A stretch of 64,000 bases of DNA from assembly GCA_902798975.1 (NCBI GenBank), contig CADBYT010000005.1:124001-188000 (forward strand). The letters are read 5' to 3'. This DNA comes from an uncultured Bacteroidia bacterium (lineage in GTDB: Bacteria > Bacteroidota > Bacteroidia > Bacteroidales > UBA932). The notes under the pieces were generated by a model. The model made no database searches and was not told the origin of the DNA. It saw only the letters and a program-made list of their open reading frames with translations. Below, one piece after another: positions 1 through 64,000 of this stretch. Within the stretch, counting starts at the first letter, position 1. The number at the start of each line of letters is the position of its first letter. A program made the translations under genes and the position numbers.

Positions 1-1014
1 GGGATAACCGATGGTACCGGTCTGGGCGAAGTGGCTGACGCCGATGGCGAAACGGGAAATGTCGGTGCCGCCCAGGATGTTGACGGAGGCGTTGCTGACC
101 GGCGCGTTGCGGACCAGGGTCTCATCGAGCCAGTTGGTGCCGTTCCAGGTACCGGCCATGATCTGGGCATACTGCTTGGGAATCAGGGAGGCCCAATCAT
201 ATTTGCTGGTGCCCTGGATGTCGTATGCCAGTGCTTGGCGTTCAGCGGGGTGACGCCGTTGGTGTTGGCGTTCTGCCAGCCGTAGTAGCCGTCGAACGTG
301 ACCTGGATCCTGCCGCCGGATTTGCCCTTCTTGGTGGTGACGAGGATGACGCCGTTGGAGGCCCGGGCACCGTAGATGGCGCTGGAGGCCGCATCCTTCA
401 GGACGTCGATGGACTCGATGTCGTTCGGGGAGAGGGCGGTGATGGAGCCGTTGGGCACACCGTCCACGACGTAGAGCGGGGTGTTGGAACCGGCGGTACC
501 CATACCGCGGATGGTCACTTTGTAGCTTTCGCCCGGCTGACCGGAGTTCTGGACAATGTTCACACCGGCGGCCTGGCTCTGCAGGGCGCCGAAGGCATCG
601 ACGGCATGCGTGGCGGCGAGTTTGTCGCCGGACACGCTGACCGTGGAACCGGTCACGAGTTTCTTGCGCTGTACACCATAACCGACCACGACGGTCTCCT
701 CAAGCATTTCGGAGTCGTCCTGGAGGATGATGGTCATGTTCTCGGCGGCGGCGACCCGGCGGGTCACGTAGCCGATGCAGGAGACTTCGAGGGAAGTCCC
801 GGGGTCTACACGAAGGCTGAAGACGCCGTCCAGATCGGTCGTGGCGCCATTGGTGGTGCCTGGTACCAGGACGCCGGCGCCGATGATCGGCTCGCCGTTG
901 GCATCAACCACCTTGCCGCTGATGGCACGATTCTGGGCAGAGGCCTCGAGACCCCCCCCATAAAGCGCTGAGCATCATAAAGATACCCGCTACTTTCAGC
1001 AGATTTTTAAACAT
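1..1014 (-). pseudogene. SusC/RagA-type TonB-linked outer-membrane receptor, 5' part, two frameshifts, cut by window edge
   Basis: The minus strand from the ATG at 1014 encodes a signal peptide (MFKNLLKVAGIFMMLSAL), a carboxypeptidase-regulatory-like domain (ISGKVVDANGEPIIGAGV), the SusC TonB-box-like motif EETVVVGYG and the plug domain. SusC proteins import oligosaccharides or peptides across the outer membrane with a SusD lipoprotein, not seen here. The frame breaks twice. The run of eight G (952-959) puts the signal peptide out of frame with the rest; seven G would restore it. Near 232-238 a one-base deficit shifts the frame again: upstream the protein reads to NGVTPLNAK, downstream it resumes as AYDIQGTSKYDWASLIPK. 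Downstream of the second break the frame stays open to base 1. It is either a decayed or phase-variable gene or carries assembly errors. Family assignment is secure; functional state is not. Confidence 0.8.
952..959. repeat. Eight-base C tract (G tract on coding strand) in the susC signal-peptide region
   Basis: The run of eight C (G on the coding strand) lies just after the hydrophobic core of the signal peptide. Loss of one base joins the signal peptide to the mature receptor as LWGGLEASAQ, a normal cleavage region. Such tracts slip easily in replication and in sequencing. Confidence 0.85.
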
Positions 1015-1079
1015 CGTTTTGGTTGTTTTGGTTAAAAAAGGGAATTGATATTTAATAATTTTAAGGTAATACTAACATT

Positions 1080-1087
1080 CAAATATA
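1080..1087 (-). promoter_or_regulatory. Bacteroidota -7 element TATATTTG for the susC-like gene
   Basis: The minus strand reads TATATTTG, a full match to TAnnTTTG, 65 bases upstream of the ATG at 1014. A clear TTTG-type -33 box at the right spacing is not seen; TTTCCTG is the nearest candidate. Confidence 0.5.
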
Positions 1088-1198
1088 AGTAAAAAACATA
1101 GAATTGCACAGGAAATTACGCATTTTGTGGTGTGAAAAACTCAAAATGCATATAAAATAAAGAAGCAACAGTAATTTTTTTTAGAATGTCCCGGACTG

Positions 1199-1229
1199 TT
1201 TGAAACTTTCCGAAAAAGTTTCATCTTTG
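1199..1229 (+). promoter_or_regulatory. polA promoter: TTTG, 19-base spacer, CATCTTTG
   Basis: TTTG at 1199-1202 and CATCTTTG at 1222-1229 (one mismatch to TAnnTTTG) are 19 bases apart, the normal Bacteroidota spacing. The -7 box ends four bases before the polA ATG, so the transcript should start at or next to the start codon. Confidence 0.65.
1202..1222. repeat. Inverted repeat GAAACTT-N7-AAGTTTC inside the polA promoter
   Basis: GAAACTT (1202-1208) and AAGTTTC (1216-1222) are perfect 7-base arms around TCCGAAA. They fill the spacer and touch both promoter boxes, a good position for an operator. No regulator is identified. Confidence 0.6.
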
Positions 1230-1233
1230 TCGT

Positions 1234-4026
1234 ATGAAACTTTTCCTCATTGACGGACACGCGCTGATCTTCAAGATGTATTATGCCTTCCTGGGTCGGC
1301 CCATGATGAATTCCAAGGGGGTGGATACCTCCATTTTGTTCGGTTTTACGAAGTACCTGCTCGAGCTCATCGACCGGGAACGGCCGACGCACATTGCCGT
1401 GAGTTTCGATCCGCCGGGCGGTACCTTCCGCAATGAGCTCTATCCGGAGTACAAGGCCAACCGCGGGGAGACGCCCGCGCTGGTGGTGGAAGCGCTGGAT
1501 CCGCTGACCCGCATCGTGGAGGCGCTGGACATACCGGTGCTGATGTTGCCGGGCTTCGAGGCGGACGACGTGATCGGCTCCGCCGCGAAGCGTTTCGAGG
1601 CCGAGGGCTTCGATGTCTTCATGGTCACGCCGGACAAAGACTACGGCCAGTTGGTGTCGCCGCATATCCTGCAGGTGAAGCCCGGGAAAGGCGGGGGAGA
1701 GAACGAGCTGCTGGGTGTGGCGGAAGTCTGCGACAAATGGAAAATCGCTACGCCGGCGCAGGTTATCGACATCCTGGCCATCTGCGGGGATGCTTCGGAC
1801 AATGTGCCCGGGGTGCAGGGGGTGGGGCCGGTCGGCGCCGCCAAGCTGCTGGGCAAGTATGGTTCCGTCGAGGGTATTTATGCCCATCTGGACGAGCTGA
1901 CGGCGCGGCAGCAGGAGCAGTTCCGCGCTGCCGAGGGCCACATCGCGCTCTCCAAGCAGCTTGTCACGATCAAGACGGACATTCCGCTCGACGTCACGGC
2001 CGAGCAGCTCGTCTACGACACCACCGAGACGCCCGCCCTGAACGCCATCCTTGACCACTACGAAATGCCCTCCTTGAAGCGTTTGCTGCATAAAGTCGCT
2101 GTCCCTGCCAGCGGCGTTTCTGCCGGTGGAGGTGCTGCCCCCGGACAACTACGCGCTTCGCGCTATCCCTCCCAGCCTGCGGCTGGGCCCCTCCCGTTCA
2201 CGAGACCACGGGCGGCCACGGTTGCCGCGGGCAGCACCTCCCCGGACAACGAATCCGCCGCCGGGAACGGTGCGTGGGCGCACGCGAGCGACAGCGATCT
2301 GCGTGCCATCCCCCTTGAGGGGGCGCAGGGGGTGAAAACAGCCCTGGTTGCGCAGCAGCCGGCTGACTGCCTGTCCGGGAAGAAGGTGGCGGTGAATGTT
2401 GTGGGGGAGAGGTTGTTCGTGGGGTGCGGGGCGGGGGTGGCAGAAGGCGGGATAGCGGAGTTCAAAGAAATATTGGAGGATGCCTCCGTGACGAAGGCCG
2501 GTGTCGACCTGAAGGCGCAGATGAAGGCGCTTGCGGAGGCGGGAATCACGCTGGCGGGGCGCCTGGAGGACATCGAACTGATGCACTACCTGCTGGGCCC
2601 CGAGCGCAGCCACAAGCTGGACGTGCTGGCGCGCGCCTACCTCGGCATCGAACTGGATGCCGCCGCGCCGCAGGAGACAGGTTCGCTATTCGACGAAGTT
2701 CCGGAGGAGACCGGCCCCGACCGCATCCTGGAGACCGCCGCCATCCTGCGCCTGTCGGACTGCCTGCTGCAGGAAATGGCCGCGACCGAGGGCATGACGC
2801 ACCTCTACGACGAGATCGAAGAGCCGCTCATCGGCGTGCTCGCGCGAATGGAGCGGACGGGCGTCAAGGTGGAGCTGAGTTCGCTGCGCGACTTCGCCGA
2901 CGGCTTGCGCCGCAAGATGGCCGAGCGCGAAGCGGAGGTCCGCCGCCTGGCGGAAGAACCGTCACTCAATATCCTGTCTCCCAAGCAGATCGGCGTGGTG
3001 CTCTACGAGAAACTCAAGCTCGACCCGAAGGCCCGCAAGCCCAAGTCCGGCAACTGGCCGACCGACGAACAGACCCTCTCGCACCTCGCGGACCGCAGCC
3101 CCATCATCGACGCGATTCTGGACTACCGCGGGCTGCGCAAGCTGCTGTCCACGTATATAGAGCCCTTCGCGGGCTACATTTCCCCGGCCGACGGCCGGGT
3201 GCATACGACCTTCAACCAGGCGCTTACGGCCACCGGCCGCCTGTCGTCGTCCAACCCGAACCTGCAGAACATCCCGATCCGCACCGAAGAGGGACGCGAG
3301 ATCCGCAAGGCCTTCGTGCCGGGCGAGCCGGGCTGGGTGATGATGTCGGCCGACTATTCCCAGATCGAACTCCGGCTGATGGCGCACCTGTGCGGGGACG
3401 CGCATCTGGTGGAGGCCTTCCGCGGCGGACTGGACGTGCATGCCGCCACGGCGGCGAAAATCTTCCGCGTCCCGCTCGCGGAGGTGACGGCCGACCAGCG
3501 GCGCATCGCCAAGACGGCGAACTTCGGCATCATGTACGGCATCTCTTCCTTCGGCCTGGCGGAACGGCTGCGCTGTTCCCGGAGCGAAGCCAAGCAGATC
3601 ATCGACGACTACTTTGCCTCTTTCCCGTCCATCCGCGGCTTCATCGACGCCACGGTGGCGCAGGCGCGTGAACGCGGCTATGTGGAGACGCTCTTCGGAC
3701 GCCGCCGCTACATCGCGGACATCGGTGCCGGCAATGCCGCCGTCCGCGCCCTGGCGGAACGCAATGCCGTCAACGCCCCCATCCAGGGCACGGCGGCCGA
3801 TATCATCAAGCTGGCGATGATCGCCGTGGACCGTCGCCTGCGCGAAGGCGGCTTCCGCTCCCGGATGGTCCTCCAGATCCATGACGAACTGCTGCTCGAA
3901 GTCCCGCAGGAGGAGATTGCACCGGTGCATGACTTGCTGGTCCGCGAGATGGAGGGCGTCATTTCCCTGTCTGTTCCCTTAACTGTTGAATGCCATGATG
4001 GAAAAACCTGGCTCGAAGCCCACTGA
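1234..4026 (+). CDS. polA: DNA polymerase I (930 aa) with inactive-looking proofreading domain and a repeat-derived linker
   Basis: Gap-filling repair polymerase with a 5' nuclease. Residues 1-285 are the 5'-3' exonuclease (IDGHALIFK, GFEADDVIG, GDASDNVPGVQGVGPVG). The polymerase domain fills the C-terminal half: motif A MMSADYSQIELRLMAHL with catalytic D707, motif B RRIAKTANFGIMYG, motif C QIHDELLLE with H883-D884-E885. The 3'-5' exonuclease-like middle domain lacks the DxE pair (VAVNVVGER at the expected place) and the second motif reads GVDLKAQMKAL instead of NxxxD, so proofreading is probably lost. Residues about 290-368 are a Gly/Ala/Pro/Ser-rich linker encoded by palindromic repeat DNA and absent from the usual family layout. 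The 3' end overlaps the following sigma-factor gene. Confidence 0.97.
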   Translation: MKLFLIDGHALIFKMYYAFLGRPMMNSKGVDTSILFGFTKYLLELIDRERPTHIAVSFDPPGGTFRNELYPEYKANRGETPALVVEALDPLTRIVEALDIPVLMLPGFEADDVIGSAAKRFEAEGFDVFMVTPDKDYGQLVSPHILQVKPGKGGGENELLGVAEVCDKWKIATPAQVIDILAICGDASDNVPGVQGVGPVGAAKLLGKYGSVEGIYAHLDELTARQQEQFRAAEGHIALSKQLVTIKTDIPLDVTAEQLVYDTTETPALNAILDHYEMPSLKRLLHKVAVPASGVSAGGGAAPGQLRASRYPSQPAAGPLPFTRPRAATVAAGSTSPDNESAAGNGAWAHASDSDLRAIPLEGAQGVKTALVAQQPADCLSGKKVAVNVVGERLFVGCGAGVAEGGIAEFKEILEDASVTKAGVDLKAQMKALAEAGITLAGRLEDIELMHYLLGPERSHKLDVLARAYLGIELDAAAPQETGSLFDEVPEETGPDRILETAAILRLSDCLLQEMAATEGMTHLYDEIEEPLIGVLARMERTGVKVELSSLRDFADGLRRKMAEREAEVRRLAEEPSLNILSPKQIGVVLYEKLKLDPKARKPKSGNWPTDEQTLSHLADRSPIIDAILDYRGLRKLLSTYIEPFAGYISPADGRVHTTFNQALTATGRLSSSNPNLQNIPIRTEEGREIRKAFVPGEPGWVMMSADYSQIELRLMAHLCGDAHLVEAFRGGLDVHAATAAKIFRVPLAEVTADQRRIAKTANFGIMYGISSFGLAERLRCSRSEAKQIIDDYFASFPSIRGFIDATVAQARERGYVETLFGRRRYIADIGAGNAAVRALAERNAVNAPIQGTAADIIKLAMIAVDRRLREGGFRSRMVLQIHDELLLEVPQEEIAPVHDLLVREMEGVISLSVPLTVECHDGKTWLEAH
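2128..2334. repeat. In-frame palindromic repeat cluster inside polA
   Basis: GGAGGTGCTGCCC (2128-2140) is exactly inverted as GGGCAGCACCTCC (2229-2241), and each copy is followed by the same CCGGACAAC. Between them is the hairpin CCCAGCCTGCGGCTGGG. At 2310-2334, CCCCC-TTGA-GGGGG is followed by CGCAGGGGGTG, resembling CCCCC-TGCCA-GGGGG plus CGGTGGGGGTG upstream of uvrB (59378-59403). The reading frame of polA stays open throughout. Confidence 0.75.
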
Positions 4027-4591
4027 CGAACTTGTCCGCCGGGCGATCATCGGCGACGGCACCGCCTTCACCGAACTCTGGGACACGCATTTCGAGGGAC
4101 TGCGCGCCTACCTGAAGGGCGCCATGAAGTCCCTGGACGACTTCTATATCGACGACATCTGCTCGCGTAGCTTCGAGAAGGCGTTCCGGCAGATCCGTTC
4201 CTTCGACCCGTCCAAGAGCCAGTTTTCGACCTGGCTCCGCACCATCGCGCACAACACGGCGCTTGACACCATCGACGCCGAGACCCGCGCCCGGAGCCGC
4301 CTGGTCTCGCTCGACAAGGAGGGCGACCACAGCGGCGCCATCATCGACGTGCTGGGCGACGAGGCCGCCACGCCGCTGGAGCAAATCGTTAAGGAAGAGG
4401 ATGCCGAGAAGCTCGAAGGTTACATCGAGGGGCTGCCGGAGCTATACCGCGCCATTGCGCGGATGCGCCTGCTCGACGGCTTGCAGTACAAAGAGATTGC
4501 CGAGGAACTCGGCATGGAGCTGAACACGGTCCGTACCCGCATCCGCCGCGCCAAGGCGATGATCGAGGAGCTGAAGGCGGGGGAAGACTGA
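3995..4591 (+). CDS. RNA polymerase sigma-70 family (ECF-like) sigma factor, 198 aa
   Basis: Two-domain sigma factor: region 2 is around residues 20-95 (AFTELWDTHFEGLRAYLKG, FDPSKSQFSTWLRTIAHN) and region 4 around 130-190 with the helix-turn-helix YKEIAEELGMELNTVRTRIRRAK. It should recruit RNA polymerase to a specific promoter set. ATGs at 3995 and 3998 are both plausible; an in-frame TTG at 3986 is less likely. The start lies inside the last 32 bases of polA, so the two genes are translationally coupled or at least co-transcribed. No anti-sigma factor gene follows; the next gene points the other way. Confidence 0.9.
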   Translation: MMEKPGSKPTDELVRRAIIGDGTAFTELWDTHFEGLRAYLKGAMKSLDDFYIDDICSRSFEKAFRQIRSFDPSKSQFSTWLRTIAHNTALDTIDAETRARSRLVSLDKEGDHSGAIIDVLGDEAATPLEQIVKEEDAEKLEGYIEGLPELYRAIARMRLLDGLQYKEIAEELGMELNTVRTRIRRAKAMIEELKAGED

Positions 4592-5191
4592 TTACTTCTT
4601 CTCGTGGACGGTGATCTTGATGACCTGCTCGCTGATGTCATCGTAGATCCTGACGCGGCAGGTCGCGACGGACTTGTAGCGCCCCTTGTAATCGTATAGC
4701 AGGAGGCGTCCGTCCCCGGGAGAGTTGGTGAATTGCGGAGCCATACCGTCATTGTCAAGCAGCTCCATCTCCACCTTGAACGGGTCGTAGCAATTGTATC
4801 TGAACGTATAGGACAGCTCCTCCTTGAGTGCGATGGTGGTGTCCAGCTGCGTGCGGGCGAACTTGATGGGGAAAGGAGCGGGGGTGACCGTGACATTCGT
4901 CCTGTCCCGCTTGCCTCCGGCCATCGCCGTAACGACGGCAGCGCCCTCGGAGACAGCGGTCACGAGCCCGGTTTGAGAAATGGTCACGCAGGCGTTGTCG
5001 GACTCCCAGTTCACCGTCTGGTCGGCCTCGGCAGGCAGTACTGTGGCCTGGAGCTGAACCGTCTCGCCCGGAATGAGTCTGGGGTTTTCGGGGGAGATTT
5101 CGACGGAAGTCACGGGCACGGAACGCTGGCAGCCGGCAAGCATCATGACGGCACAGACCGTGGCGGAAAGCAGAAATACGAGTTTCTTCAT
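4592..5191 (-). CDS. Lipoprotein with bacterial Ig-like (Big_2-type) domain, 199 aa
   Basis: The start MKKLVFLLSATVCAVMMLAGC is a clear lipoprotein signal with the lipobox LAGC, so the ATG at 5191 is preferred over an in-frame start 14 codons upstream. Residues about 25-95 form one Ig-like domain (VTSVEISPENPRLIPGETVQLQ and GLVTAVSEGAAVVTAMAGG are typical Big_2 signatures). The C-terminal 90 residues are unrecognised. Probably exported to the cell surface or periplasmic face of the outer membrane. It follows the Fur-family gene by 23 bases and is likely in the same transcript. The substrate or partner is unknown. Confidence 0.85.
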   Translation of the reverse strand: MKKLVFLLSATVCAVMMLAGCQRSVPVTSVEISPENPRLIPGETVQLQATVLPAEADQTVNWESDNACVTISQTGLVTAVSEGAAVVTAMAGGKRDRTNVTVTPAPFPIKFARTQLDTTIALKEELSYTFRYNCYDPFKVEMELLDNDGMAPQFTNSPGDGRLLLYDYKGRYKSVATCRVRIYDDISEQVIKITVHEKK

Positions 5192-5214
5192 GGCAGAATC
5201 GTGTTTAGTTATTA

Positions 5215-5634
5215 TCAAGAGCAATGTGGACAAATTCCTTCGACGACGAAGTTGACGTGGTCGGCGTCATAGCCTTCCGGCAGGGAGACGGCGGGGATGG
5301 GAATCTCCTCCAGGCAGTAGGTCCGCCCGCAGCGCGTGCAATGGAAATGCACGTGGCGGTCGGTGTCCGCGTCCTCGGCCGCGCAGTGGCAGACCTCATA
5401 GCGGACGCTATCGCCGCCGTCGGCCAGCACATGCAGCAGCCGCGCTTTGCGGAATGCTGACAAGGCCCTGGAAATAATGGACTTGTCAACGGATTCCAGG
5501 GCCGTCTCGATCTCGGTCAGCGAAAGCGGCCGCCCCGCTTCCAGCAGGGCTTTCAGGATGAGGATGCGGTTGGCGGTCGGCTTGACGCCGTGTTCCTGCA
5601 TCAGCGAAAGGGGTGTTTCTTCGTGCGTGTGCAT
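5215..5634 (-). CDS. Fur-family metalloregulator, 139 aa
   Basis: Winged-helix repressor of the Fur/Zur/PerR family. The N-terminal half holds the DNA-binding region (GVKPTANRILILKALLEAGRPLSLTEIE, VDKSIISRALSAFRKARLLHV). The C-terminal half has a His-rich metal site (DRHVHFHCTRCGRTYC) and two CxxC pairs (CTRC, CPHC) for structural zinc. The start at MHTHEETP is set by the -7 element seven bases upstream, which rules out longer frames. Which metal it senses cannot be read from the sequence; the His-rich stretch and role of zinc in the family make Zur or Fur equally possible. It is divergent from radC and upstream of the Ig-like lipoprotein. Confidence 0.9.
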   Translation of the reverse strand: MHTHEETPLSLMQEHGVKPTANRILILKALLEAGRPLSLTEIETALESVDKSIISRALSAFRKARLLHVLADGGDSVRYEVCHCAAEDADTDRHVHFHCTRCGRTYCLEEIPIPAVSLPEGYDADHVNFVVEGICPHCS

Positions 5635-5641
5635 CTCAGTG

Positions 5642-5649
5642 CAAAAATA
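5642..5649 (-). promoter_or_regulatory. -7 element TATTTTTG for the Fur-family gene
   Basis: The minus strand has TATTTTTG (full TAnnTTTG match) ending seven bases before the ATG at 5634. A -33 box is not obvious. Confidence 0.55.
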
Positions 5650-5739
5650 GTATTTCCGTCCGAAAATAATGTATTTTTTTGCAGGCTTCGTACGATTCTT
5701 TCCGATTTTGACGATTGGATTCCGTATTCTTGACCCGTT

Positions 5740-6426
5740 ATGGGAATCAAGGATCTCCGCGCGGATGAAAGGCCGCGCGAAAAGATGCTCGCCCGCGGAG
5801 CGGGGAGCCTCAGCGACGGCGAATTGCTTGCCGTCCTTTTGCGCAGCGGCAACCGGGACAGCAGCGCCCTCGACCTGGCGCGGGAACTGCTGGACCTCTC
5901 GGACGGCCGCCTCAGCGCCCTGTTCAATCTTCCCCAGGACCGCATGCTGTCCCTGCCCGGCATCGGTCCGGGCAAGGCGGCCAGTATCCTGGCGGCCTTC
6001 GAACTCGGACGCCGTTTCCTGCAGGAATCGTCGGCAGTCGTCAAAAGTCCCGTCCTCACGGCCCGGCGTGTATATGAATTGATGATTCCGTGCCTCAAGG
6101 GCCTGCAGCACGAGGAGTGCTGGGTGCTCTTCCTGAACGATCATCAGTACCTGGTCGGAAAACTGCGGATGAGCACAGGTGGCGGTAATACCACCACGAT
6201 GGACGTGCGGCAGATCATCCGTGCCGCCCTGGACAAAGGTGCAGGCGCGCTCATCCTCGTGCACAATCACCCCAGCGGCAACCCCACGCCCGGGCCGGCG
6301 GACATCCGCCGCACGGAGGAACTCCGCAAGGGCGTGACCGCCGTCGGACTGACCCTGCTGGACCATGTCGTCATCGCCGACGACTGCTGCTTTTCCTTCG
6401 CGGACGACCGGATGTACAAAAAATGA
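5740..6426 (+). CDS. radC: RadC-family JAB/MPN metalloprotein, 228 aa
   Basis: Full-length RadC: an N-terminal helix-hairpin-helix part (GELLAVLLRSGNRDSSALDLARELL, LPGIGPGKAASILAAFELG) and a C-terminal MPN+ domain with the JAMM zinc signature LVHNHPSGNPTPGPADI. RadC proteins are annotated as DNA repair proteins, but the biochemical role is not settled. The gene is divergent from the Fur-family gene and convergent with miaB (45-base gap). Confidence 0.95.
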   Translation: MGIKDLRADERPREKMLARGAGSLSDGELLAVLLRSGNRDSSALDLARELLDLSDGRLSALFNLPQDRMLSLPGIGPGKAASILAAFELGRRFLQESSAVVKSPVLTARRVYELMIPCLKGLQHEECWVLFLNDHQYLVGKLRMSTGGGNTTTMDVRQIIRAALDKGAGALILVHNHPSGNPTPGPADIRRTEELRKGVTAVGLTLLDHVVIADDCCFSFADDRMYKK

Positions 6427-6471
6427 AATAAAAATGAAAATAGGAACTCAACACCGACCGTATCCGCAGCG

Positions 6472-7782
6472 TCAAATGGTTGCGATGCTGCAGAGCAACG
6501 TGGCCTGGGTGCAGTCCTTGACGACCACGTCGACGAAGTCGCCGGCGCGGTGCTTCGTGTCGGGCCAGACGCACATCTTGTTCTGGCTGTTGCGGCCGCA
6601 GAGCTCGGCGGGGTTGCGTTTGGACGGGCCTTCGACGAGGACGCGGAAGGTCTTGCCGAGGTCGCGCCGGTTGCTCTCGAGCGAGAGGCGGTTCTGCAGG
6701 GCGATGATCTCCTCGAGCCGGCGGGTCTTGAGCTCGGGCGCCACGTCGTCAGGGTATTTCTTCGCGGCGAGCGTTCCCGGCCGCTCGGAATACTGGAACA
6801 TGAAGGCGGCGTCGAAGCCGACGGCTTCAAACAGCGACAGCGTGTCGCGGTGGTCCTCTTCGGTCTCCGAGCAGAAACCCGCGATCACGTCGGTGGAAAT
6901 AGCGCAGTCGGGCATCAGGGCGCGGATTTTCGCCACGCGCTCCAGGTACCACGCGCGGGTATAGCGCCGGCGCATCTTCTCCAGCATCCGGTCGGAACCG
7001 GACTGCACGGGGAGGTGGATGTGGCGGCAGATATTGTCGTGGGAGGCCATCGTTTCCAGCGCGGCGTCGGAAATATCCTGGGGATTGGAAGTCGAGAAAC
7101 GGATGCGCAGTGCCGGGACGCTTTCGGCCACCAGGGCCAGCAGGCCGGCGAAATCGAGTTCGCCGAAATGGTAGGAATCGACATTTTGCCCCAGCAGGGT
7201 GATCTCCTTGTAGCCCTGCTGCGCGCATTCGCAGGCCTCGCGCACGATGGTGTGCGGGTCGCGGCTGCGTTCGGCGCCGCGGGTGTAGGGCACGACGCAG
7301 TAGGAACAGACATTGTTGCAGCCGCGCATGATGGAGATGAAGGCGGACACGCCGTTCTTGTCCACGCGCACCGGCGCGATGTCGCCGTAGGTTTCCTCGC
7401 GGGACAGCAGGACGTCGATCTGCGGGTGGCCCTGCGAGGCGGCGGCGAGCAGGCGGGGGAGGCTGCGGTAGGCGTCCGGCCCGGCCACGATGTCCACTTT
7501 GCCTGACTCCAGGAGGGCGTCTTTCAGGCGCTCTGCCATGCAGCCGAGGATGCCGACCACCACGTCCGGCCGCGTCTTGCGCTGGAAATTGAACTGCTCG
7601 ATCCGGCCCCAGATGCGCTGCTCGGCGTTGTCGCGCACGGAGCAGGTGTTCGCGAGGATCACGTCGGCCTCAGCCATCTCTTCGGTGCGGACATAACCTT
7701 CCTTCCCGAGGATGGAAAAAACAACCTCCGTGTCGGCCACGTTCATCTGGCAACCATAAGTCTCGATATACAGCTTTTTCAT
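6472..7782 (-). CDS. miaB: tRNA-2-methylthio-N6-dimethylallyladenosine synthase MiaB, 436 aa
   Basis: Radical-SAM methylthiotransferase that modifies A37 of tRNAs reading UNN codons. The N-terminal domain has the three cluster cysteines in YGCQMN, NTCSVRDNAEQR and GCMAERL; the radical-SAM cluster is CNNVCSYC; the last 60-70 residues form the TRAM domain. The ATG at 7782 (MKKLYIETYGC) is chosen because the -7 promoter element lies at 7792-7799 and would overlap the only longer start (TTG at 7794). Confidence 0.97.
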   Translation of the reverse strand: MKKLYIETYGCQMNVADTEVVFSILGKEGYVRTEEMAEADVILANTCSVRDNAEQRIWGRIEQFNFQRKTRPDVVVGILGCMAERLKDALLESGKVDIVAGPDAYRSLPRLLAAASQGHPQIDVLLSREETYGDIAPVRVDKNGVSAFISIMRGCNNVCSYCVVPYTRGAERSRDPHTIVREACECAQQGYKEITLLGQNVDSYHFGELDFAGLLALVAESVPALRIRFSTSNPQDISDAALETMASHDNICRHIHLPVQSGSDRMLEKMRRRYTRAWYLERVAKIRALMPDCAISTDVIAGFCSETEEDHRDTLSLFEAVGFDAAFMFQYSERPGTLAAKKYPDDVAPELKTRRLEEIIALQNRLSLESNRRDLGKTFRVLVEGPSKRNPAELCGRNSQNKMCVWPDTKHRAGDFVDVVVKDCTQATLLCSIATI

Positions 7783-7791
7783 ATCTGGTCG

Positions 7792-7818
7792 CAAAGATAG
7801 AGAAAATTCTTATCTTTG
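7792..7818. promoter_or_regulatory. Back-to-back divergent promoters: TATCTTTG on both strands
   Basis: CAAAGATA (7792-7799; TATCTTTG on the minus strand, for miaB) and TATCTTTG (7811-7818, for the gene at 7843) form a perfect 8-base inverted repeat with an 11-base spacer. Each promoter's -33 region must lie beyond the other's -7 box, so the two polymerases compete for the same DNA. Confidence 0.65.
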
Positions 7819-7842
7819 TAAGTTAATACTTGTTCCGCACGC

Positions 7843-8343
7843 ATGAGAAAACTCCGCATAGCGTTATTGTTCGTCCTTATCCTGGTGATGACCGCCTGCT
7901 CCGGCCACCGCTTCGATGATATCCGCTTCACGTCGGTCCGGCTGGTGTCGCTCAGTCCGGAAGGGTTTTCATCCGTGTCCGCCGTCGTCGAAGTGGGCAT
8001 CGACAACCCGACGGTGGCCTTCAATGTGGAGAATATCGAAGGCGTGGCCCGCTTCCAGGGACAGGAGGCGCTGCATATGACAGGCGAGAAACTCTCTGTC
8101 GCCGCCCACAGCGAGGGGCTGTACCAGTTGCCGCTGCAGGGCAGCATGGCAGAAGGTTTCAACCCGCTCCGCCTGCTCCGGCTGCTGGGAGACGAAGCGA
8201 GTTTCGACGACATCTCGTTCGACCTGCGCGCCCGTGTGGCCCTGCGCAGCGGAATAGGCAAGAATATTGAAGTATTGGATATCCCGCTGAGCGAACTGCT
8301 CGGCGGAACCGTAATCGAGAATCATGAAAATACAATGCAATAA
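7843..8343 (+). CDS. Small LEA14-like (WHy-type) lipoprotein, 166 aa
   Basis: MRKLRIALLFVLILVMTACSG is a lipoprotein signal with lipobox MTAC. The rest is beta-rich and resembles the LEA type 2 fold (VSLSPEGFSSVSAVVEVGIDNP, then repeated strands), known for small bacterial envelope lipoproteins of unclear role. The gene ends inside the next one (20-base overlap), so the two are expected to be co-translated. Fold assignment is by eye and moderate. Confidence 0.7.
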   Translation: MRKLRIALLFVLILVMTACSGHRFDDIRFTSVRLVSLSPEGFSSVSAVVEVGIDNPTVAFNVENIEGVARFQGQEALHMTGEKLSVAAHSEGLYQLPLQGSMAEGFNPLRLLRLLGDEASFDDISFDLRARVALRSGIGKNIEVLDIPLSELLGGTVIENHENTMQ

Positions 8344-8878
8344 ACTGATCGCGACGCTGATCCTGCTGCTGTTCGCCGTCCCCATGCTCCGGGCGCAGAA
8401 CCTGGAAGAGGAGGAAGCGATGTCCAGCGAGATCGAGCACGCCGGCGAGGAGGTCCAGCTGGATTCCACCCTGCTGGGCCGGGACATTTTCTCGACGCTG
8501 CCCGAGCAGGTGGTCATCCGGCAGTCGTCCGCCGTGCGCGACGCGCTGAACAAGCAGGTGTCGGGCAACGCCGCCAAAATGTACAACGGCTTCCGGATCC
8601 GGCTTTATTTTGCGAGCACCCGCACGGCACGCGAAGAGTCGGCGTCCGTCATCAGCCGTTTCAATGAGTTGTATCCCCACATCCAGGCATACCGGAGTTT
8701 CGCTTCGCCGAATTTCAAGGTGACGGCCGGTAATTTCCGCACCCGCCTGGAAGCCGAAGCCCTCCTGCGACAGATCAAGGGGGATTTCCCGGACGCGTTT
8801 ATTGTCCGGGAGCGTTTCAAGTATCCTTCCATCGGACGGGCGGACACCCGTCCCGGTGACCTGCCCAGCGAGCTGTAG
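8324..8878 (+). CDS. Exported SPOR-like domain protein, 184 aa
   Basis: Signal peptide MKIQCNKLIATLILLLFAVPMLRAQ, then an acidic linker, then about 75 C-terminal residues with the pattern of a SPOR-type fold (GFRIRLYFASTRTAREESASVISRFNELYP, FKVTAGNFRTRLEAEALLRQIKGDFPDAFIV). SPOR domains bind denuded peptidoglycan in the periplasm. It overlaps the preceding lipoprotein gene and ends two bases before rpoN. Confidence 0.75.
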   Translation: MKIQCNKLIATLILLLFAVPMLRAQNLEEEEAMSSEIEHAGEEVQLDSTLLGRDIFSTLPEQVVIRQSSAVRDALNKQVSGNAAKMYNGFRIRLYFASTRTAREESASVISRFNELYPHIQAYRSFASPNFKVTAGNFRTRLEAEALLRQIKGDFPDAFIVRERFKYPSIGRADTRPGDLPSEL

Positions 8879-8880
8879 CC

Positions 8881-10284
8881 ATGATCAAGCAGGGACTCGA
8901 ACTCAAACAGCAGCAGAAACTCTCCCCGCTGCAGATCCAGACGATCAAGCTGATCGAACTCCCGATCCAGGAGCTCGAACAGCGGATCCGTACGGAGCTG
9001 GAGGAGAATCCCGTGCTGGATGATTCGCCCGATCCCGAGAAGCCCGAAGACGCCAAGGACGTGTCCCTGGACGAGATCACGGACGAGGGCGATATCCCTG
9101 CCTACAAGACCCGCGTCAACAACTGGGGCAAGGATCCCCGCCCCGAATACAATACGTTCTCGGTGCGCCAGAGCTTCACGCAGAGCCTGACGGACCAGCT
9201 CGGCTATCGCAACCTCACGCCGGAGCAGTACAACGTGGCCGCCTTCATCATCGGCTCGCTCGACGAGGACGGCTACCTGCGTCGCGACATCGAGTCGCTG
9301 GTGGATGACATGGCCTTCCGGGCCGGCATCACCACCACGTCCGAAGAGGTGCTGGAGATGCTGAAGGTGGTGCAGGATTTCGATCCGGCCGGCGTGGGCG
9401 CCCGCGACCTGCGCGAATGCCTGCTCCTGCAGCTGAAAGCCGCGAAGCAGACGCGCGACGTGGTCAACGCCGAGCGCATCCTGGAGGAGTATTTCCAGGA
9501 GTTCTCGAACAAGCATTTCCAGAAGATCATGTCCCGCCTGGGGCTGTCCGAAGAGGAGCTCAAGGGGGCCATGGCGCGCATTGTGAAACTCAATCCTGCG
9601 CCGGGCGGCGAGGTGGACTACACCTATACCGACCAGGCCCAGCAGATCGTGCCGGATTTCGTGCTGGAAGAGAACGACGGCGAACTGTCCTTCACGATGC
9701 CGCGCTTCTCCGTGCCGGAACTGCGCGTCAACAAGAAATACGCGGACCTGCTCCTCGAGGCGAAGGGCTCTTCGGAGCGCGCCCAGAAGGAGGCCGCGAC
9801 CTTTGTCCGCCAGAAACTGGACTCCGCCAAATGGTTCGTGGAGGCGCTCAAACAGCGCCAGAACACGCTGAACCGGACCATGACGGAGATCCTGAATTAC
9901 CAGCACGAGTATTTCGTGTCCGGCGACGAGGCCGATCTCAAACCGATGGTGCTCAAGGACATCGCGGAGCGGACGGGATTCGACATCTCGACCATTTCCC
10001 GCGTGGTCAACAGCAAGTATATCGAGACGCATTTCGGCATCTTCCCGCTGAAATACTTCTTCTCCGAAGGCATGGAGAACAAGGAAGGGGAGGAGGTGTC
10101 CACCCGCGAGCTGAAGAAGGCCCTGCAGGAATGCGTGGACGCCGAAAACAAGAAGAAACCGCTTACCGACGAGCAGCTCGTCGAGGAGATGGAGCGCCGC
10201 GGCTACAAGGTCGCGCGCCGGACCATTGCCAAATACCGCGGCCAGCTCGGCATCCCGCTGGCCCGCTGGCGCAAGGAGTTATAG
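8881..10284 (+). CDS. rpoN: RNA polymerase sigma-54 factor RpoN, 467 aa
   Basis: The N-terminal activator-interacting region is intact (QGLELKQQQKLSPLQIQTIK, Gln/Leu rich), followed by an acidic linker, the core-binding domain (AAFIIGSLDEDGYLRRDIE), the helix-turn-helix region (DIAERTGFDISTISRVVNSKY) and the C-terminal RpoN box in the form ARRTIAKYRGQLGIPLARWR. It directs polymerase to -24/-12 promoters and requires an AAA+ enhancer-binding protein, none of which is in the window. Start ATG is five bases after the upstream stop's first base. Confidence 0.97.
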   Translation: MIKQGLELKQQQKLSPLQIQTIKLIELPIQELEQRIRTELEENPVLDDSPDPEKPEDAKDVSLDEITDEGDIPAYKTRVNNWGKDPRPEYNTFSVRQSFTQSLTDQLGYRNLTPEQYNVAAFIIGSLDEDGYLRRDIESLVDDMAFRAGITTTSEEVLEMLKVVQDFDPAGVGARDLRECLLLQLKAAKQTRDVVNAERILEEYFQEFSNKHFQKIMSRLGLSEEELKGAMARIVKLNPAPGGEVDYTYTDQAQQIVPDFVLEENDGELSFTMPRFSVPELRVNKKYADLLLEAKGSSERAQKEAATFVRQKLDSAKWFVEALKQRQNTLNRTMTEILNYQHEYFVSGDEADLKPMVLKDIAERTGFDISTISRVVNSKYIETHFGIFPLKYFFSEGMENKEGEEVSTRELKKALQECVDAENKKKPLTDEQLVEEMERRGYKVARRTIAKYRGQLGIPLARWRKEL

Positions 10285-10286
10285 CC

Positions 10287-10748
10287 ATGAGGATCAAGGG
10301 GAACGGCATTCCGGACATCATCCAGTTCAAGCGCCTGCTGCGGGACCGCGGCCTGAAAACCACTCCGCAGCGTTCCGCCGTCCACGAGGCGATGGGCAAT
10401 CTCGTGCATGCCGGGGCGGACGATGTGGCGGCCTGGATCACGGAGCACGGCAGCGTGCGCGTGTCGCCGGCCTCGGTGTACAACATCCTGACGCTGCTGG
10501 CGGACCTGGGCATCTACGGACGCCGTTCCGCCCGGGGCGGGAAAATGATTTTCGACGCGCGTGTCGCACCCCATCTGCACCTGTACGACACGCAGAGCGA
10601 GACCTGGCGCGACCTGGAGGACGAGGAACTGATGCGCTGGGTGGAGGGGCACCTGAAGGGGCGCCGCTACCGGGGCTACCGGATCGACGGCTTCGAGGTG
10701 CAGTTGCTTTGTCATCCGACCCGCCGGGGGCCGCTGGGGAAAGCGTAG
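10287..10748 (+). CDS. Fur-superfamily regulator lacking the CxxC zinc sites, 153 aa
   Basis: The N-terminal winged helix matches the Fur/PerR family (FKRLLRDRGLKTTPQRSAVHEAMG, VRVSPASVYNILTLLADLGIYGR), and the dimerisation half retains a His motif (APHLHLYDTQSETW). Only one cysteine is present (LLCHP), so the structural zinc pairs of the other Fur gene at 5215 are missing. The ATG at 10287 follows the rpoN stop by two bases. Position between rpoN and trxB suggests, but does not prove, a PerR-like redox or peroxide role. Confidence 0.85.
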   Translation: MRIKGNGIPDIIQFKRLLRDRGLKTTPQRSAVHEAMGNLVHAGADDVAAWITEHGSVRVSPASVYNILTLLADLGIYGRRSARGGKMIFDARVAPHLHLYDTQSETWRDLEDEELMRWVEGHLKGRRYRGYRIDGFEVQLLCHPTRRGPLGKA

Positions 10749-10755
10749 AATTTGT

Positions 10756-10763
10756 ATATTTGC
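10756..10763 (+). promoter_or_regulatory. -7 element TATATTTG for trxB
   Basis: Full TAnnTTTG match ending seven bases before the trxB ATG and starting eight bases after the upstream stop. A near-leaderless transcript is expected. Confidence 0.6.
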
Positions 10764-10770
10764 AATTTGT

Positions 10771-11697
10771 ATGGAAACAGAACACATCAAATGTCTCATC
10801 ATCGGTGGCGGCCCTGCGGGCTACACCGCTGCGATATATGCCTCCCGGGCGGCGCTTGCGCCTGTGCTGTATGAAGGCAACGTGCCCGGCGGGCAGCTGA
10901 CCACGACGACCGTCGTGGAGAACTTTCCCGGTTTCCCGAAGGGTGTGGACGCGAACCAGCTGATGGCGGACATGCGCGAGCAGGCCGTCAGCCTCGGGAC
11001 GGACATCCGCCGCGGGGTGGTGACGAAAGCCGACCTGGGCGCGCGTCCCTTCCGCCTGACGGTGGATGCCGGGAAGGAACTGGAGGCCGATGCGCTGATC
11101 ATCGCGACCGGCGCCACGGCCCGCTATCTCGGACTGCCGTCCGAAGAGAAATTCCGCGGCCTGGGCGTCTCCGCCTGCGCGACCTGCGATGGCTTCTTCT
11201 ATCGCAAGAAGGACGTGGCGGTGGTGGGCGGCGGCGACACCGCCTGCGAGGAGGCGACCTACCTGGCCGGCCTCTGCCGCAAGGTCTACATGATTGTACG
11301 TCGCGACGTCCTGCGGGCTTCCGTGGCCATGCAGGAGCGCGTCAAGAACACGCCGAACATCGAAATCCTGTGGAACTGCAACACGCAGGAAATTCTCGGC
11401 GACGCCTCCGGCGTAACGGGCGCACGCCTGCTGCGCAAGGATGGCGAGGTTTTTGATATACAGGTGGACGGCTTCTTCCTGGCCATCGGTCATCACCCCG
11501 CATCCGAGTTGTTCTCGCCGTGGGTGGCGACCGATCCCAACGGGTACATCCTTACCGAAGGCGGCAGCAGCCGCACCAGCGTGGAGGGCGTGTTCGCGGC
11601 CGGAGACGTGCAGGATCCCGTGTACCGCCAGGCGGTGAATGCCGCCGCGTCGGGCTGCCGGGCAGCGCTGGATGCCGAAAAATATTTGAAACGATGA
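10771..11697 (+). CDS. trxB: Thioredoxin-disulfide reductase, 308 aa
   Basis: FAD/NADPH flavoenzyme that keeps thioredoxin reduced in the cytoplasm. It has the FAD Rossmann motif IIGGGPAGYTAAIYASR near the N-terminus, the redox pair C136-A-T-C139, the NADPH motif VVGGGDTACEEATYLAG and the C-terminal FAD motif GVFAAGDVQDP. Length is normal. The stop overlaps the bamD start (ATGA), so the two are coupled. Confidence 0.97.
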   Translation: METEHIKCLIIGGGPAGYTAAIYASRAALAPVLYEGNVPGGQLTTTTVVENFPGFPKGVDANQLMADMREQAVSLGTDIRRGVVTKADLGARPFRLTVDAGKELEADALIIATGATARYLGLPSEEKFRGLGVSACATCDGFFYRKKDVAVVGGGDTACEEATYLAGLCRKVYMIVRRDVLRASVAMQERVKNTPNIEILWNCNTQEILGDASGVTGARLLRKDGEVFDIQVDGFFLAIGHHPASELFSPWVATDPNGYILTEGGSSRTSVEGVFAAGDVQDPVYRQAVNAAASGCRAALDAEKYLKR

Positions 11698-12491
11698 AAC
11701 GATCCTCACTTTTTACCGCACTGGCCGCGCTGCTCGTGCTCGCCGGCATGTCCGCCTGCAAGTCCCAGTATGACCAGATTCTCGAGAGCAACGACGTGGA
11801 CGCCAAGTACAAGGCTGCGTTCAATTATTTCAACGCCGGCAAGTACACCCGTTCCGCCGCACTCTTCGAGTCGCTCACCCTGCTGACCAATGGCTCGGAG
11901 CGCTATGATACCGTCATGTATTACCTGGGCCTGAGCAACTATTCCTACAAGGATTATTATACGGCCGAGACCAACTTCGACCAGTACCTTTCCTATTTCC
12001 CGCAGGGAGCTTTCTCGGAGATGGCGCAGTTCCTGCGCATCGACTGCCTCTACCGCAGCACGCTCCGCTATGAGCTGGACCAGACGCCGACCTACACGGC
12101 GATCAACGCCATCAGCGAGTACCTGCGCGAGCATCCGGAAGGCGCGAACTCCGACATCGCCCGCCACCGTCTGCAGGAACTGGGCGACCGGCTGGACCGC
12201 AAGGCCTACGAGAATGCGAAGCTGTACTATAAGATGGAGGACTACAAAGCGGCCCGTGTGGCCCTGAAGAACGTCCTCAAGGAGGATGCGGACAATATCT
12301 ACCGCGAGGAAATCCTCTATTATTCCGCCATGGCCTCGTACAAATACGCCGACCTCAGCGTCCCCGCGAAGAAGAAGGAGCGCTTCCTGGTGTTCCAGGA
12401 CGACTACCTGAACTTCATCGGCGAATACCCCGAATCCATGCACCGGAAGGAGCTGGACGGCCTCTACGAAAAAGTGAAAGAAAAAAATTGA
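11694..12491 (+). CDS. bamD: Outer-membrane assembly lipoprotein BamD-like, 265 aa
   Basis: MKRSSLFTALAALLVLAGMSAC is a lipoprotein signal (lipobox MSAC); the rest is TPR-like helical repeats (YKAAFNYFNAGKYTRSAALFE, YYTAETNFDQYLSYFPQGAF) ending in a long charged helix. BamD bridges BamA and nascent outer-membrane proteins in the periplasm. The gene starts within the trxB stop (ATGA) and is followed by the omega subunit and recN. bamA itself is at 34019. Confidence 0.93.
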   Translation: MKRSSLFTALAALLVLAGMSACKSQYDQILESNDVDAKYKAAFNYFNAGKYTRSAALFESLTLLTNGSERYDTVMYYLGLSNYSYKDYYTAETNFDQYLSYFPQGAFSEMAQFLRIDCLYRSTLRYELDQTPTYTAINAISEYLREHPEGANSDIARHRLQELGDRLDRKAYENAKLYYKMEDYKAARVALKNVLKEDADNIYREEILYYSAMASYKYADLSVPAKKKERFLVFQDDYLNFIGEYPESMHRKELDGLYEKVKEKN

Positions 12492-12499
12492 AACTTTCC

Positions 12500-12513
12500 G
12501 GCGCGCTCGCGCC
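12500..12513. repeat. Small hairpin GGCGCG-CT-CGCGCC between bamD and the omega gene
   Basis: Perfect six-base arms, 11 bases before the next ATG and not followed by a T run. It could stabilise the bamD 3' end or lie in the omega leader; it is not a standard terminator. Confidence 0.5.
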
Positions 12514-12524
12514 GTACTAGAGAT

Positions 12525-12845
12525 ATGGAAAAGAAAATACCTACCAATACCATCACGCGGGACATCAAGGATCTCGCCGCCCCGACGGGCAACATCTATG
12601 AGACTGTCGTCATCCTCGCCAAGCGCGCCAACCAGATCGCCCTGGCCGAGAAGAAGGAACTGGCCAAGAAGCTGGAGGATTTCCGCGGCGAGCGGGACAC
12701 CATGGACGAGGTCTTCGAGAACAAGGAGCAGATTGAAATCTCCAAGTACTACGAGCGTCAGCCCAAGCCGGACCTCGTCGCCATCGCCGAATTCGAGGAG
12801 GGCGACCTGTACTACCGGGTAGCCCAGGAAGACGGTGCTGCATAG
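12525..12845 (+). CDS. rpoZ: RNA polymerase omega subunit, Rpb6-type, 106 aa
   Basis: Small polymerase assembly subunit. The segment TGNIYETVVILAKRANQIALAEKKEL carries the omega/Rpb6 core helix pattern, with a charged C-terminal half characteristic of the Bacteroidota form. It ends 11 bases inside the recN start, giving a coupled bamD-omega-recN order typical of this phylum. Confidence 0.92.
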   Translation: MEKKIPTNTITRDIKDLAAPTGNIYETVVILAKRANQIALAEKKELAKKLEDFRGERDTMDEVFENKEQIEISKYYERQPKPDLVAIAEFEEGDLYYRVAQEDGAA

Positions 12846-14502
12846 TCTCCATATTGAACATTACATCTTAATCGACTCTCTGGATGTCGTGTTTCCGGAG
12901 GGTCTTGTCATTATTACAGGACAGACAGGCGCCGGCAAGTCCATCTTGCTCGGTGCCTTGTCTTTGCTTGCCGGCGGACGCGCGGACGCGTCGATGATCG
13001 CCGAGGGGGCTGATTCCTGCGTGGTCGAGGCGGAGTTCTCCGGCCGGGACGAGGCGCTGGCCGCCTTGCTGGCCGAAGCGGACGTCGAGACGGCGGAGGA
13101 CGGCAGCCTGCTGATCCGGCGGGTGGTGTCGCGCTCCGGGCGCTCGCGCTGCTTCATCAACGACTGCCCGGTGCCTGTCGGCATCCTGCAGGAAGTGTCC
13201 GGGCGGCTGGTGGACATCCATTCGCAGCACAAGAGCCTGTTGCTCACGGACGCCCGTTTCCAGCTGTCCGTGCTGGATCATTTCGCCGGCAACGGCGAGC
13301 GGCTGGCGGCGTGCCGGACGGCCTGGCAGGCGTTGCAGGATCTGCGCGCGCAACTGGCCGCCGAGCGGGAACGCCTGGACCGCATGCTCGCGGACCGCGA
13401 CTATACAGAGGCGCAATGGCACCAGCTGGAGGAGGCAAAGCTGGTTCCCGGGGAACTGGAATCCCTGGAGGAGGAACAGCGTAGCCTGGCGAACGCGGAG
13501 CAGATCAAGGAAGCTCTTGGCGGCAGCCTGGAGCTGCTGCGCGCGGAAGGGGAGGTCCCCGGCATGTCGGCGGCGCTCAAGGACGCTTCGCGCCGGCTTT
13601 CGGCAATTGCCAAATTCCTGCCCGCCGCATCTGCTCTTCAGGAGCGCCTGGATTCCCTGCGGATCGAGCTGGACGACATTGATTCCGAGCTGGAGTCGAT
13701 GTATGCCCGCGTCGATCTCTCACCTGCGCGCCTGGAGGCCGTCGAGGACCGCATGTCCCGGCTTTATGCCCTGCTGAAGAAACATCATTGCCGGACGGTC
13801 GACGAGCTGGTGGCCGTGCGGGAACGCTATGCCGAGGCCCTGTCGGGTTCCGAAGCCTCCGAGGACCGCATCCGGGAGCTGGAGAAGGAACTCCAGGGCG
13901 CGGAAGGGAATTATCATATCATCTGCGCCGAACTGACGAAGGCGCGCTGCACGGCGGCGCCGTCTTTTGCTGCGGCCATCACGGAGTCGCTGCACTTCCT
14001 GGAGCTGGACCGCGCCGTGTTCGACGTGGCGGTGTCCGCCGCCCCCGAGAGCGCCGCGGGCAGCGACCGGGTGTCATACCTGTTCTCCGCCACGGGCCGC
14101 GATCCGCAGGATGTGGCCAAGTGCGCGTCCGGCGGCGAACTCTCCCGCATCATGCTCTGCCTCAAGGAGATGATGGCGAAGTTCGTGGGCATGCCGACTT
14201 TGATCTTCGATGAGATCGATACCGGCGTCAGCGGCAGCGTGGCCGACAAGATGGGCCGGATGATCTGCGCGATGGGCCGCGACATGCAGGTCTTCTCCAT
14301 CACGCACCTGCCCCAGGTGGCCGCCAAGGGCGATGCCCACTTCGTAGTCACGAAATCCGTGCAGGACGACGGCCGCACCATCTCCTCCATCAGCGAGGTG
14401 CAGGGCGAGGAACGCGTCATGGAGATTGCGCGCCTGCTCTCCGGCGCCACCATCACTCCCGCCGCCGTCGCCAACGCCCGCGCGCTGATAGCAGAATCCT
14501 AG
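12835..14502 (+). CDS. recN: DNA repair ATPase RecN, 555 aa
   Basis: SMC-like ATPase acting in double-strand-break repair. Walker A GQTGAGKS is near residue 30, an extended coiled-coil middle follows, then the ABC signature (CASGGELSRIMLCLK) and Walker B with D-loop (TLIFDEIDTGVSGSVADKMG). The start is GTG at 12835, overlapping the omega gene; MLHSLHIEHYILID is the usual RecN N-terminus. Normal length. Confidence 0.97.
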   Translation: MLHSLHIEHYILIDSLDVVFPEGLVIITGQTGAGKSILLGALSLLAGGRADASMIAEGADSCVVEAEFSGRDEALAALLAEADVETAEDGSLLIRRVVSRSGRSRCFINDCPVPVGILQEVSGRLVDIHSQHKSLLLTDARFQLSVLDHFAGNGERLAACRTAWQALQDLRAQLAAERERLDRMLADRDYTEAQWHQLEEAKLVPGELESLEEEQRSLANAEQIKEALGGSLELLRAEGEVPGMSAALKDASRRLSAIAKFLPAASALQERLDSLRIELDDIDSELESMYARVDLSPARLEAVEDRMSRLYALLKKHHCRTVDELVAVRERYAEALSGSEASEDRIRELEKELQGAEGNYHIICAELTKARCTAAPSFAAAITESLHFLELDRAVFDVAVSAAPESAAGSDRVSYLFSATGRDPQDVAKCASGGELSRIMLCLKEMMAKFVGMPTLIFDEIDTGVSGSVADKMGRMICAMGRDMQVFSITHLPQVAAKGDAHFVVTKSVQDDGRTISSISEVQGEERVMEIARLLSGATITPAAVANARALIAES

Positions 14503-14527
14503 TTATGAAACTTTAATCAAAAGCAAT

Positions 14528-15733
14528 ATGAAAAAGTCTATCATCTTCTTTCTGACGCTGGCGGCACTGGTCGTGTCCGCCGTCCCTGCCCGTGCGGCTT
14601 CCCCGTTGCAGACCCCGCCGCCCGAGCAGATCTGGGCCTTCTTTGTCGCGCTGCCTGACGCGAATCTGCCGAAAGGCATCAACACGCGCGCCGAGCGCGA
14701 GGCGTTCAACAAGGCGTATCATGATCAGCTGGCGGAGATTGCCGAGTTGCAGAATCAGGAAGACGGAGAGGAGTTTTTCTATGGGGACTACATAGAGGAA
14801 ATCGATCGTCAGCTCTATTGGAACCCTACTACCCTGGATGCCGGCTGGATGCAGGATGTGGCCGAGGACCTGACGGAAGAGAACGGTCCTATGCCGTCCA
14901 TTGAATTCGACGTGTTCCCCGGTTCGGATCCGGACAAGATCTTCGGCATGCTGGAAGTGCGGGAATTCACTGCCGGCGAATCCAAAGTGGTGGGTACGTA
15001 TAATTACTGGTATTCCATTTCCCAGAACAAGGTCACGAGCGTGAGCCTGCCGCTGGACGTCCCTTATACGGATGACGAGATTACGGACGACGGTCTGTAT
15101 CTCTACAACCAGAACGAACTCTACTGGGCCATGCGCGACCGCAAGTTCACCTGGCTGGCCGACCAGGATCGCATTATCCTGATCCTGGAAGGCATCGGCT
15201 GCGTGCCGGTGTGCTACGATTGGAACGGCACGAAGTTCGTGCGCAACCGGAACTACAGCCCGCTGTCGGCATACGTCAATGGCATCGGCCCGATCAGCAT
15301 CAACGCAAGCATTCCTTTCGGCGTCCACGGTTATGATGTAGAATGGCTTGACCAGGAGGAAGATAATGTGCGCGCCTGGCAGTTCGTCAAGAACGGAGAG
15401 AGCGATCCGCGCATCATCGTTTACGCTTACGGAGACGCTTACGCTCCCGCGACGATCGACGCCATCGACATCCTCTATCCGAACTACCCGTTGTATGAGA
15501 AGATTCATGTAGGCATGCCCGCAACCGAGGCCATGGAAGCCCTCAAGGAGATTTATTCTTATCTCGATGAGGAAATCAAGCCGTATGTGTCCGCCTTCGA
15601 CGGCAAGGCCTGGATCTTCTCCGGCCAGGACGATCCGTTCATGCTCGGCGTGGATCTCAAGTACTACAAGAACGACAAGCTCACCCCGGACGCCAAGATT
15701 TCCGTCGTCCGCATTGCTCCCGCGGTCGGTTAG
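14528..15733 (+). CDS. Exported protein of unknown function, 401 aa
   Basis: MKKSIIFFLTLAALVVSAVPARA is a classical signal peptide with an AxA cleavage site. The mature part is acidic and aromatic-rich (repeated Y, W, D and E) without motifs I recognise, no lipobox and no membrane segment, so it is probably periplasmic or secreted. Many paired acidic residues near aromatic ones could bind metal or sugar, but this is speculation. The next small gene follows after 32 bases. Confidence 0.8.
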   Translation: MKKSIIFFLTLAALVVSAVPARAASPLQTPPPEQIWAFFVALPDANLPKGINTRAEREAFNKAYHDQLAEIAELQNQEDGEEFFYGDYIEEIDRQLYWNPTTLDAGWMQDVAEDLTEENGPMPSIEFDVFPGSDPDKIFGMLEVREFTAGESKVVGTYNYWYSISQNKVTSVSLPLDVPYTDDEITDDGLYLYNQNELYWAMRDRKFTWLADQDRIILILEGIGCVPVCYDWNGTKFVRNRNYSPLSAYVNGIGPISINASIPFGVHGYDVEWLDQEEDNVRAWQFVKNGESDPRIIVYAYGDAYAPATIDAIDILYPNYPLYEKIHVGMPATEAMEALKEIYSYLDEEIKPYVSAFDGKAWIFSGQDDPFMLGVDLKYYKNDKLTPDAKISVVRIAPAVG

Positions 15734-15765
15734 TCCGTCAAACCATTATTAACCTTGAAATAATT

Positions 15766-16098
15766 ATGCTGGAACTAGAGAAATCCTTCCGCAAGGAAGA
15801 CATCCAGGAGCCCATCGAAGCCTCCTTCGAGCCCGCCGTCAACAAGACGCGGATCGAGTCCTACAACGCCGACCTGCTCGTCACCGCCACCAAGGTGTAC
15901 CTGCTGCCGAAGTACAAGGAAGATCAGGACCGTTACAACCCCATCTGCATCGAGATCTCCGAGATCGCGGGATGCAAGAAGTATGGTCTGTTCGGATTCG
16001 GCTTCGAATTCGCGGACGGATCCAAGCAGCTCTTCTCCAACGTCGGCAAGAAGATGCGCACCGGCATTACCGAGGCCATCGAAGCCCGGAAGAAGTAG
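15766..16098 (+). CDS. Small cytoplasmic protein of unknown function, 110 aa
   Basis: No signal peptide or membrane segment. The sequence has alternating strands and a Gly-rich turn (CKKYGLFGFGFEFADGSKQLFSNVGKKMR) followed by a C-terminal helix, a layout compatible with a PH/GRAM-like domain, though this is only a shape-based guess. Codon use and start match its neighbours. It is followed by strong palindromes and a terminator. Confidence 0.75.
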   Translation: MLELEKSFRKEDIQEPIEASFEPAVNKTRIESYNADLLVTATKVYLLPKYKEDQDRYNPICIEISEIAGCKKYGLFGFGFEFADGSKQLFSNVGKKMRTGITEAIEARKK

Positions 16099-16206
16099 GA
16101 CAGCTGACGCTGTCCCGAAAGAGTGGTTATTTACGGGACAACCCCCTCGAAATTGAAGGGGTTGTCCCGTTTTTATAGGGTAAAACGGGACGGGAATTCC
16201 CGTTTT
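16098..16206. repeat. Cluster of three palindromes sharing GGAC/GGGAC, upstream of the RAYT gene
   Basis: (1) GGACAGC-TGAC-GCTGTCC (16098-16115), starting on the stop codon. (2) ACGGGACAACCCC (16133-16145) paired with GGGGTTGTCCCGT (16158-16170). (3) AAAACGGG (16182-16189) paired with CCCGTTTT (16199-16206), containing the perfect CGGGAATTCCCG. A further unpaired GGGACG follows near 16246. Their density next to a RAYT gene fits a REP cluster. Confidence 0.7.
16133..16176 (+). terminator. Rho-independent terminator
   Basis: Perfect 13-base arms (ACGGGACAACCCC / GGGGTTGTCCCGT) with a 12-base loop and TTTTTA immediately after. It should end transcription of the two unknown genes upstream. Confidence 0.75.
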
Positions 16207-16303
16207 AACATTCTAGAAACTGAAAGATTTCACAAAATGTGACGAGCGGGACGAATAACCTTGATTTAACGACGGAGCCATATTATCTTCCCAGAAAAAA
16301 GAC

Positions 16304-17188
16304 ATGAGAAATCCCGTCCCACATTATTACCACTGTGCAACCAAAGGCTTCGACCATAGCATCCTGTTTGCCGACACCCGGGAATTCATTGCCGGCATGA
16401 ACCGGATTGGTATCTGTCAAGCCCGCTTACAGGAGGAGAAAGTAATTGTCATTGCCTTCTGCCTGATGGACAACCATGTCCATATCATCATGTATGGGAC
16501 TCGGGAAGCTTGTCTCAAGTGGATGGCCTTGTATCACCGACTGACCATGATCTGGCAGGGGAAGCATCGAGACGGTGCCCCTGTCAACGAAGAATGGGAG
16601 TATGACGCTTGGCAAATATACGACACCGAGGACTTGAAAGAGAAGATTGCCTATGTCTTCCGAAACCCGACCGTGGCACGGATGAGTTATGTCCCAAACG
16701 GTTATCGCTGGAGTTCCGCTCCACTTGTCTTTGCAGATTCCTCGGCACAAACCATCGGCGGGAAGAAGGTGGGTTTGCTCTCAATCTACGAGAGCCGGAA
16801 ACTATTTGAGACAAGGGCTATTCTTCCGGAAGACTGGATTGTGTTGCCAGACAACATGATCTGGCCGGGATGTTATACAGACTCAAAAAGAGTAGAAAAG
16901 CTTTTTGGGCATCCACGCGCTTTCCTGTTCTTCTTGAATCAAAACGTAGAAGCAGATATCAATCAGGAGATGTATCAAGGGAGCCTTTCTCTTCCCGATG
17001 CGGATGTCATTCAAATGGCAAAAGAACAATCTGTCAAGTTATTTGGGACCGATGTTGTCAGCTCTCTGGATCTCACGTCGCGCATCCAGCTTTGCAAGGT
17101 GGTTAAGAAAAAATCCGGCACCAGTCTGAAGCAGTTGGCCAGGATTGTTCAGGTTCCGCTAGCTGAATTAAAGAAGATATTCGGGTAG
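16304..17188 (+). CDS. REP-associated tyrosine transposase-like protein (RAYT, Y1/HUH family), 294 aa
   Basis: HUH single-strand nuclease of the IS200-like Y1 superfamily. The metal-binding pair is H58-V-H60 in FCLMDNHVHIIMYG; the candidate nucleophile is Y117 in AYVFRNPTVARMSYVP followed by GYRWSS, the RAYT pattern. The C-terminal 40 residues (GTSLKQLARIVQVPLAELKKIF) form a helix-turn-helix-like tail, shared in style with the second copy at 55595. RAYTs cut and join REP palindromes and are usually single, non-insertion-sequence genes; no IS ends are seen here. AT richness is slightly higher than in neighbouring genes. Confidence 0.88.
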   Translation: MRNPVPHYYHCATKGFDHSILFADTREFIAGMNRIGICQARLQEEKVIVIAFCLMDNHVHIIMYGTREACLKWMALYHRLTMIWQGKHRDGAPVNEEWEYDAWQIYDTEDLKEKIAYVFRNPTVARMSYVPNGYRWSSAPLVFADSSAQTIGGKKVGLLSIYESRKLFETRAILPEDWIVLPDNMIWPGCYTDSKRVEKLFGHPRAFLFFLNQNVEADINQEMYQGSLSLPDADVIQMAKEQSVKLFGTDVVSSLDLTSRIQLCKVVKKKSGTSLKQLARIVQVPLAELKKIFG

Positions 17189-17227
17189 ATTTTTCTTCCT
17201 GTTATCATCTGAATATCAACTTTTTTA

Positions 17228-17235
17228 TATATTTG
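17228..17235 (+). promoter_or_regulatory. -7 element TATATTTG, distal promoter
   Basis: Full TAnnTTTG match 240 bases upstream of the response-regulator ATG and just after the RAYT stop. It could drive a long leader or a separate small RNA. No clear -33 box. Confidence 0.45.
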
Positions 17236-17242
17236 CAAAAAA

Positions 17243-17428
17243 CACTAAAACACCCAGGATGCCCGTTCTGACCACATACCGGCACCCGAAGGCCATCTCC
17301 TTATATTCTCCGAGGTGGTTGGTTGTTTCTTGTAAATACCTGAATTTTAATCAAGTGTAAAGTGATATGAGTAGGGTGAATTCCCCGTAGAGCCTATGAG
17401 GTTCGGGAATGGAGTTAATTTTACGTTT
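17243..17428 (+). ncRNA. Candidate structured leader or small RNA
   Basis: Between the two -7 elements lies about 190 bases without an open frame. Near its 3' end, ATTCCC (17380-17385), GAGCC (17390-17394), GGTTC (17400-17404) and GGGAAT (17405-17410) form one 11-pair stem with a four-base bulge and the loop TATGA, followed by a T8 run at about 17425. It matches no RNA family I know. Whether it is separate from the operon is undecided. Confidence 0.3.
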
Positions 17429-17436
17429 TTTTTACG

Positions 17437-17444
17437 TAATTTTG
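17437..17444 (+). promoter_or_regulatory. -7 element TAATTTTG, proximal promoter of the six-gene operon
   Basis: Full TAnnTTTG match 31 bases before the ATG at 17476. A -33 box is not distinct. Confidence 0.45.
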
Positions 17445-17475
17445 AAGAATATACAAGCAAACAATTTTAAATACG

Positions 17476-18642
17476 ATGGCCGTAAAAATACTGAGTGTCG
17501 ATGACGAGACCGATCTCGAATTGTTGTTGACGCAATTCTTCCGTAGAAAAATCAGAAAAGGTGAGTATGAGTTCTACTTCGCCCACAATGGACTTGAGGC
17601 GCTGCAGTTTCTCCTGAAGTACCCGGACATTTCCATCATCCTGTCAGACATCAACATGCCTGAGATGGACGGTCTGACACTGCTTGCCAAGATCAATGAG
17701 ATGCGCGTCCCGTCCCGGAAGTGCATCATGGTGAGCGCATACGGAGATATGGACAACATTCGCCACGCCATGAACGGCGGTGCTTTCGATTTCGCCACCA
17801 AACCGATCGACCTGGATGACCTCCAGCTTACCATCGACAAGGCGGTCGAGCAGATCGAGTACATCAAGAGCGCTCAGAAGGAGCACGCCGAACTGGTGGA
17901 TATCCAGAGCGATCTGTCCGTGGCCCGCGAGATCCAGCAAGGTATCCTGCCCCGCAGTTTCGATCTGAAGAAGCTGCCGGATGCCGGCGCCGTCGATATC
18001 TTTGCCAGCATGGATGCAGCCAAGGACGTAGGCGGCGATTTCTACGACCTCTTCCCGATCGATGACCATCGGATCGGATTCGCCATCGCCGATGTGAGCG
18101 GCAAGGGTGTGCCTGCGGCCATCTTCATGGCGGTGAGCCACACGCTCATCAAGGCTACGGGCATCCGCGACCTGGCGTCGAACGAATGTATGGAAACGGT
18201 CAACAACATCCTGTGCAATGAAAGCGTGGGTTCCATGTTCGTGACCGTATTCTATGGTATTTACGACTTGCAGACCGGAGCGGTCGATTATACCAATGCC
18301 GGCCATAATCCACCGTATATCCTGCATGCCGACGGCTCGGTCGAGATGTTGAAGAACGACGGTAACCTGGTACTCGGCGCAGTGGAGGATATGAAGTTTA
18401 AACGCCAGTCGCTGCTGCTGAACCCCGGCGACGCGCTCGTGATGTACACGGACGGCGTGACCGAGGCTGAGAATATGGAACACGCCCAGTTCGGAGAGTC
18501 CCGTCTGGAGGCAGTGCTGGCCGAGCTGAAAGGGGCCCCCAGCAGGAAGATTGTCGAAACAATCAATGCCAGGATCCGCGAATTCACGGACGGCGCCCCT
18601 CAGAGTGACGATATAACCCAATTAGTAATCCGCAGAAAGTGA
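17476..18642 (+). CDS. Response regulator with PP2C/SpoIIE-type serine phosphatase output, 388 aa
   Basis: Residues 1-120 are a receiver domain with the acidic pocket (VDDETD), phosphoacceptor D58 in ILSDINMPEMDG and the conserved K in ATKPIDLDD. A short coiled linker (QKEHAELVDIQSDLSVAREIQQGILPRSF) leads to an RsbU/SpoIIE phosphatase with metal-binding motifs DVGGDFYDLF, IADVSGKGVPAAIFMA and the C-terminal PQSDDITQLVIR. Phosphorylation presumably switches dephosphorylation of a serine/threonine-phosphorylated partner. No anti-anti-sigma factor or switch kinase is encoded nearby, so its substrate is unknown. First gene of the operon; its stop overlaps the next start (GTGA). Confidence 0.93.
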   Translation: MAVKILSVDDETDLELLLTQFFRRKIRKGEYEFYFAHNGLEALQFLLKYPDISIILSDINMPEMDGLTLLAKINEMRVPSRKCIMVSAYGDMDNIRHAMNGGAFDFATKPIDLDDLQLTIDKAVEQIEYIKSAQKEHAELVDIQSDLSVAREIQQGILPRSFDLKKLPDAGAVDIFASMDAAKDVGGDFYDLFPIDDHRIGFAIADVSGKGVPAAIFMAVSHTLIKATGIRDLASNECMETVNNILCNESVGSMFVTVFYGIYDLQTGAVDYTNAGHNPPYILHADGSVEMLKNDGNLVLGAVEDMKFKRQSLLLNPGDALVMYTDGVTEAENMEHAQFGESRLEAVLAELKGAPSRKIVETINARIREFTDGAPQSDDITQLVIRRK

Positions 18643-20297
18643 AACGCCGTTCCATTCTATTGATCGCATTGACGGCACTGGTGGTGGTCACCGGTGTGGC
18701 GATGGTCGCCTATCGCATGGGCAGCAAGCATTCCCGGAGCGAACTCACTGCGCTGCAGGAGGAGATGGACCGCCTGCTGGCCGCTGAGAAGGATGCGGCG
18801 ATCGTGAAGCGGGTCAGCCAGCAGATGGAGGATATTGCCTATCAGCAGAAAGCCATATCCGACCAGCAGCGCGACCGTGCCGAAGAGCAGTCTGTCCTGG
18901 CTACCCGGAATGCCGCCCGCGCGGAAATGGAGAGCCGGGCCGCCCGCGAAGCGGAAAGCAAGGCGAACGCCGCGGCCGACGTGGCCGAGCGGGAGCGTGC
19001 CAACGCCGAACGGCAGCAGGAAATCGCCCTGGAGCAGCGCGACGAGGCGAACCATGCGAAAAACGTGGCCGATACTTTGAACCGCCGCACCCAGGCCCGG
19101 AGCCTGGCGGCGAGTTCGCTGGTCCGGCGTGAAGCCAATGATCCCGAGGTGGCCGACCTGCTGGCGTACGCCAGCTGGTATTTCCTCAAGAACAACCGGG
19201 GGAACACCTATTATTCCGAAACCTTCAAATCCCTGACCGAGGCCACGGACGGCATCCCGCGCTACAAATTCAAGGAGAACAGTTCCGTGAATGCCATCGC
19301 CCAGGTGCCCGGCAGCCCCGGTGAATGTGTGGCGGTGACGAATTACGGCGAAGTGGAATGGCTTCGCGCAAGCGGGACATCCGGGGATATCCGGATCACT
19401 TCCCAGAGCCTGCTCTTCAACTCTGCATATGATTTCCGGGATGTGACGGTCCAGGGAGGGAAGATCTTCGCGCTGTCCCATGACGGGCCTCTCTGCGAAC
19501 TGGACTTCAAGGGGAAAATGACCGCCGTGGCCCTGCCCGATGATGATTACTTCAAATTGATTCCGTCAGGCGATCGTCTGCTCGTGGCGGCACGCCGGAG
19601 CCTTGGCTGGTATGCCGGCGGTGCACTGTCGGGCCGCGTGAGCCTGGATAAACCCCTGTCGACGGTGGTGGACCGGAACGGAATCATCTGCCTCTTTTAC
19701 GCGGACGGTTCGTATGCTGAGATGGATGCCGCGGGCCGGATTACGGAGAAGGCCCCGCTGCTGGACGAGGTGGTTACCGCTGCCTTCTACGACAAATCCA
19801 GCGGATGCCTGCTGCTGGGCGTGAAGGACGGTACGGTCTATCCCGTCAACAAGTACAACCGCGTGATAGAGACCCTGGCGGCCCACAAGTCGCGCTGCAT
19901 GAGCATCACGATGCTCGATCCCGTCATCATTACCGGTGGTTATGACAAGAAGGCCTTTATCTGGAGCATGGACAACCTGATGTTCGAGAGCGGCCTGAAC
20001 TTCCAGGGCGAACTGGAGGCGGAAAGCGTAGGGAAAAGGGTGGTGAACAGCAAGGAGATTCCGACGGAATGGCTGGTGCCCGTGGATTATACCTTCGATG
20101 GCTGGACGCTTTCCGTGTGCAGTGACGCAGACGGGAAGTCCGTGTGGATCGGCACCTCCTCCGGTTATGTCTCGCTGCTGAATTCTTCGGCTGATGACAT
20201 GGCGCAGCAGCTGAATCGTAAAATCAAACGTAACCTGACCCAACAGGAATGGACCCGCTACGTCGGCGTGTCCATCCCCTATATGACGTTCAAATGA
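18639..20297 (+). CDS. Membrane-anchored coiled-coil protein with beta-propeller-like C-terminus, 552 aa
   Basis: The start is GTG, four bases inside the upstream stop. One transmembrane segment (ILLIALTALVVVTGVAMVAY) is followed by a long Ala/Glu/Arg coiled coil (about residues 35-160) and then strand-rich repeats resembling a WD40-type propeller (CMSITMLDPVIITGGYDKKAFIWSMD split over the repeat). This layout recalls the periplasmic or cytoplasmic platforms of signalling complexes. Orientation is unclear. It may scaffold the phosphatase encoded before it and the sensor after it. The 3' end overlaps the next gene by ATGA. Confidence 0.75.
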   Translation: MKRRSILLIALTALVVVTGVAMVAYRMGSKHSRSELTALQEEMDRLLAAEKDAAIVKRVSQQMEDIAYQQKAISDQQRDRAEEQSVLATRNAARAEMESRAAREAESKANAAADVAERERANAERQQEIALEQRDEANHAKNVADTLNRRTQARSLAASSLVRREANDPEVADLLAYASWYFLKNNRGNTYYSETFKSLTEATDGIPRYKFKENSSVNAIAQVPGSPGECVAVTNYGEVEWLRASGTSGDIRITSQSLLFNSAYDFRDVTVQGGKIFALSHDGPLCELDFKGKMTAVALPDDDYFKLIPSGDRLLVAARRSLGWYAGGALSGRVSLDKPLSTVVDRNGIICLFYADGSYAEMDAAGRITEKAPLLDEVVTAAFYDKSSGCLLLGVKDGTVYPVNKYNRVIETLAAHKSRCMSITMLDPVIITGGYDKKAFIWSMDNLMFESGLNFQGELEAESVGKRVVNSKEIPTEWLVPVDYTFDGWTLSVCSDADGKSVWIGTSSGYVSLLNSSADDMAQQLNRKIKRNLTQQEWTRYVGVSIPYMTFK

Positions 20298-22864
20298 GAA
20301 GTTTTCCGTGTCATATCGTTCTGATGGCCACCGTGATGCTTTTCACGTTGCCGGCCGTCGCGCAGAACGCCTATATGGGCGTGCCGTTCTTCCAGAACTA
20401 TCCGGCCAGTCAGTACAATGCCCACAACCGCAACTTCGACGTGATCTGTGACGGCGAGGGGCATACCTTCTTTGCGAACTTCGAAGGCCTGCTGGTCTAT
20501 GACAACGTTGAATGGAGGATTGTCCATACGCCCGACATCTCCCGCGTGGTGAGTGTGGGCATGGAGGAGGACGGAACCATTTTCTTCGAGGGTATCAACC
20601 AAACGGGCCGGGTCCTGGGCATGGCAGGGGATTCCATCCGCGTGGAATATTCCTCGGGTGTTGCCCGTGACGCCCGGGTACTCTCCGGCGGCGAACGGAC
20701 CCGCGAGGATGCGGTGGACCGCTGGAATGAGATCGAAGTTTACCAGCGACTCAGGCTGGACAGGAACCGTACGCTGCTGGCAACGGCGACCGAAGGCGTG
20801 ATCGCGGTCGATGCCCAGGACAGGGAAGTCTGGCGGGTCAATGTCGATAACGGTCTCTGCTCCAACAGTATAACCAAACTTTCCTACGACGGCAAGGGAA
20901 CGGTCTGGGGGGCTACGGACAACGGTGTTTTCCGCCTCTCGGTTTCCGAAATCTATACCCATTTCACGGAGAAAGAAGGCCTGCGGGGACAGATTTCCTG
21001 CATCGCCTTGAGCGGTGCCGACCTGATGGTGGGCACCTTCCAGGGCCTGTATCGCCTGGACGGGCAGCGCTTCCTCCCGGTGGGCCGGATCAATCATGCC
21101 TGCTGGCAGATCGCCCAGGGGGATGGCGGCCGCGTGTACGTGGCCACTTCGGATGGCGTCTATGAATATGCCGCCGGGGCCGCACGCCAGTTGACCGACC
21201 AGTTCGCCATCTCCATCGAAGCCCTCCCCGACGGCTCCTTCCTGGTCGGTGAACTCGAGGGCGTCAGACGTTTCCGCCCCGGCAGGGGGAACACCACGGT
21301 CGGCGATATTCCCAATGTCACCCGTTTCAAGCAGGATGCGCGCGGCGGTGTCTGGGCGATGACCCTGGCGGGCGACAACTACTATATGGCTGCCGGCAGC
21401 TGGCGCTTCGAGAAGCGGGAAGAAGGACCTTTCTCCCCCTTGTTCGAATACGAAGACAAGGACGGCCACCTGTGGCGCAGCTATGACAACGGCATGGGCA
21501 TCAGCTTCGACGGTATGCCGGACGAGTTGAAGCCCTGGTTCGAACCGTTCTCTGACTTCAATGTGCAGGCCATGCTGGTGGACGGGGGACTGGTCTGGAT
21601 CGGTGACAACGACGAGGTGGTCCGCTTCGATATGGATGGATGCCGGACGGCCGAGCGTTTCGCACCCCTGTTGTATTTCCGCAGTTTCAAAAAGGGCAGC
21701 GGTGACCTGTCCATCAGTTTCTCCAACGACAAACTCGATCCCTTCGGACAGGTGCGGTACAGCTACCGCCTGCGCCACGACAATGCCTGGTCTGATTGGA
21801 GTGATCAGCAGGAATACCTGTTCGCCAACCTCAGCTACGGATCCTATCAGGTGAGCGTCCGATCGATAGACGCCTTCGGGCAACTGAGCGAGGTCGGACC
21901 GCTCGAATTCCGTCGGCCGTACCCGGTATTTGTGCGCTGGTATGCGCTGCTGGTGTACGTACTCCTCATCGTGTTCCTGGTCTATCAGTTGTTCAAGTAC
22001 CGCATGCGCCGTATGGCCGAGGAACAGCAGCGGCTGGAGAACATCGTGGACGAGCGTACCCGCGAGTTGCGGCAGGCCCAGGATAAACTGCTGCGCCAGG
22101 AGCGGGAGGCTGCCATCGGTAAGCTGACCAAGGGCCTGATCGACCGTATCCTCAACCCGATGAACTACATCAACAATTTCGCGCACCTGACCCTCGGTAT
22201 GTCGAAGGAGATGCGGGAAAATGTTGAAGATGAGAAAGATAACATCTCGACGGAAGTCTATGAGGATTCCATGGACATCATGGATATGATGACGACGAAC
22301 CTGGAGAAGATCGAACAGCATGGACTCTCCACGACCCGCACGCTCAAGGCGATGGAGGAGATGCTGAAGGAGCGCTCCCGGAAGTTCGAAGCCACCGACC
22401 TGGCTGCATTGTGCCAGCAGGCTGTCGAGAAGTTCAAAACCTACTATGCCGACGATATCGCTGCGCTGGGGATCCAGGTGGAATGCTCCCGTCCTGACGC
22501 GCCCGTCATGCGGAATGTCGTGGCCGACCAGATCAGCAAGTCCATCCAGTCGATGCTCTCGAACAGCATGTACGCCATCAGGAAGAAGGCGGAAAAGGAC
22601 AGCTACAGCCCCGTTCTCCGCGTTACCGTCTCGCAGGAGCCGGCGGATGGCCATGTGTTTATCAGGATTTACGACAACGGTATCGGAATCGAGGAGAGCA
22701 TCCTGGGCAAGATCTTCGACCCGTTCTTTACCACCAAGCCCACGGCCGAGGCCCCGGGCGTGGGTCTTTATCTTACCCAGCAGGTCCTGCATGACTGCGG
22801 CGGCACGGTGACAGTGCAATCCGTGAAAGGTGAATATTCGGAATTCATCATAAACTTGGCTTAA
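20294..22864 (+). CDS. Membrane sensor: periplasmic propeller, Y_Y_Y domain, TM, degenerate histidine-kinase core, 856 aa
   Basis: Signal peptide MRSFPCHIVLMATVMLFTLPAVAQ; then reg-prop-like propeller repeats (DGKGTVWGATDNGVFRL), a Y_Y_Y domain before the membrane (YRLRHDNAWSDWSDQ, YGSYQVSVRSIDAFGQ), one TM at about 546-570, a coiled coil and a kinase core. This is the front half of hybrid two-component systems of Bacteroidota without receiver or AraC output. The H-box reads KGLIDRILNPMN: the phospho-accepting His is replaced by D617 and the next Glu by R618. The ATP-lid region is preserved (DNGIGIEESILGKIFDPFFTT, GVGLYLTQQVL). It may bind ATP and act on the neighbouring kinase. Start chosen at the ATGA overlap, 15 codons into a longer frame. 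Confidence 0.88.
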   Translation: MRSFPCHIVLMATVMLFTLPAVAQNAYMGVPFFQNYPASQYNAHNRNFDVICDGEGHTFFANFEGLLVYDNVEWRIVHTPDISRVVSVGMEEDGTIFFEGINQTGRVLGMAGDSIRVEYSSGVARDARVLSGGERTREDAVDRWNEIEVYQRLRLDRNRTLLATATEGVIAVDAQDREVWRVNVDNGLCSNSITKLSYDGKGTVWGATDNGVFRLSVSEIYTHFTEKEGLRGQISCIALSGADLMVGTFQGLYRLDGQRFLPVGRINHACWQIAQGDGGRVYVATSDGVYEYAAGAARQLTDQFAISIEALPDGSFLVGELEGVRRFRPGRGNTTVGDIPNVTRFKQDARGGVWAMTLAGDNYYMAAGSWRFEKREEGPFSPLFEYEDKDGHLWRSYDNGMGISFDGMPDELKPWFEPFSDFNVQAMLVDGGLVWIGDNDEVVRFDMDGCRTAERFAPLLYFRSFKKGSGDLSISFSNDKLDPFGQVRYSYRLRHDNAWSDWSDQQEYLFANLSYGSYQVSVRSIDAFGQLSEVGPLEFRRPYPVFVRWYALLVYVLLIVFLVYQLFKYRMRRMAEEQQRLENIVDERTRELRQAQDKLLRQEREAAIGKLTKGLIDRILNPMNYINNFAHLTLGMSKEMRENVEDEKDNISTEVYEDSMDIMDMMTTNLEKIEQHGLSTTRTLKAMEEMLKERSRKFEATDLAALCQQAVEKFKTYYADDIAALGIQVECSRPDAPVMRNVVADQISKSIQSMLSNSMYAIRKKAEKDSYSPVLRVTVSQEPADGHVFIRIYDNGIGIEESILGKIFDPFFTTKPTAEAPGVGLYLTQQVLHDCGGTVTVQSVKGEYSEFIINLA

Positions 22865-22876
22865 GGAAAAAGTTTT

Positions 22877-23740
22877 ATGGAAGAGCAATTAGAAGGATTG
22901 AAACAACAGGTTGCCTATCTGCAGGAGCAACTGAACCGGCAGGAGAAAATGGCTTCCCTGGGTCTGCTCAGTGCAGGCATCGCCCATGAAATACAGAACC
23001 CGCTGAATTTTGTGATCAATTTCAGTAAGATGTCTGTCAAGTTGCTGGAGGACCTCCGGGAGATCGTGGAGGATTGTGCGGAGAAACTGGGTGAGGACGA
23101 TGCCGCCGATATCCAGGACATTTCGGCGGACCTTGGCGAGAATCTCCAGAAGATCCAGGAGCATGGTGAGCGGGCCATCAGCATCATCCGTGGCATCCTG
23201 CTGCAGAGCCGCGGCAAAGCCGGCGAGAAGCTGCCGACCGATGTGGGGCAACTGGTGCACGAGTACGTATGGCTCAGCTATCATGCCATGCGCGCCAACG
23301 ACAAAAGTTTCAACATCACAATCCGGGAAGAGATCCAGGAAGATATGCCCAAATTCATGGTTATTCCGCAGGACCTCAGCCGGGCCGTGCTCAATGTCAT
23401 GAACAATGCCTGCTACACGGTCAAGGAACGGGCCGGCCTGGAGGGTGGCGATTACACGCCCACCATCACGGTGAAGGTTGCCATGGACCGTAACGGCGCC
23501 GATGAGGCCGAGATCCGGGTGGACATCACGGATAACGGCATGGGCATGACCCCCGAAGTCAAAGAAAAGATCTTCGAGAATTTCTTCACCACGAAGCCGG
23601 CCGGCGAGGGAACAGGCCTGGGCATGAGCATCACCTACGATGTCATCACCAGGAACCATGGCGGCCAACTGCTTGTGGAGACGGCGCCGAAAGTCGGCTC
23701 CACCTTTACGTTTATCATTCCTGCAAAGATCGTAAAATGA
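22877..23740 (+). CDS. Soluble histidine kinase, 287 aa
   Basis: A coiled-coil N-terminus (MEEQLEGLKQQVAYLQEQL) leads directly into a complete kinase core: H-box SAGIAHEIQNPLNF with H37, N-box VMNNACYTVKE, G1 DITDNGMGMTPE, F-box FENFFTTKP and G2 EGTGLGMSI. No membrane segment or sensor domain, so the input probably comes from the degenerate kinase in the preceding gene, whose H-box region is homologous. The likely phospho-target is the receiver at 17476. It ends in the ATGA start of the TonB receptor gene. Confidence 0.92.
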   Translation: MEEQLEGLKQQVAYLQEQLNRQEKMASLGLLSAGIAHEIQNPLNFVINFSKMSVKLLEDLREIVEDCAEKLGEDDAADIQDISADLGENLQKIQEHGERAISIIRGILLQSRGKAGEKLPTDVGQLVHEYVWLSYHAMRANDKSFNITIREEIQEDMPKFMVIPQDLSRAVLNVMNNACYTVKERAGLEGGDYTPTITVKVAMDRNGADEAEIRVDITDNGMGMTPEVKEKIFENFFTTKPAGEGTGLGMSITYDVITRNHGGQLLVETAPKVGSTFTFIIPAKIVK

Positions 23741-26097
23741 GAATCAAGAGCTTCATATTCGTACTTTTCCTATTAGGGGGCTTCTCTTGTGCCGTCCGTG
23801 CGCAGGATGGTACGCACCGGTATGAGTCTGCCCTGGAGGCGTACGAGCTGGGCTTGTTTGAAAAAGCTGACACCCTCCTGGCCGGCTCGGTGAACGATTT
23901 TCACGGAGAAGACAGGATCGGCGTGTATCGGCTGCTTGCCCTGTGCAACCTGAATATGGATAAGCCCGAGGTAGCCGAGGCGTGGGTGACCCGGCTTCTC
24001 GCGGTCGATCCCTACTACCGGGTATATAATGACGTGCCGCGTTTCACTGACATGGTGAACCGTCTCCGCGCCGGCAAGTCGGCGACGATTACGACGGCAT
24101 CCCAGCAGTCGGAGTCCATCGAGGAGGCCCCTGTCCCCGTGACATTGATCACGGAAGAGATGATCAGTATGAGCGGTGCGCGCAACCTGAAGGAAGTGTT
24201 GACCACCTATGTGCCCGGCATGTCCCACATCGAGTGCAACGAAGAGATGAATATTGCGATGCGCGGTGTCTATGCGAGCCGGCAGGAGAAGATCCTCATC
24301 ATGTTGAACGGTCACCGCCTGAACAGCTATTCGACCAACGTGGCGGCTCCGGATTTCAGCATCAGCCTCGAAAAAGTGAAGCAGATAGAGGTCCTGCGGG
24401 GGCCTGCCGCTTCGCTGTACGGCGGCGTGGCTTTGACCAGTGTGATCAATGTCATTACCAAAGATGCCGCCGACGTCGACGGATTGAAGGTCAAGGCGAG
24501 TGTCGGCAACTTCGGCCAGCTGAAGGGAGACCTGCTGTTCGGCAAGCGGTACATGAACCTTTCGATATTGGCATGGGCCGACATCTACCGCTCTGTTGGC
24601 GAGTCCTATCAGGTTGGCTACGATGACCAGCCCTACGCCCTGATTCCGAACCCCGGCACCATCACCATCGGAGGCTACAACCACCAACCGTCGCACGATG
24701 TGGGCATGACGCTGCGCTGGGAGGACCTGACGTTCACCTTCAACAATACCTTCTCCAAGACGGTGGCCCCTTACTCGATGAGCATGATGTTTACCGCATA
24801 CGATTATGACAAGTTCGGGGTGTTCAACGGAAACAAGCCGGGTTTCGGGACTTTGTCCAACTATCTCGACCTGAAGTACGAGAAGACAATCGGAAACTGG
24901 GGCCTGTCCGCCAGCATCAGCTATGACACGGCCAAACAGCAGCAGTATCAGGTGGCCGGCGATCTTACCATGGTGGGCTATTACCTGATACCGACAGCCA
25001 CAGTCGACACGGTCTATACGGGCGACGCTGTCTTCCAGAACCATATATGGGGCGAGCATACGTTGGGCGGCCATCTCCAGGGGAGTTACAGCAATAAGTG
25101 GGGGAAACACGACATCGTCGCCCTCCTGGGCGCGCACGCCGGCAGGATGGACCTGGAATACAGCTACTATGAGGAAGGCGACGAATTCAACCGGGTACTG
25201 AAAGTCTGGGACGAGTCCAAAAACCTGATGGTGAACCATGAGGTGAATATGGACGTCTATTTCCAGATGAAATACAAATGGAACGACGTGTTCATCGTCA
25301 ACGCCGGCGCCCGGTACGACTTCAAGCGACGGTATGACCTCCTGAAAGACAGTCACGAGAATATCCATGTGCTGTCCCCGCGTGTCGCCTTTATCCTCAA
25401 TCTGCCCAAAGTGGCAGCCAAGCTCTCTTACTCGAAGTCGTTCGTGGATGCTCCCTACTTCTACCGGAACGGCCGCTTTGACACCTCCTGGGGAGGCGGG
25501 CTCGATCCCGAATACCTGCACTCGTTCCAGGCTTCCGTTTCCCTGAATGACGTGGTGAAGAATCTCGGCGCAGAACTGAATGTCTTCTACAACATGTTCG
25601 ACAACCTGGTGTATTATGATGCCGGGTCGTTGATTTATCTCAACGGCGGTAAATTGAAGAACTTCGGTACGGAGCTATCGCTCCATTACACTGGAAAGAA
25701 GTTCCAGGCGGAATGCAACCTCACCTGGCAACGCGTCCTCGATGCCGAACGCTATCAGTATGCGATGGGCAATAATATGTCGAATATTCCTGCATTCATG
25801 TCGAATGTGGTGCTTCAATATGAAATACTGAAAGGCTTGAAGGTCCACACCCATCTGACCTGCTTCGGCCGCCAGTTTTCTCAGACCACGAACTGGTTTA
25901 CCTATGAGATCACCGAGCATGAACTTCCCGGCCGCGTCATCGTGGATCTGGGTGTCAACTATGGCTACAAGAATTTCGGCATAGGGCTCAATTGCCATAA
26001 TCTGTTGAATACCAGATACGAGCAAGGCGGTGTCTCTACCGGTTTCATCCGGCAGCAGGGACGTTGGCTGATGGCGGAAATCTCATATAAATTCTAA
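23737..26097 (+). CDS. TonB-dependent receptor with TPR-like N-terminal domain, 786 aa
   Basis: Signal peptide MRIKSFIFVLFLLGGFSCAVRAQ. Residues about 25-115 are TPR-like helices (YESALEAYELGLFEKADTLL, LLALCNLNMDKPEVAEAWVTRLL) in place of the usual regulatory domain. A TonB box-like stretch (EEAPVPVTLITEEMIS) and plug follow (NLKEVLTTYVPGM, VEVLRGPAASLYGG-type motif IEVLRGPAASLYGGVALTS), then a 22-strand-type barrel ending in MAEISYKF with terminal Phe. Ligand unknown; no SusD partner. Located between the kinase and the NRPS-like enzyme, it may take up the product of that enzyme or its metal complex. Confidence 0.92.
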   Translation: MRIKSFIFVLFLLGGFSCAVRAQDGTHRYESALEAYELGLFEKADTLLAGSVNDFHGEDRIGVYRLLALCNLNMDKPEVAEAWVTRLLAVDPYYRVYNDVPRFTDMVNRLRAGKSATITTASQQSESIEEAPVPVTLITEEMISMSGARNLKEVLTTYVPGMSHIECNEEMNIAMRGVYASRQEKILIMLNGHRLNSYSTNVAAPDFSISLEKVKQIEVLRGPAASLYGGVALTSVINVITKDAADVDGLKVKASVGNFGQLKGDLLFGKRYMNLSILAWADIYRSVGESYQVGYDDQPYALIPNPGTITIGGYNHQPSHDVGMTLRWEDLTFTFNNTFSKTVAPYSMSMMFTAYDYDKFGVFNGNKPGFGTLSNYLDLKYEKTIGNWGLSASISYDTAKQQQYQVAGDLTMVGYYLIPTATVDTVYTGDAVFQNHIWGEHTLGGHLQGSYSNKWGKHDIVALLGAHAGRMDLEYSYYEEGDEFNRVLKVWDESKNLMVNHEVNMDVYFQMKYKWNDVFIVNAGARYDFKRRYDLLKDSHENIHVLSPRVAFILNLPKVAAKLSYSKSFVDAPYFYRNGRFDTSWGGGLDPEYLHSFQASVSLNDVVKNLGAELNVFYNMFDNLVYYDAGSLIYLNGGKLKNFGTELSLHYTGKKFQAECNLTWQRVLDAERYQYAMGNNMSNIPAFMSNVVLQYEILKGLKVHTHLTCFGRQFSQTTNWFTYEITEHELPGRVIVDLGVNYGYKNFGIGLNCHNLLNTRYEQGGVSTGFIRQQGRWLMAEISYKF

Positions 26098-26102
26098 AGT
26101 AT

Positions 26103-28610
26103 ATGATGTACCAAAACTATACTCATCTTGACGTCTGGAACCATATCCGGGAAAGCGTGGAACAAGTGCCTGACAAGGCGGCTGTCCGAGTAGGGGAGAA
26201 CTGTCTTAGCTACCGGGACCTGTTCCTGTTTGCGGACCGCTTCGCATCGGGCATACAGGATTTCCTCTCCCGGGCAGACTGGAAAAAGGGTATTCCCGTC
26301 CGTATCGGCGTCTTTGTCCGCCGCAATGAGCGTCTGGAGGCTTCGATCCTCAGCATTATCAAACTTGGTTGCACCTATGTGCCCATCGATACGGAAACCC
26401 CGGTCGAGCGGGTCGCCTTCATTGCCGAAGACGCATCGCTGGCTTTCTTCCTGACTGAGGAAGCGGTTATGGATCGATTGCCTCAGGGTGTTCCGACGCT
26501 GACTGTCGAAGAGATACTGCGGAAAGAGCCCCGGGAAATCACCGCGGACTACTCGACGGATGACAATGAGGCATATTTCATCTTCACGTCCGGCACGACC
26601 GGAAGGCCCAAAGGCGTGCGGATCAATTATACCAATCTCTATTATTTCCTGCTCACCTGCATGCGGGAAGATAATTTTCATTTTCATCGCGACTCCGTCG
26701 TCCTTCACTATACGAGCATCAACTTCGATGTCTCCGTCCTCGAACTCTACAATGCTTTGTTCAATGGTGCGACGCTTGTCGTCGTCAATGAAGAGGAGAG
26801 GAAGGATGTAAAGAAGGTGTACCAAATCATCAACAAGTGGAAAGTGACTTTCATGTTCCTGCCGCCCACGATGTTCAACCTCTTTACGGAGTTTAATTTC
26901 ACCGCTATGGAGACCGCTTGCACAGGCGGTGAGGCCATGCCCCGCTCGTTGGCGGAACGTATTGGGAAACGTCCCTACCGTTTCATCAACGGCTACGGTC
27001 CGGCCGAATGCACACCGATTTCCTCCATGCGCGACGTCTTGAGCCCCGACTTGTATCGTAATATCGGGTGGGCCTCCCCTTATGGCACTTTTGTGGTGGT
27101 AGACGAGCAGATGCAACCGGTCCGGCCCGGTGAAGAGGGAGAGCTCCTCATCGGTGGCCCGCAGGTCTTCAGCGGCTACCTGAACAGACCGGAACTCACG
27201 AAAGAGAAACTGATTGACAATCCTTTCGAGGAAACCCGGGAAAAAGCGCCGAAGCTCTATCATACCGGAGACATCGTACGTCTTTGTGAGGATGGTAGCT
27301 GCGAATTTGTGGGAAGAAGGGATTCCCAGGTAAAGCTGTACAGCCACCGCATCGAAATGGGAGAAATCCTTGTCCAGATTGAGAAATGCAAGGAGGTCCG
27401 TGGCGCCTATGTCCGGATTGAAGAGACCGGGTCCAACAAACACATCGTGGCTTTCATCCAGCCGAAAGATCCGGAAGTTTGCCAGTCCAACGAGGCGATC
27501 ATCGACACCATCGACAAGATCAAAAAGCAGATTCGTGTCGAGCTTCCCGACTACATGATTCCCACCATGTGGAATTTCGTTCCTAAATTCCCGATTACCA
27601 TAAACGGGAAGATTGACGGGAAAATGCTTGTGAACAAGCCTTTCCACTATATTGAGGTTGACGATGAAGGGTCCCTGACCAGCGATGAAAGGATCCTGAA
27701 GCAGGAGTTGTGCAGGGTGATGGAATTTGACAATATCTCCATCCATGAAGACTTGTTTGAAGTCTATGGCCTTTCCTCCATCCAGACTATGCAGGTCTCT
27801 GTGGACCTCAACCGCATGGGCATGCAGGTGTCGGCACTTGAGATGTATAAGTATCGCACGATACACGAAATCATCAAGCACCGGGATGCACGGCTGAACT
27901 ACTGGTATAACGACGGTGATGATACGCAAAAGCCTGTCATCGTCGTCATCAGCGGCTATACTTCTTTCGGCAACATGTACACGCAGATGGCCGATCGTCT
28001 CACGGATAAATTCTCCATCTATGTGGTGGATTATTATCACGCCATCCTGGATAACAGGAGGTTGGATGACCTGGAGGAACTGATGGCCATCTACCGGGAG
28101 ATGGTGGCGCCCGTGGTCGCCAGACACCGGATCTGTTGCTTCATGGGTATTTGCCTGGGCGGAGAACAGGCATTGCTGCTCGCCCATCAGTTATATGCCG
28201 GTCAGGCTGAAAAACCGCATGTCACCGTCATCGATGGCGAGGTGGACCGGGATACTCGCCGCGAGACCAATGGCCACCTGCACTTCGCTTTCCTTTCAGA
28301 GGAGGAGAACGCCGTGCGCATTGACAATGATTTCACCTTGATGGAAACCTTCCCTGATTTCCATTATGAAGGGAAACTGTCCGTCTTCCTCTCCGGGGAA
28401 TATGTAGCTTACGAGTCCTGGTTCGATCCCGATTGGACGGAGGTGAAGGCGACCGCCTTGCGCCGCGCCTTCGATACCAACCGCGAAAGATGGGAGAGGC
28501 GCTATCCGGATTGCTACATTGGCGTCATGCCCTCCGATCACGCCAATTTCTGGAATTCGGAACCTTCCCTTACCATCCTTACCGACTATTTCAAGGATTC
28601 GTTGGACTGA
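26103..28610 (+). CDS. Single-module NRPS-like enzyme: adenylation, carrier protein, thioesterase (835 aa)
   Basis: Adenylation domain (about 1-515) with A3 FTSGTTGRPKG, A4 INFDVSVLELYNAL, A5 NGYGPAE, A7 YHTGD, A8 and A10 NGKIDGK. D209 of FDVS corresponds to the Asp that binds the alpha-amino group in amino-acid-activating domains. The carrier (about 530-590) has S559 in YGLSSIQTM as the phosphopantetheine site. The C-terminal alpha/beta-hydrolase (about 600-835) has the nucleophile elbow GICLGG with C684 in place of Ser, and SDHANF as a likely catalytic His. There is no condensation domain, so the product is presumably a released, cyclised or dimerised single amino acid. By-eye specificity code DVLFCGGPIK matches no code I know. 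No phosphopantetheinyl transferase gene is nearby. Confidence 0.92.
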   Translation: MMYQNYTHLDVWNHIRESVEQVPDKAAVRVGENCLSYRDLFLFADRFASGIQDFLSRADWKKGIPVRIGVFVRRNERLEASILSIIKLGCTYVPIDTETPVERVAFIAEDASLAFFLTEEAVMDRLPQGVPTLTVEEILRKEPREITADYSTDDNEAYFIFTSGTTGRPKGVRINYTNLYYFLLTCMREDNFHFHRDSVVLHYTSINFDVSVLELYNALFNGATLVVVNEEERKDVKKVYQIINKWKVTFMFLPPTMFNLFTEFNFTAMETACTGGEAMPRSLAERIGKRPYRFINGYGPAECTPISSMRDVLSPDLYRNIGWASPYGTFVVVDEQMQPVRPGEEGELLIGGPQVFSGYLNRPELTKEKLIDNPFEETREKAPKLYHTGDIVRLCEDGSCEFVGRRDSQVKLYSHRIEMGEILVQIEKCKEVRGAYVRIEETGSNKHIVAFIQPKDPEVCQSNEAIIDTIDKIKKQIRVELPDYMIPTMWNFVPKFPITINGKIDGKMLVNKPFHYIEVDDEGSLTSDERILKQELCRVMEFDNISIHEDLFEVYGLSSIQTMQVSVDLNRMGMQVSALEMYKYRTIHEIIKHRDARLNYWYNDGDDTQKPVIVVISGYTSFGNMYTQMADRLTDKFSIYVVDYYHAILDNRRLDDLEELMAIYREMVAPVVARHRICCFMGICLGGEQALLLAHQLYAGQAEKPHVTVIDGEVDRDTRRETNGHLHFAFLSEEENAVRIDNDFTLMETFPDFHYEGKLSVFLSGEYVAYESWFDPDWTEVKATALRRAFDTNRERWERRYPDCYIGVMPSDHANFWNSEPSLTILTDYFKDSLD

Positions 28611-28623
28611 TTCCCTGAATCGA

Positions 28624-29862
28624 TTATCGCCTTTCGCTTGTCAGATCGCTGTTGTAGATGACCCGGCGGGCGGCCTGGTTGATGCGGGCGGGCTCTTCGC
28701 TGAAGCGGAAGTCCGCCTGCAATCCTTTTTCGCCGTACTCGGCGAGCTTCTTGTGCCACTGGCGTCCGTACTTGGAGCACATCGTGACGAAGTAGTGCGT
28801 GGTGTCGTAGCCCTGGAAGGCAAAGGAGCCGGGTTCGCCCTGGAAGAGCGCCCGGTAGGCCAGGATGAAACTGCGGACGGCCGGATCGTCGTAATCGATG
28901 AAATAGGACAGCGTCAGGTGGGCTTCCGTGTTGTGGAGGTCGGTCTGGGCGATGCCGTTCATGCGCATGCGGGAGGTACCGTAGAGAATCACGTCATTGT
29001 TGCGCGCTCCCTCGATGCTCATGCTGCGGACGACGGTCGTGACGAAGTTGTCCCGCTCGGAGGCGATGGCTACACGCGCCTTCTGGCCTTTCTTGAAGGG
29101 GATTTCCGTGGCGGACAGCACACTCTGGTAGCGGATGCCGCGGGCCTGCAGCTGCTCGATGAAATAGGCGCTCTGCCCGTCCTGGATCAGGGCCGTGCTG
29201 TCCCGCACGACATAGAGGACATCCCCGATGGGGAGATCCTCGCGTATCCAGCGGACCAGTTCGTCCACCTGGGCGTTCCAGCCGGAGGGGGCCTGGACGA
29301 CGGGGCCGGCGGCAGCCAGCGCGGTGGCCTTGGGCTCGAGCGGGGAGATCAGCACCTTGCCGGTGCACAGAGCCGCGGAGTTCTCAAGTTCTTCGTAAGA
29401 GACAGGGCCGATGATTACGTCGTTCTCGTCGATGAGGGATTGCGGAATGGCCGTCTTGTCGTCGGCACAGTCATAGACCTGCAGGTTGGCCTTCACGCCG
29501 GCGGAGCCCAGCTCGCGCAGGGCCAGCAGGGCGCCGCTGTAGAAGTCGAGGAAGTTCTCGCTGGGCTTCTGCGCGGAAGCCTGCAGCGGCAGGGCGAGTC
29601 CGATGTGGATTACGTCCGGAATATCCAGCATATAGACATCTTCCCGCGCGGCGGTCTCGGCGCCGAGGCTGTCCGCCAGGGCGAGGGAGTCCTGCTGCGC
29701 CTGGGCTTCCTGCTTCAGGAGGCTGTCCCGGAACGCCGTCATGGATTCGGTCGGTTTCTCGGTCTGCTGCTGTTTCTTTTTGCCGGGGAACAGGTACCAC
29801 TGTGCGCAGGCGTTGAACGACAGCGCGCAGATGAGGAGGGCGAAGATGCTGAATTTCTTCAT
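28624..29862 (-). CDS. Periplasmic-binding-protein-like exported protein, 412 aa
   Basis: Signal peptide with a lipobox-like end (MKKFSIFALLICALSFNAC). A Gln/Lys/Ser-rich linker of about 70 residues is followed by a type-1 periplasmic-binding fold resembling Leu/Ile/Val-binding proteins (IHIGLALPLQ, VIIGPVSYEELENSAAL, VILYGTSRMRMNG, FAFQGYDTTHYFV). In Bacteroidota such proteins are often joined to LysM cell-wall domains; none is present. No ABC transporter is adjacent, so a structural or sensing role is as likely as transport. Transcribed with the glycosyltransferase upstream (seven-base gap); convergent with the NRPS-like gene. Confidence 0.8.
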   Translation of the reverse strand: MKKFSIFALLICALSFNACAQWYLFPGKKKQQQTEKPTESMTAFRDSLLKQEAQAQQDSLALADSLGAETAAREDVYMLDIPDVIHIGLALPLQASAQKPSENFLDFYSGALLALRELGSAGVKANLQVYDCADDKTAIPQSLIDENDVIIGPVSYEELENSAALCTGKVLISPLEPKATALAAAGPVVQAPSGWNAQVDELVRWIREDLPIGDVLYVVRDSTALIQDGQSAYFIEQLQARGIRYQSVLSATEIPFKKGQKARVAIASERDNFVTTVVRSMSIEGARNNDVILYGTSRMRMNGIAQTDLHNTEAHLTLSYFIDYDDPAVRSFILAYRALFQGEPGSFAFQGYDTTHYFVTMCSKYGRQWHKKLAEYGEKGLQADFRFSEEPARINQAARRVIYNSDLTSERR

Positions 29863-29869
29863 AAGCGGT

Positions 29870-30994
29870 CTAATGTATGCTTTCAGCGAAAGCGGTCAAA
29901 TCATGGGAGAAGCGGCTCCAGGAGAGCCGTTCCTTCTCGGCGTCCATGCACTCGCAGAGGTGGATCTGCAGATCCGGATCGTCAAAGTAATGCCGGATGG
30001 CGTCGGCGACGCATTCGGGCGTGCATGCATCGCACACAATACCCGTGCCGCGCTCTCCGACGGTTTCTTTCAGTCCGCCCACGTCCGTGACCACCATCGG
30101 CACGATGAAGTGGCAGGCCACCGAGCTGATGCCGCTCTGCGTGGCGCTGCGGTAGGGGAGGACGGCCAGGTCTGCGGCGGAGAAATAGTTCCGGACTTCG
30201 GAATCCCGGATATAGTTCGGGAATACGTACACGTCCTGCGGAGCGCGTCCGTTGTCGATGAGCTGCCGGTATTTGTCGAAGGAGCCGTAGGGCTCGCCGG
30301 CGATGACGAGCTGGTAGCGCTCGTCCAGCAGGTCGAAAGCCTGCAGGAGGATGTCCAGCCCTTTGTATTCACGGATGAGGCCGAAGAAGAGCAGCGTCCG
30401 GTGTCCGGCCGGCAGGCCGAGGCGGCACTCCGCTTCCTCGCGGGGCAGTTTGGCCCCGAAATGGGTGTAGATGGGGTGGGGCAGGACGGTGTGGGGGATG
30501 TCCGGCCGCAGGGCGAGCAGGTCGCGGCCGACCTCCTCGCAGAGGGTTACGGCCCCGCTCAGGCGCTTCAGGAAGCGGCGGGTGAGAGGCGCGTCGAACC
30601 AGTGCCGCTCGTGGGGAATGACATTGTCCAGGATGCCGATCACCTTGCAGCCGGGTGCCATGCGGCGGGCCACGGCGCCCAGGGAGGGGGCGAACCAGGA
30701 CATCCAGTAGCGGACCAGCAGCATGTCGGGTCCCCAGGCGCGGATGGCCCGGGCCGTGCGGCCCCAGGACAAAGGATCAGCCGTATCCAGCAAGGCGTCT
30801 GCCTTGACGGATACGGCTTCATCGTCTTGGGTGACGTATTGCGTCTTGCCCGGGAAGAGGAAATCGGGATACTGCCTGCTGAAATTGAAAGCGCGGACGT
30901 CGTGTGTTTTGCCCAGCTCCTCGAAGAGGTTGGCGTTGAACTGGGCGATCCCTCCGCGATAAGGGTAGAAACAGGACAGTATGGCGATTTTCAA
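29870..30994 (-). CDS. GT4-type glycosyltransferase, 374 aa
   Basis: The GT-B fold is evident: an N-terminal Rossmann start MKIAILSCFYPYRGGIAQFN with Gly-rich loop, and a C-terminal nucleotide-sugar domain with LLFFGLIREYKGLDILLQAF and the acceptor motif LPYRSATQSGISSVACHF. It transfers an unknown activated sugar, perhaps to an envelope glycan. The start is TTG at 30994, three bases after the ompH stop; an in-frame TAA just upstream excludes a longer start. Confidence 0.9.
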   Translation of the reverse strand: MKIAILSCFYPYRGGIAQFNANLFEELGKTHDVRAFNFSRQYPDFLFPGKTQYVTQDDEAVSVKADALLDTADPLSWGRTARAIRAWGPDMLLVRYWMSWFAPSLGAVARRMAPGCKVIGILDNVIPHERHWFDAPLTRRFLKRLSGAVTLCEEVGRDLLALRPDIPHTVLPHPIYTHFGAKLPREEAECRLGLPAGHRTLLFFGLIREYKGLDILLQAFDLLDERYQLVIAGEPYGSFDKYRQLIDNGRAPQDVYVFPNYIRDSEVRNYFSAADLAVLPYRSATQSGISSVACHFIVPMVVTDVGGLKETVGERGTGIVCDACTPECVADAIRHYFDDPDLQIHLCECMDAEKERLSWSRFSHDLTAFAESIH

Positions 30995-30997
30995 CCT

Positions 30998-31612
30998 TTA
31001 TTCGCTTTTGCCCTTCTCTTTGACGTAGGCGGCGTTGAGGCCTTCGATGAGGGCGTCGGTGATGTCGAGGGCGGCGTCACCGGTCACGACCGGCATCGGC
31101 AGGATGTCGCCCTGGGTGGCGAGGATCATGGCATAACCCATGGTCTCGTTGTACTCCTTGACAAAGGTGTCGATGGCGTCGGAAATCTGGTTCAGCATTA
31201 CCTGCTGCTCCTCGAGGATCTCCTGCTGCTTCTGGGCGGCGTAGTTCTGGAAGTTGGCATCCTGCTCCTGCAGTTTCTGGTACTGCACCTGGGCGGTGGA
31301 CTGGGTCATGAGGCCCTTGTTCATCTTGTCCTGGAAGGAGCTGGCGTCCTTCTGGAGCTTGTTCTGGCGGCGGGTGACCTCCTGGTTGATGCTGTTGACC
31401 TTGGTCTCGACGACGCTGCGCAGGTCATTGGCCATATCGTATTCCTGCAGGACGCGGTCCATGTTGAAATACACGATGGCGCCCTTCTGGGCTTCGGTTT
31501 CGGTCTGGGTGGCGGCGGGTTTCTTGTCGCCGCCCCGGGTGAACGTGACGATGGCCAGGGCGATCATGCCGACAAGGGCGATGATGCTGAGGATAAGCGG
31601 TAATTTCTTCAT
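30998..31612 (-). CDS. OmpH/Skp-family periplasmic chaperone-like protein, 204 aa
   Basis: N-terminal membrane segment or uncleaved signal (LILSIIALVGMIALAIVTF), then the OmpH pattern: a short strand (GAIVYFNMDRVLQEYD), two long coiled-coil arms (residues about 65-150, rich in Gln, Glu and Lys) and a C-terminal strand (GYAMILATQGDILPM). Skp proteins hold unfolded outer-membrane proteins in the periplasm. This is a second copy besides the one at 36644, on the opposite strand and probably membrane-tethered. Confidence 0.87.
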   Translation of the reverse strand: MKKLPLILSIIALVGMIALAIVTFTRGGDKKPAATQTETEAQKGAIVYFNMDRVLQEYDMANDLRSVVETKVNSINQEVTRRQNKLQKDASSFQDKMNKGLMTQSTAQVQYQKLQEQDANFQNYAAQKQQEILEEQQVMLNQISDAIDTFVKEYNETMGYAMILATQGDILPMPVVTGDAALDITDALIEGLNAAYVKEKGKSE

Positions 31613-31643
31613 TGTATCAGTTGTTGTTTATTTCCAAAGTTTG

Positions 31644-31651
31644 CAAAAATA
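31644..31651 (-). promoter_or_regulatory. -7 element TATTTTTG for the ompH-like gene
   Basis: Minus-strand full match to TAnnTTTG, 31 bases before the ATG at 31612 and just inside the end of pdxJ. Confidence 0.5.
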
Positions 31652-31652
31652 C

Positions 31653-32372
31653 TCAAAAAATCTGAATCTTCGACAAATATTCCCGGATAGTTGTCTCCAA
31701 GCCCATGTAGAGCGCGTCGCAGATGATGGCGTGCCCGATGCTGACCTCGTCCGTCCAGGGGATGGTGCGGATGAAGAATTCGAGGTTCTCCAGCGAGAGG
31801 TCGTGTCCGGCGTTGAGGCCGAGCCCCAGATCGCGGGCGGCCTGCGCCGTGGCGAGGTAGGGGGCGATGGCCGCTTCGCGGTCCAGCGCGTAATTCGCGG
31901 CGTAGGCGGCGGTGTACAGTTCCACGCGGTCGGCGCCGCAGCGGAAGGCACCTTCGGCCATCCTGGGGTCGGGGTCGATGAAGATGGAGGTGCGGATGCC
32001 GCGCTCCTTGAACGAGGTGCACATGCGCTTCAGGAAAGCGTGATTGCGGACGGTGTCCCAGCCGGCGTTGGAGGTGATGGCGTCCGGGGCGTCCGGCACC
32101 AGGGTCACCTGGTCCGGAATCACCTCGCAGACCAGCGCCGTGAAGGAACCGGTCGGGTTGCCCTCGATGTTGAATTCGGTCTTCAACGCAGGGCGCAACG
32201 CTCGCACGTCGCTGTAGCGGATGTGGCGCTCGTCCGGGCGGGGATGGACGGTGATGCCCTGCGCCCCGAAACGCTCGCAGTCGAGGGCGGCTTTCAGCAC
32301 GTCCGGCATGTTGCCGCCGCGGGCGTTGCGCAGGGTGGCGATCTTGTTTATATTAACACTTAAACGGGTCAT
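31653..32372 (-). CDS. pdxJ: Pyridoxine 5'-phosphate synthase, 239 aa
   Basis: Last step of DXP-dependent vitamin B6 synthesis: condenses 1-deoxyxylulose 5-phosphate with 3-amino-1-hydroxyacetone phosphate. Family hallmarks are [20 protein letters not shown] at the start, [18 protein letters not shown] with catalytic Glu/His, FNIEGNP, and the C-terminal [15 protein letters not shown] phosphate-binding loop. TIM barrel of normal length. Divergent from nadK. Confidence 0.97.
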
Positions 32373-32394
32373 TTCGTATCGGATTAAAATCTCA

Positions 32395-32402
32395 CAAAAG
32401 TA
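32395..32402 (-). promoter_or_regulatory. -7 element TACTTTTG for pdxJ
   Basis: Minus-strand full match to TAnnTTTG, 22 bases upstream of the pdxJ ATG. Confidence 0.5.
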
Positions 32403-32435
32403 AGCATTTCTATAGATATATTGTAAATTAAGTGC

Positions 32436-32443
32436 TAAATTTG
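32436..32443 (+). promoter_or_regulatory. -7 element TAAATTTG for nadK
   Basis: Full TAnnTTTG match ending eight bases before the nadK ATG, so the mRNA should be almost leaderless. This is likely the promoter for the nadK-uppS pair. Confidence 0.6.
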
Positions 32444-32451
32444 AGGCCCAA

Positions 32452-33276
32452 ATGAAATTGGCCTATTATATCAAGAAAGACCAGCTCAAGGGAGACTCCC
32501 GCGTGGAAGCTCTCCTGGAGCGGATTTGTGCCGGCGGACATCTGCTCTATGCCGTGGCGCAGCCTTCGGAATTCCTTCCGGAGACGGACGCACTGCTGAG
32601 CCTGGGCGGAGACGGCACTTTCCTGTCGGCGGCGCAGCTTGCGGTGTCGGCGGATGTCCCGGTGCTCGGGGTCAATTTCGGCCGCCTCGGCTTCCTGTCC
32701 GAAAACGATCCGGACATGGTCGTGGCGGCGCTTTCTTCCGGCGATTTCCGGGTCGAGGAACGGGAACTTCTCCAGATCCATTGTCCGGATCTCCCGGAAG
32801 AGGGATTCTGGCCGTATGCGCTCAACGAGATGAGCGTTTCACGCGTGAGCCCTTCGATGCTCGGCGTGACGGTCGAACTGGACGGGGAGACGCTTCCGAC
32901 CTATTGGGCGGACGGCCTGCTGGTGGCCACGAGTTCCGGCTCCACGGCCTACAGCCTCAGCGTCGGCGGCCCCATCTGCCTGCCGGAGACAAAGGTTTTT
33001 ATCGTGGCTCCGATCTCGCCGCACAACCTCAACGTGCGCCCGCTCATCGTGCCGGAGTCTTCCACCCTGCAGCTCTCGCTGCGTTCGCGCGACGACCGGG
33101 CGGTGCTCACGATGGACAACCGGACCTATACGATTCCGGCCGGAACGCAGGTGAAGGTCAGCGCCGCGCCGGTGCGCCTGCGCCGCATGCGGCTCGGCCA
33201 GTCCAATTTCATCAACGCGCTGCGTACCCGCCTCCTCTGGGGCGAGGACGTCAGGAATGGCGGCAGCCAAGAATAA
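32452..33276 (+). CDS. nadK: NAD kinase, 274 aa
   Basis: Makes NADP by phosphorylating NAD. The GGDG signature is in [14 protein letters not shown], followed by the NE/D motif in [10 protein letters not shown] and the Gly-rich [16 protein letters not shown]-terminal half is shorter than in some relatives but complete. It precedes uppS by three bases. Confidence 0.96.
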
Positions 33277-33279
33277 TCA

Positions 33280-33993
33280 ATGACTATGCAGATTCCGGAC
33301 AAACTTCCTACACACGTGTCCATCATCATGGACGGAAACGGCCGTTGGGCCAAAGAGCGGGGGAAAGAAAGGGTTTATGGACATTTCGAGGGAGTCGAGA
33401 GCGTCCGTGCCGTGATCGAGGCGGGCGTGGAATGGAAGATTCCGTATATATCTTTTTTTGCCTTCTCGGAGGAAAACTGGGGCCGGCCCGACGCCGAGGT
33501 GCAGACGCTGATGGAGCTGATGGGCCGCGCCATGCTCGCCGAGCTCGACAATTTCATGGAGCATGACGTGCGTTTCATGGTCCTGGGCAACCGGGCGCGC
33601 CTCTCGGATGCGCTCAAGGCGGACATCGACAAGGTGATGGGCGCCACGGCCGCCAACAAGGGGCTCACGATGATCCTTTTCCTGAGCTACAGCGGCCGCT
33701 GGGATATTCTCCAGGCGGCGGAAAAGATGGCACACGATTTGATTGAACATCCCGGGCGCCCGGTGCAGCCGGAAGATTTCAGCCGCTACCTGGTGACCGC
33801 CGGCATCCCGGATCCGGACTTGTTGATCCGGACCTCGGGAGAACAGAGAATCAGCAACTACCTGCTTTGGCAGACAGCATACACCGAGTTTGTATTTACC
33901 GACACGCTCTGGCCCGACTTCCGCAAGGAAGCCTTCCGGGAGGCCTTGCAAACCTACGCTTTACGGGACCGGCGTTTCGGAAAAATCAAATAA
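33280..33993 (+). CDS. uppS: Undecaprenyl (isoprenyl) diphosphate synthase, 237 aa
   Basis: Cis-prenyltransferase making the lipid carrier for cell wall and O-antigen. It has the catalytic HVSIIMDGNGRWAKERG, the FAFSEENW helix, and the C-terminal DLLIRTSGEQRISNYLLWQ motif that binds isopentenyl diphosphate. Start ATG at 33280; a second ATG two codons later is equally possible. Followed by bamA, which has its own promoter in the last codons of uppS. Confidence 0.96.
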   Translation: MTMQIPDKLPTHVSIIMDGNGRWAKERGKERVYGHFEGVESVRAVIEAGVEWKIPYISFFAFSEENWGRPDAEVQTLMELMGRAMLAELDNFMEHDVRFMVLGNRARLSDALKADIDKVMGATAANKGLTMILFLSYSGRWDILQAAEKMAHDLIEHPGRPVQPEDFSRYLVTAGIPDPDLLIRTSGEQRISNYLLWQTAYTEFVFTDTLWPDFRKEAFREALQTYALRDRRFGKIK

Positions 33994-33998
33994 TTGGG

Positions 33999-34006
33999 TA
34001 TATTTG
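33999..34006 (+). promoter_or_regulatory. -7 element TATATTTG for bamA
   Basis: Full TAnnTTTG match starting five bases after the uppS stop and ending 12 bases before the bamA ATG at 34019. Confidence 0.6.
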
Positions 34007-34018
34007 CACATTTATCGA

Positions 34019-36601
34019 ATGAAAATGAGAATAGGACGGATCCTGACCCTTCTGGCACTGCTGCTTGCCCCGGTGATTTCCCGGGCGCAGGCCGGTGGAG
34101 TGGAGGTGGACTACAACCATCCGCAGAAATATATCATCGCGGGGATTTCGGTCGAGGGTAATACGGTGTTCGGCGAATCGCAGATCATCAATCAGACAGG
34201 TATGCATACGGGGATGGAAGTGACCGTCCCGGGCGACGAGCTCTCCAATGTGGTCCGGCGCCTGTATCTGCAGCGCTTCTTCGACGATGTCGCCATCGAG
34301 ATCGACAGCCTGAGCGCCGGCCGCGATTCCGCGTGGTTCAAGATCCGGATCAAGGAGCGTCCGCGCGTGTCCCGCTGGTCGTTCAGCGGCGTCAAGTCGA
34401 GCGAGCGCAAGGACATCGAGGAGCGCCTGAACCTCCGCCGCGGCGGTGAGTTCTCCGAATATGTGGAGAAGACCTCCGCCGATATCATCAAGCGCTATTT
34501 CGCCGAGAAGGGCTTCCTGCTCTGCGACGTCAAGGCCGAGGTGCAGCGCGACACCATGGTGCGGAACGCCATCCGGGTCAATTTCGCCATCGACAAGGGC
34601 GAGAAGGTCCGCATCAAGGACATCAACTTCATCGGCAACGAGCATGTGAAGGATTTCAAGCTGGCCCGCTCGATGAAGAAGACCAAGTCGAACAAGTTCT
34701 ACAACTTCTTCCACAGCAAGAAGTTCAACGAGAAGGAATACCTTACCGACAAGAAATCCGCGCTGAGCGCCTTCAACGAGGCCGGCTTCCGCGACGCCCG
34801 CCTGGTGCGCGACTCCATCTACTATGTGGAGCCGGGCCGCCTGGGGATCGACCTGGTGTTCGAGGAAGGGGACAAGTATTACTTCCGTGACGTGAACTGG
34901 ACCGGCAACTCCGTCTATGCCTCCAATACCCTCGACGAAGTGCTCGGCATCAAGAAGGGCGACGTCTACGACGTGGTCACCATGGAGAAGCGCCTCTTCG
35001 GCGGCGGCAAGCAGAATGAACTGGACATCACCAAGCTGTACCGCGACAACGGTTTCCTCTTCTTCAACGTCACGCCGGTCGAGACCAATATCCAGAACGA
35101 TTCCGTGGATGTCGAACTCCGGATTTCCGAGGGCAAGCAGGCCACGCTCAACAATATCGTCATCAACGGCAACGACCTGACCAACGAGAAGGTCGTCCGT
35201 CGCCAGATCTTTACCCGTCCGGGCTATCTGTTCAGCCAGTCCGATTTCGAACGGTCCGTCCGCGAAATCGCGTCGCTGGGCCAGTTTGATCCGGAGGTGG
35301 CCATGGATCCGACGCGGGGTTTCTCCGTCCTGCCCAATGCACTCGACAACACGGTGGACATCATCTACAACGTGGTCGAGAAGCCGTCCTCCCAGCTGGA
35401 GGTCTCCGGCGGCTGGGGCGGCAACACCTTCGTGGCGACCGTGGGCGTGAGTTTCAACAACTTCTCCACGCACCGTTTCTTCGACAAGGGCGCCTGGCGT
35501 CCGGTCCCGCTCGGCGATGCGCAGAACCTGGCTTTCCGTTTCCAGACCAACGGTACCTACTACACCGCCCTCACGGCCAGCTTCACGGAGCCGTGGCTGT
35601 TCGGCAAGAAGCCGACTTCGCTCAGCCTGAGCGCCTATTATACCCGTCAGACCAGTTCCTATCTCGCCCTCAACATCCTCAATCACGACCGCGAGATGAA
35701 CGTGTACGGCTTCTCCGCCTCCCTGGGTATGCGCCTGAAGTGGCCGGACAACTACTTCGTCCTCTACAACGGCTTCAGCTGGCAGACCTATCAGCTGAAC
35801 AACTGGTACTCCGGCTATTTCATCATCGACGACGGCGTCACGCACAACATCAGCTACACGCTCAGCCTGATCCGCAACTCCACCGACCAGCAGATTTACC
35901 CTCGTATGGGTTCGGAGTTCTCGTTCTCGCTGCAGCTCACGCCGCCGTTCTCCCTCTTCCGCAAGTATGACTTCGATGCCGACGGCAACAAGGTACCCGT
36001 CAAGAGCTATAAGGACGTCAACTACGACAACTGGTCCGGCAAGGACCGCTACAAGTGGATCGAATACCACAAGTGGAAGTTCTCCGCCACGACCTACAGC
36101 CGCCTGATCGGCGACCTCGTCCTGATGACGCGTGCGCAGTTCGGCTACCTGGGTTACTACAACCGCAACTGGGGTTATTCCCCGTTCGAGGGCTTCCTTG
36201 TGGGTGGCGACGGTATGTCGGGTTACTATTCCTACGGTACCGAAATGATCGCCCTGCGCGGTTACGAGAACAACTCCCTGACGCCGTACATCCCGTCGCA
36301 GTACAACGCCAATGGCTACGCCTACGCGGGTAACGTCTACGACAAGTTCACCGTCGAGCTCCGCTATCCGGTGATCCTCCAGCCCCAGTCCACCATCTAC
36401 GCCCTGGCGTTCCTGGAGGGTGGTAACTGCTGGTCGGACATCAAAGATTTCAATCCTTTCCAGATTAAACGCAGCGCTGGCGTCGGTGTTCGCATCTTCT
36501 TACCGATGGTGGGTCTGCTCGGCGTCGACTGGGGTTGGGGCTTTGACGGTCCCGAAGGGTCGAAGAGCCAGTTCCACTTCGTTATCGGACAACAATTCTG
36601 A
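34019..36601 (+). CDS. bamA: Outer-membrane protein assembly factor BamA, 860 aa
   Basis: Omp85-family insertase that folds beta-barrels into the outer membrane. Signal peptide MKMRIGRILTLLALLLAPVISRAQ, five POTRA domains (for example ISVEGNTVFGESQIINQTGM, IKDINFIGNEHVKDFKLARS, NIVINGNDLTNEKVVRRQIF) and a C-terminal 16-strand barrel. The lid-lock motif is seen as GLLGVDWGWGFDGPEGSK and the last residue is Phe in HFVIGQQF. The ATG at 34019 is chosen because upstream codons run through uppS and the promoter. Followed by ompH, its functional partner. Confidence 0.96.
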   Translation: MKMRIGRILTLLALLLAPVISRAQAGGVEVDYNHPQKYIIAGISVEGNTVFGESQIINQTGMHTGMEVTVPGDELSNVVRRLYLQRFFDDVAIEIDSLSAGRDSAWFKIRIKERPRVSRWSFSGVKSSERKDIEERLNLRRGGEFSEYVEKTSADIIKRYFAEKGFLLCDVKAEVQRDTMVRNAIRVNFAIDKGEKVRIKDINFIGNEHVKDFKLARSMKKTKSNKFYNFFHSKKFNEKEYLTDKKSALSAFNEAGFRDARLVRDSIYYVEPGRLGIDLVFEEGDKYYFRDVNWTGNSVYASNTLDEVLGIKKGDVYDVVTMEKRLFGGGKQNELDITKLYRDNGFLFFNVTPVETNIQNDSVDVELRISEGKQATLNNIVINGNDLTNEKVVRRQIFTRPGYLFSQSDFERSVREIASLGQFDPEVAMDPTRGFSVLPNALDNTVDIIYNVVEKPSSQLEVSGGWGGNTFVATVGVSFNNFSTHRFFDKGAWRPVPLGDAQNLAFRFQTNGTYYTALTASFTEPWLFGKKPTSLSLSAYYTRQTSSYLALNILNHDREMNVYGFSASLGMRLKWPDNYFVLYNGFSWQTYQLNNWYSGYFIIDDGVTHNISYTLSLIRNSTDQQIYPRMGSEFSFSLQLTPPFSLFRKYDFDADGNKVPVKSYKDVNYDNWSGKDRYKWIEYHKWKFSATTYSRLIGDLVLMTRAQFGYLGYYNRNWGYSPFEGFLVGGDGMSGYYSYGTEMIALRGYENNSLTPYIPSQYNANGYAYAGNVYDKFTVELRYPVILQPQSTIYALAFLEGGNCWSDIKDFNPFQIKRSAGVGVRIFLPMVGLLGVDWGWGFDGPEGSKSQFHFVIGQQF

Positions 36602-36643
36602 TGGCACAGTTTTTATAGGATAATAACTAAAATTAATTTGAAT

Positions 36644-37207
36644 ATGAAAAAGATTCTTTTGATTGCCGCTATGGCTTTTGCTGCGACTGCGGCTTTTGCC
36701 CAGCCGAAGTTCGCCCACGTTAATTCCACCGAGCTGGTCCAGCTCTGCCCGGAGATGGACAAGGCCCGCGAGACCATGAACGCCGCGAGCAACGAAGCCC
36801 AGGAGACGTACAACGATATGCAGGCTGAATTCAATTCCAAGCTCCAGACCTACCAGTCCAAGGGCAGTTCCTGGACGGACGCGATCCGCGAGAGCAAGGA
36901 GAAGGAGCTGACCGAGATCCAGCAGCGCCTCCAGGAGTTTGCGCAGACCGTGCAGATGGAGCTCCAGCAGCAGCAGGAGCAGCTGATGCAGCCGATCTAC
37001 CAGAAGGTCAACGAGATCGTCCAGGATCTGGCCAAGAAGGGAGGCTACATCTACGTCTTCGACGTCCAATCCCTCGTGTATGTCGATCCTGCCCAGAGCT
37101 TCGACCTCACGCCGGATGCCCGCAAGGCCCTGAACATCCCGGCCGACAGGACGCTTGAGTCCCTCGCCGCCGAGCTCCAGGCCCAGCAGGCTGCTGCCCA
37201 GCAGTAA
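36644..37207 (+). CDS. OmpH/Skp-family periplasmic chaperone, 187 aa
   Basis: Cleavable signal MKKILLIAAMAFAATAAFAQ, N-terminal strand FAHVNSTELVQLCPEMDKA, two coiled-coil arms (about 35-120) rich in Gln/Glu, and a C-terminal strand YIYVFDVQSLVYVDP followed by a Gln/Ala tail. Standard soluble Skp. ATG at 36644 preferred; an in-frame TTG lies two codons upstream. A strong terminator follows, closing the nadK-uppS-bamA-ompH group. Confidence 0.93.
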   Translation: MKKILLIAAMAFAATAAFAQPKFAHVNSTELVQLCPEMDKARETMNAASNEAQETYNDMQAEFNSKLQTYQSKGSSWTDAIRESKEKELTEIQQRLQEFAQTVQMELQQQQEQLMQPIYQKVNEIVQDLAKKGGYIYVFDVQSLVYVDPAQSFDLTPDARKALNIPADRTLESLAAELQAQQAAAQQ

Positions 37208-37218
37208 CAGACGCTTCC

Positions 37219-37253
37219 GCCTCGTCCCGCCTCCGGGCGGGATGAGGTTTTTT
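37219..37253 (+). terminator. Rho-independent terminator after ompH
   Basis: CCTCGTCCCGCC pairs with GGCGGGATGAGG (one G-T pair) around a short loop, followed by TTTTTT. Confidence 0.9.
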
Positions 37254-37295
37254 ATCTTTCTAACCTGAACCACATTACCACACTAACACATAAAG

Positions 37296-39137
37296 ATGCA
37301 ACACAAAGTCATTGACGCCAAAGATGTTGTAATCAGATTTGCAGGAGATTCGGGTGATGGCATGCAGCTCACCGGGTCTCTTTTTGCGGATATGTCCGCC
37401 ATCTATGGCAATGGTCTTTCCACTTTCCCGGACTATCCGGCCGAAATCCGCGCCCCGCACGGGACGGTTTCGGGCGTGTCCGGTTTCCAGGTCCACATCG
37501 GCAGCGAGAAGATTTCCACGCCCGGTGATTTCTGCGACCTGCTGGTAGCCATGAATCCCGCCGCCCTCAAGGCGAACGCCAAATGGTGCAAGCGCCACGC
37601 GATGATCCTCGTGGACGAGGACTCCTTCGACGAGGCGGGCATGAAGAAGGCGGGCTTCACCACCGACAATCCCTTCACCGAACTCGGGGTCGAAGACAGG
37701 ACCCTCATCGTCGCCCCGATCACGACGCTGACCCAGGAGAGCCTGAAGGACAGCGGGATGGACAACAAGGCCATCCTCAAGTGCAAGAACATGTTCACCC
37801 TCGGCATGGCCTGCTATATCTACAACCGGCCGCTGGAGTATATCTACGCTTACCTGGAGAAGAAATTCGCCAAGAAGCACCCCGAGGTCATCGAACCGAA
37901 CAAGAAGGTCCTCTTCGACGGATTCAACTACGCCGCGAACATCCAGGCGATCGCCAACACCTATACGATCGCCCCGGCGGAGCATCTGGAGAAAGGCACC
38001 TACCGCAATATCACGGGCAACCAGGCCACGGCCTGGGGCCTGCTCGCCGCTTCCGAGAAGTCGGGCCTGTCCCTCTTCTGCGGATCCTATCCCATCACGC
38101 CGGCCACGGCGATCTTGGAAGAGCTCGCGCTCCACAAGAGCCTGGGCGCCAAGACGCTGCAGGCCGAGGACGAGATCGCGGGCATCTGTACGGCCATCGG
38201 CGCCGCCTATGCCGGCAATCTCGCCGTGACAACCACCTCCGGTCCGGGCCTCTCCCTGAAGTCCGAGGCCATGGGCCTGGCCGTGATGGCCGAGTTGCCG
38301 CTGGTGGTCGTGGACGTGCAGCGCGGCGGCCCCTCCACGGGCCTGCCGACCAAGACGGAGCAGTCCGACCTGAACCAGGCGCTCTACGGCCGTAACGGCG
38401 AATGCCCGATGGCGGTCATCGCCGCCCATTCGCCGGCCCATTGCTTCGACGCCGCCTTCCAGGCCGCGAAGATCGCCCTGGAGCACATGACCCCGGTCCT
38501 GCTGCTCTCCGAGGGCTTTCTGGGCAACGGTTCCGAGCCCTGGCGCATTCCTTCGATGAAGGATTATCCCGAGATCAAGCCGCCTTTCGTGCAGGGCATC
38601 CTGCCGGAAGGGGAGAAGTTCAAACCCTTCGAGCGCGACCCCGAGACGCTCGTGCGCCGCTGGGCCCTGCCGGGCCAGCGCGGCTTCGAGCACCGCGTGG
38701 GCGGCCTGGAGAAGAACCATGCCGGCGTGCTCTCCACCGATCCCGCGAACCACGCGCAGATGGTGGCCGAACGGGCCGAGAAGGTGGAGCGCATTTCGCG
38801 CGACCTGCCCGCCCTGGAGCTCCTGAACGGTCCTGCTTCCGGCAAGCTGCTGGTGGTGGGCTGGGGCGGCACCTACGGCCACATCCTGTCCGCCGTCCGG
38901 GAGATCGGCGATAGGGTCTCCTACGTCCACTTTGACTACATCAACCCGCTGCCCGAGAACACGGAAGAGGTCTTCTCGAAGTTTGAGAAGATCCTCGTCT
39001 GCGAGCTCAACAGCGGGCAGTTCGCGGATTACCTTCGGGCGAAGTTCCCGGGCCGGGACATCCGCAAGTTCAACAAGGTCCAGGGCCAGCCGTTCCTCGT
39101 GAGCGAGTTGGTTGAGGCCATTCAAAACGAGATGTAG
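37296..39137 (+). CDS. korA: 2-oxoacid:ferredoxin oxidoreductase, fused gamma/alpha subunit, 613 aa
   Basis: The N-terminal ~190 residues are the gamma domain (VVIRFAGDSGDGMQLTGSLF); the remainder is the alpha pyrophosphate-binding part (SLFCGSYPITPATAILEELA, EDEIAGICTAIGAAYAGN, VDVQRGGPSTGLPTKTEQSD). With the next gene it interconverts a 2-oxoacid and its acyl-CoA, using ferredoxin. The substrate is likely 2-oxoglutarate, given the subunit layout and the glutamate dehydrogenase next door, but other 2-oxoacids cannot be excluded. Confidence 0.93.
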   Translation: MQHKVIDAKDVVIRFAGDSGDGMQLTGSLFADMSAIYGNGLSTFPDYPAEIRAPHGTVSGVSGFQVHIGSEKISTPGDFCDLLVAMNPAALKANAKWCKRHAMILVDEDSFDEAGMKKAGFTTDNPFTELGVEDRTLIVAPITTLTQESLKDSGMDNKAILKCKNMFTLGMACYIYNRPLEYIYAYLEKKFAKKHPEVIEPNKKVLFDGFNYAANIQAIANTYTIAPAEHLEKGTYRNITGNQATAWGLLAASEKSGLSLFCGSYPITPATAILEELALHKSLGAKTLQAEDEIAGICTAIGAAYAGNLAVTTTSGPGLSLKSEAMGLAVMAELPLVVVDVQRGGPSTGLPTKTEQSDLNQALYGRNGECPMAVIAAHSPAHCFDAAFQAAKIALEHMTPVLLLSEGFLGNGSEPWRIPSMKDYPEIKPPFVQGILPEGEKFKPFERDPETLVRRWALPGQRGFEHRVGGLEKNHAGVLSTDPANHAQMVAERAEKVERISRDLPALELLNGPASGKLLVVGWGGTYGHILSAVREIGDRVSYVHFDYINPLPENTEEVFSKFEKILVCELNSGQFADYLRAKFPGRDIRKFNKVQGQPFLVSELVEAIQNEM

Positions 39138-39140
39138 CGT

Positions 39141-40160
39141 ATGGCAACACTGACATTCAAGGATTTCAAGAGCGACCAGGAGGTCCGCTGGTGCCCCGGA
39201 TGCGGCGACCACGCGGTGCTGGCCGCACTGCAGCGCGCGCTCCCCAAGGTGAGCCAGGCGCTCAATTATGACAAGGAACGCTACGTGGTGGTGTCCGGTA
39301 TCGGCTGCTCCTCCCGTCTTCCTTACTATATGGATACCTACGGGTTCCACAGCATCCACGGCCGCGCAACGGCGGTCTCCACCGGCATCAAGGTGGCGAA
39401 TCCCTGGCTGACGGTCTGGCAGGCCTGCGGCGACGGCGATGCCCTCGCCATCGGCGGCAACCATTTCATCCATGCCATCCGGCGCAACATCGACATCAAC
39501 ATCATCCTCTTCAACAACCAGATCTACGGCCTGACCAAGGGGCAGTATTCGCCGACTTCCAAGTTCGGCGCGATCACGAAAACCTCGCCCTACGGCACCG
39601 TCGAGCACCCGTTCAACCCCGGTTCGCTCGTGCTGGGCGCCAAGGGCACCTTCTTCGCCCGCAGTCTGGACGTGGAGCTGAAGCTCAACGAGGAAATCAT
39701 GACGGCGGCAGCCCTGCACGACGGCTGCTCCGTGATGGAGATGCTGACCAACTGCGTGATCTTCAACGACGGAGCGCACAAGGCGCTGTCCGATCCGGCC
39801 GTGAAGGCCGACCACACGATCGTGCTTCGCCACGGGGAGAAGATGATCTTCGGCAAGGACCGCGACCGGGGCCTCATCTACGACGGCAAGAAGATCCGCG
39901 CCGTGCACATCGGCGAGGGCGGCTTCACGGAGGAGGACATCCTCGTGCACGACGCCCATACCGACAACATCGGCATCCACATGGCCCTCGCGGACATGAA
40001 AGGCCCGGACTATCCGGTCGCCCTCGGCGTGATCCGTGACGTCCGGGACATCACCTACGACGACGGCGTACGCGACCAGGTCAAGGAGGTGATGGCCAAG
40101 AGCAAGATCCACAGCGTGGACGAGCTGCTGCACAGCGGCTCCACCTGGGAAGTAGAATAA
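39141..40160 (+). CDS. korB: 2-oxoacid:ferredoxin oxidoreductase beta subunit, 339 aa
   Basis: Thiamine-diphosphate-binding subunit: cluster/TPP entry motif WCPGCGDHAVLAAL, catalytic region GIGCSSRLPYYMDTYGFH and the TPP motif GDGDALAIGGNHFIHA followed by NNQIYGLTKGQ. It carries no separate ferredoxin domain. Three bases after the alpha gene. Confidence 0.94.
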   Translation: MATLTFKDFKSDQEVRWCPGCGDHAVLAALQRALPKVSQALNYDKERYVVVSGIGCSSRLPYYMDTYGFHSIHGRATAVSTGIKVANPWLTVWQACGDGDALAIGGNHFIHAIRRNIDINIILFNNQIYGLTKGQYSPTSKFGAITKTSPYGTVEHPFNPGSLVLGAKGTFFARSLDVELKLNEEIMTAAALHDGCSVMEMLTNCVIFNDGAHKALSDPAVKADHTIVLRHGEKMIFGKDRDRGLIYDGKKIRAVHIGEGGFTEEDILVHDAHTDNIGIHMALADMKGPDYPVALGVIRDVRDITYDDGVRDQVKEVMAKSKIHSVDELLHSGSTWEVE

Positions 40161-40192
40161 TTCAACCGCAAAAATAACATTGATCTTTTACC

Positions 40193-41536
40193 ATGAAAAC
40201 AAAAGACATTATGGAACGTCTCCGGGCCAAGTATCCCGGGGAAAGTGAGTATCTCCAGGCAGTACAGGAGGTTCTTGAAAGTATCGAGGATGTATATAAC
40301 CAGCACCCTGAATTCGAGCAGGCGAAGATCGTCGAGCGCATGGTCGAACCGGACCGTATCTTCACCTTCCGCGTGACCTGGGTGGATGACAAGGGTGAGG
40401 TCCAGACCAATACGGGCTACCGCATCCAGTTCAACAGCGCCATCGGCCCCTACAAGGGCGGCCTGCGCTTCCACCGCGCCGTGACTCCGTCCATGCTGAA
40501 GTTCCTCGGTTTCGAGCAGACCTTCAAGAACGCGCTCACGACGCTCCCGATGGGCGGCGCCAAGGGCGGCAGCGATTTCGATCCCAAGGGCAAGACCGAC
40601 GCCGAAATCATGCGTTTCTGCCAGGCTTTCATGCTGGAACTCTGGCAGTGCATCGGTCCCGACCAGGACATCCCGGCCGGTGACGTGGGCGTGGGCGGCC
40701 GCGAGATCGGTTTCCTCTACGGTACGTACAAGAAGCTCGCGCGCGAGTACAACACCGGCGTGCTGACCGGCAAGGGCTCTACCTGGGGCGGTTCCATCCT
40801 GCGTCCTGAAGCCACGGGCTTCGGCGCGCTCTATTTCACGCAGAACCTCCTGCACCATGCGGGCAAGGATATCAAGGGCTGCAAGGTGGCGGTCTCCGGC
40901 TTCGGCAACGTGGCCTGGGGCGCCTGCATCAAGGCCCTCGAGCTGGGCGCCAAGGTCGTGGCCATCTCCGGCCCGGACGGTGTCTGCGCCATTCCGGACG
41001 GCATTACCAAGGAGATGATCGACTACATGCTCGTCATGCGCGCTTCCAACCGCGACCGCGTGGAGGACATGGCAACCAAGTTCCCGGGCAAGGCTATCTT
41101 CACCCCCGGCAAGAAGGCGTGGAGCATCCCCTGCGACATCGCCCTCCCGTGCGCTTTCCAGAACGAGTTGTCCGAGGACGACGCCAAGGAACTGAAAGCC
41201 AACGGCTGCTGGTGCTGCTGCGAGGTGTCCAACATGGGCTGCCAGCCCGGCGCCATCCACTTCTTCCAGCATAACGGCATCCTCTTCGCCCCGGGCAAGG
41301 CGGTCAACGCCGGCGGCGTGGCCACCTCGGGCCTCGAGATGACCCAGAACGCCGAGCACATCAGCTGGAGCGGCAAGGAGGTCGACGAGAAGCTGCACTT
41401 CATCATGAAGTCCATCCACGAGCAGTGCGTCAAGTTCGGCACCCAGCCGGACGGCAGCGTGGACTACGTGAAGGGCGCCAACATCGCCGGCTTCATGAAA
41501 GTCGCACAGGCGATGCTCGAGCAGGGAATCGTGTAA
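40193..41536 (+). CDS. gdhA: NADP-type glutamate dehydrogenase, 447 aa
   Basis: Forms glutamate from 2-oxoglutarate and ammonium. Hexameric family I: YKGGLRFH and GGAKGGSDFDPKGK hold the catalytic lysines, the nucleotide-binding fold reads VAVSGFGNVAWGACIKALELGAKVVAISGP. The Ser-rich GPDQDIPAGDVGVGGREIG is typical of the NADP-preferring class. Located after korAB (32 bases), so 2-oxoglutarate made there could feed it. Confidence 0.96.
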   Translation: MKTKDIMERLRAKYPGESEYLQAVQEVLESIEDVYNQHPEFEQAKIVERMVEPDRIFTFRVTWVDDKGEVQTNTGYRIQFNSAIGPYKGGLRFHRAVTPSMLKFLGFEQTFKNALTTLPMGGAKGGSDFDPKGKTDAEIMRFCQAFMLELWQCIGPDQDIPAGDVGVGGREIGFLYGTYKKLAREYNTGVLTGKGSTWGGSILRPEATGFGALYFTQNLLHHAGKDIKGCKVAVSGFGNVAWGACIKALELGAKVVAISGPDGVCAIPDGITKEMIDYMLVMRASNRDRVEDMATKFPGKAIFTPGKKAWSIPCDIALPCAFQNELSEDDAKELKANGCWCCCEVSNMGCQPGAIHFFQHNGILFAPGKAVNAGGVATSGLEMTQNAEHISWSGKEVDEKLHFIMKSIHEQCVKFGTQPDGSVDYVKGANIAGFMKVAQAMLEQGIV

Positions 41537-41561
41537 ACGGGTCATTCCCTGATCCCGCTTC

Positions 41562-41586
41562 GTCATTCCGGGCTTGACCCGGAATC
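41562..41586. repeat. Palindromic element, intergenic copy (GTCATTCCGGGCTTGACCCGGAATC family)
   Basis: The arms TTCCGGG and CCCGGAA flank CTTGA. A partial copy beginning GTCATTCCC lies just upstream (about 41541). Close relatives sit inside the kelch/AraC gene (46891-46912) and the M3 peptidase gene (48860-48883). It could also act as the gdhA 3'-end hairpin. Confidence 0.8.
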
Positions 41587-41608
41587 CATTAACATTTAAG
41601 AAATTGTT

Positions 41609-41639
41609 AGTCCGGTTTCTTTGAAAGGAGAGCCGGACT
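41609..41639. repeat. Hairpin AGTCCGG / CCGGACT upstream of the BACON lipoprotein gene
   Basis: Perfect 7-base arms (41609-41615 and 41633-41639) around a 17-base loop, 41 bases before the next ATG. No T run, so possibly a 5'-UTR structure or an mRNA end. Confidence 0.5.
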
Positions 41640-41680
41640 ACGCATGTATATGGGTATCTTGTTGTCAAATATGCGTGCGT

Positions 41681-42658
41681 ATGAAGACACTTCCTTTGAT
41701 ACGATGCCTGGGCCTGCTATGTGCGGCCCTGCTGCTGTACAACTGCCAAAAGACACCGTCCCTGACGCTGACCGGCCCTTCCGACCTGGTCATCGAGGCG
41801 GGGGGCGGTTCTGCCACGGTGACATTCACCACCAACACGGACTGGACCGTGCGCTCGGATTCCTGGATCCACGTCACCCCTTCCAGCGGGGCTGCTTCCA
41901 GTAAAGCGCTTTCCGTGACCGCCACGGTCGATGCGAACACCGCCTCCGACCGCAGCGGCCGGATCACCATCTCGGCGGGAGACGTCTCCCAGACGGTCAC
42001 CGTCCGGCAGGAGGCGCTCTTTTTCCGCGTCCTGTCCGACGATCAGCAGACCCGGTCGACGCTCCTGATCGACAGGAACGGCGTGGGGCCCAACCTCAAA
42101 GTGGAGACGAATGCAGCGGCGGATCCCGCTACCTGGTCCGTCACCTGTTCCGAGCCCTGGTGCTTCGTCACCGTGGGGGGTTACCCTGTCAGCATCAGCC
42201 TGTCGGCCGAAGCCTATGGAAAGAACGACCCGCTCTGGCCGCGGACCTGCGAACTCAGGATCGCCATCCCGGGCTTGTACAACGGCACGTTCAAGGTCGC
42301 CCAGGAGAGCGTGACCTTCATCGAACTGGCCGGCGGGGTGGCGGAGGAGTATGTCCTCTCTCCTTCCGGAGCGGCGAAGGAGTTCACCATCCATTCGAAT
42401 CTCTATGAGTGGAAGGTCGAGAACGGCAATGACTGGATCCAGGCGGAGAAGGTGGACGCGATGACCCTCAGGGTCAGTGCCGTCCCGCGCACCCAGGCTA
42501 CTTCCGCGGCCCGGAAAGGGACACTCCACCTCTACAGTGCAGCGCTCTCCGGGCGGCCTTCCAAAGCGGGAGAATTCATCACGCTCAACTTCAAGGAAGG
42601 GGATCCGGACGTGTCCGGAGAGGATTATGGTTATGGTGAAAGCCATGGCTGGGATTAA
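41681..42658 (+). CDS. BACON-domain lipoprotein, 325 aa
   Basis: Lipoprotein signal MKTLPLIRCLGLLCAALLLYNC. Residues about 30-110 form a BACON-type Ig fold (GGSATVTFTTNTDWTVRSDSWIHVTPSSGAA over two strands; SGRITISAGDVSQTVTVRQE), the phylum-specific domain often associated with glycan or mucin binding. A second similar repeat lies further on (FTIHSNLYEWKVENGNDWIQA, GTLHLYSAALSG). The ATG at 41681 is chosen from the lipobox; a TTG 20 codons upstream has no signal. Ends eight bases before the fimbrillin-like gene. Confidence 0.88.
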   Translation: MKTLPLIRCLGLLCAALLLYNCQKTPSLTLTGPSDLVIEAGGGSATVTFTTNTDWTVRSDSWIHVTPSSGAASSKALSVTATVDANTASDRSGRITISAGDVSQTVTVRQEALFFRVLSDDQQTRSTLLIDRNGVGPNLKVETNAAADPATWSVTCSEPWCFVTVGGYPVSISLSAEAYGKNDPLWPRTCELRIAIPGLYNGTFKVAQESVTFIELAGGVAEEYVLSPSGAAKEFTIHSNLYEWKVENGNDWIQAEKVDAMTLRVSAVPRTQATSAARKGTLHLYSAALSGRPSKAGEFITLNFKEGDPDVSGEDYGYGESHGWD

Positions 42659-42666
42659 CCTATAAA

Positions 42667-45549
42667 ATGAGAACGTCCATGAGAAAGATTAATTCCATTC
42701 TGGTTTTCGGTATCGCTTTCCTGTTGCTCGGCGCCTGTGTGCGTGAGCCGGTACCGTCCGTAGAGGAATCCCGCGCCATCACGGCGACCATCGCCGCGGA
42801 CGGCCCCCAGACCCGCGCCATCCTGATGGACAATCCGGGCGTGAGGATGGAAAGTTACTGGGCGGCCGGCGACCGGATCGGCCTGGCCGGCAGCGACGGG
42901 GCCGTCAAGGCCTTCCAGGTGTCGGCAAACGACATTTCCGCGGATGGCAGGACGGCGGTCTTCCGTTCGGAAGAGACCGTCCCGACCGGGAACATCCTGG
43001 CTTTCTTCCCGTATCAGGAAGGCGCCGCCGTCTCGGGCGGCAAAGTCTCCCTGGACCTCCCGGCCACGCAGCATTACACCCTTGCCGGGGGCCTTCCCCA
43101 GCCGGATCCCGGCGCCGCCCTGATGGTGGGCACGGGCTCCGCGGCGACCGGCATTTCCCTTTGCAACGTCCTGGCGGTCCTCAAGGTCGGGCAAACCTTC
43201 GAGCAGAAGACAACCGTCTCCAGGGTCGAGTTCCGCGATCTGGACGACAAAGACGTGGCGGGCCGGCTCACCGTCGACCCGAGCCGTAATTACGCGTCGG
43301 AGCTTTCGGGAGACGGCAAGGTTATCACCCTGGATTGCGGCGAGGGTGTGACCCTGGACGCCGGCGTGCTGGGCAAGTTCTACCTGCTCGTCCCCGCACG
43401 CAGCTATCCGAAGGGCGTGGAGATTACGTTCGTCTTCCCGGACGGAAGCAAGGTCGTGAAGAAGTCGGCCACTGCGTCCGGACTCACGTGCTCCCGCGGC
43501 GTGGTGTATCCGATCGGTGAAGCCACCAACCGGGAATACGCCGCCGGCCCGGAAGCGTCCAAACTGGCCCCGGGGGCGATGCTGATGACGCCCGAGATCC
43601 TGCGCGCGGCGAAGATCGTGCGGCAGGGCAAGGAGCGCCTGATCAATTATGACGGTGTGGCGACGGATATCTTCGTTCCGTATTATGAAATGATCCTGCC
43701 CGGCGACCTGGGCGTCAAGGACGGCTCCATGCTCGTGTTCGAGGCGACCGACGATCTCCCCGGCGGGGGTGTCTTCGTGGTCTCGAACTTCAAGCAGCCG
43801 TGGGGGGATGAAAAGCACTGCAAGGCCGACCTCCACATGACCGTGGAATTCGCCAAGGCTTTCAAATCGATGGAATTCGGCTCGGAGATGTTCGACGACG
43901 CCGGTAATTATGTCGAGGGCGCCGGCCTGGACCTGGACCTGGGCAACTACTTGAGCGAAGTCCGCGATGCGGAGGGCAACATCGTCCCCTTCACACGGAT
44001 GGCGGACGGGACCATCGCCTTCTCGGCGGAAGACATGGCCGAAGTCCTGACGAAAGGCCTGACGAGGGTGGAGAAGACGCTTACGCCGCCTGTGGTCAAG
44101 ATCTCCTACGACAAGAACGACTGCTCCGCGGACCTGGCCGCGACCCTGAATGTCGCGATGCAGGCCGCTGCGCGCATCACCGACGGTGAGTTGAACTTCC
44201 TCCATTTCACCTTCCATCCTACCATCGACCTGAAGGCAGAATTCTCCATCACCGAGAAGGTCGGTTTCGACAAGGAGCTTCATCTGCTGACCTTGTACTG
44301 CGCTCCCGGCATCCCGGTCGCTCCCGGTGTCATCCTCCTGCCCGAACTGGACATATATGGCAAGCTGGGTGCCGAAGCGAACGTGAAACTGACCACCAAG
44401 ATCAACTACAAGATCGATCCGGGCCGCTTCGGTTTCTCCTACCTGAACGGGGTCGGTTTCCAGTTCCGCCATTTCGAGGCGGAGCCGGAGGAAAGCGATC
44501 TCGCTCCCGCCCTGGACGCCTCGCTGACCGGTACGCTGTCCGCCTATCTGGGCGTCAAGGCCGTTCCGTCCATTTCCCTCTACGGCCTGTTCAAGGCGGG
44601 CCTGGACGTGGATTTCAAGATGACGCTCGCCCTGACCACCGAACGCAGCAGCACGATGGAAGATGGCACGCACGCCACCCGGCTGTCCCTGACGCCGTCC
44701 ATCAGCTTCGTGCCCCGCACGGCGAGTTTGGGCGGGTATTTTTCCAAAAAATGGGATATGCTCGAGACTTCCATCGAGTGGGATCCCATCTGGGAACGGT
44801 ACCTCGAACCGAATAATGGGGCAAAAGGGAAGTTGACCGGTCAGACCCTGCCGATTGCCAACAACACGTATCGTGACGATTATAAAATCGCAATAGGTAG
44901 CGGCAGTAATATTTCCTACTATAGTCTAAACTGGAAACAGGGCATTCCGACCCCTCAACCCTTCTTTATCGGCATCGATGGCGTCGATTATGAGATTACC
45001 AACTACAAGCATCCTTTGCTGGATGACTGGATCGTGGAGATGGAAGTGTTGTCGGGCGCGCCGCATACGGAGCAAAAGGGGTATTGGAAGGAATACATCA
45101 ATGTGGCCGCCGCCATGGGCGGAGGTCTCCCCGGTTTGAATCCCAGTCTTCCTCCCCTGAGCGGCTCGGGTGAGACTTACAGGTTGGGCACAATCCCGGC
45201 CGGCGTCCTGGATGACGGTTTCTCGGTGCGCGGCCATATCCAGTTGGACCTCACGTCCGGACAGGTCCGTGGCATCCGGATGAAATACACCAATGCGAAG
45301 ACCGGCCGCAGTTTCTACGATAGTGATGCCTATGGTTTTGCATTTTACTGGCCGGAGACGCCCGACGGGGCTTACTTCGACGCTGTGCGTTTCGAGACCT
45401 ATACTTATGCGGAAAAGATAGGGACGGATCAGGCAGGACAGCCTATCTATAAACAAGTGACCAAGACTGCATCACAACAATACAACGAGGCCGCGTTATT
45501 GGAGTGGCCCCTCCCCGGCAATTATCCGAAAATGGACGTATTGAATTAA
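42667..45549 (+). CDS. Fimbrillin-like surface lipoprotein, 960 aa
   Basis: Lipobox LLGAC after MRKINSILVFGIAFL (an inner ATG at 42679 is a good alternative start). The N-terminal ~280 residues follow the fimbrillin/Mfa pattern: ITATIAADGPQTRAI, ESYWAAGDRIGLAG, ILAFFPYQEGA, GVVYPIGE. The C-terminal 650 residues are unusually long and beta-rich, with no domain I know. Likely displayed on the cell surface, perhaps as a large tip or anchoring protein rather than a shaft subunit. Adjacent BACON protein and regulator suggest one locus. Confidence 0.8.
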   Translation: MRTSMRKINSILVFGIAFLLLGACVREPVPSVEESRAITATIAADGPQTRAILMDNPGVRMESYWAAGDRIGLAGSDGAVKAFQVSANDISADGRTAVFRSEETVPTGNILAFFPYQEGAAVSGGKVSLDLPATQHYTLAGGLPQPDPGAALMVGTGSAATGISLCNVLAVLKVGQTFEQKTTVSRVEFRDLDDKDVAGRLTVDPSRNYASELSGDGKVITLDCGEGVTLDAGVLGKFYLLVPARSYPKGVEITFVFPDGSKVVKKSATASGLTCSRGVVYPIGEATNREYAAGPEASKLAPGAMLMTPEILRAAKIVRQGKERLINYDGVATDIFVPYYEMILPGDLGVKDGSMLVFEATDDLPGGGVFVVSNFKQPWGDEKHCKADLHMTVEFAKAFKSMEFGSEMFDDAGNYVEGAGLDLDLGNYLSEVRDAEGNIVPFTRMADGTIAFSAEDMAEVLTKGLTRVEKTLTPPVVKISYDKNDCSADLAATLNVAMQAAARITDGELNFLHFTFHPTIDLKAEFSITEKVGFDKELHLLTLYCAPGIPVAPGVILLPELDIYGKLGAEANVKLTTKINYKIDPGRFGFSYLNGVGFQFRHFEAEPEESDLAPALDASLTGTLSAYLGVKAVPSISLYGLFKAGLDVDFKMTLALTTERSSTMEDGTHATRLSLTPSISFVPRTASLGGYFSKKWDMLETSIEWDPIWERYLEPNNGAKGKLTGQTLPIANNTYRDDYKIAIGSGSNISYYSLNWKQGIPTPQPFFIGIDGVDYEITNYKHPLLDDWIVEMEVLSGAPHTEQKGYWKEYINVAAAMGGGLPGLNPSLPPLSGSGETYRLGTIPAGVLDDGFSVRGHIQLDLTSGQVRGIRMKYTNAKTGRSFYDSDAYGFAFYWPETPDGAYFDAVRFETYTYAEKIGTDQAGQPIYKQVTKTASQQYNEAALLEWPLPGNYPKMDVLN

Positions 45550-45566
45550 TTGCTATCTTTACACAG

Positions 45567-47270
45567 ATGAAGCATCTGTGCACCATAACCTTTGCCGTGC
45601 TCCTGGCGGTCTGTTTCCCGGCGGTTGCCGGATCGCAGGCCGCCGGGGACGTGCGGCGGATGGCCGTGGAGCGGCTGCCGGACCTGAATGTGCCGCGCAG
45701 CGCACACGTAGCGGCCTGCGTCGGCGGGGAGCTGACGGTTATCGGCGGCCACACGACCGGCTTCGTGCCCACGGCGACGGCCGAGTATTACCGGGACGGT
45801 GCGTGGTATCTGGTGGAGACGCTTTTTCCGCACGATTTCGGTTTCGGCGTGGTGCTGCCCACGGAACAAGTGCTGGTGGGCGGCGGCTGCGCCGAGGCTT
45901 TCGGTGTGGGGCGGACCCTCGGCGTGGAACTCTATAGCCCGAAGACGCACGATTTCGCCCCGCTTCCCATTCTGGACCGGCGGCGGACCCGCGCAAGTGC
46001 GGCGCGTCTGTCTGACGGCACCCTGATCGTGGCCGGCAACTGGTTTGCAGAAGACGCGGTTGCGATTTACTCGCCGGAGTCCGGCGGCGAAGCGCTGCGG
46101 GAGCCTACCCGGCAGCGGGTGAATCCGTATATCCTGCAAAGCACTTCGGACAATGCCCTCATCCTGAGTTCTTCCGGTGCGCAGGGCGACACGCTCGACC
46201 CGGTCGCGGACCGGCTCCGGGGAGATCCCTTCGAGGTGCCGCTGCTGGAGGAATGGGATAATGTCTTACGTGGCGACGGGCAGCAGATGAGCCAGTTCTT
46301 CATCGGTGACGAGACCGTGGGCGGTTATGCCTGGCTGCTCCCCGCGATCCGCAAGGCGGACGGCCAGCCGGGCGTGATCAAAGTGGTGGGGGAGGATTTC
46401 TCCGTTCTGGAGACGGAGCATCCCCTGCTGGCGGAGGGACTGGACGGAGAAGCGCTGAGCCCGTTCCCCATACTGCTTGCCGACAAGGCGCACGCTTGCG
46501 CCTGGCTGGTACAGGTAGTGGCGGGCAGCGGCCGCATCTATGTGACGAGAATCGATTACGGGGTGGCGTTGCGCGGCGGCAGGGCGCCGCTGACCATATA
46601 CCGGGCGGATCTCCCTGACGGCTGTCAGGTGCCTGTCGAGATGTCCCCGGTGCTGCTGCCCGGCGGCCGCATCGCCATTGTCGGCGGCCGGACGGGGCTG
46701 GATGAGTACCACCCGTCCGCTGCGGCATTCATCCTGCACACGGAGCCGCTGCCGCCCAAGGCCTTCCCGTGGTGGCTCGTGGTCGCGGGCGCACTGCTGG
46801 CCGGGGGAGTGGCTTACATGCTTCGGAGGAGATCCCTCGACTCCGCTCGGGATGACAGTGGGTTGGAGGCGCGGGATGACGAGACGCGTTATTCCGGGCT
46901 TGACCCGGAATCCCGGGATGCAGGATCGCAGTCCGGCGAACCTGCCACGCTCCTGTCCCGCATCGTTTCCCTGATGGAGAAGGATGAACTCTGGCGGCAG
47001 AAGGGGCTCAAGGTCTCCGACCTGGCCACCCGCCTGGGCACCAATGCCACGTATATCTCCGCCTGCATCAACGGCCAGGCGGGCAAGAGCTTCCCGGAAT
47101 TCCTGAACGACTACCGCCTGCGCCACGCGCAGAAACTGATGGCGGAGCAGCCCGACAGGCTGCTTGCGGACATCGCTGACGAGTCGGGTTTCTCCAACGA
47201 ACAGTCCTTCTTCCGTTCCTTCAAGGCCCGAACGGGCCTCACTCCGCAGGAATGGAAAGCCTCACGCTGA
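45567..47270 (+). CDS. Membrane one-component regulator: kelch-like sensor, TM, AraC-type DNA-binding domain, 567 aa
   Basis: Signal peptide MKHLCTITFAVLLAVCFPAVAGSQA; kelch-like propeller repeats (LTVIGGHTTGF, VLVGGGCAEAFGVG, RIAIVGGRTGLDEYHPSAAA), one TM segment (WWLVVAGALLAGGVAYML, about residues 402-419), then a C-terminal AraC HTH (LATRLGTNATYISACINGQ, LADIADESGFSNEQSFFRSF). It appears to sense outside and act on DNA from the membrane. Between TM and HTH a 35-residue stretch is encoded by palindromic repeats. Neighbours at 41681-45549 are plausible targets. Start at 45567 rather than an upstream in-frame codon because of the signal peptide and a -7-like box (TATCTTTA) five bases upstream. 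Confidence 0.88.
   Translation: MKHLCTITFAVLLAVCFPAVAGSQAAGDVRRMAVERLPDLNVPRSAHVAACVGGELTVIGGHTTGFVPTATAEYYRDGAWYLVETLFPHDFGFGVVLPTEQVLVGGGCAEAFGVGRTLGVELYSPKTHDFAPLPILDRRRTRASAARLSDGTLIVAGNWFAEDAVAIYSPESGGEALREPTRQRVNPYILQSTSDNALILSSSGAQGDTLDPVADRLRGDPFEVPLLEEWDNVLRGDGQQMSQFFIGDETVGGYAWLLPAIRKADGQPGVIKVVGEDFSVLETEHPLLAEGLDGEALSPFPILLADKAHACAWLVQVVAGSGRIYVTRIDYGVALRGGRAPLTIYRADLPDGCQVPVEMSPVLLPGGRIAIVGGRTGLDEYHPSAAAFILHTEPLPPKAFPWWLVVAGALLAGGVAYMLRRRSLDSARDDSGLEARDDETRYSGLDPESRDAGSQSGEPATLLSRIVSLMEKDELWRQKGLKVSDLATRLGTNATYISACINGQAGKSFPEFLNDYRLRHAQKLMAEQPDRLLADIADESGFSNEQSFFRSFKARTGLTPQEWKASR
46831..46912. repeat. In-frame palindromic repeats inside the kelch/AraC gene
   Basis: GATCCCTCGACTCCGCTCGG plus GATGACA (46831-46857) and ATTCCGGGCTTGACCCGGAA plus TC (46891-46912) are two members of the GTCATYC...GRATC family, encoding SLDSARDDSGL and YSGLDPES. 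They sit exactly between the TM and the HTH and keep the frame. Confidence 0.82.
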
Positions 47271-47273
47271 CGG

Positions 47274-48476
47274 CTATTCCCGGTTCAGGAGCTTGATCAG
47301 GTAGGCGCACTTCTCGGGGTTGCCGAGGGTCTTGCCGAGGTTGCAGGAGAGCTTGACGCAGTCGTGCCACTCGCGGAGCTCGGTGATGCGGCCGCGGGTA
47401 AGCTTCACCACGATGTTCATGGGATCGGCCCCCGTCACGTCGCAGGTCAGGAAGGTTCCCACGCCGTATGAGTCCTGCACGCGGCCGTTCACGTACTGGT
47501 GGATCTCGATGGCCTTGTCGATGTTCAAGCCGTTGGAGTAGCAGACCTGCTTGGTGGCGGGGTCGATGCCCAAGGATTTGTACTTCGCGATGATCTTCTC
47601 CGTCTGCTCGAACTCGTCGCCGCTGTCCACGCGCAAACCCTTGTACATCATGGCCATACGCTTGGACAGGTTGGAGAAGAAGACCTCGTCTCCGAAGCAG
47701 TCGTACAGATAGATACCGTTGTCGCCGTCGTACACGTCGCTGAACTTCTTCATGACGTTGAAGTTGCACTCGAACACGCCGCTCACGTTCTCCTCGAAGG
47801 AGATGAGCTGGTGGGACATCGTGCCCAGCGGGACGCAGTTGTATTTCATAGCCAGCCATACGTTGGACGTGCCCGTGAATTTGCCCGGCCAGGAGGGCTT
47901 CGAATCATAGACCTCCTTCATCACGCGCACCACCATCTCATGATGGTCGAAGCTGAAGCGGCGGCGGGTGCCCATGTCGCCGAGCACGAGGCCGGAGCTG
48001 AAGATGCGCTCGGTCTTCGCGCGTGCCTTCGCCTCCTCATGGGCGGCGTCGTAGCGTTCGAAATCGCCCCGCAGGCCATGCATCAACTCGCTGATACACG
48101 AGAGGATAGGCATTTCCCACATGATGGTGGAGAACCATTTTCCGCGAACGCTGATGTCCAGGTGGCCTTCCGCATCCTGCTTGATCGTGACCTCGCCGGG
48201 GCGGAAACGGTAGCCGCGCAGGAAGGTGAAGTACCACAGGGGAAGGAAGACGCAGCGGGTCTTCATGAACTCGACCTCCTCGTCGGTGATGGTCACCTCC
48301 GCCAGATGGTCCAGCTGCTCGCGGAGCAGTTTGTCAAAACCCTTCGGATAGACCTGGTGGTTGCGGTCGAAGAAGGTGTACTCCACTTCGGCCCGGGGAT
48401 AGGTCTTCAGGATGTAGTACTGGCAGGTAAAGGTGTAGAGGTCGTTGTCGGTGAAATGGTTGATGATCGGTTTCAT
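47274..48476 (-). CDS. pncB: Nicotinate phosphoribosyltransferase, 400 aa
   Basis: NAD salvage: nicotinate + PRPP to nicotinate mononucleotide. Recognised by KPIINHFTDNDLYTFTCQYY, the catalytic-His region RRRFSFDHHEMVVR, TSNVWLAMKYNCVPLGTMSHQ and DSGDEFEQTEKII. Length is typical. It ends three bases from the convergent regulator gene and starts two bases after the M3 peptidase stop, so it is co-transcribed with it. Confidence 0.94.
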   Translation of the reverse strand: MKPIINHFTDNDLYTFTCQYYILKTYPRAEVEYTFFDRNHQVYPKGFDKLLREQLDHLAEVTITDEEVEFMKTRCVFLPLWYFTFLRGYRFRPGEVTIKQDAEGHLDISVRGKWFSTIMWEMPILSCISELMHGLRGDFERYDAAHEEAKARAKTERIFSSGLVLGDMGTRRRFSFDHHEMVVRVMKEVYDSKPSWPGKFTGTSNVWLAMKYNCVPLGTMSHQLISFEENVSGVFECNFNVMKKFSDVYDGDNGIYLYDCFGDEVFFSNLSKRMAMMYKGLRVDSGDEFEQTEKIIAKYKSLGIDPATKQVCYSNGLNIDKAIEIHQYVNGRVQDSYGVGTFLTCDVTGADPMNIVVKLTRGRITELREWHDCVKLSCNLGKTLGNPEKCAYLIKLLNRE

Positions 48477-48478
48477 AT

Positions 48479-50569
48479 CTATATGATTTCCAGTTTCTTG
48501 AGTAATGCCTTCGGGTCGGGATCATGGCCGCGGAAGCGGCGGTACAGCAGGGCTTCGTCCTCGCTGCCGCCCTTCGAGAGGACGTTCTCCCGGAAGGATG
48601 CGGCCGTTGCGCGGTCGAAAATGCCCCGCTCGCGGAACAGGGAGAAGGCGTCTGCTTCGAGAACCTCCGCCCATTTGTAGGAGTAGTATCCGGCGGAATA
48701 GCCGCCGTCGAAGATGTGGTGGAAGGACGTGGAGATGCAGCTGCCCGGGATGTCGGGCAGTACGGCGCAGTCCGCCAGGGCCCGCGCCTCGACGTCCAGG
48801 ACGGAGATTCGCCGGTCGGAGCCGGAGATTCGCCGGTCAGAGCCGGCGAATGACGACCCGTCATCCCCGGCTTGACCGGGGATCTCCGTGTGCCACGCCA
48901 GGTCCAGCAGGCCGAAGCGCAGCTGGCGCACCTGGAAGTAGGCTGCATGGTAGTTGCGGGCGGCGACGAGCCGCTCCACGAGCGCGTCGGGGATAGGTTC
49001 TCCTGTCTGCCAGTGCCGCGCGAAGGTGTGCAGCCATTCGGGCTCGAAGCCCCAGTTCTCCATGAGCTGCGAGGGCAGCTCCACGAAGTCGCGTGCCACG
49101 TTGGTGCCGGTCAGGGACGGATAGCGCCCTTCGGCGAGCATCCCGTGCAGGGCATGCCCGAATTCGTGCAGCAGGGTCGTGAGCTCGTCGTGCGTGAGCA
49201 GCGAAGGCGCGTCCGGCGTGGGTTTGCTGAAATTGGTCACAATGCTCACCAGCGGCCGCTCTTCGACGCCGCCGCGCAGCGCGAGTTCGCGGAAATTGGT
49301 CATCCACGCGCCGCTGCGCTTGCCCGCACGGGGGAAGAAATCGGCGTAGAACAGTGCCAGATGCCGCCCGTCCGCATCCTGCACGTCGTAGATGCGCACG
49401 TCGGGATGGTAACCGGGCAGGTCCGTACGGGGCACAAACTGCACACCGTACAGGCGCGTCGCGAGGCCGAACACGGCCGCGATGCAGTCCTCCAGGCGGA
49501 AATAGGGCTTGAGCTGCTCGTCGCTGAGGGCGTAATGCTCCGCGCGGAAGCGCTCGGACCAGTACGGGAAATCCCAGGGCTGCATCTGCGCTTCCGCATA
49601 GCCGTGCTGCTGCGCGTAGGCAAGCAATTCGGCGACCTCCCGCCGGGCGGCGGGAAGCGACGGTGCCATCAGCTCGTCGAGCAATTTCCGCACGGCGCCG
49701 ATGTGCTTCGCCATGCGCTCCTCGAGCTCGTAAGCGGCCCAGTCGGCGTAGCCGAGCAACTGCGCGATCTTGCGGCGCAAATCAGTAATCTTCAGACAGA
49801 TATCCCGATTGTCCGAGGGCCCTCCGAGGGCGCGTGCATTGAAGGCGCGCCACATTTTCTCCCGCAGGTCGGCACGGGCGCTGAACTGCAGGAAGGGAAC
49901 ATAGCTCGGATGCGAGAGGTCGAAGCGCCAGCCGGGGCGATCTTTCTCGCGGGCAGCCTGCTCCGCAGCGTCGCGGACATACTGCGGCAGGCCTTCCAGC
50001 TCTGCCTCGTCGGTGATTTCCAGGCTGAAGGCGTTGGTGGCGTCGAGCACGTTCTTGCCGAATTTCAGCTCCAGCAGCGAGAGTTCTTCCTCCCAGGCAG
50101 CATAGGTTTTCTTGTCCTCCGGGCCCAGCAGGGCGCCGCTGCGCGTGAAGCCTTTGTAGCTCTCTTCCAGCAGCTTGCGCTGGTCAGGCGCGAGTTCGAG
50201 CGCATCCCGTCCGTCATAGACGGCCCTGACGCGGGCGAACAGGGTTTCGTTGAGCGAGACGTACATCTCGTATTCCGTCAGCAGGGGCGAGACTTCCTCG
50301 GCAATCTGCTGCATCGCGTCGTCGCTTTCCGCTTCGAGCAGGTTGAAAAAGAGCCCGCTGACGCGGTCCAGCGCAGCCCCGGCGAACTCCAGCGCCTCCA
50401 CCGTGTTGGCGAAGGTCGGCGGCTCGGGGTTCGCCGCGATGGCATCCACCTCGGCCTTGCCCGCGGCGATGGCCGCCTCAAAGGCGGGCTTCCAGTGCTC
50501 CGTGCGGATCAGGTCGAAGCGCGGCGCGCCGAAAGGCAGGGTGGAAGGAGTCAGCAGCGGAGAATCCAT
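48479..50569 (-). CDS. M3-family zinc oligopeptidase with repeat-encoded insert, 696 aa
   Basis: Cytoplasmic thimet-type oligopeptidase (Dcp/PrlC group). The zinc motif is in LLHEFGHALHGML near residue 468 with the downstream Glu in FVELPSQLMENWGFEP. Residues about 562-590 (EIPGQAGDDGSSFAGSDRR, then a second GSDRRIS) are encoded by palindromic and tandem repeats and are absent in usual relatives; the flanking sequences LLDLAWHT and VLDVEARALADCAVLP continue the family helix, so the insert lies in a loop. The ATG is four bases after a -7 box. Confidence 0.92.
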   Translation of the reverse strand: MDSPLLTPSTLPFGAPRFDLIRTEHWKPAFEAAIAAGKAEVDAIAANPEPPTFANTVEALEFAGAALDRVSGLFFNLLEAESDDAMQQIAEEVSPLLTEYEMYVSLNETLFARVRAVYDGRDALELAPDQRKLLEESYKGFTRSGALLGPEDKKTYAAWEEELSLLELKFGKNVLDATNAFSLEITDEAELEGLPQYVRDAAEQAAREKDRPGWRFDLSHPSYVPFLQFSARADLREKMWRAFNARALGGPSDNRDICLKITDLRRKIAQLLGYADWAAYELEERMAKHIGAVRKLLDELMAPSLPAARREVAELLAYAQQHGYAEAQMQPWDFPYWSERFRAEHYALSDEQLKPYFRLEDCIAAVFGLATRLYGVQFVPRTDLPGYHPDVRIYDVQDADGRHLALFYADFFPRAGKRSGAWMTNFRELALRGGVEERPLVSIVTNFSKPTPDAPSLLTHDELTTLLHEFGHALHGMLAEGRYPSLTGTNVARDFVELPSQLMENWGFEPEWLHTFARHWQTGEPIPDALVERLVAARNYHAAYFQVRQLRFGLLDLAWHTEIPGQAGDDGSSFAGSDRRISGSDRRISVLDVEARALADCAVLPDIPGSCISTSFHHIFDGGYSAGYYSYKWAEVLEADAFSLFRERGIFDRATAASFRENVLSKGGSEDEALLYRRFRGHDPDPKALLKKLEII
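48803..48883. repeat. In-frame tandem and palindromic repeats inside the M3 peptidase gene
   Basis: A 21-base unit (GGAGATTCGCCGGTCGGAGC plus C) occurs twice in tandem at 48803-48823 and 48824-48844 with one mismatch. The second copy forms ATTCGCCGG-TCAGAG-CCGGCGAAT. A further palindrome GTCATCCCCGGCTTGACCGG plus GGATC lies at 48860-48883. All keep the peptidase frame. Confidence 0.85.
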
Positions 50570-50573
50570 ACTG

Positions 50574-50581
50574 CAAAAATA
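50574..50581 (-). promoter_or_regulatory. -7 element TATTTTTG for the M3 peptidase/pncB unit
   Basis: Minus-strand full match to TAnnTTTG, ending four bases before the ATG at 50569; expected to give a leaderless mRNA. Confidence 0.6.
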
Positions 50582-50687
50582 ACCATAAATGGGGATTTCC
50601 TAATCATCCGAAAACGCTTAATTTTGCATCTGGATAAAAGTTAGTGTGTTTTTAAAGGACGTGACCGCATCGGGGTTGCGTCTTTTC

Positions 50688-50719
50688 TTTGTATTTGTCT
50701 GCGAAATTGACTAAATTTG
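50688..50719 (+). promoter_or_regulatory. Promoter TTTG, 20-base spacer, TAAATTTG
   Basis: TTTG at 50688-50691 and TAAATTTG at 50712-50719, consensus boxes at consensus spacing. The start of the anion symporter gene is 40 bases downstream. This is the best-formed promoter in the window. Confidence 0.8.
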
Positions 50720-50759
50720 CGCCGCTTTTCAGAGATAAGTAAAATTAGTACAAATATTT

Positions 50760-52181
50760 ATGTCCAATAGCAAGTTTAATGTCAAGTATTGTGTCCTTCT
50801 GCCCATCGTGCTGATCGCCACAATTCTTCTGTGGGCCCTCCCGGTCAGTACCTTCGGGATCGCCGAACTGACCGTCGTGCAGCAGCGCGTGATCGCGCTC
50901 TTCGTTTTCGCCGCCCTGATGTGGATCTTCGAGATCATCCCGAACTGGACCACCTCTCTGCTGGTGATCGTGATCTCCCTGTTGACCGTCTCCAACAAGG
51001 GTATCGGCTTCTTCTGCGATCCGCAGTACGGCACCCTCGTGGATTACAAAAGCCTGATGGCATCTTTCGCCGACCCGGTGGTCATGCTTTTCCTCGGCGG
51101 CTTCGTGCTCGCCATCGTAGCTGAGAAATATGGCCTGGACGTCACCATGGCGCGCGCCCTGCTGTCCCTCTTCGGCACCAAGCCCAAGATGGTCCTGCTG
51201 GGCTTCCTGCTCGTGATTGCCGTTTTCTCGATGTTCATGTCCAATACGGCCACGGCGGCCATGATGCTGGCCTTCCTGGTTCCGGTGCTTGCGAAGCTTC
51301 CGTCCGACGACAAGGGTAAGATCGGTCTTGCCCTGGCCATCCCGGTCGCCGCGAACATCGGTGGCATCGGTACGCCGATCGGCACCCCGCCGAACGCCAC
51401 TGCCGTGAAATTCCTGTCCGAGGCCGGCTATGACGTGACCTTCGGCGAGTGGTCCATCCGCATGATTCCGTACGTGCTGATCATGATCTTCGTCGCCTGG
51501 GCCGTCCTGCAGATACTTTTCCCCTTCAAGTCCGCGGAGATCAAACTCGCCATTCCGGAGAATACCCACAAGAAGGACTGGCGGACCACCGTGGTGTGGG
51601 TCACCTTCCTCGGCACCATCCTTCTCTGGGCCACAGAGCAGTGGACCAAGATCAACTCCAACGTCGTGGCCCTCATTCCGCTCGGCGTCCTGACCGCTAC
51701 CGGCATCTTCGGCAAGGAAGACATCAAGGAAATCAACTGGAGCGTGCTCTGGTTGGTGGCGGGAGGTTTCGCCCTCGGCACCTGCCTGCAGGGTACGGGC
51801 CTGGCCAAGGTCCTCATCAACGCCATTCCGTTCAACACGATGTCCGTGGTGCTGGTGACGATCATCGCCGGCCTGGTGTGCTACTTCCTCTCGAACTTCA
51901 TTTCGAACAGCGCCACCGCAGCGCTGCTGATCCCGATCCTGATCGTCGTGGCGGAGGGCATGAACCTGGGCGCCACCGGCTCCCGGGCCATGATTTCCTA
52001 CATCGCCGTGTGCGCCTCGATCGCTATGCTCTTCCCGATTTCCACCCCGCCGAATGCCATCGCTTCTTCCACCGGTATGGTGGAGACGAAGGATATGACC
52101 AAGGTGGGTATCATCATCGGTGCCATCGGCTTCGTGCTCGGCTATTTCTGGCTGACCAAGATCTTCCCGTTCGGCGCATAA
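50760..52181 (+). CDS. DASS-family (SLC13-like) sodium:anion symporter, 473 aa
   Basis: Eleven or so membrane segments and the two DASS signature regions: MFMSNTATAAMMLAFLVPVL with GIGTPIGTPPNATAV, and FISNSATAALLIPILIVVAE with PISTPPNAIA. The second SNT triplet reads SNS. These transporters move C4-dicarboxylates, citrate or sulfate with sodium across the inner membrane. Substrate is not evident. The next gene, an outer-membrane barrel, is likely co-transcribed. Confidence 0.93.
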   Translation: MSNSKFNVKYCVLLPIVLIATILLWALPVSTFGIAELTVVQQRVIALFVFAALMWIFEIIPNWTTSLLVIVISLLTVSNKGIGFFCDPQYGTLVDYKSLMASFADPVVMLFLGGFVLAIVAEKYGLDVTMARALLSLFGTKPKMVLLGFLLVIAVFSMFMSNTATAAMMLAFLVPVLAKLPSDDKGKIGLALAIPVAANIGGIGTPIGTPPNATAVKFLSEAGYDVTFGEWSIRMIPYVLIMIFVAWAVLQILFPFKSAEIKLAIPENTHKKDWRTTVVWVTFLGTILLWATEQWTKINSNVVALIPLGVLTATGIFGKEDIKEINWSVLWLVAGGFALGTCLQGTGLAKVLINAIPFNTMSVVLVTIIAGLVCYFLSNFISNSATAALLIPILIVVAEGMNLGATGSRAMISYIAVCASIAMLFPISTPPNAIASSTGMVETKDMTKVGIIIGAIGFVLGYFWLTKIFPFGA

Positions 52182-52196
52182 TATGACATTTTCATT

Positions 52197-52225
52197 TCTG
52201 GTGGCCCCCTCGTGGGACCACCAGA
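52197..52225. repeat. Hairpin TCTGGTGG / CCACCAGA between symporter and barrel genes
   Basis: Eight-base perfect arms (52197-52204, 52218-52225), extended inward by CCC/GGG after one mismatch. It is 14 bases before the next ATG and lacks a T run, so it probably sets the ratio of the two products rather than terminating. Confidence 0.6.
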
Positions 52226-52239
52226 TTCAATTCCAAGAT

Positions 52240-53475
52240 ATGATACGTAAATTCTTTATGACAGTTGCCTTCCTGGCCGTGACGCTGAGTGCCGCCGCCC
52301 AGGAGAGCGCCGCGCAGTTAAAGTGGTACGGATTCATCCGCAACTACGTCGTTGCCGATTCCCGCGAGAGCGTCTACGGCACGGAAGACTTTTTCTATTA
52401 CCTCCCGAAGGACGTCAAAATGTCGGAAGGCGTGGACCTGAATGCAGAGCACACGTTCGCATTCGCGGCCCTTACCTCCCGCCTGGGTCTTGACGTGACG
52501 GGCTATGAGGTGCAGGGCTGGAAGGTCGGCGCCAAACTCGAGGCTGACTTCTACGCAGGTGTGTCCGGCGTGACCGGCACCGCGCAGCTGCGTCTTCGCC
52601 AGGCCTACATGACCCTGTCGAAGGGTAGCTTCAGCGCCAAGATCGGCCAGGCCTGGCATCCGATGGCCGCCGATATGCCGCACGTGTTCGCGCTCAACAC
52701 GGGCGCTCCTTTCGGCCCCTTCAGCCGTACCCCGGAAATCGTTCTGGACGGCAAGCTCTCCGACTCCTTCACCCTGACCGCTGCCGTGCTCTGGCAGATG
52801 CAGTACACCTCCGCCGGGCCCGAGGGCGCTTCCGCCAATTACATCAAGTACGGCGGCATCCCGGAGCTTTACCTGGGCCTGAGCTACAAGGCGAACGGCT
52901 TTACCGCCCGCGTCGGTGTGGACATGCTTTCCATCCGTCCGCGCCACCTGGACGCCACCGGCAAGAAGAAGGTTTCCGACCGCATCACGACCTTCAGCCC
53001 GTTCATCTACCTCGAGTACACGAAGGGTCTCTTCTCCGTCAAGGCCAAGAGCATCTTCGCCCAGGCGGGCGAGCACTTGAGCCTGAACGGCGGCTACGGC
53101 GTCAGCGCCATCAATGCTGACGGCAGCTGGGAGTACACCCCGACCCGCAACTCCTCCAGCTGGCTAAGCCTGAGCTACGGCAAGAAGCTGCAGGGTGTCC
53201 TCTTCGGCGGTTACGTGTACAACATCGGTACCTGGAAACCCCTGGTCGGTGACCTGTACTTCAGTAAGAACAGCTTCTCCAACATGCGTCAGATGTTCCG
53301 CGTGGCGCCTGAGCTCATCTACAACCTGGGCAAGGTGGCCTTCGGTCTCGAGTATGAACTCACCGGTGTCGAGTACGGCACCTTCGGTGCTCTGGACGTC
53401 TACGGCTACGCTTCGCAAAACATCCACTGGGTAATGAACCATCGCGTCCAGCTGATGTTCAAATATACCTTCTAG
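52240..53475 (+). CDS. Outer-membrane beta-barrel (porin-like) protein, 411 aa
   Basis: Signal peptide MIRKFFMTVAFLAVTLSAAAQ, then alternating hydrophobic and polar residues of amphipathic strands (WKVGAKLEADFYAGVSG, FSAKIGQAWHPMAADM) ending with HRVQLMFKYTF, a C-terminal Phe as in barrel proteins. No TonB plug. The ATG at 52240 is set by the signal peptide; the longer frame runs through the hairpin. It may be the outer-membrane path for the anion handled by the symporter upstream. Confidence 0.85.
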   Translation: MIRKFFMTVAFLAVTLSAAAQESAAQLKWYGFIRNYVVADSRESVYGTEDFFYYLPKDVKMSEGVDLNAEHTFAFAALTSRLGLDVTGYEVQGWKVGAKLEADFYAGVSGVTGTAQLRLRQAYMTLSKGSFSAKIGQAWHPMAADMPHVFALNTGAPFGPFSRTPEIVLDGKLSDSFTLTAAVLWQMQYTSAGPEGASANYIKYGGIPELYLGLSYKANGFTARVGVDMLSIRPRHLDATGKKKVSDRITTFSPFIYLEYTKGLFSVKAKSIFAQAGEHLSLNGGYGVSAINADGSWEYTPTRNSSSWLSLSYGKKLQGVLFGGYVYNIGTWKPLVGDLYFSKNSFSNMRQMFRVAPELIYNLGKVAFGLEYELTGVEYGTFGALDVYGYASQNIHWVMNHRVQLMFKYTF

Positions 53476-53487
53476 ACACTTTCCTGC

Positions 53488-54513
53488 ATGGCACTCCTGT
53501 TGTTCTTCCTGCTGGGCGCAATGGCCATCTCGTTCCTCTGCTCGATCCTGGAGGCAACGCTGATGTCCACCCCGATCTCCTACATCACGATGCGGGAGGA
53601 GGAGGGCTACAAGCCCGCCGTCCGGTTCAAGGAATACAAGCAGGATCCTTCCCGGCCGATCGCCGCTATCCTTTCGCTGAATACCATCGCGAATACGATC
53701 GGCGCGGCCGGGGTGGGCCATCAGGCCACCCTGGTCTTCGGCTCCGGCTGGTTCGGCCTGGTCAGCGCCGTGATGACCATCCTCATTCTCGTTTTCTCGG
53801 AGATTATTCCCAAGACGATAGGCACCACGCGCTGGAAATCCCTGATGGGCTTCACCACCGCGATGATCGGCGCGCTGATTTTCATCATGTATCCGCTGGT
53901 GCGCCTGATCGAATTGCTGACCTCGCTCATCACCCCCAAGGATGCGCCGGAGACGGCCATCTCCCGCGACGAGGTAAGCGCGATGGCCAACGTGGCGGAG
54001 GAGGAAGGCGACCTCGAAGAGGACGAGAACACCATTATCCAGAACCTCATCAGCATGGATGAAGTCAAGGCCTTCGACGTGATGACGCCGCGCGTTGTCT
54101 GCGAGATTGCTCCCGAGTCCATGACGCTGAAGGCGTTCTACAAGAACAAGCGCTACCGCCACCACAGCCGCATCCCGGTGTATGCCGACAACGACGAGTA
54201 CATCACCGGCTACATTCTCCGGGTGGAAGCGCTCCAGCTGATGGCGGAGGACAAGTTTGACCTCACGCTCGGCGAGATTCGCCGCGAGGTGGCGACCTTC
54301 GACGAGGACACCTCCCTCGACCAGATCTGGGACGAGATGCTCAGCAAGGATGAGCAGATCGCCATCATTATCAATGAATATGGCAGCTTCCAGGGTATCT
54401 TGACGCTGGAAGACATCATCGAGACCCTGCTCGGCAGTGAAATCGTGGACGAGAACGACACTGTTCGCGACATGCAGCAGCTGGCCCGCGACAAATGGAA
54501 AAAGCGCAAGTAA
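53488..54513 (+). CDS. CNNM/CBS-domain membrane protein (hemolysin-C-like), 341 aa
   Basis: Residues 1-160 carry three to four membrane helices of the CNNM (DUF21) type (LLFFLLGAMAISFLCSILEATL, IILVFSEIIPKTIGTTRW); residues about 195-325 hold a CBS pair (DVMTPRVVCEIAPES, IAIIINEYGSFQGILTLEDIIETLLG). The C-terminal CorC_HlyC domain of longer relatives is absent. The family is linked to magnesium and cobalt efflux. Overlaps the EamA gene by 19 bases. Confidence 0.92.
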   Translation: MALLLFFLLGAMAISFLCSILEATLMSTPISYITMREEEGYKPAVRFKEYKQDPSRPIAAILSLNTIANTIGAAGVGHQATLVFGSGWFGLVSAVMTILILVFSEIIPKTIGTTRWKSLMGFTTAMIGALIFIMYPLVRLIELLTSLITPKDAPETAISRDEVSAMANVAEEEGDLEEDENTIIQNLISMDEVKAFDVMTPRVVCEIAPESMTLKAFYKNKRYRHHSRIPVYADNDEYITGYILRVEALQLMAEDKFDLTLGEIRREVATFDEDTSLDQIWDEMLSKDEQIAIIINEYGSFQGILTLEDIIETLLGSEIVDENDTVRDMQQLARDKWKKRK

Positions 54514-55400
54514 AAGGCCACCTGGCTGCGGCCGGGGCCTACGCGATCTTCGGATTCAACATCATTTTCAATAAGGATATCGCCAATTCGGATGCGGTGT
54601 CCCCGCTGGTGTTGTTTTCCCTGCGTGCTGTCGGCGCCGCCGTGTTGTTCTGGGGCGCGTCACTCTTCCTGCCGCGGGAGAAGGTGCCCGGCCGGGATCT
54701 CTGGCGCATGGTGCTGGCGGGTTTCCTGGGGCTTTTCATTCCGCAGATGAGTTTCCTGTTCGCTATCGGTATGGCGACACCGCTGGACTGTGCGGTGCTG
54801 GGCTCGCTGACGCCGATTTACACGATGTGCTTCGCCTTCCTTTTCCTCGGTGAGCCGATCACCTTCAAGAAGGCGGGTGGCGTGGCCATGAGTCTCGGTG
54901 GCGCGCTGCTGCTGATTTACAATTCCACGCATGCCGCCGGTGCGGTGGAGCGGACGCAGCCGCTCGGGGTGCTCCTGCTGCTGGTGAACGGCCTGAGTTT
55001 CGCGGGCTATCTGGGCGCTTTCCGGCCGCTGATTTCTCGCTACAGCGTCGTGACACTGATGAAGTGGATGTTCCTCTTCTCACTGCTGCTCTCGCTCCCG
55101 TTCGCGTGGGAGGGGCTGCTGCACACCGACTATGCATCCCTCACGCCGACGCTGCGCTGGGAGGTCGGTTATGTCATCGTTTTTGCCACCTTCGTGGCGT
55201 ATTTCCTGATTCCGATCGGGCAGAAATACCTTCGGCCGACGCTGGTCAGCATGTATTCCTATCTGCAGCCCATCATCGCTTCGGCGATCAGCATCGCCGT
55301 CGGCATGGATCTGCTGACCTGGCAGAAGGCCCTCGCCATCATCCTGGTCTTCGGCGGCGTCTTCCTTGTCAGCCGCTCGCGGGCCGCCGGAACTCAATGA
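54495..55400 (+). CDS. EamA/DMT-family permease, 301 aa
   Basis: Ten predicted membrane segments in two EamA repeats (LAAAGAYAIFGFNIIFNKD, CAVLGSLTPIYTMCFAFLFLGEP; YLRPTLVSMYSYLQPIIASAISI). Members export amino acids or other metabolites; the substrate cannot be told. The ATG lies within the CNNM gene, so translation is coupled. Downstream is repeat-rich DNA before the second RAYT. Confidence 0.93.
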   Translation: MEKAQVKGHLAAAGAYAIFGFNIIFNKDIANSDAVSPLVLFSLRAVGAAVLFWGASLFLPREKVPGRDLWRMVLAGFLGLFIPQMSFLFAIGMATPLDCAVLGSLTPIYTMCFAFLFLGEPITFKKAGGVAMSLGGALLLIYNSTHAAGAVERTQPLGVLLLLVNGLSFAGYLGAFRPLISRYSVVTLMKWMFLFSLLLSLPFAWEGLLHTDYASLTPTLRWEVGYVIVFATFVAYFLIPIGQKYLRPTLVSMYSYLQPIIASAISIAVGMDLLTWQKALAIILVFGGVFLVSRSRAAGTQ

Positions 55401-55456
55401 CCGTGGGGCGTTCCCCCCGGACCCCCTGAGTCACTTCGTTCCGGAGAGGTTTGCCG

Positions 55457-55497
55457 GAAAACCAATTTCCGCTCCGCCCTCCACGACGCCTGCGCGC
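55457..55497. repeat. 41-base dispersed repeat, copy 1
   Basis: GAAAACCAATTTCCGCTCCG continuing to TGCGCGC. A second copy with two mismatches is at 59270-59310. Here it lies between the EamA gene and the palindromes next to RAYT 2. Confidence 0.85.
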
Positions 55498-55503
55498 AGC
55501 AAG

Positions 55504-55591
55504 TGCTCCTTGTGTCCTGTTTTTGAGGACACAAGGAGCAAAAATGCCGGGAAAATGCGCTTTGTGTCCCAAATACCGGGACACAAGGCGC
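55504..55591. repeat. Two REP-like palindromes beside the second RAYT gene
   Basis: TGCTCCTTGTGTCCT (55504-55518) pairs perfectly with AGGACACAAGGAGCA (55526-55540). GCGCTTTGTGTCCC (55557-55570) pairs with GGGACACAAGGCGC (55578-55591) with one mismatch. Both share the core TTGTGTCC and a 7-base loop; the second ends three bases before the RAYT stop codon. Confidence 0.88.
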
Positions 55592-55594
55592 GTT

Positions 55595-56458
55595 TCAGAA
55601 CCCTTCGAGCATCCTGGCGGCATCCGAAAGAGGAATCCCGGTCACTCGGGCGATTTGATTGATATCCGCGCTGAAGCGGCGTCGGATTTGGGAAACGAGC
55701 ACCGACTGCTGTTCTTCATTCAGATTTGCTACGCTTTGCTGATGAAACAGCGTTTGGCAAAGATCCTGGACCGCTGCGAGTATCACTTGATCCCGGAAGG
55801 AAGGGATCCCTTCCTCCTTGAGTGCCAGGCGCCGCTTGGCCTTGGAGGAATTCACTAGGAAATAGTTCATCCGCTTCGGTGTTCTGAACAAGTTCTCGAC
55901 GAATTTCACACAGACATAGGAACTGGGCAGCACATACCCTTCCTCCCCGACGATCCAATCGGAGGGAAGATCGAGCTTGCTGTGCAGCATCCGGATTTGT
56001 GCCCGTTTTGAATAGGATCCGAGCGGCTGGCCCGTACGCGGCGTGGATTGGAAAAATGTGCTCCCGGTTCCCCAGCGGTATTCCGCAGGATTCATACAAA
56101 TGTTTGCCGCAACGCAGTTCATCTGAACATAGGCAATAGCCCGCTCCAGCGACTCGTCGCCTAACGTAAGCCGCTGGATATCAATGTCGTTGTTTCGGAG
56201 CAGCTCGGCGGTCTGATACTTCTTGCTCAGATAGTGAGAGTAAAGCCGCTTATACTCCGTGATAAACGTCCGGGCCTGTTCCTCGGTGCATTCGAGGACA
56301 AAATGGACGTGATTGGACATCAGGATGAAAGACAGGATGTTGACCCCGACCAGAAACGCGACTGTGGCCGCATAATTCATCCCCGTTTTGAAATCTTCAT
56401 CATCCCGAAACCAGAGACGGTCTTCGAGATGATCCGTGGTAATCAAGTAAAAAAACAT
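55595..56458 (-). CDS. REP-associated tyrosine transposase-like protein (RAYT) 2, 287 aa
   Basis: Same HUH family as 16304-17188 but diverged. The metal-binding pair is H50-V-H52 in FILMSNHVHFVLE; the likely nucleophile is Y110 in AIAYVQMNCVAANICMNPAEYRWG. A helix-turn-helix-like C-terminus (INQIARVTGIPLSDAARML) matches that of copy 1 in layout. ATG at 56458; the codon before it, GTG at 56461, is also in frame. The palindromes at 55504-55591 abut its 3' end and are probably its substrates. Confidence 0.88.
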   Translation of the reverse strand: MFFYLITTDHLEDRLWFRDDEDFKTGMNYAATVAFLVGVNILSFILMSNHVHFVLECTEEQARTFITEYKRLYSHYLSKKYQTAELLRNNDIDIQRLTLGDESLERAIAYVQMNCVAANICMNPAEYRWGTGSTFFQSTPRTGQPLGSYSKRAQIRMLHSKLDLPSDWIVGEEGYVLPSSYVCVKFVENLFRTPKRMNYFLVNSSKAKRRLALKEEGIPSFRDQVILAAVQDLCQTLFHQQSVANLNEEQQSVLVSQIRRRFSADINQIARVTGIPLSDAARMLEGF

Positions 56459-56507
56459 CACACATCATTCTTTAAAACCGGGTTCACTCCTGCTTGAAAC
56501 CACAATT

Positions 56508-56515
56508 CAAATATA
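56508..56515 (-). promoter_or_regulatory. -7 element TATATTTG for RAYT 2
   Basis: Minus-strand full TAnnTTTG match, 49 bases upstream of the RAYT 2 ATG. Confidence 0.45.
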
Positions 56516-56537
56516 CGATAAAATCCAAAAGAATTCT

Positions 56538-56545
56538 TAAATTTG
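56538..56545 (+). promoter_or_regulatory. -7 element TAAATTTG for the (p)ppGpp synthetase gene
   Basis: Full TAnnTTTG match, 20 bases before the ATG at 56566, which excludes a longer in-frame start inside the promoter. No clear -33 box. Confidence 0.55.
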
Positions 56546-56565
56546 TTCAGTTTGTCGGAAGGATT

Positions 56566-58662
56566 ATGGAAGGACTGGTTGAACAAGCCCGCGCGGTGGC
56601 GCTGGAGGCGCTGAAGGACGAAACCCGCTTCGACGGGACCCCGTTCATCAGCCATCCGGACAACGTCGCGCATATCGTGGAGGACGAAATCGGCCTCCCG
56701 GACACCTGCGTTGCCGCCGTGTACCTGCACGAGGCCACGCGGGCCCATAAGGATGTGGATATCAGCGGGTTCCCGCAGGATGTCCGGACCCTCGTGGACG
56801 GGCTCAACAAGATCTCGACCATCAAGCCCAAGGACACACGCCTGGAGGCGGAGAATTACAAGCGCCTCATCGTCCAGTACTCGACCGATCCCCGCGTGAC
56901 CGTGCTCAAGATCGCCGACCGGCTGGAGGTGATGCGCGGCCTGCAGATGTTCCCGAAGACCTCCCGTGACCAGAAGCTGCTGGAGACACTGATGCTCTAC
57001 ATGCCGCTGGCGCACCAGCTTGGCCTCTACAACATCAACAACGAGCTGGGCAACATCTGGTTCCGCTATGCCGATCCCGAGCAGTACCGGGCCATTACCA
57101 ACAAACTGAAAGCCACGGAGAAGGATCGCGAGCAGATCACGGCCGAGTTCATTGAGCCGCTGAAACGCAAGCTCTCCGACGCGGGCATCGTCTACAAACT
57201 GAAGATCCGGACCAAGAGCGCCTACTCCATCTACCGCAAGATGCAGGTGCAGAAAGTGCCTTTCGAGGGTGTCTACGATGTCTTTGCCATCCGCTTCATC
57301 ATCGACTGCGAGGACGACCCCAAGGTGGAGAAGGATCTCTGCTGGAAGGTGTTCTCCTACGTGACCGAGGAATATGAATCGGACACGAAGCGCCTGCGCG
57401 ACTGGCTCACCACGCCGCGCCCGAACGGCTACGAGTCCCTGCATATCACCGTCAAAAACAAGCAGGGCCAGGCCCTCGAGGTGCAGATCCGCACCAGACG
57501 CATGGATATCGAGGCTGAGAGCGGAAATGCCGCGCACTGGGCCTACAAGGGTATTCGCCACGAGGCGTCCATGGACCGCTGGCTGCAGTCGGTACGCGAC
57601 GCGCTGGAGCATCCGTTCGAGGCCACGCCCGAAGAGATGCCGGCTCCGCCGGACAAAGAGATTTTCGTCTTCACGCCTACCGGCGAATTGCGCATCCTGC
57701 CCACCGGCGCGTCCGTGCTGGACTTCGCCTTCAATATCCACTCCGGGCTGGGCTGCCGCTGCACCGGCGGCCGGGTGAACGGCAAGGCAGTCCCCATCCG
57801 CGAGAAGCTCAAGACGGGCGACGTGGTGGAAATCATGACGCGCAAGGACCAGCGTCCGAACCGCGACTGGCTGGGCTGGGTGGTCTCTTCCAAGGCCCGC
57901 ACCAAGATCAAGCAGGAACTCGATGCCGACGAGCGCAAGGCCGCGGCGGACGGGCGCGAGCTGCTGGAACGGCGCCTGCGCAACTGGAAACTCGAATTCC
58001 CGGACGACTGGATGATGGAATTCATCAAGGTCCGCAAATATCCATCCGTCCTCCCGTTCATGGCGGCCCTCGCCCGCGAGGAGGTGGATGTCAACGACAT
58101 CAAGGCCTTCATCCAGCGCAAGCTTGCCGCCCAGCAGGAACGGCCTGCCGCGCAGGCACCCGAAGAGGTGGAAGCCGCTTCCCCGAAGGGCTACAGCGGC
58201 ACGGCAGACGACATTCTCGTCCTGAACGCGAAAAATGTCAAGGGCCTGGAATACAAGATGTCCAAGTGCTGCAATCCGGTCTTCGGCGACGATGTGTTCG
58301 GCTTCGTGACGCGCACGGAAGGCATCAAGATCCACCGCATGTCCTGCCCCAACGCAGCCCGCCTTATCGAACGCTACCCGTACCGCATCCAGAAAGTCAT
58401 CTGGCAGGACAACTCCGGCCAGGGCGACTTCCAGTGCACCCTCTCCGTTACGGCCGACCTCGACCATCCGGTGCTGAGCGCCATCATGGACATCATCGGA
58501 CAATTCCGGGTGTCCATGCGCGCCTTCAACGTCCGGGAGAACCTGCGCGCCGGCACCTATGAAATCACCATCCGCCTGCTGGTGCCGTCCAGCGCCGAGC
58601 TGGACAAGGTCCTCTCGCAGGTCGGCGCCCTCAAGCAGGTCATCAAAATCCGCAGAATCTAA
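56566..58662 (+). CDS. relA: RelA/SpoT-family (p)ppGpp synthetase with degraded hydrolase site, 698 aa
   Basis: Long RSH protein: N-terminal HD-type domain (1-180), synthetase (about 200-340), TGS (about 365-430, IFVFTPTGELRILPTGASVL), C-terminal zinc-finger-like (MSKCCNPVFGDDVFGFVT) and ACT domains. The synthetase is intact: RIKTKSAYSIYRK-type KIRTKSAYSIYRKM, RPNGYESLHITV, EVQIRT. In the HD domain the HDxxED signature is replaced by LHEATRA: Asp to Glu, then Arg and Ala, so hydrolysis is probably weak or lost and this copy mainly makes the alarmone. The motif RLRD is of the RxKD (bifunctional-type) class. A separate hydrolase would be needed elsewhere. Confidence 0.93.
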   Translation: MEGLVEQARAVALEALKDETRFDGTPFISHPDNVAHIVEDEIGLPDTCVAAVYLHEATRAHKDVDISGFPQDVRTLVDGLNKISTIKPKDTRLEAENYKRLIVQYSTDPRVTVLKIADRLEVMRGLQMFPKTSRDQKLLETLMLYMPLAHQLGLYNINNELGNIWFRYADPEQYRAITNKLKATEKDREQITAEFIEPLKRKLSDAGIVYKLKIRTKSAYSIYRKMQVQKVPFEGVYDVFAIRFIIDCEDDPKVEKDLCWKVFSYVTEEYESDTKRLRDWLTTPRPNGYESLHITVKNKQGQALEVQIRTRRMDIEAESGNAAHWAYKGIRHEASMDRWLQSVRDALEHPFEATPEEMPAPPDKEIFVFTPTGELRILPTGASVLDFAFNIHSGLGCRCTGGRVNGKAVPIREKLKTGDVVEIMTRKDQRPNRDWLGWVVSSKARTKIKQELDADERKAAADGRELLERRLRNWKLEFPDDWMMEFIKVRKYPSVLPFMAALAREEVDVNDIKAFIQRKLAAQQERPAAQAPEEVEAASPKGYSGTADDILVLNAKNVKGLEYKMSKCCNPVFGDDVFGFVTRTEGIKIHRMSCPNAARLIERYPYRIQKVIWQDNSGQGDFQCTLSVTADLDHPVLSAIMDIIGQFRVSMRAFNVRENLRAGTYEITIRLLVPSSAELDKVLSQVGALKQVIKIRRI

Positions 58663-58664
58663 GC

Positions 58665-59219
58665 ATGCAGGCAGAAGATACCAGGGACCTCGACCGTTTC
58701 GAGCAGCTGCTCGAAGAAGGCATGGTCAAGATCTGCAGCGGCGCGGGCCTGCTGCCCGCCGAACTGGTCCGCTGCCCTGACGTCGACGGCGTCTGGGATG
58801 TCTATATCAAGGATTACATCGCCGATGCGGTGGTCAATTTCAACGAATACCCCGAAGCCGCCCTCGCCTGGGCAGGGTTCCTTGGCCTCGGCGTCGCCTG
58901 GGCCTGGGATGCCGACTGGCAGCGTTACAAGGACCAGCCCTACCGCAAATGGTACGGTGCTCGCGGCTGGGACGACATGGACGAGCACATCCTGCGCGAC
59001 GTCCTCGGCCTGCCGCTCGACGGTCCGGAGGCGAAAAAGATTTCCGACACCCTGCAGAGCTGCGCCCTCGCGGTGCTCGGGCTGCTGCAGCACGAAGGTG
59101 TCGAGACGCAGACCGCCCGCGGCTTCTACCTGCTCGCCCGCGCCTACACGGTGCTCTACCGCACCGGCGCCGCCATCGAACTCCACCGCCTGGGGTACAA
59201 GAAAGTCCTGATCGGCTAG
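58665..59219 (+). CDS. Conserved-looking protein of unknown function, 184 aa
   Basis: Starts two bases after the relA stop, so co-expressed. Mostly helical, acidic, Trp/Tyr-rich (YPEAALAWAGFLGLGVAWAWDAD, YRKWYGARGWDDMDEHILRDVLG) without signal peptide or clear membrane helices. I recognise no motif. Its position suggests it may act with RelA. Confidence 0.75.
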   Translation: MQAEDTRDLDRFEQLLEEGMVKICSGAGLLPAELVRCPDVDGVWDVYIKDYIADAVVNFNEYPEAALAWAGFLGLGVAWAWDADWQRYKDQPYRKWYGARGWDDMDEHILRDVLGLPLDGPEAKKISDTLQSCALAVLGLLQHEGVETQTARGFYLLARAYTVLYRTGAAIELHRLGYKKVLIG

Positions 59220-59269
59220 GCCGCTCTTTCCCTGCGGGCGGCCGGAAATTATTTTTCGTGCGGTAGCCC

Positions 59270-59310
59270 GAAAACCAATTTCCGCTCCGCCCTCCACAAC
59301 GCTTGCGCGC
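59270..59310. repeat. 41-base dispersed repeat, copy 2
   Basis: Matches 55457-55497 at 39 of 41 positions. It precedes the 29-base direct repeat of the uvrB upstream region. Confidence 0.85.
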
Positions 59311-59324
59311 GAGCGGCAGGAGGC

Positions 59325-59470
59325 GGTAACGTTGCAAAAGTAACGATTAATCGCTCGGAGGCCGAAGGCCGACAGGGCCCCCTGCCAGGGGGCGGTGGGG
59401 GTGTGCTCCCCGAGGGAGCTGGCTGCGGTAGCAGACTGAGGGGTAACGTTGCAAAAGTAACGATTAATCG
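59325..59470. repeat. 29-base direct repeats enclosing an 88-base four-hairpin element
   Basis: GGTAACGTTGCAAAAGTAAC plus GATTAATCG occurs identically at 59325-59353 and 59442-59470. The interval carries four short hairpins: GGCC-GAA-GGCC (59360-59370), CCCCC-TGCCA-GGGGG (59378-59392), GCTCCC-CGA-GGGAGC (59405-59419) and CTGC-GGTA-GCAG (59423-59434). This looks like insertion of a small palindromic element that duplicated the left half of the uvrB promoter. Confidence 0.85.
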
Positions 59471-59482
59471 TTACTTTTGCAA
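59449..59482 (+). promoter_or_regulatory. uvrB promoter embedded in a perfect 34-base palindrome
   Basis: TTG (59449-59451), 20-base spacer, TACTTTTG (59472-59479), five bases from the palindrome end to the ATG at 59488. The whole promoter is a perfect palindrome with arms TTGCAAAAGTAACGATT and AATCGTTACTTTTGCAA, a strong candidate operator. Confidence 0.8.
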
Positions 59483-59487
59483 GATCT

Positions 59488-61668
59488 ATGAAATTCCAGC
59501 TCGAATCTGAATACAAGCCGGCCGGCGACCAGCCGGAAGCCATCGCGCAGCTCTGCTCCGCCCTGCAGGCGGGCGTGGGAGACGTGACGCTGCTCGGCGT
59601 CACGGGTTCGGGCAAAACCTTTACCATGGCCGGGGTGATCGAGCGCCTGCAGCGCCCGGCGCTGATCCTCAGCCACAACAAGACCCTCGCGGCCCAGCTC
59701 TACGGCGAATTCAAGTCTTTCTTCCCGCACAACGCGGTGGAATACTTCGTGTCGTACTACGACTACTACCAGCCGGAGGCCTACATCCCCACGACCGACA
59801 CCTACATCGAAAAGGACCTCAGCATCAACGACCAGATCGAAAAACTGCGCCTGAGCGCCGCCAGTGCCCTGTTGAGCGGCCGGCGCGACGTGATCGTGGT
59901 CTCCAGCGTATCCTGCCTCTACGGCATCGGCAACCCGGACGACTTCCACGCCCAGACCGTCCCGGTCAGGCGGGGGGAGACCCGCAGCCTCACGGGGCTG
60001 CTCTACCGCCTGGTGGATGCCCTTTACAACCGCACCGAGGTCGAGTTCAAGCGCGGTACCTTCCGCGTGCGGGGCGACACGGTGGACGTGTACCTGGCCG
60101 GTTCGGATGATGCCGTGCGCATCGAATTTTTCGGCGACGAGATTGACGGTCTGAGCCTGATTGACCCCGTGACCGGAGCCAAACGCGAGGACATCGACGA
60201 GATCAACATCTATCCGGCGGGCAACTTCGTGACCACCAAGGAGCGGAGCGCTGCGGCCGTTTCCCATATCCAGGACGACCTCACGGCGCAGATGGAATAC
60301 TTCGAGAGCGTGGACAAGGGCCTGGAGGCCAAGCGCCTGAAGCAGCGCGTGGAGTATGACCTTGAGATGATCAAGGAAATGGGTTATTGCCCGGGCATCG
60401 AGAACTATTCCCGCTACTTCGACGGCCGCAAAGAGGGGCAGCGCCCCTTCTGCCTGATCGACTATTTCCCGAAGGATTTCATCACTTTCATCGACGAGAG
60501 CCACGTCACGCTGCCGCAGGTGCACGCCATGTACGGCGGTGACCACAGCCGCAAGTCGGTGCTGATCGAATACGGCTTCCGTCTCCCGGCGGCGGCCGAC
60601 AACCGTCCCCTCAAGTTCGAGGAATTCGAGGCCCTGACGGGCCAGAAGGTCTATGTGAGCGCCACGCCGGCCGACTACGAGCTGGAGAGGTCCGAGGGCC
60701 TGGTGGTGGAGCAGGTGGTCCGGCCGACGGGCCTGCTGGACCCGCCCATCGAGGTCCGGCCCACCAAGAATCAGGTGGACGACCTGGTGGAGGAGATACG
60801 CAAGCGTTCCGAGGCGGACGAACGTACGCTCGTCACCACGCTGACCAAGCGCATGGCGGAAGAGCTGGACGAATACCTGCGCCGCATCGGCGTGCGCGTC
60901 CGCTACATCCATTCCGACGTGGACACCACCGAACGCGTGGAAATCATCGAGGATTTCAAGAACGGCCTCTTCGACGTACTTGTGGGCGTGAACCTGCTGC
61001 GCGAAGGCCTGGACATCCCGACCGTTTCGCTGGTGGCCATTCTGGACGCCGACAAGGAGGGCTTCCTGCGCACCGCCCGGGCCCTGACGCAGACGGCGGG
61101 CCGCGCTGCGCGCAATGTCAACGGCCTCGTGATCATGTATGCCGATTCCATCACCCCGTCGATGGATCAGACCATACGCGAAACGGAGCGCCGCCGCCGC
61201 AAACAGATTGAATACAACCAATTGCACCATATCACCCCGAAGCAGGTGGAGGTGAAGCAGAACGCCCTCGCGGGCGAGCTGACCAGCCGCGGCGGCAAGC
61301 CCATCTCCCGCGGCCTGGCGAACGGCACCACGGGCCGCGTGAGTGCGCCAAACTCCTACGACGACCCAACCTACATCCCGAACCCGTCCGACCTGGGACG
61401 CGGCGTGGTGAGTGTTGGATTCGGCCACGACTCCAAGCGGGAGGCGGGGGCCGCCTACAAGGATGGTTACGTCACCGCCGACCTGGCCGCCGTGCTGCAG
61501 GATCCGGTGATACGCTCGATGTCGCGCGAGCAGATAGAAAAGATGATTGAAGAGGACCGCCGCAGGATGAAGAAATCCGCGGCCGACCTCGACTTCACGC
61601 AGGCCGCCCACTACCGCGATGAGATGTGGGCCCTGCAGGAATACCTCAAAGTCTGGAAAGAAAAATGA
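59488..61668 (+). CDS. uvrB: Excinuclease ABC subunit B, 726 aa
   Basis: Damage-verification helicase of nucleotide excision repair. Walker [17 protein letters not shown] near residue 40, beta-hairpin region [20 protein letters not shown], helicase motifs ([42 protein letters not shown]) and the C-terminal UVR motif for UvrC ([22 protein letters not shown]). A Gly/Arg-rich stretch near 605-650 is longer than in E. coli. The last codon overlaps the SGNH gene by ATGA. Confidence 0.97.
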
Positions 61669-63026
61669 AACGATCCCGCATAGTCCTGTTCCTGTTCTCC
61701 GTGATCGCCTGCCTGGCGGTCCTCTGCGCCATTTTCCCCGAAGCGGGGATCTTCGGGCTGCGCTTCCCGCAGCTCGGCGAAGTCCTGTCGGCCGCCGAGC
61801 CGGCCAAAGGCCCCTCGCCCGAAGAACTGATCGAGCAGCGTCGGCAGGCGGTGCTGGCGGCGCAGCGCAGCGAGTACCAGAGCTTCTTCCGGGAGGACCC
61901 GGCACGCTTCTACCTGCCGGATGACGATATCCGCTTCTTCGACGAGCTCTTCGCCGCCTTCGACCGGGCGGAGACGGAGCCCATGCGCATCGTGCACTAC
62001 GGCGACTCGCAGATTGAGGAAGACCGTATCACGGGAACCATTCGCGATCGGCTCCAGGAGCGCTTCGGCGGCGACGGCCCGGGTATGATGCCGGCGCGCC
62101 AGCACGCCACGCCGCGCGTGGGCGGGAGCAGTACGGCCGGGTTGCGACGCTATTTCAATTACGGCGACCAGTCCTACCGCGCGGGTATCCGCCAGTACGG
62201 CCCGTATGCCGACTTCACCCGGCTGGACACCGTGTGCACCTTCAGTTTCTATCCGCTTTCCCGCAAGGAGAAAGCACCGAAAACGTTTGAGCGGATGACG
62301 CTCGTGGCGGGCAACGTGCAAAGCACGCTCAGCGTGACCAGCAAGGGCGACAAGCGTACGGTGGAAGCCGGCACCAAGCCACTCGCCTTCGTGCGTTTCG
62401 AGCTGCCGGACAGCTCCACGCGCGCCTCGATGACCGTGGCCGGCTACGCCGACCTCTATGGCATCCTGCTGGACAGCAAGACGGGCATCCGGATGGACAA
62501 TATGGCGATGCGCGGCAGTTCCGGCGCCATTTTCACGACCATGGACCGCGAGCAGCTGCGCAGCTTCTACCAGGAGGAAAACGTGCGCATGATCCTGCTG
62601 CAGTATGGCGGCAACAGCGTGCCGTACCTGAAGACGGACAAGCAGATTTCGACTTACCAGGAATCCATCCGCAAGCAGATCGTGCTGCTGCGCGAGCTGG
62701 CGCCGAAGGCGAAAATCGTCTTCGTGGGCCCTTCGGACATGTCCACGGTGATAAATGGCAAGCGCCAGACTTATCCCAAGCTCGCGGGCATCGTGGATTC
62801 GCTGCGGCTCGCCGCCACGGAGAGTGGCGCGGCCTACTGGGATATCTACGGTGTGATGGGCGGGGAGAATTCGATGACGCAGTGGGTGTCGGCGCGGCCG
62901 GCGCTCGCCGGGTCGGACTATGTGCATTTCACGCTCGCCGGGTCGCAGAAGGTCGGCGAGATGTTCTGCGATGCGCTGCTGCTCTATTATGAATACTATC
63001 ACTGGCGGAAGCGGAATGGACGCTAG
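61665..63026 (+). CDS. SGNH/GDSL-family exported hydrolase, 453 aa
   Basis: N-terminal membrane segment or signal ([19 protein letters not shown]). The GDS block [18 protein letters not shown], a Gly block around MRGSSGAIF, an Asn block (LQYGGNSVP) and the C-terminal catalytic pair in [18 protein letters not shown] match the SGNH fold. In Bacteroidota such proteins are often linked to O-acetylated cell-wall polymers or glycans. Starts in the uvrB stop (ATGA) and overlaps the next SGNH gene by 11 bases. Confidence 0.85.
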
Positions 63027-64000
63027 AAGGTCATATATACGCCGGCGTTTGTTGTCCCTGCTGGCTGTGCTGCTGCTTTGCCCGGGAATCCGGGCGCAGG
63101 AGCTGCCAGAGTGCGTCCATCCGGAGGCGTCCGTCCTCCATTTTCCGGGCTCCCGCGCCGCGCAGGACCGCTTCTACGCCAAACTGGACAGCCTCGTGGC
63201 GACGGGGCGGGGGAACGTGAACGTCTGGCACGTCGGCGGCTCGCACGTGCAGGCGGCCTTCTTCCCCAACCGCATCATGAACGGCCTCGACTCGCTGACC
63301 GTGCGCGGCGACCGCGGCTTCCTCTTTCCGCTGAAGTTGGCGGAGACCAACTACGACAAGACCTACCGCATCACGTCCACCGGTTCCTGGGTGGCGCCGA
63401 TCCTGACCCGCGCGAGCGCCGAGCGCCGTCCGCGCTACGGCATCACCGGTTACGGGGCCCGCACCGCGAGTCCGGACGCGTCCGTGAGCTTCCGGCTCAA
63501 CGTGGACGGCTCCGACCGCTGGACCTGCGAGAGCGTGCGCGTGCTGGGCTACGGCTCCTCGGAGCGCGCCTGGCCCTACATCATCTGCCTCGCGGACACG
63601 CTGCGCTTCGACTGCGAGCCGGCGACGCAGAGCTACCTCTTCCACCTGCCGGCCCCGACGGACACCGTGCACGTGCAGTTCCATATCCCGGAAGGGGAGG
63701 AGTTCACGCTCAACGGCCTGCAGCCGATCAGCTGGCGGCCGGGCGTCAACTATTTCGCCTCCGGCGTGAACGGGGCGGCGCTGCCTTCCTGGCTGGACCG
63801 CTGCGTGGACCTGGAGCGCGACATGCAGCTGGTGCATCCCGACCTGGCCATCCTGGCCGTGGGCATCAACGATTCCGCGGTCAGCGCGAAAGACTTCAAG
63901 CCGGAGAAGTTCAAGGACAACTACCGCCGCCTGATGCACATGGTGCTGCGGAGCAATCCGGAATGCGCCTTCGTCTTCGTGACCAACAACGACAGCTACC
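63016..64000 (+). CDS. Second SGNH-like exported protein, 3' end beyond window
   Basis: ATG at 63016, signal-like start (RRRLLSLLAVLLLCPGIRAQ). The mature part parallels its neighbour: WHVGGSHVQAAFFPNRIMNG replaces the GDS block (so the nucleophilic Ser is probably the S of GGSH), and LAILAVGINDSAVSAKDF carries a GxND block. The reading frame is open to the last base. Sequence similarity with the previous gene suggests duplication with partner roles. Truncated by the window. Confidence 0.8.
   Translation, partial: MDARRSYIRRRLLSLLAVLLLCPGIRAQELPECVHPEASVLHFPGSRAAQDRFYAKLDSLVATGRGNVNVWHVGGSHVQAAFFPNRIMNGLDSLTVRGDRGFLFPLKLAETNYDKTYRITSTGSWVAPILTRASAERRPRYGITGYGARTASPDASVSFRLNVDGSDRWTCESVRVLGYGSSERAWPYIICLADTLRFDCEPATQSYLFHLPAPTDTVHVQFHIPEGEEFTLNGLQPISWRPGVNYFASGVNGAALPSWLDRCVDLERDMQLVHPDLAILAVGINDSAVSAKDFKPEKFKDNYRRLMHMVLRSNPECAFVFVTNNDSY

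Follow-up and report, generated by a model that had tools for sequence, protein, structure and literature searches.

The window, the whole stretch of 64,000 nucleotides that was analysed, holds six open reading frames on its + strand from 17476 to 28610, the place where an earlier note had put an operon. Its features are given below, with the genes numbered g1 to g6 along the strand.

17476 to 18642, + strand: g1, 388 amino acids, fusion of a receiver domain with a PP2C/SpoIIE phosphatase, the proposed output
18639 to 20297, + strand: g2, 552 amino acids, with an N-terminal hydrophobic stretch, a coiled-coil-like part and a propeller-like C-terminal half
20294 to 22864, + strand: g3, sensor with a propeller repeat, Y_Y_Y and a degenerate kinase without phospho-acceptor histidine
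22877 to 23740, + strand: g4, 287 amino acids, soluble histidine kinase with the phospho-acceptor histidine kept
23737 to 26097, + strand: g5, 786 amino acids, TonB-dependent receptor
23806 to 24078, + strand: predicted N-terminal TPR-like helical domain of g5, about residues 24-114
24118 to 26094, + strand: plug (residues 128-233) and barrel (241-786) of g5, the allele-specific half by trees and plug alignment
26103 to 28610, + strand: g6, 835 amino acids, single-module A-T-TE enzyme
24157 to 28640, no strand: exchange block (plug, barrel and g6), left edge about 24,157, right edge 28,610-28,680

The reading frames and the DNA at the junctions confirmed that the six same-strand genes are joined by GTGA or ATGA overlaps or by gaps of 5-12 bases: g1 and g2 overlap by GTGA at 18639, g4 and g5 by ATGA at 23737, and gaps of 12 and 5 bases separate g3 from g4 and g5 from g6, respectively. 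The first possible start of the g3 frame, at 20249, would give a 49-base overlap with g2; from the ATGA overlap that a start at 20294 provides, the latter is probably the true one. Scanning 15,700-29,000 for promoters and terminators was uninformative, with 7 promoter-like sites where 7.7 were expected and 15 terminator-like sites where 11.7 were.

In Pfam searches g1 matched Response_reg (3.5e-20) and SpoIIE (1.5e-51), the latter being the PP2C (SpoIIE/RsbU) phosphatase that a partner-switching system requires, and its best match among solved structures was the two-component response regulator 3eq2. Identity to the g1 of other six-gene loci was 79-93%, and for g2 it was 69-81%; g2 gave weak beta-propeller matches only, and its hydrophobic and coiled-coil parts were judged by eye from the sequence. 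The matches of g3 were HATPase_c, Y_Y_Y and, below the cut-off, Reg_prop. Its kinase H-box, GLIDRILNP, has lost the phospho-acceptor histidine in 12 of the 12 sequences read, in agreement with the membrane sensor with degenerate kinase described before. The histidine of g4 (HisKA 4e-8, HATPase_c 1e-20) is kept in all 12 sequences, as AHE or SHE. Putative fused g4-like kinases occur in the genus labelled g22.

The sole Pfam family found in g5 at a threshold of 0.1 was Plug (8e-16), and a model of residues 1-245 matched TonB receptors of the PDB such as CirA, BtuB, FhuA and FpvA, which together place the plug domain of a TonB-dependent transporter in this protein. The 50 best-ranked fold matches were all TonB receptors and thus concern the plug part, with siderophore and colicin receptors prominent; the best NCBIfam match, TonB-siderophor, scored 95.7 bits, far below its cut-off of 223.5. 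The model was of middling quality (mean pLDDT 70.0, pTM 0.41), with five helices in residues 4-114 and a linker at 115-132 with pLDDT below 50. Of the 'TPR-fronted TonB receptor' proposed earlier, the plug stands, and the TPR part comes down to these predicted helices, Pfam giving no TPR match in g5. No STN (secretin/TonB N-terminal) signalling domain was found in g5, in which Plug is the one family at 0.1 and the N-terminus models as helices, and a Pfam scan of nine proteins in and beside the operon found no FecR-type anti-sigma or ECF sigma gene.

The A-T-TE architecture claimed for g6 was borne out, the A and T domains by Pfam (AMP-binding 1.4e-65, PP-binding 9.1e-8, AMP-binding_C just under the cut-off) and the TE by modelled fold: residues 596-835 had no Pfam family at 0.1, and their model (pLDDT 85.8) matched NRPS/PKS thioesterases of the PDB. 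The residues expected of an NRPS-like A-T-TE enzyme are all in place, with A-domain Asp235 and Lys517 (GrsA numbering) kept in 10 of 10 sequences and Ser559 of the T domain and the triad Cys684/Asp711/His813 of the TE invariant in 11 of 11. A PPTase domain, required to load the T domain, was found in all six carrier genomes searched. Keto-acid A-T-TE synthetases of the RalA/atromentin class have no Asp at position 235, and retention of Asp235 led us to reject a furanone/quinone synthetase. The nucleophile position of the TE is occupied by Cys instead of Ser, as in the terminal NRPS thioesterases SulM and ObiF1 according to PMC11298585, and ObiF1 ranked sixth among the TE fold matches. This suggested a beta-lactone or lactam thioesterase; the acid argues against it, since Asp711 sits after the strand next to that of the nucleophile, which by that source is the usual position I and not the shifted one of SulM/ObiF, and formation of such rings is not predicted. 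Plasmid records gave no close relative of g6 (none of 1,947 matches reached 60% identity, and the ten listed had 24-35%).

A full-length relative of g6 was present in 8 of 300 same-genus genomes, the same eight that hold g2 relatives (at least 69%); all eight enzyme carriers have the signalling genes, one with the operon split over two contigs. None was found in 148 other genomes of the family sample, and at E<=1e-110 a further 383 genomes of the order sample gave no g6 match; as just 2-6 candidates are scored in each genome, absences are no proof. The loci come from draft genomes of gut Bacteroidales (L029-L031 metagenome-assembled), and a g1-like match in L057, a different gene, was left out of the counts. 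The adjacency of all six homologues, for which the earlier note had suggested a search, was retained in the same order at all 10 loci that no contig end interrupts (the window, L051-L056, L118, L119, L121), and order agrees as far as readable at a locus broken over two contigs (L069/L057) and at three cut loci (L030, L031, L120). These 10 uncut loci lie in six surroundings that have no reading frame in common within 6 kb to either side (E<=1e-25, at least 40% identity), and a unit kept across such surroundings is not one of chance neighbours.

Separation of the enzyme or receptor from the signalling genes had been named as evidence against such a unit, and here the outcome was divided: full-length g6 was never apart from them in the samples, but the receptor-signalling core does occur without enzyme. 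L068 and L084 carry g1-g5, followed by an opposite-strand gene and a nitroreductase, respectively; L067 carries g2-g5, with g1 beyond the contig end and a GH78-type rhamnosidase as the next gene; in L122, g1-g4 are present, g5 is divergent and incomplete at the contig end, and no g6 was seen. Because L068, L084 and L067 have the core alone, the enzyme is not obligatory for it. Probably g6 joined a receptor-signalling core of five genes that was already there.

Comparison of the loci revealed that g1-g4 and the TPR-like domain make up one conserved, co-inherited backbone, and that this signalling backbone carries two alleles of the plug-barrel and enzyme, exchanged as a block. Between types, barrels are about 43% and enzymes about 40% identical. 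Type A comprises the window, L051, L031 and L030, type B comprises L052-L057, L118, L119 and L121, and barrel type equals enzyme type in 13 of the 13 loci where both were read. Against L052 and L053, at the same site, the window is 81-93% identical in g1-g4, 43% in the barrel and 40-41% in the enzyme, whereas against L051, at another site, the values are 73-84%, 84% and 85%. At the DNA level, the window and a same-site relative share 78-89% over nearly all of the backbone, 51-62% from about 24,500 to the enzyme stop and 71-92% downstream. The nearest relative of the window switches at about 24,157, at the beginning of the plug, with deeper divergence from about 24,460: over 23,737-24,156 the window matches only L053 at 64 sites and only L051 at 34, and over 24,157-24,696 the counts are 34 and 108. 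In window and L053 the right edge of the block lies just past the g6 stop.

Trees of g1-g4 and of the barrel and enzyme were in strong conflict. In AU tests g1-g4 rejected the grouping of window with L051 (p 7e-5), and the barrel (p 3e-7) and g6 (p 2e-45) rejected that of window with L052 and L053. The TPR part by itself joined the window to L052/L053 with a support of only 46/25; residues 1-240 of g5, TPR and plug together, joined it to L051 with 98/99. L122, L067, L068 and L084 were excluded from the trees, and the seven-locus trees were without L118-L121. L120 (A) and L121 (B) form a second pair with different alleles, 89-94% identical in g1-g4 and 46% in the barrel; identity falls from the corresponding point of g5, about 420 bases after its start. 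One recent block exchange is seen in L118/L119, where the block is 97-100% identical against 83-94% elsewhere in the operon; it starts later, about 780 bases into g5, and extends some 550 bases beyond g6. In total, the signalling tree has three allele changes, with L069 typed through its other contig, L057.

Distance correlations over the 10 loci (cut loci L030, L031, L120 and L069/L057 excluded, of which L120 and L069 were in the signalling tree) were 0.98 between barrel and A domain and 0.17 between barrel and g1-g3, so receptor and synthetase covary beyond the genomic background represented by g1-g4. The contrast is weak within type B (8 loci: 0.85 and 0.81), where the T-TE half follows A domain (0.48) and barrel (0.55) poorly. 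The TPR-like domain correlated with g1-g3 at 0.79 and with the barrel at 0.25; it co-evolves with the signalling genes, not with the barrel. Pocket letters of type A are DVLFCGGPIK in window and L051, DVIFCGCPIK in L031 and DMNTCGAPWK in L030, and those of type B are DVIFSGGIVK, DVLFSGGIVK, DALFSGGVVK and DALFSGAVVK; by specificity codes they may point to a hydrophobic amino acid, as a class rather than a named residue. Since the L030 enzyme, although 81% identical to that of the window, differs at 5 of 10 positions of its inferred pocket, allele type need not equal product.

Joint exchange of barrel and enzyme is what would be expected if the molecule detected by the receptor were the product of g6. 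We consider it an even chance that this is a self-sensing operon, in which g6 makes an aminoacyl-derived ligand matched, as key to lock, to the adjacent barrel and sensed through the TPR-like domain, the kinases and the PP2C phosphatase. In such a scheme g6 would load one amino acid and its cysteine thioesterase would free a small product, possibly not the same one in type A as in type B; the product itself or a derivative of it would leave the cell and act as ligand of the neighbouring barrel. Ligand binding or TonB-driven movement might then alter the periplasmic TPR-like domain, which would contact extracytoplasmic parts of g3 and possibly g2. As an ATPase without its own phospho-acceptor, g3 would work with g4, whose histidine would phosphorylate the g1 receiver, and g1 would dephosphorylate a STAS antagonist and so switch an RsbW-like kinase or anti-regulator. 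Points against the lock-and-key idea include that linkage alone can move neighbouring genes together, that an exporter is absent from the six genes, and that a product built from one amino acid is small as the ligand of a TonB receptor.

The last step, the earlier proposal of the phosphatase as partner-switching output, has some support. A STAS gene and a gene for a Cache-SpoIIE-HATPase_c_2 protein lie directly upstream of g1 in L051, and STAS and RsbW-like genes occur near the relatives in L084 and L085, but L051 is the one uncut six-gene locus in ten that they adjoin; the other nine have no such neighbours, and the window's genome has a Cache-SpoIIE-RsbW fusion and a STAS gene on another contig. 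The operon resembles RsbU/RsbV/RsbW partner switching with a 3eq2-like response-regulator PP2C in the receiver-SpoIIE phosphatase and in these occasional partners; it differs in its input, apparently a TonB receptor together with a split sensor/kinase, and in partners that are unlinked in the window and eight other six-gene loci.

Unlikely, in our judgement, is that phages, bacteriocins or nutrient competition selected exchange of the barrel and carried the enzyme along without its making any ligand. Linkage alone could do so, because g6 lies only 5 bases from g5, and both the L118/L119 block running past g6 and the poor tracking of the barrel by the T-TE half within type B would suit it. Selection on the barrel alone, however, does not predict an enzyme diverged like the barrel, type agreement in 13 of 13 loci or a right edge just past the g6 stop in window and L053, nor does it sit well with the lack of any full-length g6 outside the operon in the genome samples searched.

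We find it improbable that the product is a metallophore, or part of one, imported in loaded form by the receptor while the pathway controls scarcity genes. The siderophore and colicin receptors among the plug fold matches and the TonB-siderophor match, weak as it is, speak for this, as do the matched, co-varying pairs of synthetase and TonB receptor described for pyoverdine systems in PMC11734721; a single module without condensation domain and the lack of any siderophore-tailoring family among the nine proteins scanned speak against it. Pyoverdine NRPS/FpvA of Pseudomonas is like the operon in its matched pairs and its extra N-terminal receptor domain, a feature of signalling TonB receptors according to PMC9249621. 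The operon differs in that this domain is TPR-like, the enzyme is one A-T-TE module and the proposed relay runs from histidine kinase to receiver-PP2C, not from FecR-type anti-sigma to ECF sigma factor.

Quite improbable is sensing of a foreign nutrient, in which the last gene, for the A-T-TE enzyme in the window and for the rhamnosidase in L067, would process the imported ligand. The varied genes after the receptor would fit; the kept Asp235 and Lys517 do not, and the role of A-T-TE modules is to activate free amino acids, not to break down imported polymers. Two further readings were dismissed: a defence system, since none of the six genes matched PADLOC at 1e-10, and a SusC/SusD nutrient locus, since the nine scanned proteins include neither a SusD nor a carboxypeptidase-like family.

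Single-module NRPS-like signal enzymes include the valdiazen enzyme PvfC and the ralfuranone A-T-TE synthetase RalA, and both tie one A-T module with a release domain to signalling. PvfC ends in a reductase, and RalA-type A domains take keto acids, whereas g6 keeps Asp235; we know of no TonB receptor in either system. Our literature search found no paper on a TonB receptor combined with receiver-PP2C for the terms used, and no description of such an operon in titles and abstract openings.

Returning to the self-sensing operon, we tentatively propose that it may serve Bacteroidales in a new class of self-recognition, as quorum or kin sensing, with the TonB receptor as pheromone receptor, the plug-barrel and single-module enzyme as an exchangeable specificity cassette of at least two alleles, and the TPR-like adaptor leading through a phosphorelay to partner switching. 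If so, TonB receptors would become linked to a receiver-PP2C pathway, and the locus would offer a defined pair of outer-membrane receptor and ligand enzyme with natural allelic swaps, whose specificity could be tested by exchanging the 4.5 kb block. Moreover, the co-varying receptor barrel would then be a guide to the products of small NRPS-like enzymes in gut Bacteroidales.

The operon comprises six plus-strand genes at 17476-28610, joined by 4-base overlaps (GTGA, ATGA and ATGA) and by gaps of 12 and 5 bases, in a draft genome of 2.09 Mb (71% complete, 39 contigs). The gene descriptions of the earlier note proved correct.

Genes of the operon, in order
g1, + strand, receiver-SpoIIE phosphatase (family match)
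g2, + strand, propeller matches, weak
g3, + strand, sensor, Y_Y_Y match, kinase module lacking the phospho-acceptor His
g4, + strand, soluble histidine kinase, phospho-acceptor His kept
g5, + strand, TonB receptor
g6, + strand, adenylation-thiolation enzyme with a thioesterase-like C-terminal part

The C-terminal 240 residues of g6 matched no Pfam family. An AlphaFold model of this part, built from 12 sequences (pLDDT 85.8), matched the thioesterases Vlm2, NocB, GbnD6 and ObiF1 (Foldseek E ~1e-8), and all 12 aligned sequences have Cys as the thioesterase nucleophile. For the N-terminal part of g5, a model of middling confidence (pLDDT 70.0) shows a helical, TPR-like fold.

The earlier note had taken the six genes as one locus. 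Their homologues stand adjacent and in a single order in all ten uncut loci, and, far from usually lying apart from the signalling genes, the full-length enzyme was not found elsewhere in the genus, family and order samples. Full-length enzyme matches occurred in 8 of 300 same-genus genomes, namely the window's own, G175 at 85% and six at 39-41%; beyond these eight, no match in the 300 genomes extended past query residue 698, with at most three candidates scored per genome. Searching the same genomes with g2 gave matches of at least 69% in exactly the same eight, plus one at 34%. Neither 148 other genomes of the family sample nor 383 other genomes of the order sample (E<=1e-110, two candidates scored) yielded the full-length enzyme. 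A g4 search of 299 family genomes returned additional loci in a second genus (L118-L122): the full set of six is present in L118, L119 and L121, the contig end falls inside g5 in L120, and L122 has g1-g4 and a divergent, contig-cut g5, with no g6 seen. Compared by the reading frames within 6 kb on either side, the loci fall into six surroundings, none sharing a flank with another.

Surroundings of the loci
window/L052/L053
L051/L031
L054/L055
L056/L069+L057
L118/L119
L120/L121/L030

The window has both flanks in common with L052 and L053, and its g1-g4 are 93, 81, 84 and 88% identical to those of L052 and 90, 81, 83 and 86% to those of L053, with the receptor barrel at 43% and the enzyme at 40-41%. 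L051, at a different site, has g1-g4 at 84, 74, 73 and 80%, the barrel at 84% and the enzyme at 85%. DNA identity between window and L053, in 300-base steps, is 78-89% over 17,601-24,500 (one step 71%), 51-62% from 24,500 to 28,700 and 71-92% thereafter, rising at the right edge from 55% to 95% between 28,601 and 28,720, just past the stop at 28,610. Sites at which the window matches only L053 versus only L051 number 64 versus 34 before 24,157 and 34 versus 108 in the 540 bases from there, which locates the switch of nearest relative at the plug start. Among seven loci, the g1-g4 tree groups the window with L052/L053 (support 100/100) and rejects window+L051 (AU p 7e-5), and trees of g5 1-240, barrel and enzyme place the window with L051, rejecting window+L052+L053 (AU p 0.02, 3e-7 and 2e-45, respectively). 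Outside the operon (window 14528-15733 and 16304-17188), the gene upstream of it is reversed, relative to the RecN-like gene, compared with its L052/L053 counterparts, to which it is only 54-56% identical, and a REP-type transposase-like ORF found there in the window gave no match in those two loci.

The second genus presents a similar mosaic. Between L120 and L121, identity is 89-94% for g1-g4, 89% for the TPR-like part, 82% for the plug and 46% for the barrel; it begins to fall ~420 bases from the start of g5, the position seen for the window too. L118 and L119 are 91-95% identical in g1-g4 and 99-100% from plug to enzyme; their block from barrel to beyond the enzyme (L118:11913-16500) is 97-100% identical, the rest of the operon being 83-94%, and at the level of sequence it is a recent exchange. 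A downstream flank is common to L030, whose enzyme is of type A, and L121, whose enzyme is of type B, and three changes of barrel type are required on the signalling tree. Across the ten uncut loci, distances correlate at 0.98 between barrel and A domain and 0.79 between TPR part and g1-g3, versus 0.17 for barrel and g1-g3 and 0.25 for TPR part and barrel. Within type B alone (eight loci) the contrast is weaker (barrel and A 0.85, TPR part and g1-g3 0.85, barrel and g1-g3 0.81), and T-TE tracks A (0.48) and barrel (0.55) poorly. The TPR-part tree (115 columns) pairs the loci as the signalling tree does, but support for joining the window to L052/L053 is only 46/25. On these comparisons the receptor looks chimaeric, its TPR part inherited with the kinases and its plug and barrel with the enzyme. 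The type A enzyme of L030 (856-3357) is 81% identical to that of the window and differs at 5 of 10 positions of the inferred substrate pocket, hinting at a changed substrate.

Sequence comparison shows that plug-barrel and enzyme have been exchanged together. The strongest alternative, less probable yet plausible, supposes diversifying selection on the barrel, with the enzyme carried along; it is made less likely by the right edge of the exchange block just after g6, by the agreement of barrel and enzyme type in 13 of 13 loci with both read, and by the absence of g6 elsewhere in the samples searched. For the self-sensing model, in which the enzyme product would be the ligand of the adjacent barrel, we infer the chemistry and signalling steps.

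The core g1-g5 also occurs without the enzyme, in L068, from a different genus within the family, and in L084, from a different family within the order; L067 has g2-g5 as far as the contig end, the next gene being an alpha-L-rhamnosidase. In L068 (365-9142) the core is transcribed away from a set comprising a VKOR-like gene, a C39-peptidase ABC exporter, a second ABC protein and genes that by eye resemble HlyD and TolC. Such a set would suit export of a peptide, and that peptide could serve as ligand source in L068. The stretch read of L085 holds one sensor kinase, its His intact, and lacks a separate g4, so g3 and g4 may have arisen by duplication, with loss of the acceptor from the membrane copy. 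In a third genus, eight genomes (L123-L130) have only relatives of the g3 kinase part, g4 and g1, with no receptor, g2 or enzyme in the fetched stretch.

As to output, g1 of L051 is immediately preceded, on its own strand, by genes for a Cache-SpoIIE-HATPase_c_2 protein and a STAS protein, and in L084 and L085 STAS and RsbW-like proteins are encoded by separate genes close to the operon relatives. No such genes were found in the searched stretch of the other nine uncut six-gene loci, window included, which lends less support to the presumed partner-switching output step. The window's genome has a STAS and SpoIIE-HATPase_c_2-type pair on another contig. In G175 (L114:1-7930) and G435 (L115:3651-12123), a SpoIIE-RsbW fusion and STAS pair lies divergent beside a ~1,990-aa NRPS, by gene content a second NRPS/partner-switch association in the genus.

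Among working systems, pyoverdine/FpvA comes closest; pyoverdine synthetases and their receptors co-vary in lock-key fashion (PMC11734721). In cell-surface-signalling receptors, an extra N-terminal domain acts on an anti-sigma regulatory protein (PMC9249621). The window operon does not belong to this FecA/FpvA signalling class: the scanned proteins of and beside it include neither an STN domain nor a FecR or ECF sigma protein. In the library searched, no publication combining a TonB receptor with a receiver-PP2C pathway was found. A bolder reading, which we consider possible rather than probable, is that the operon may provide receptor-based self-recognition with exchangeable specificity.
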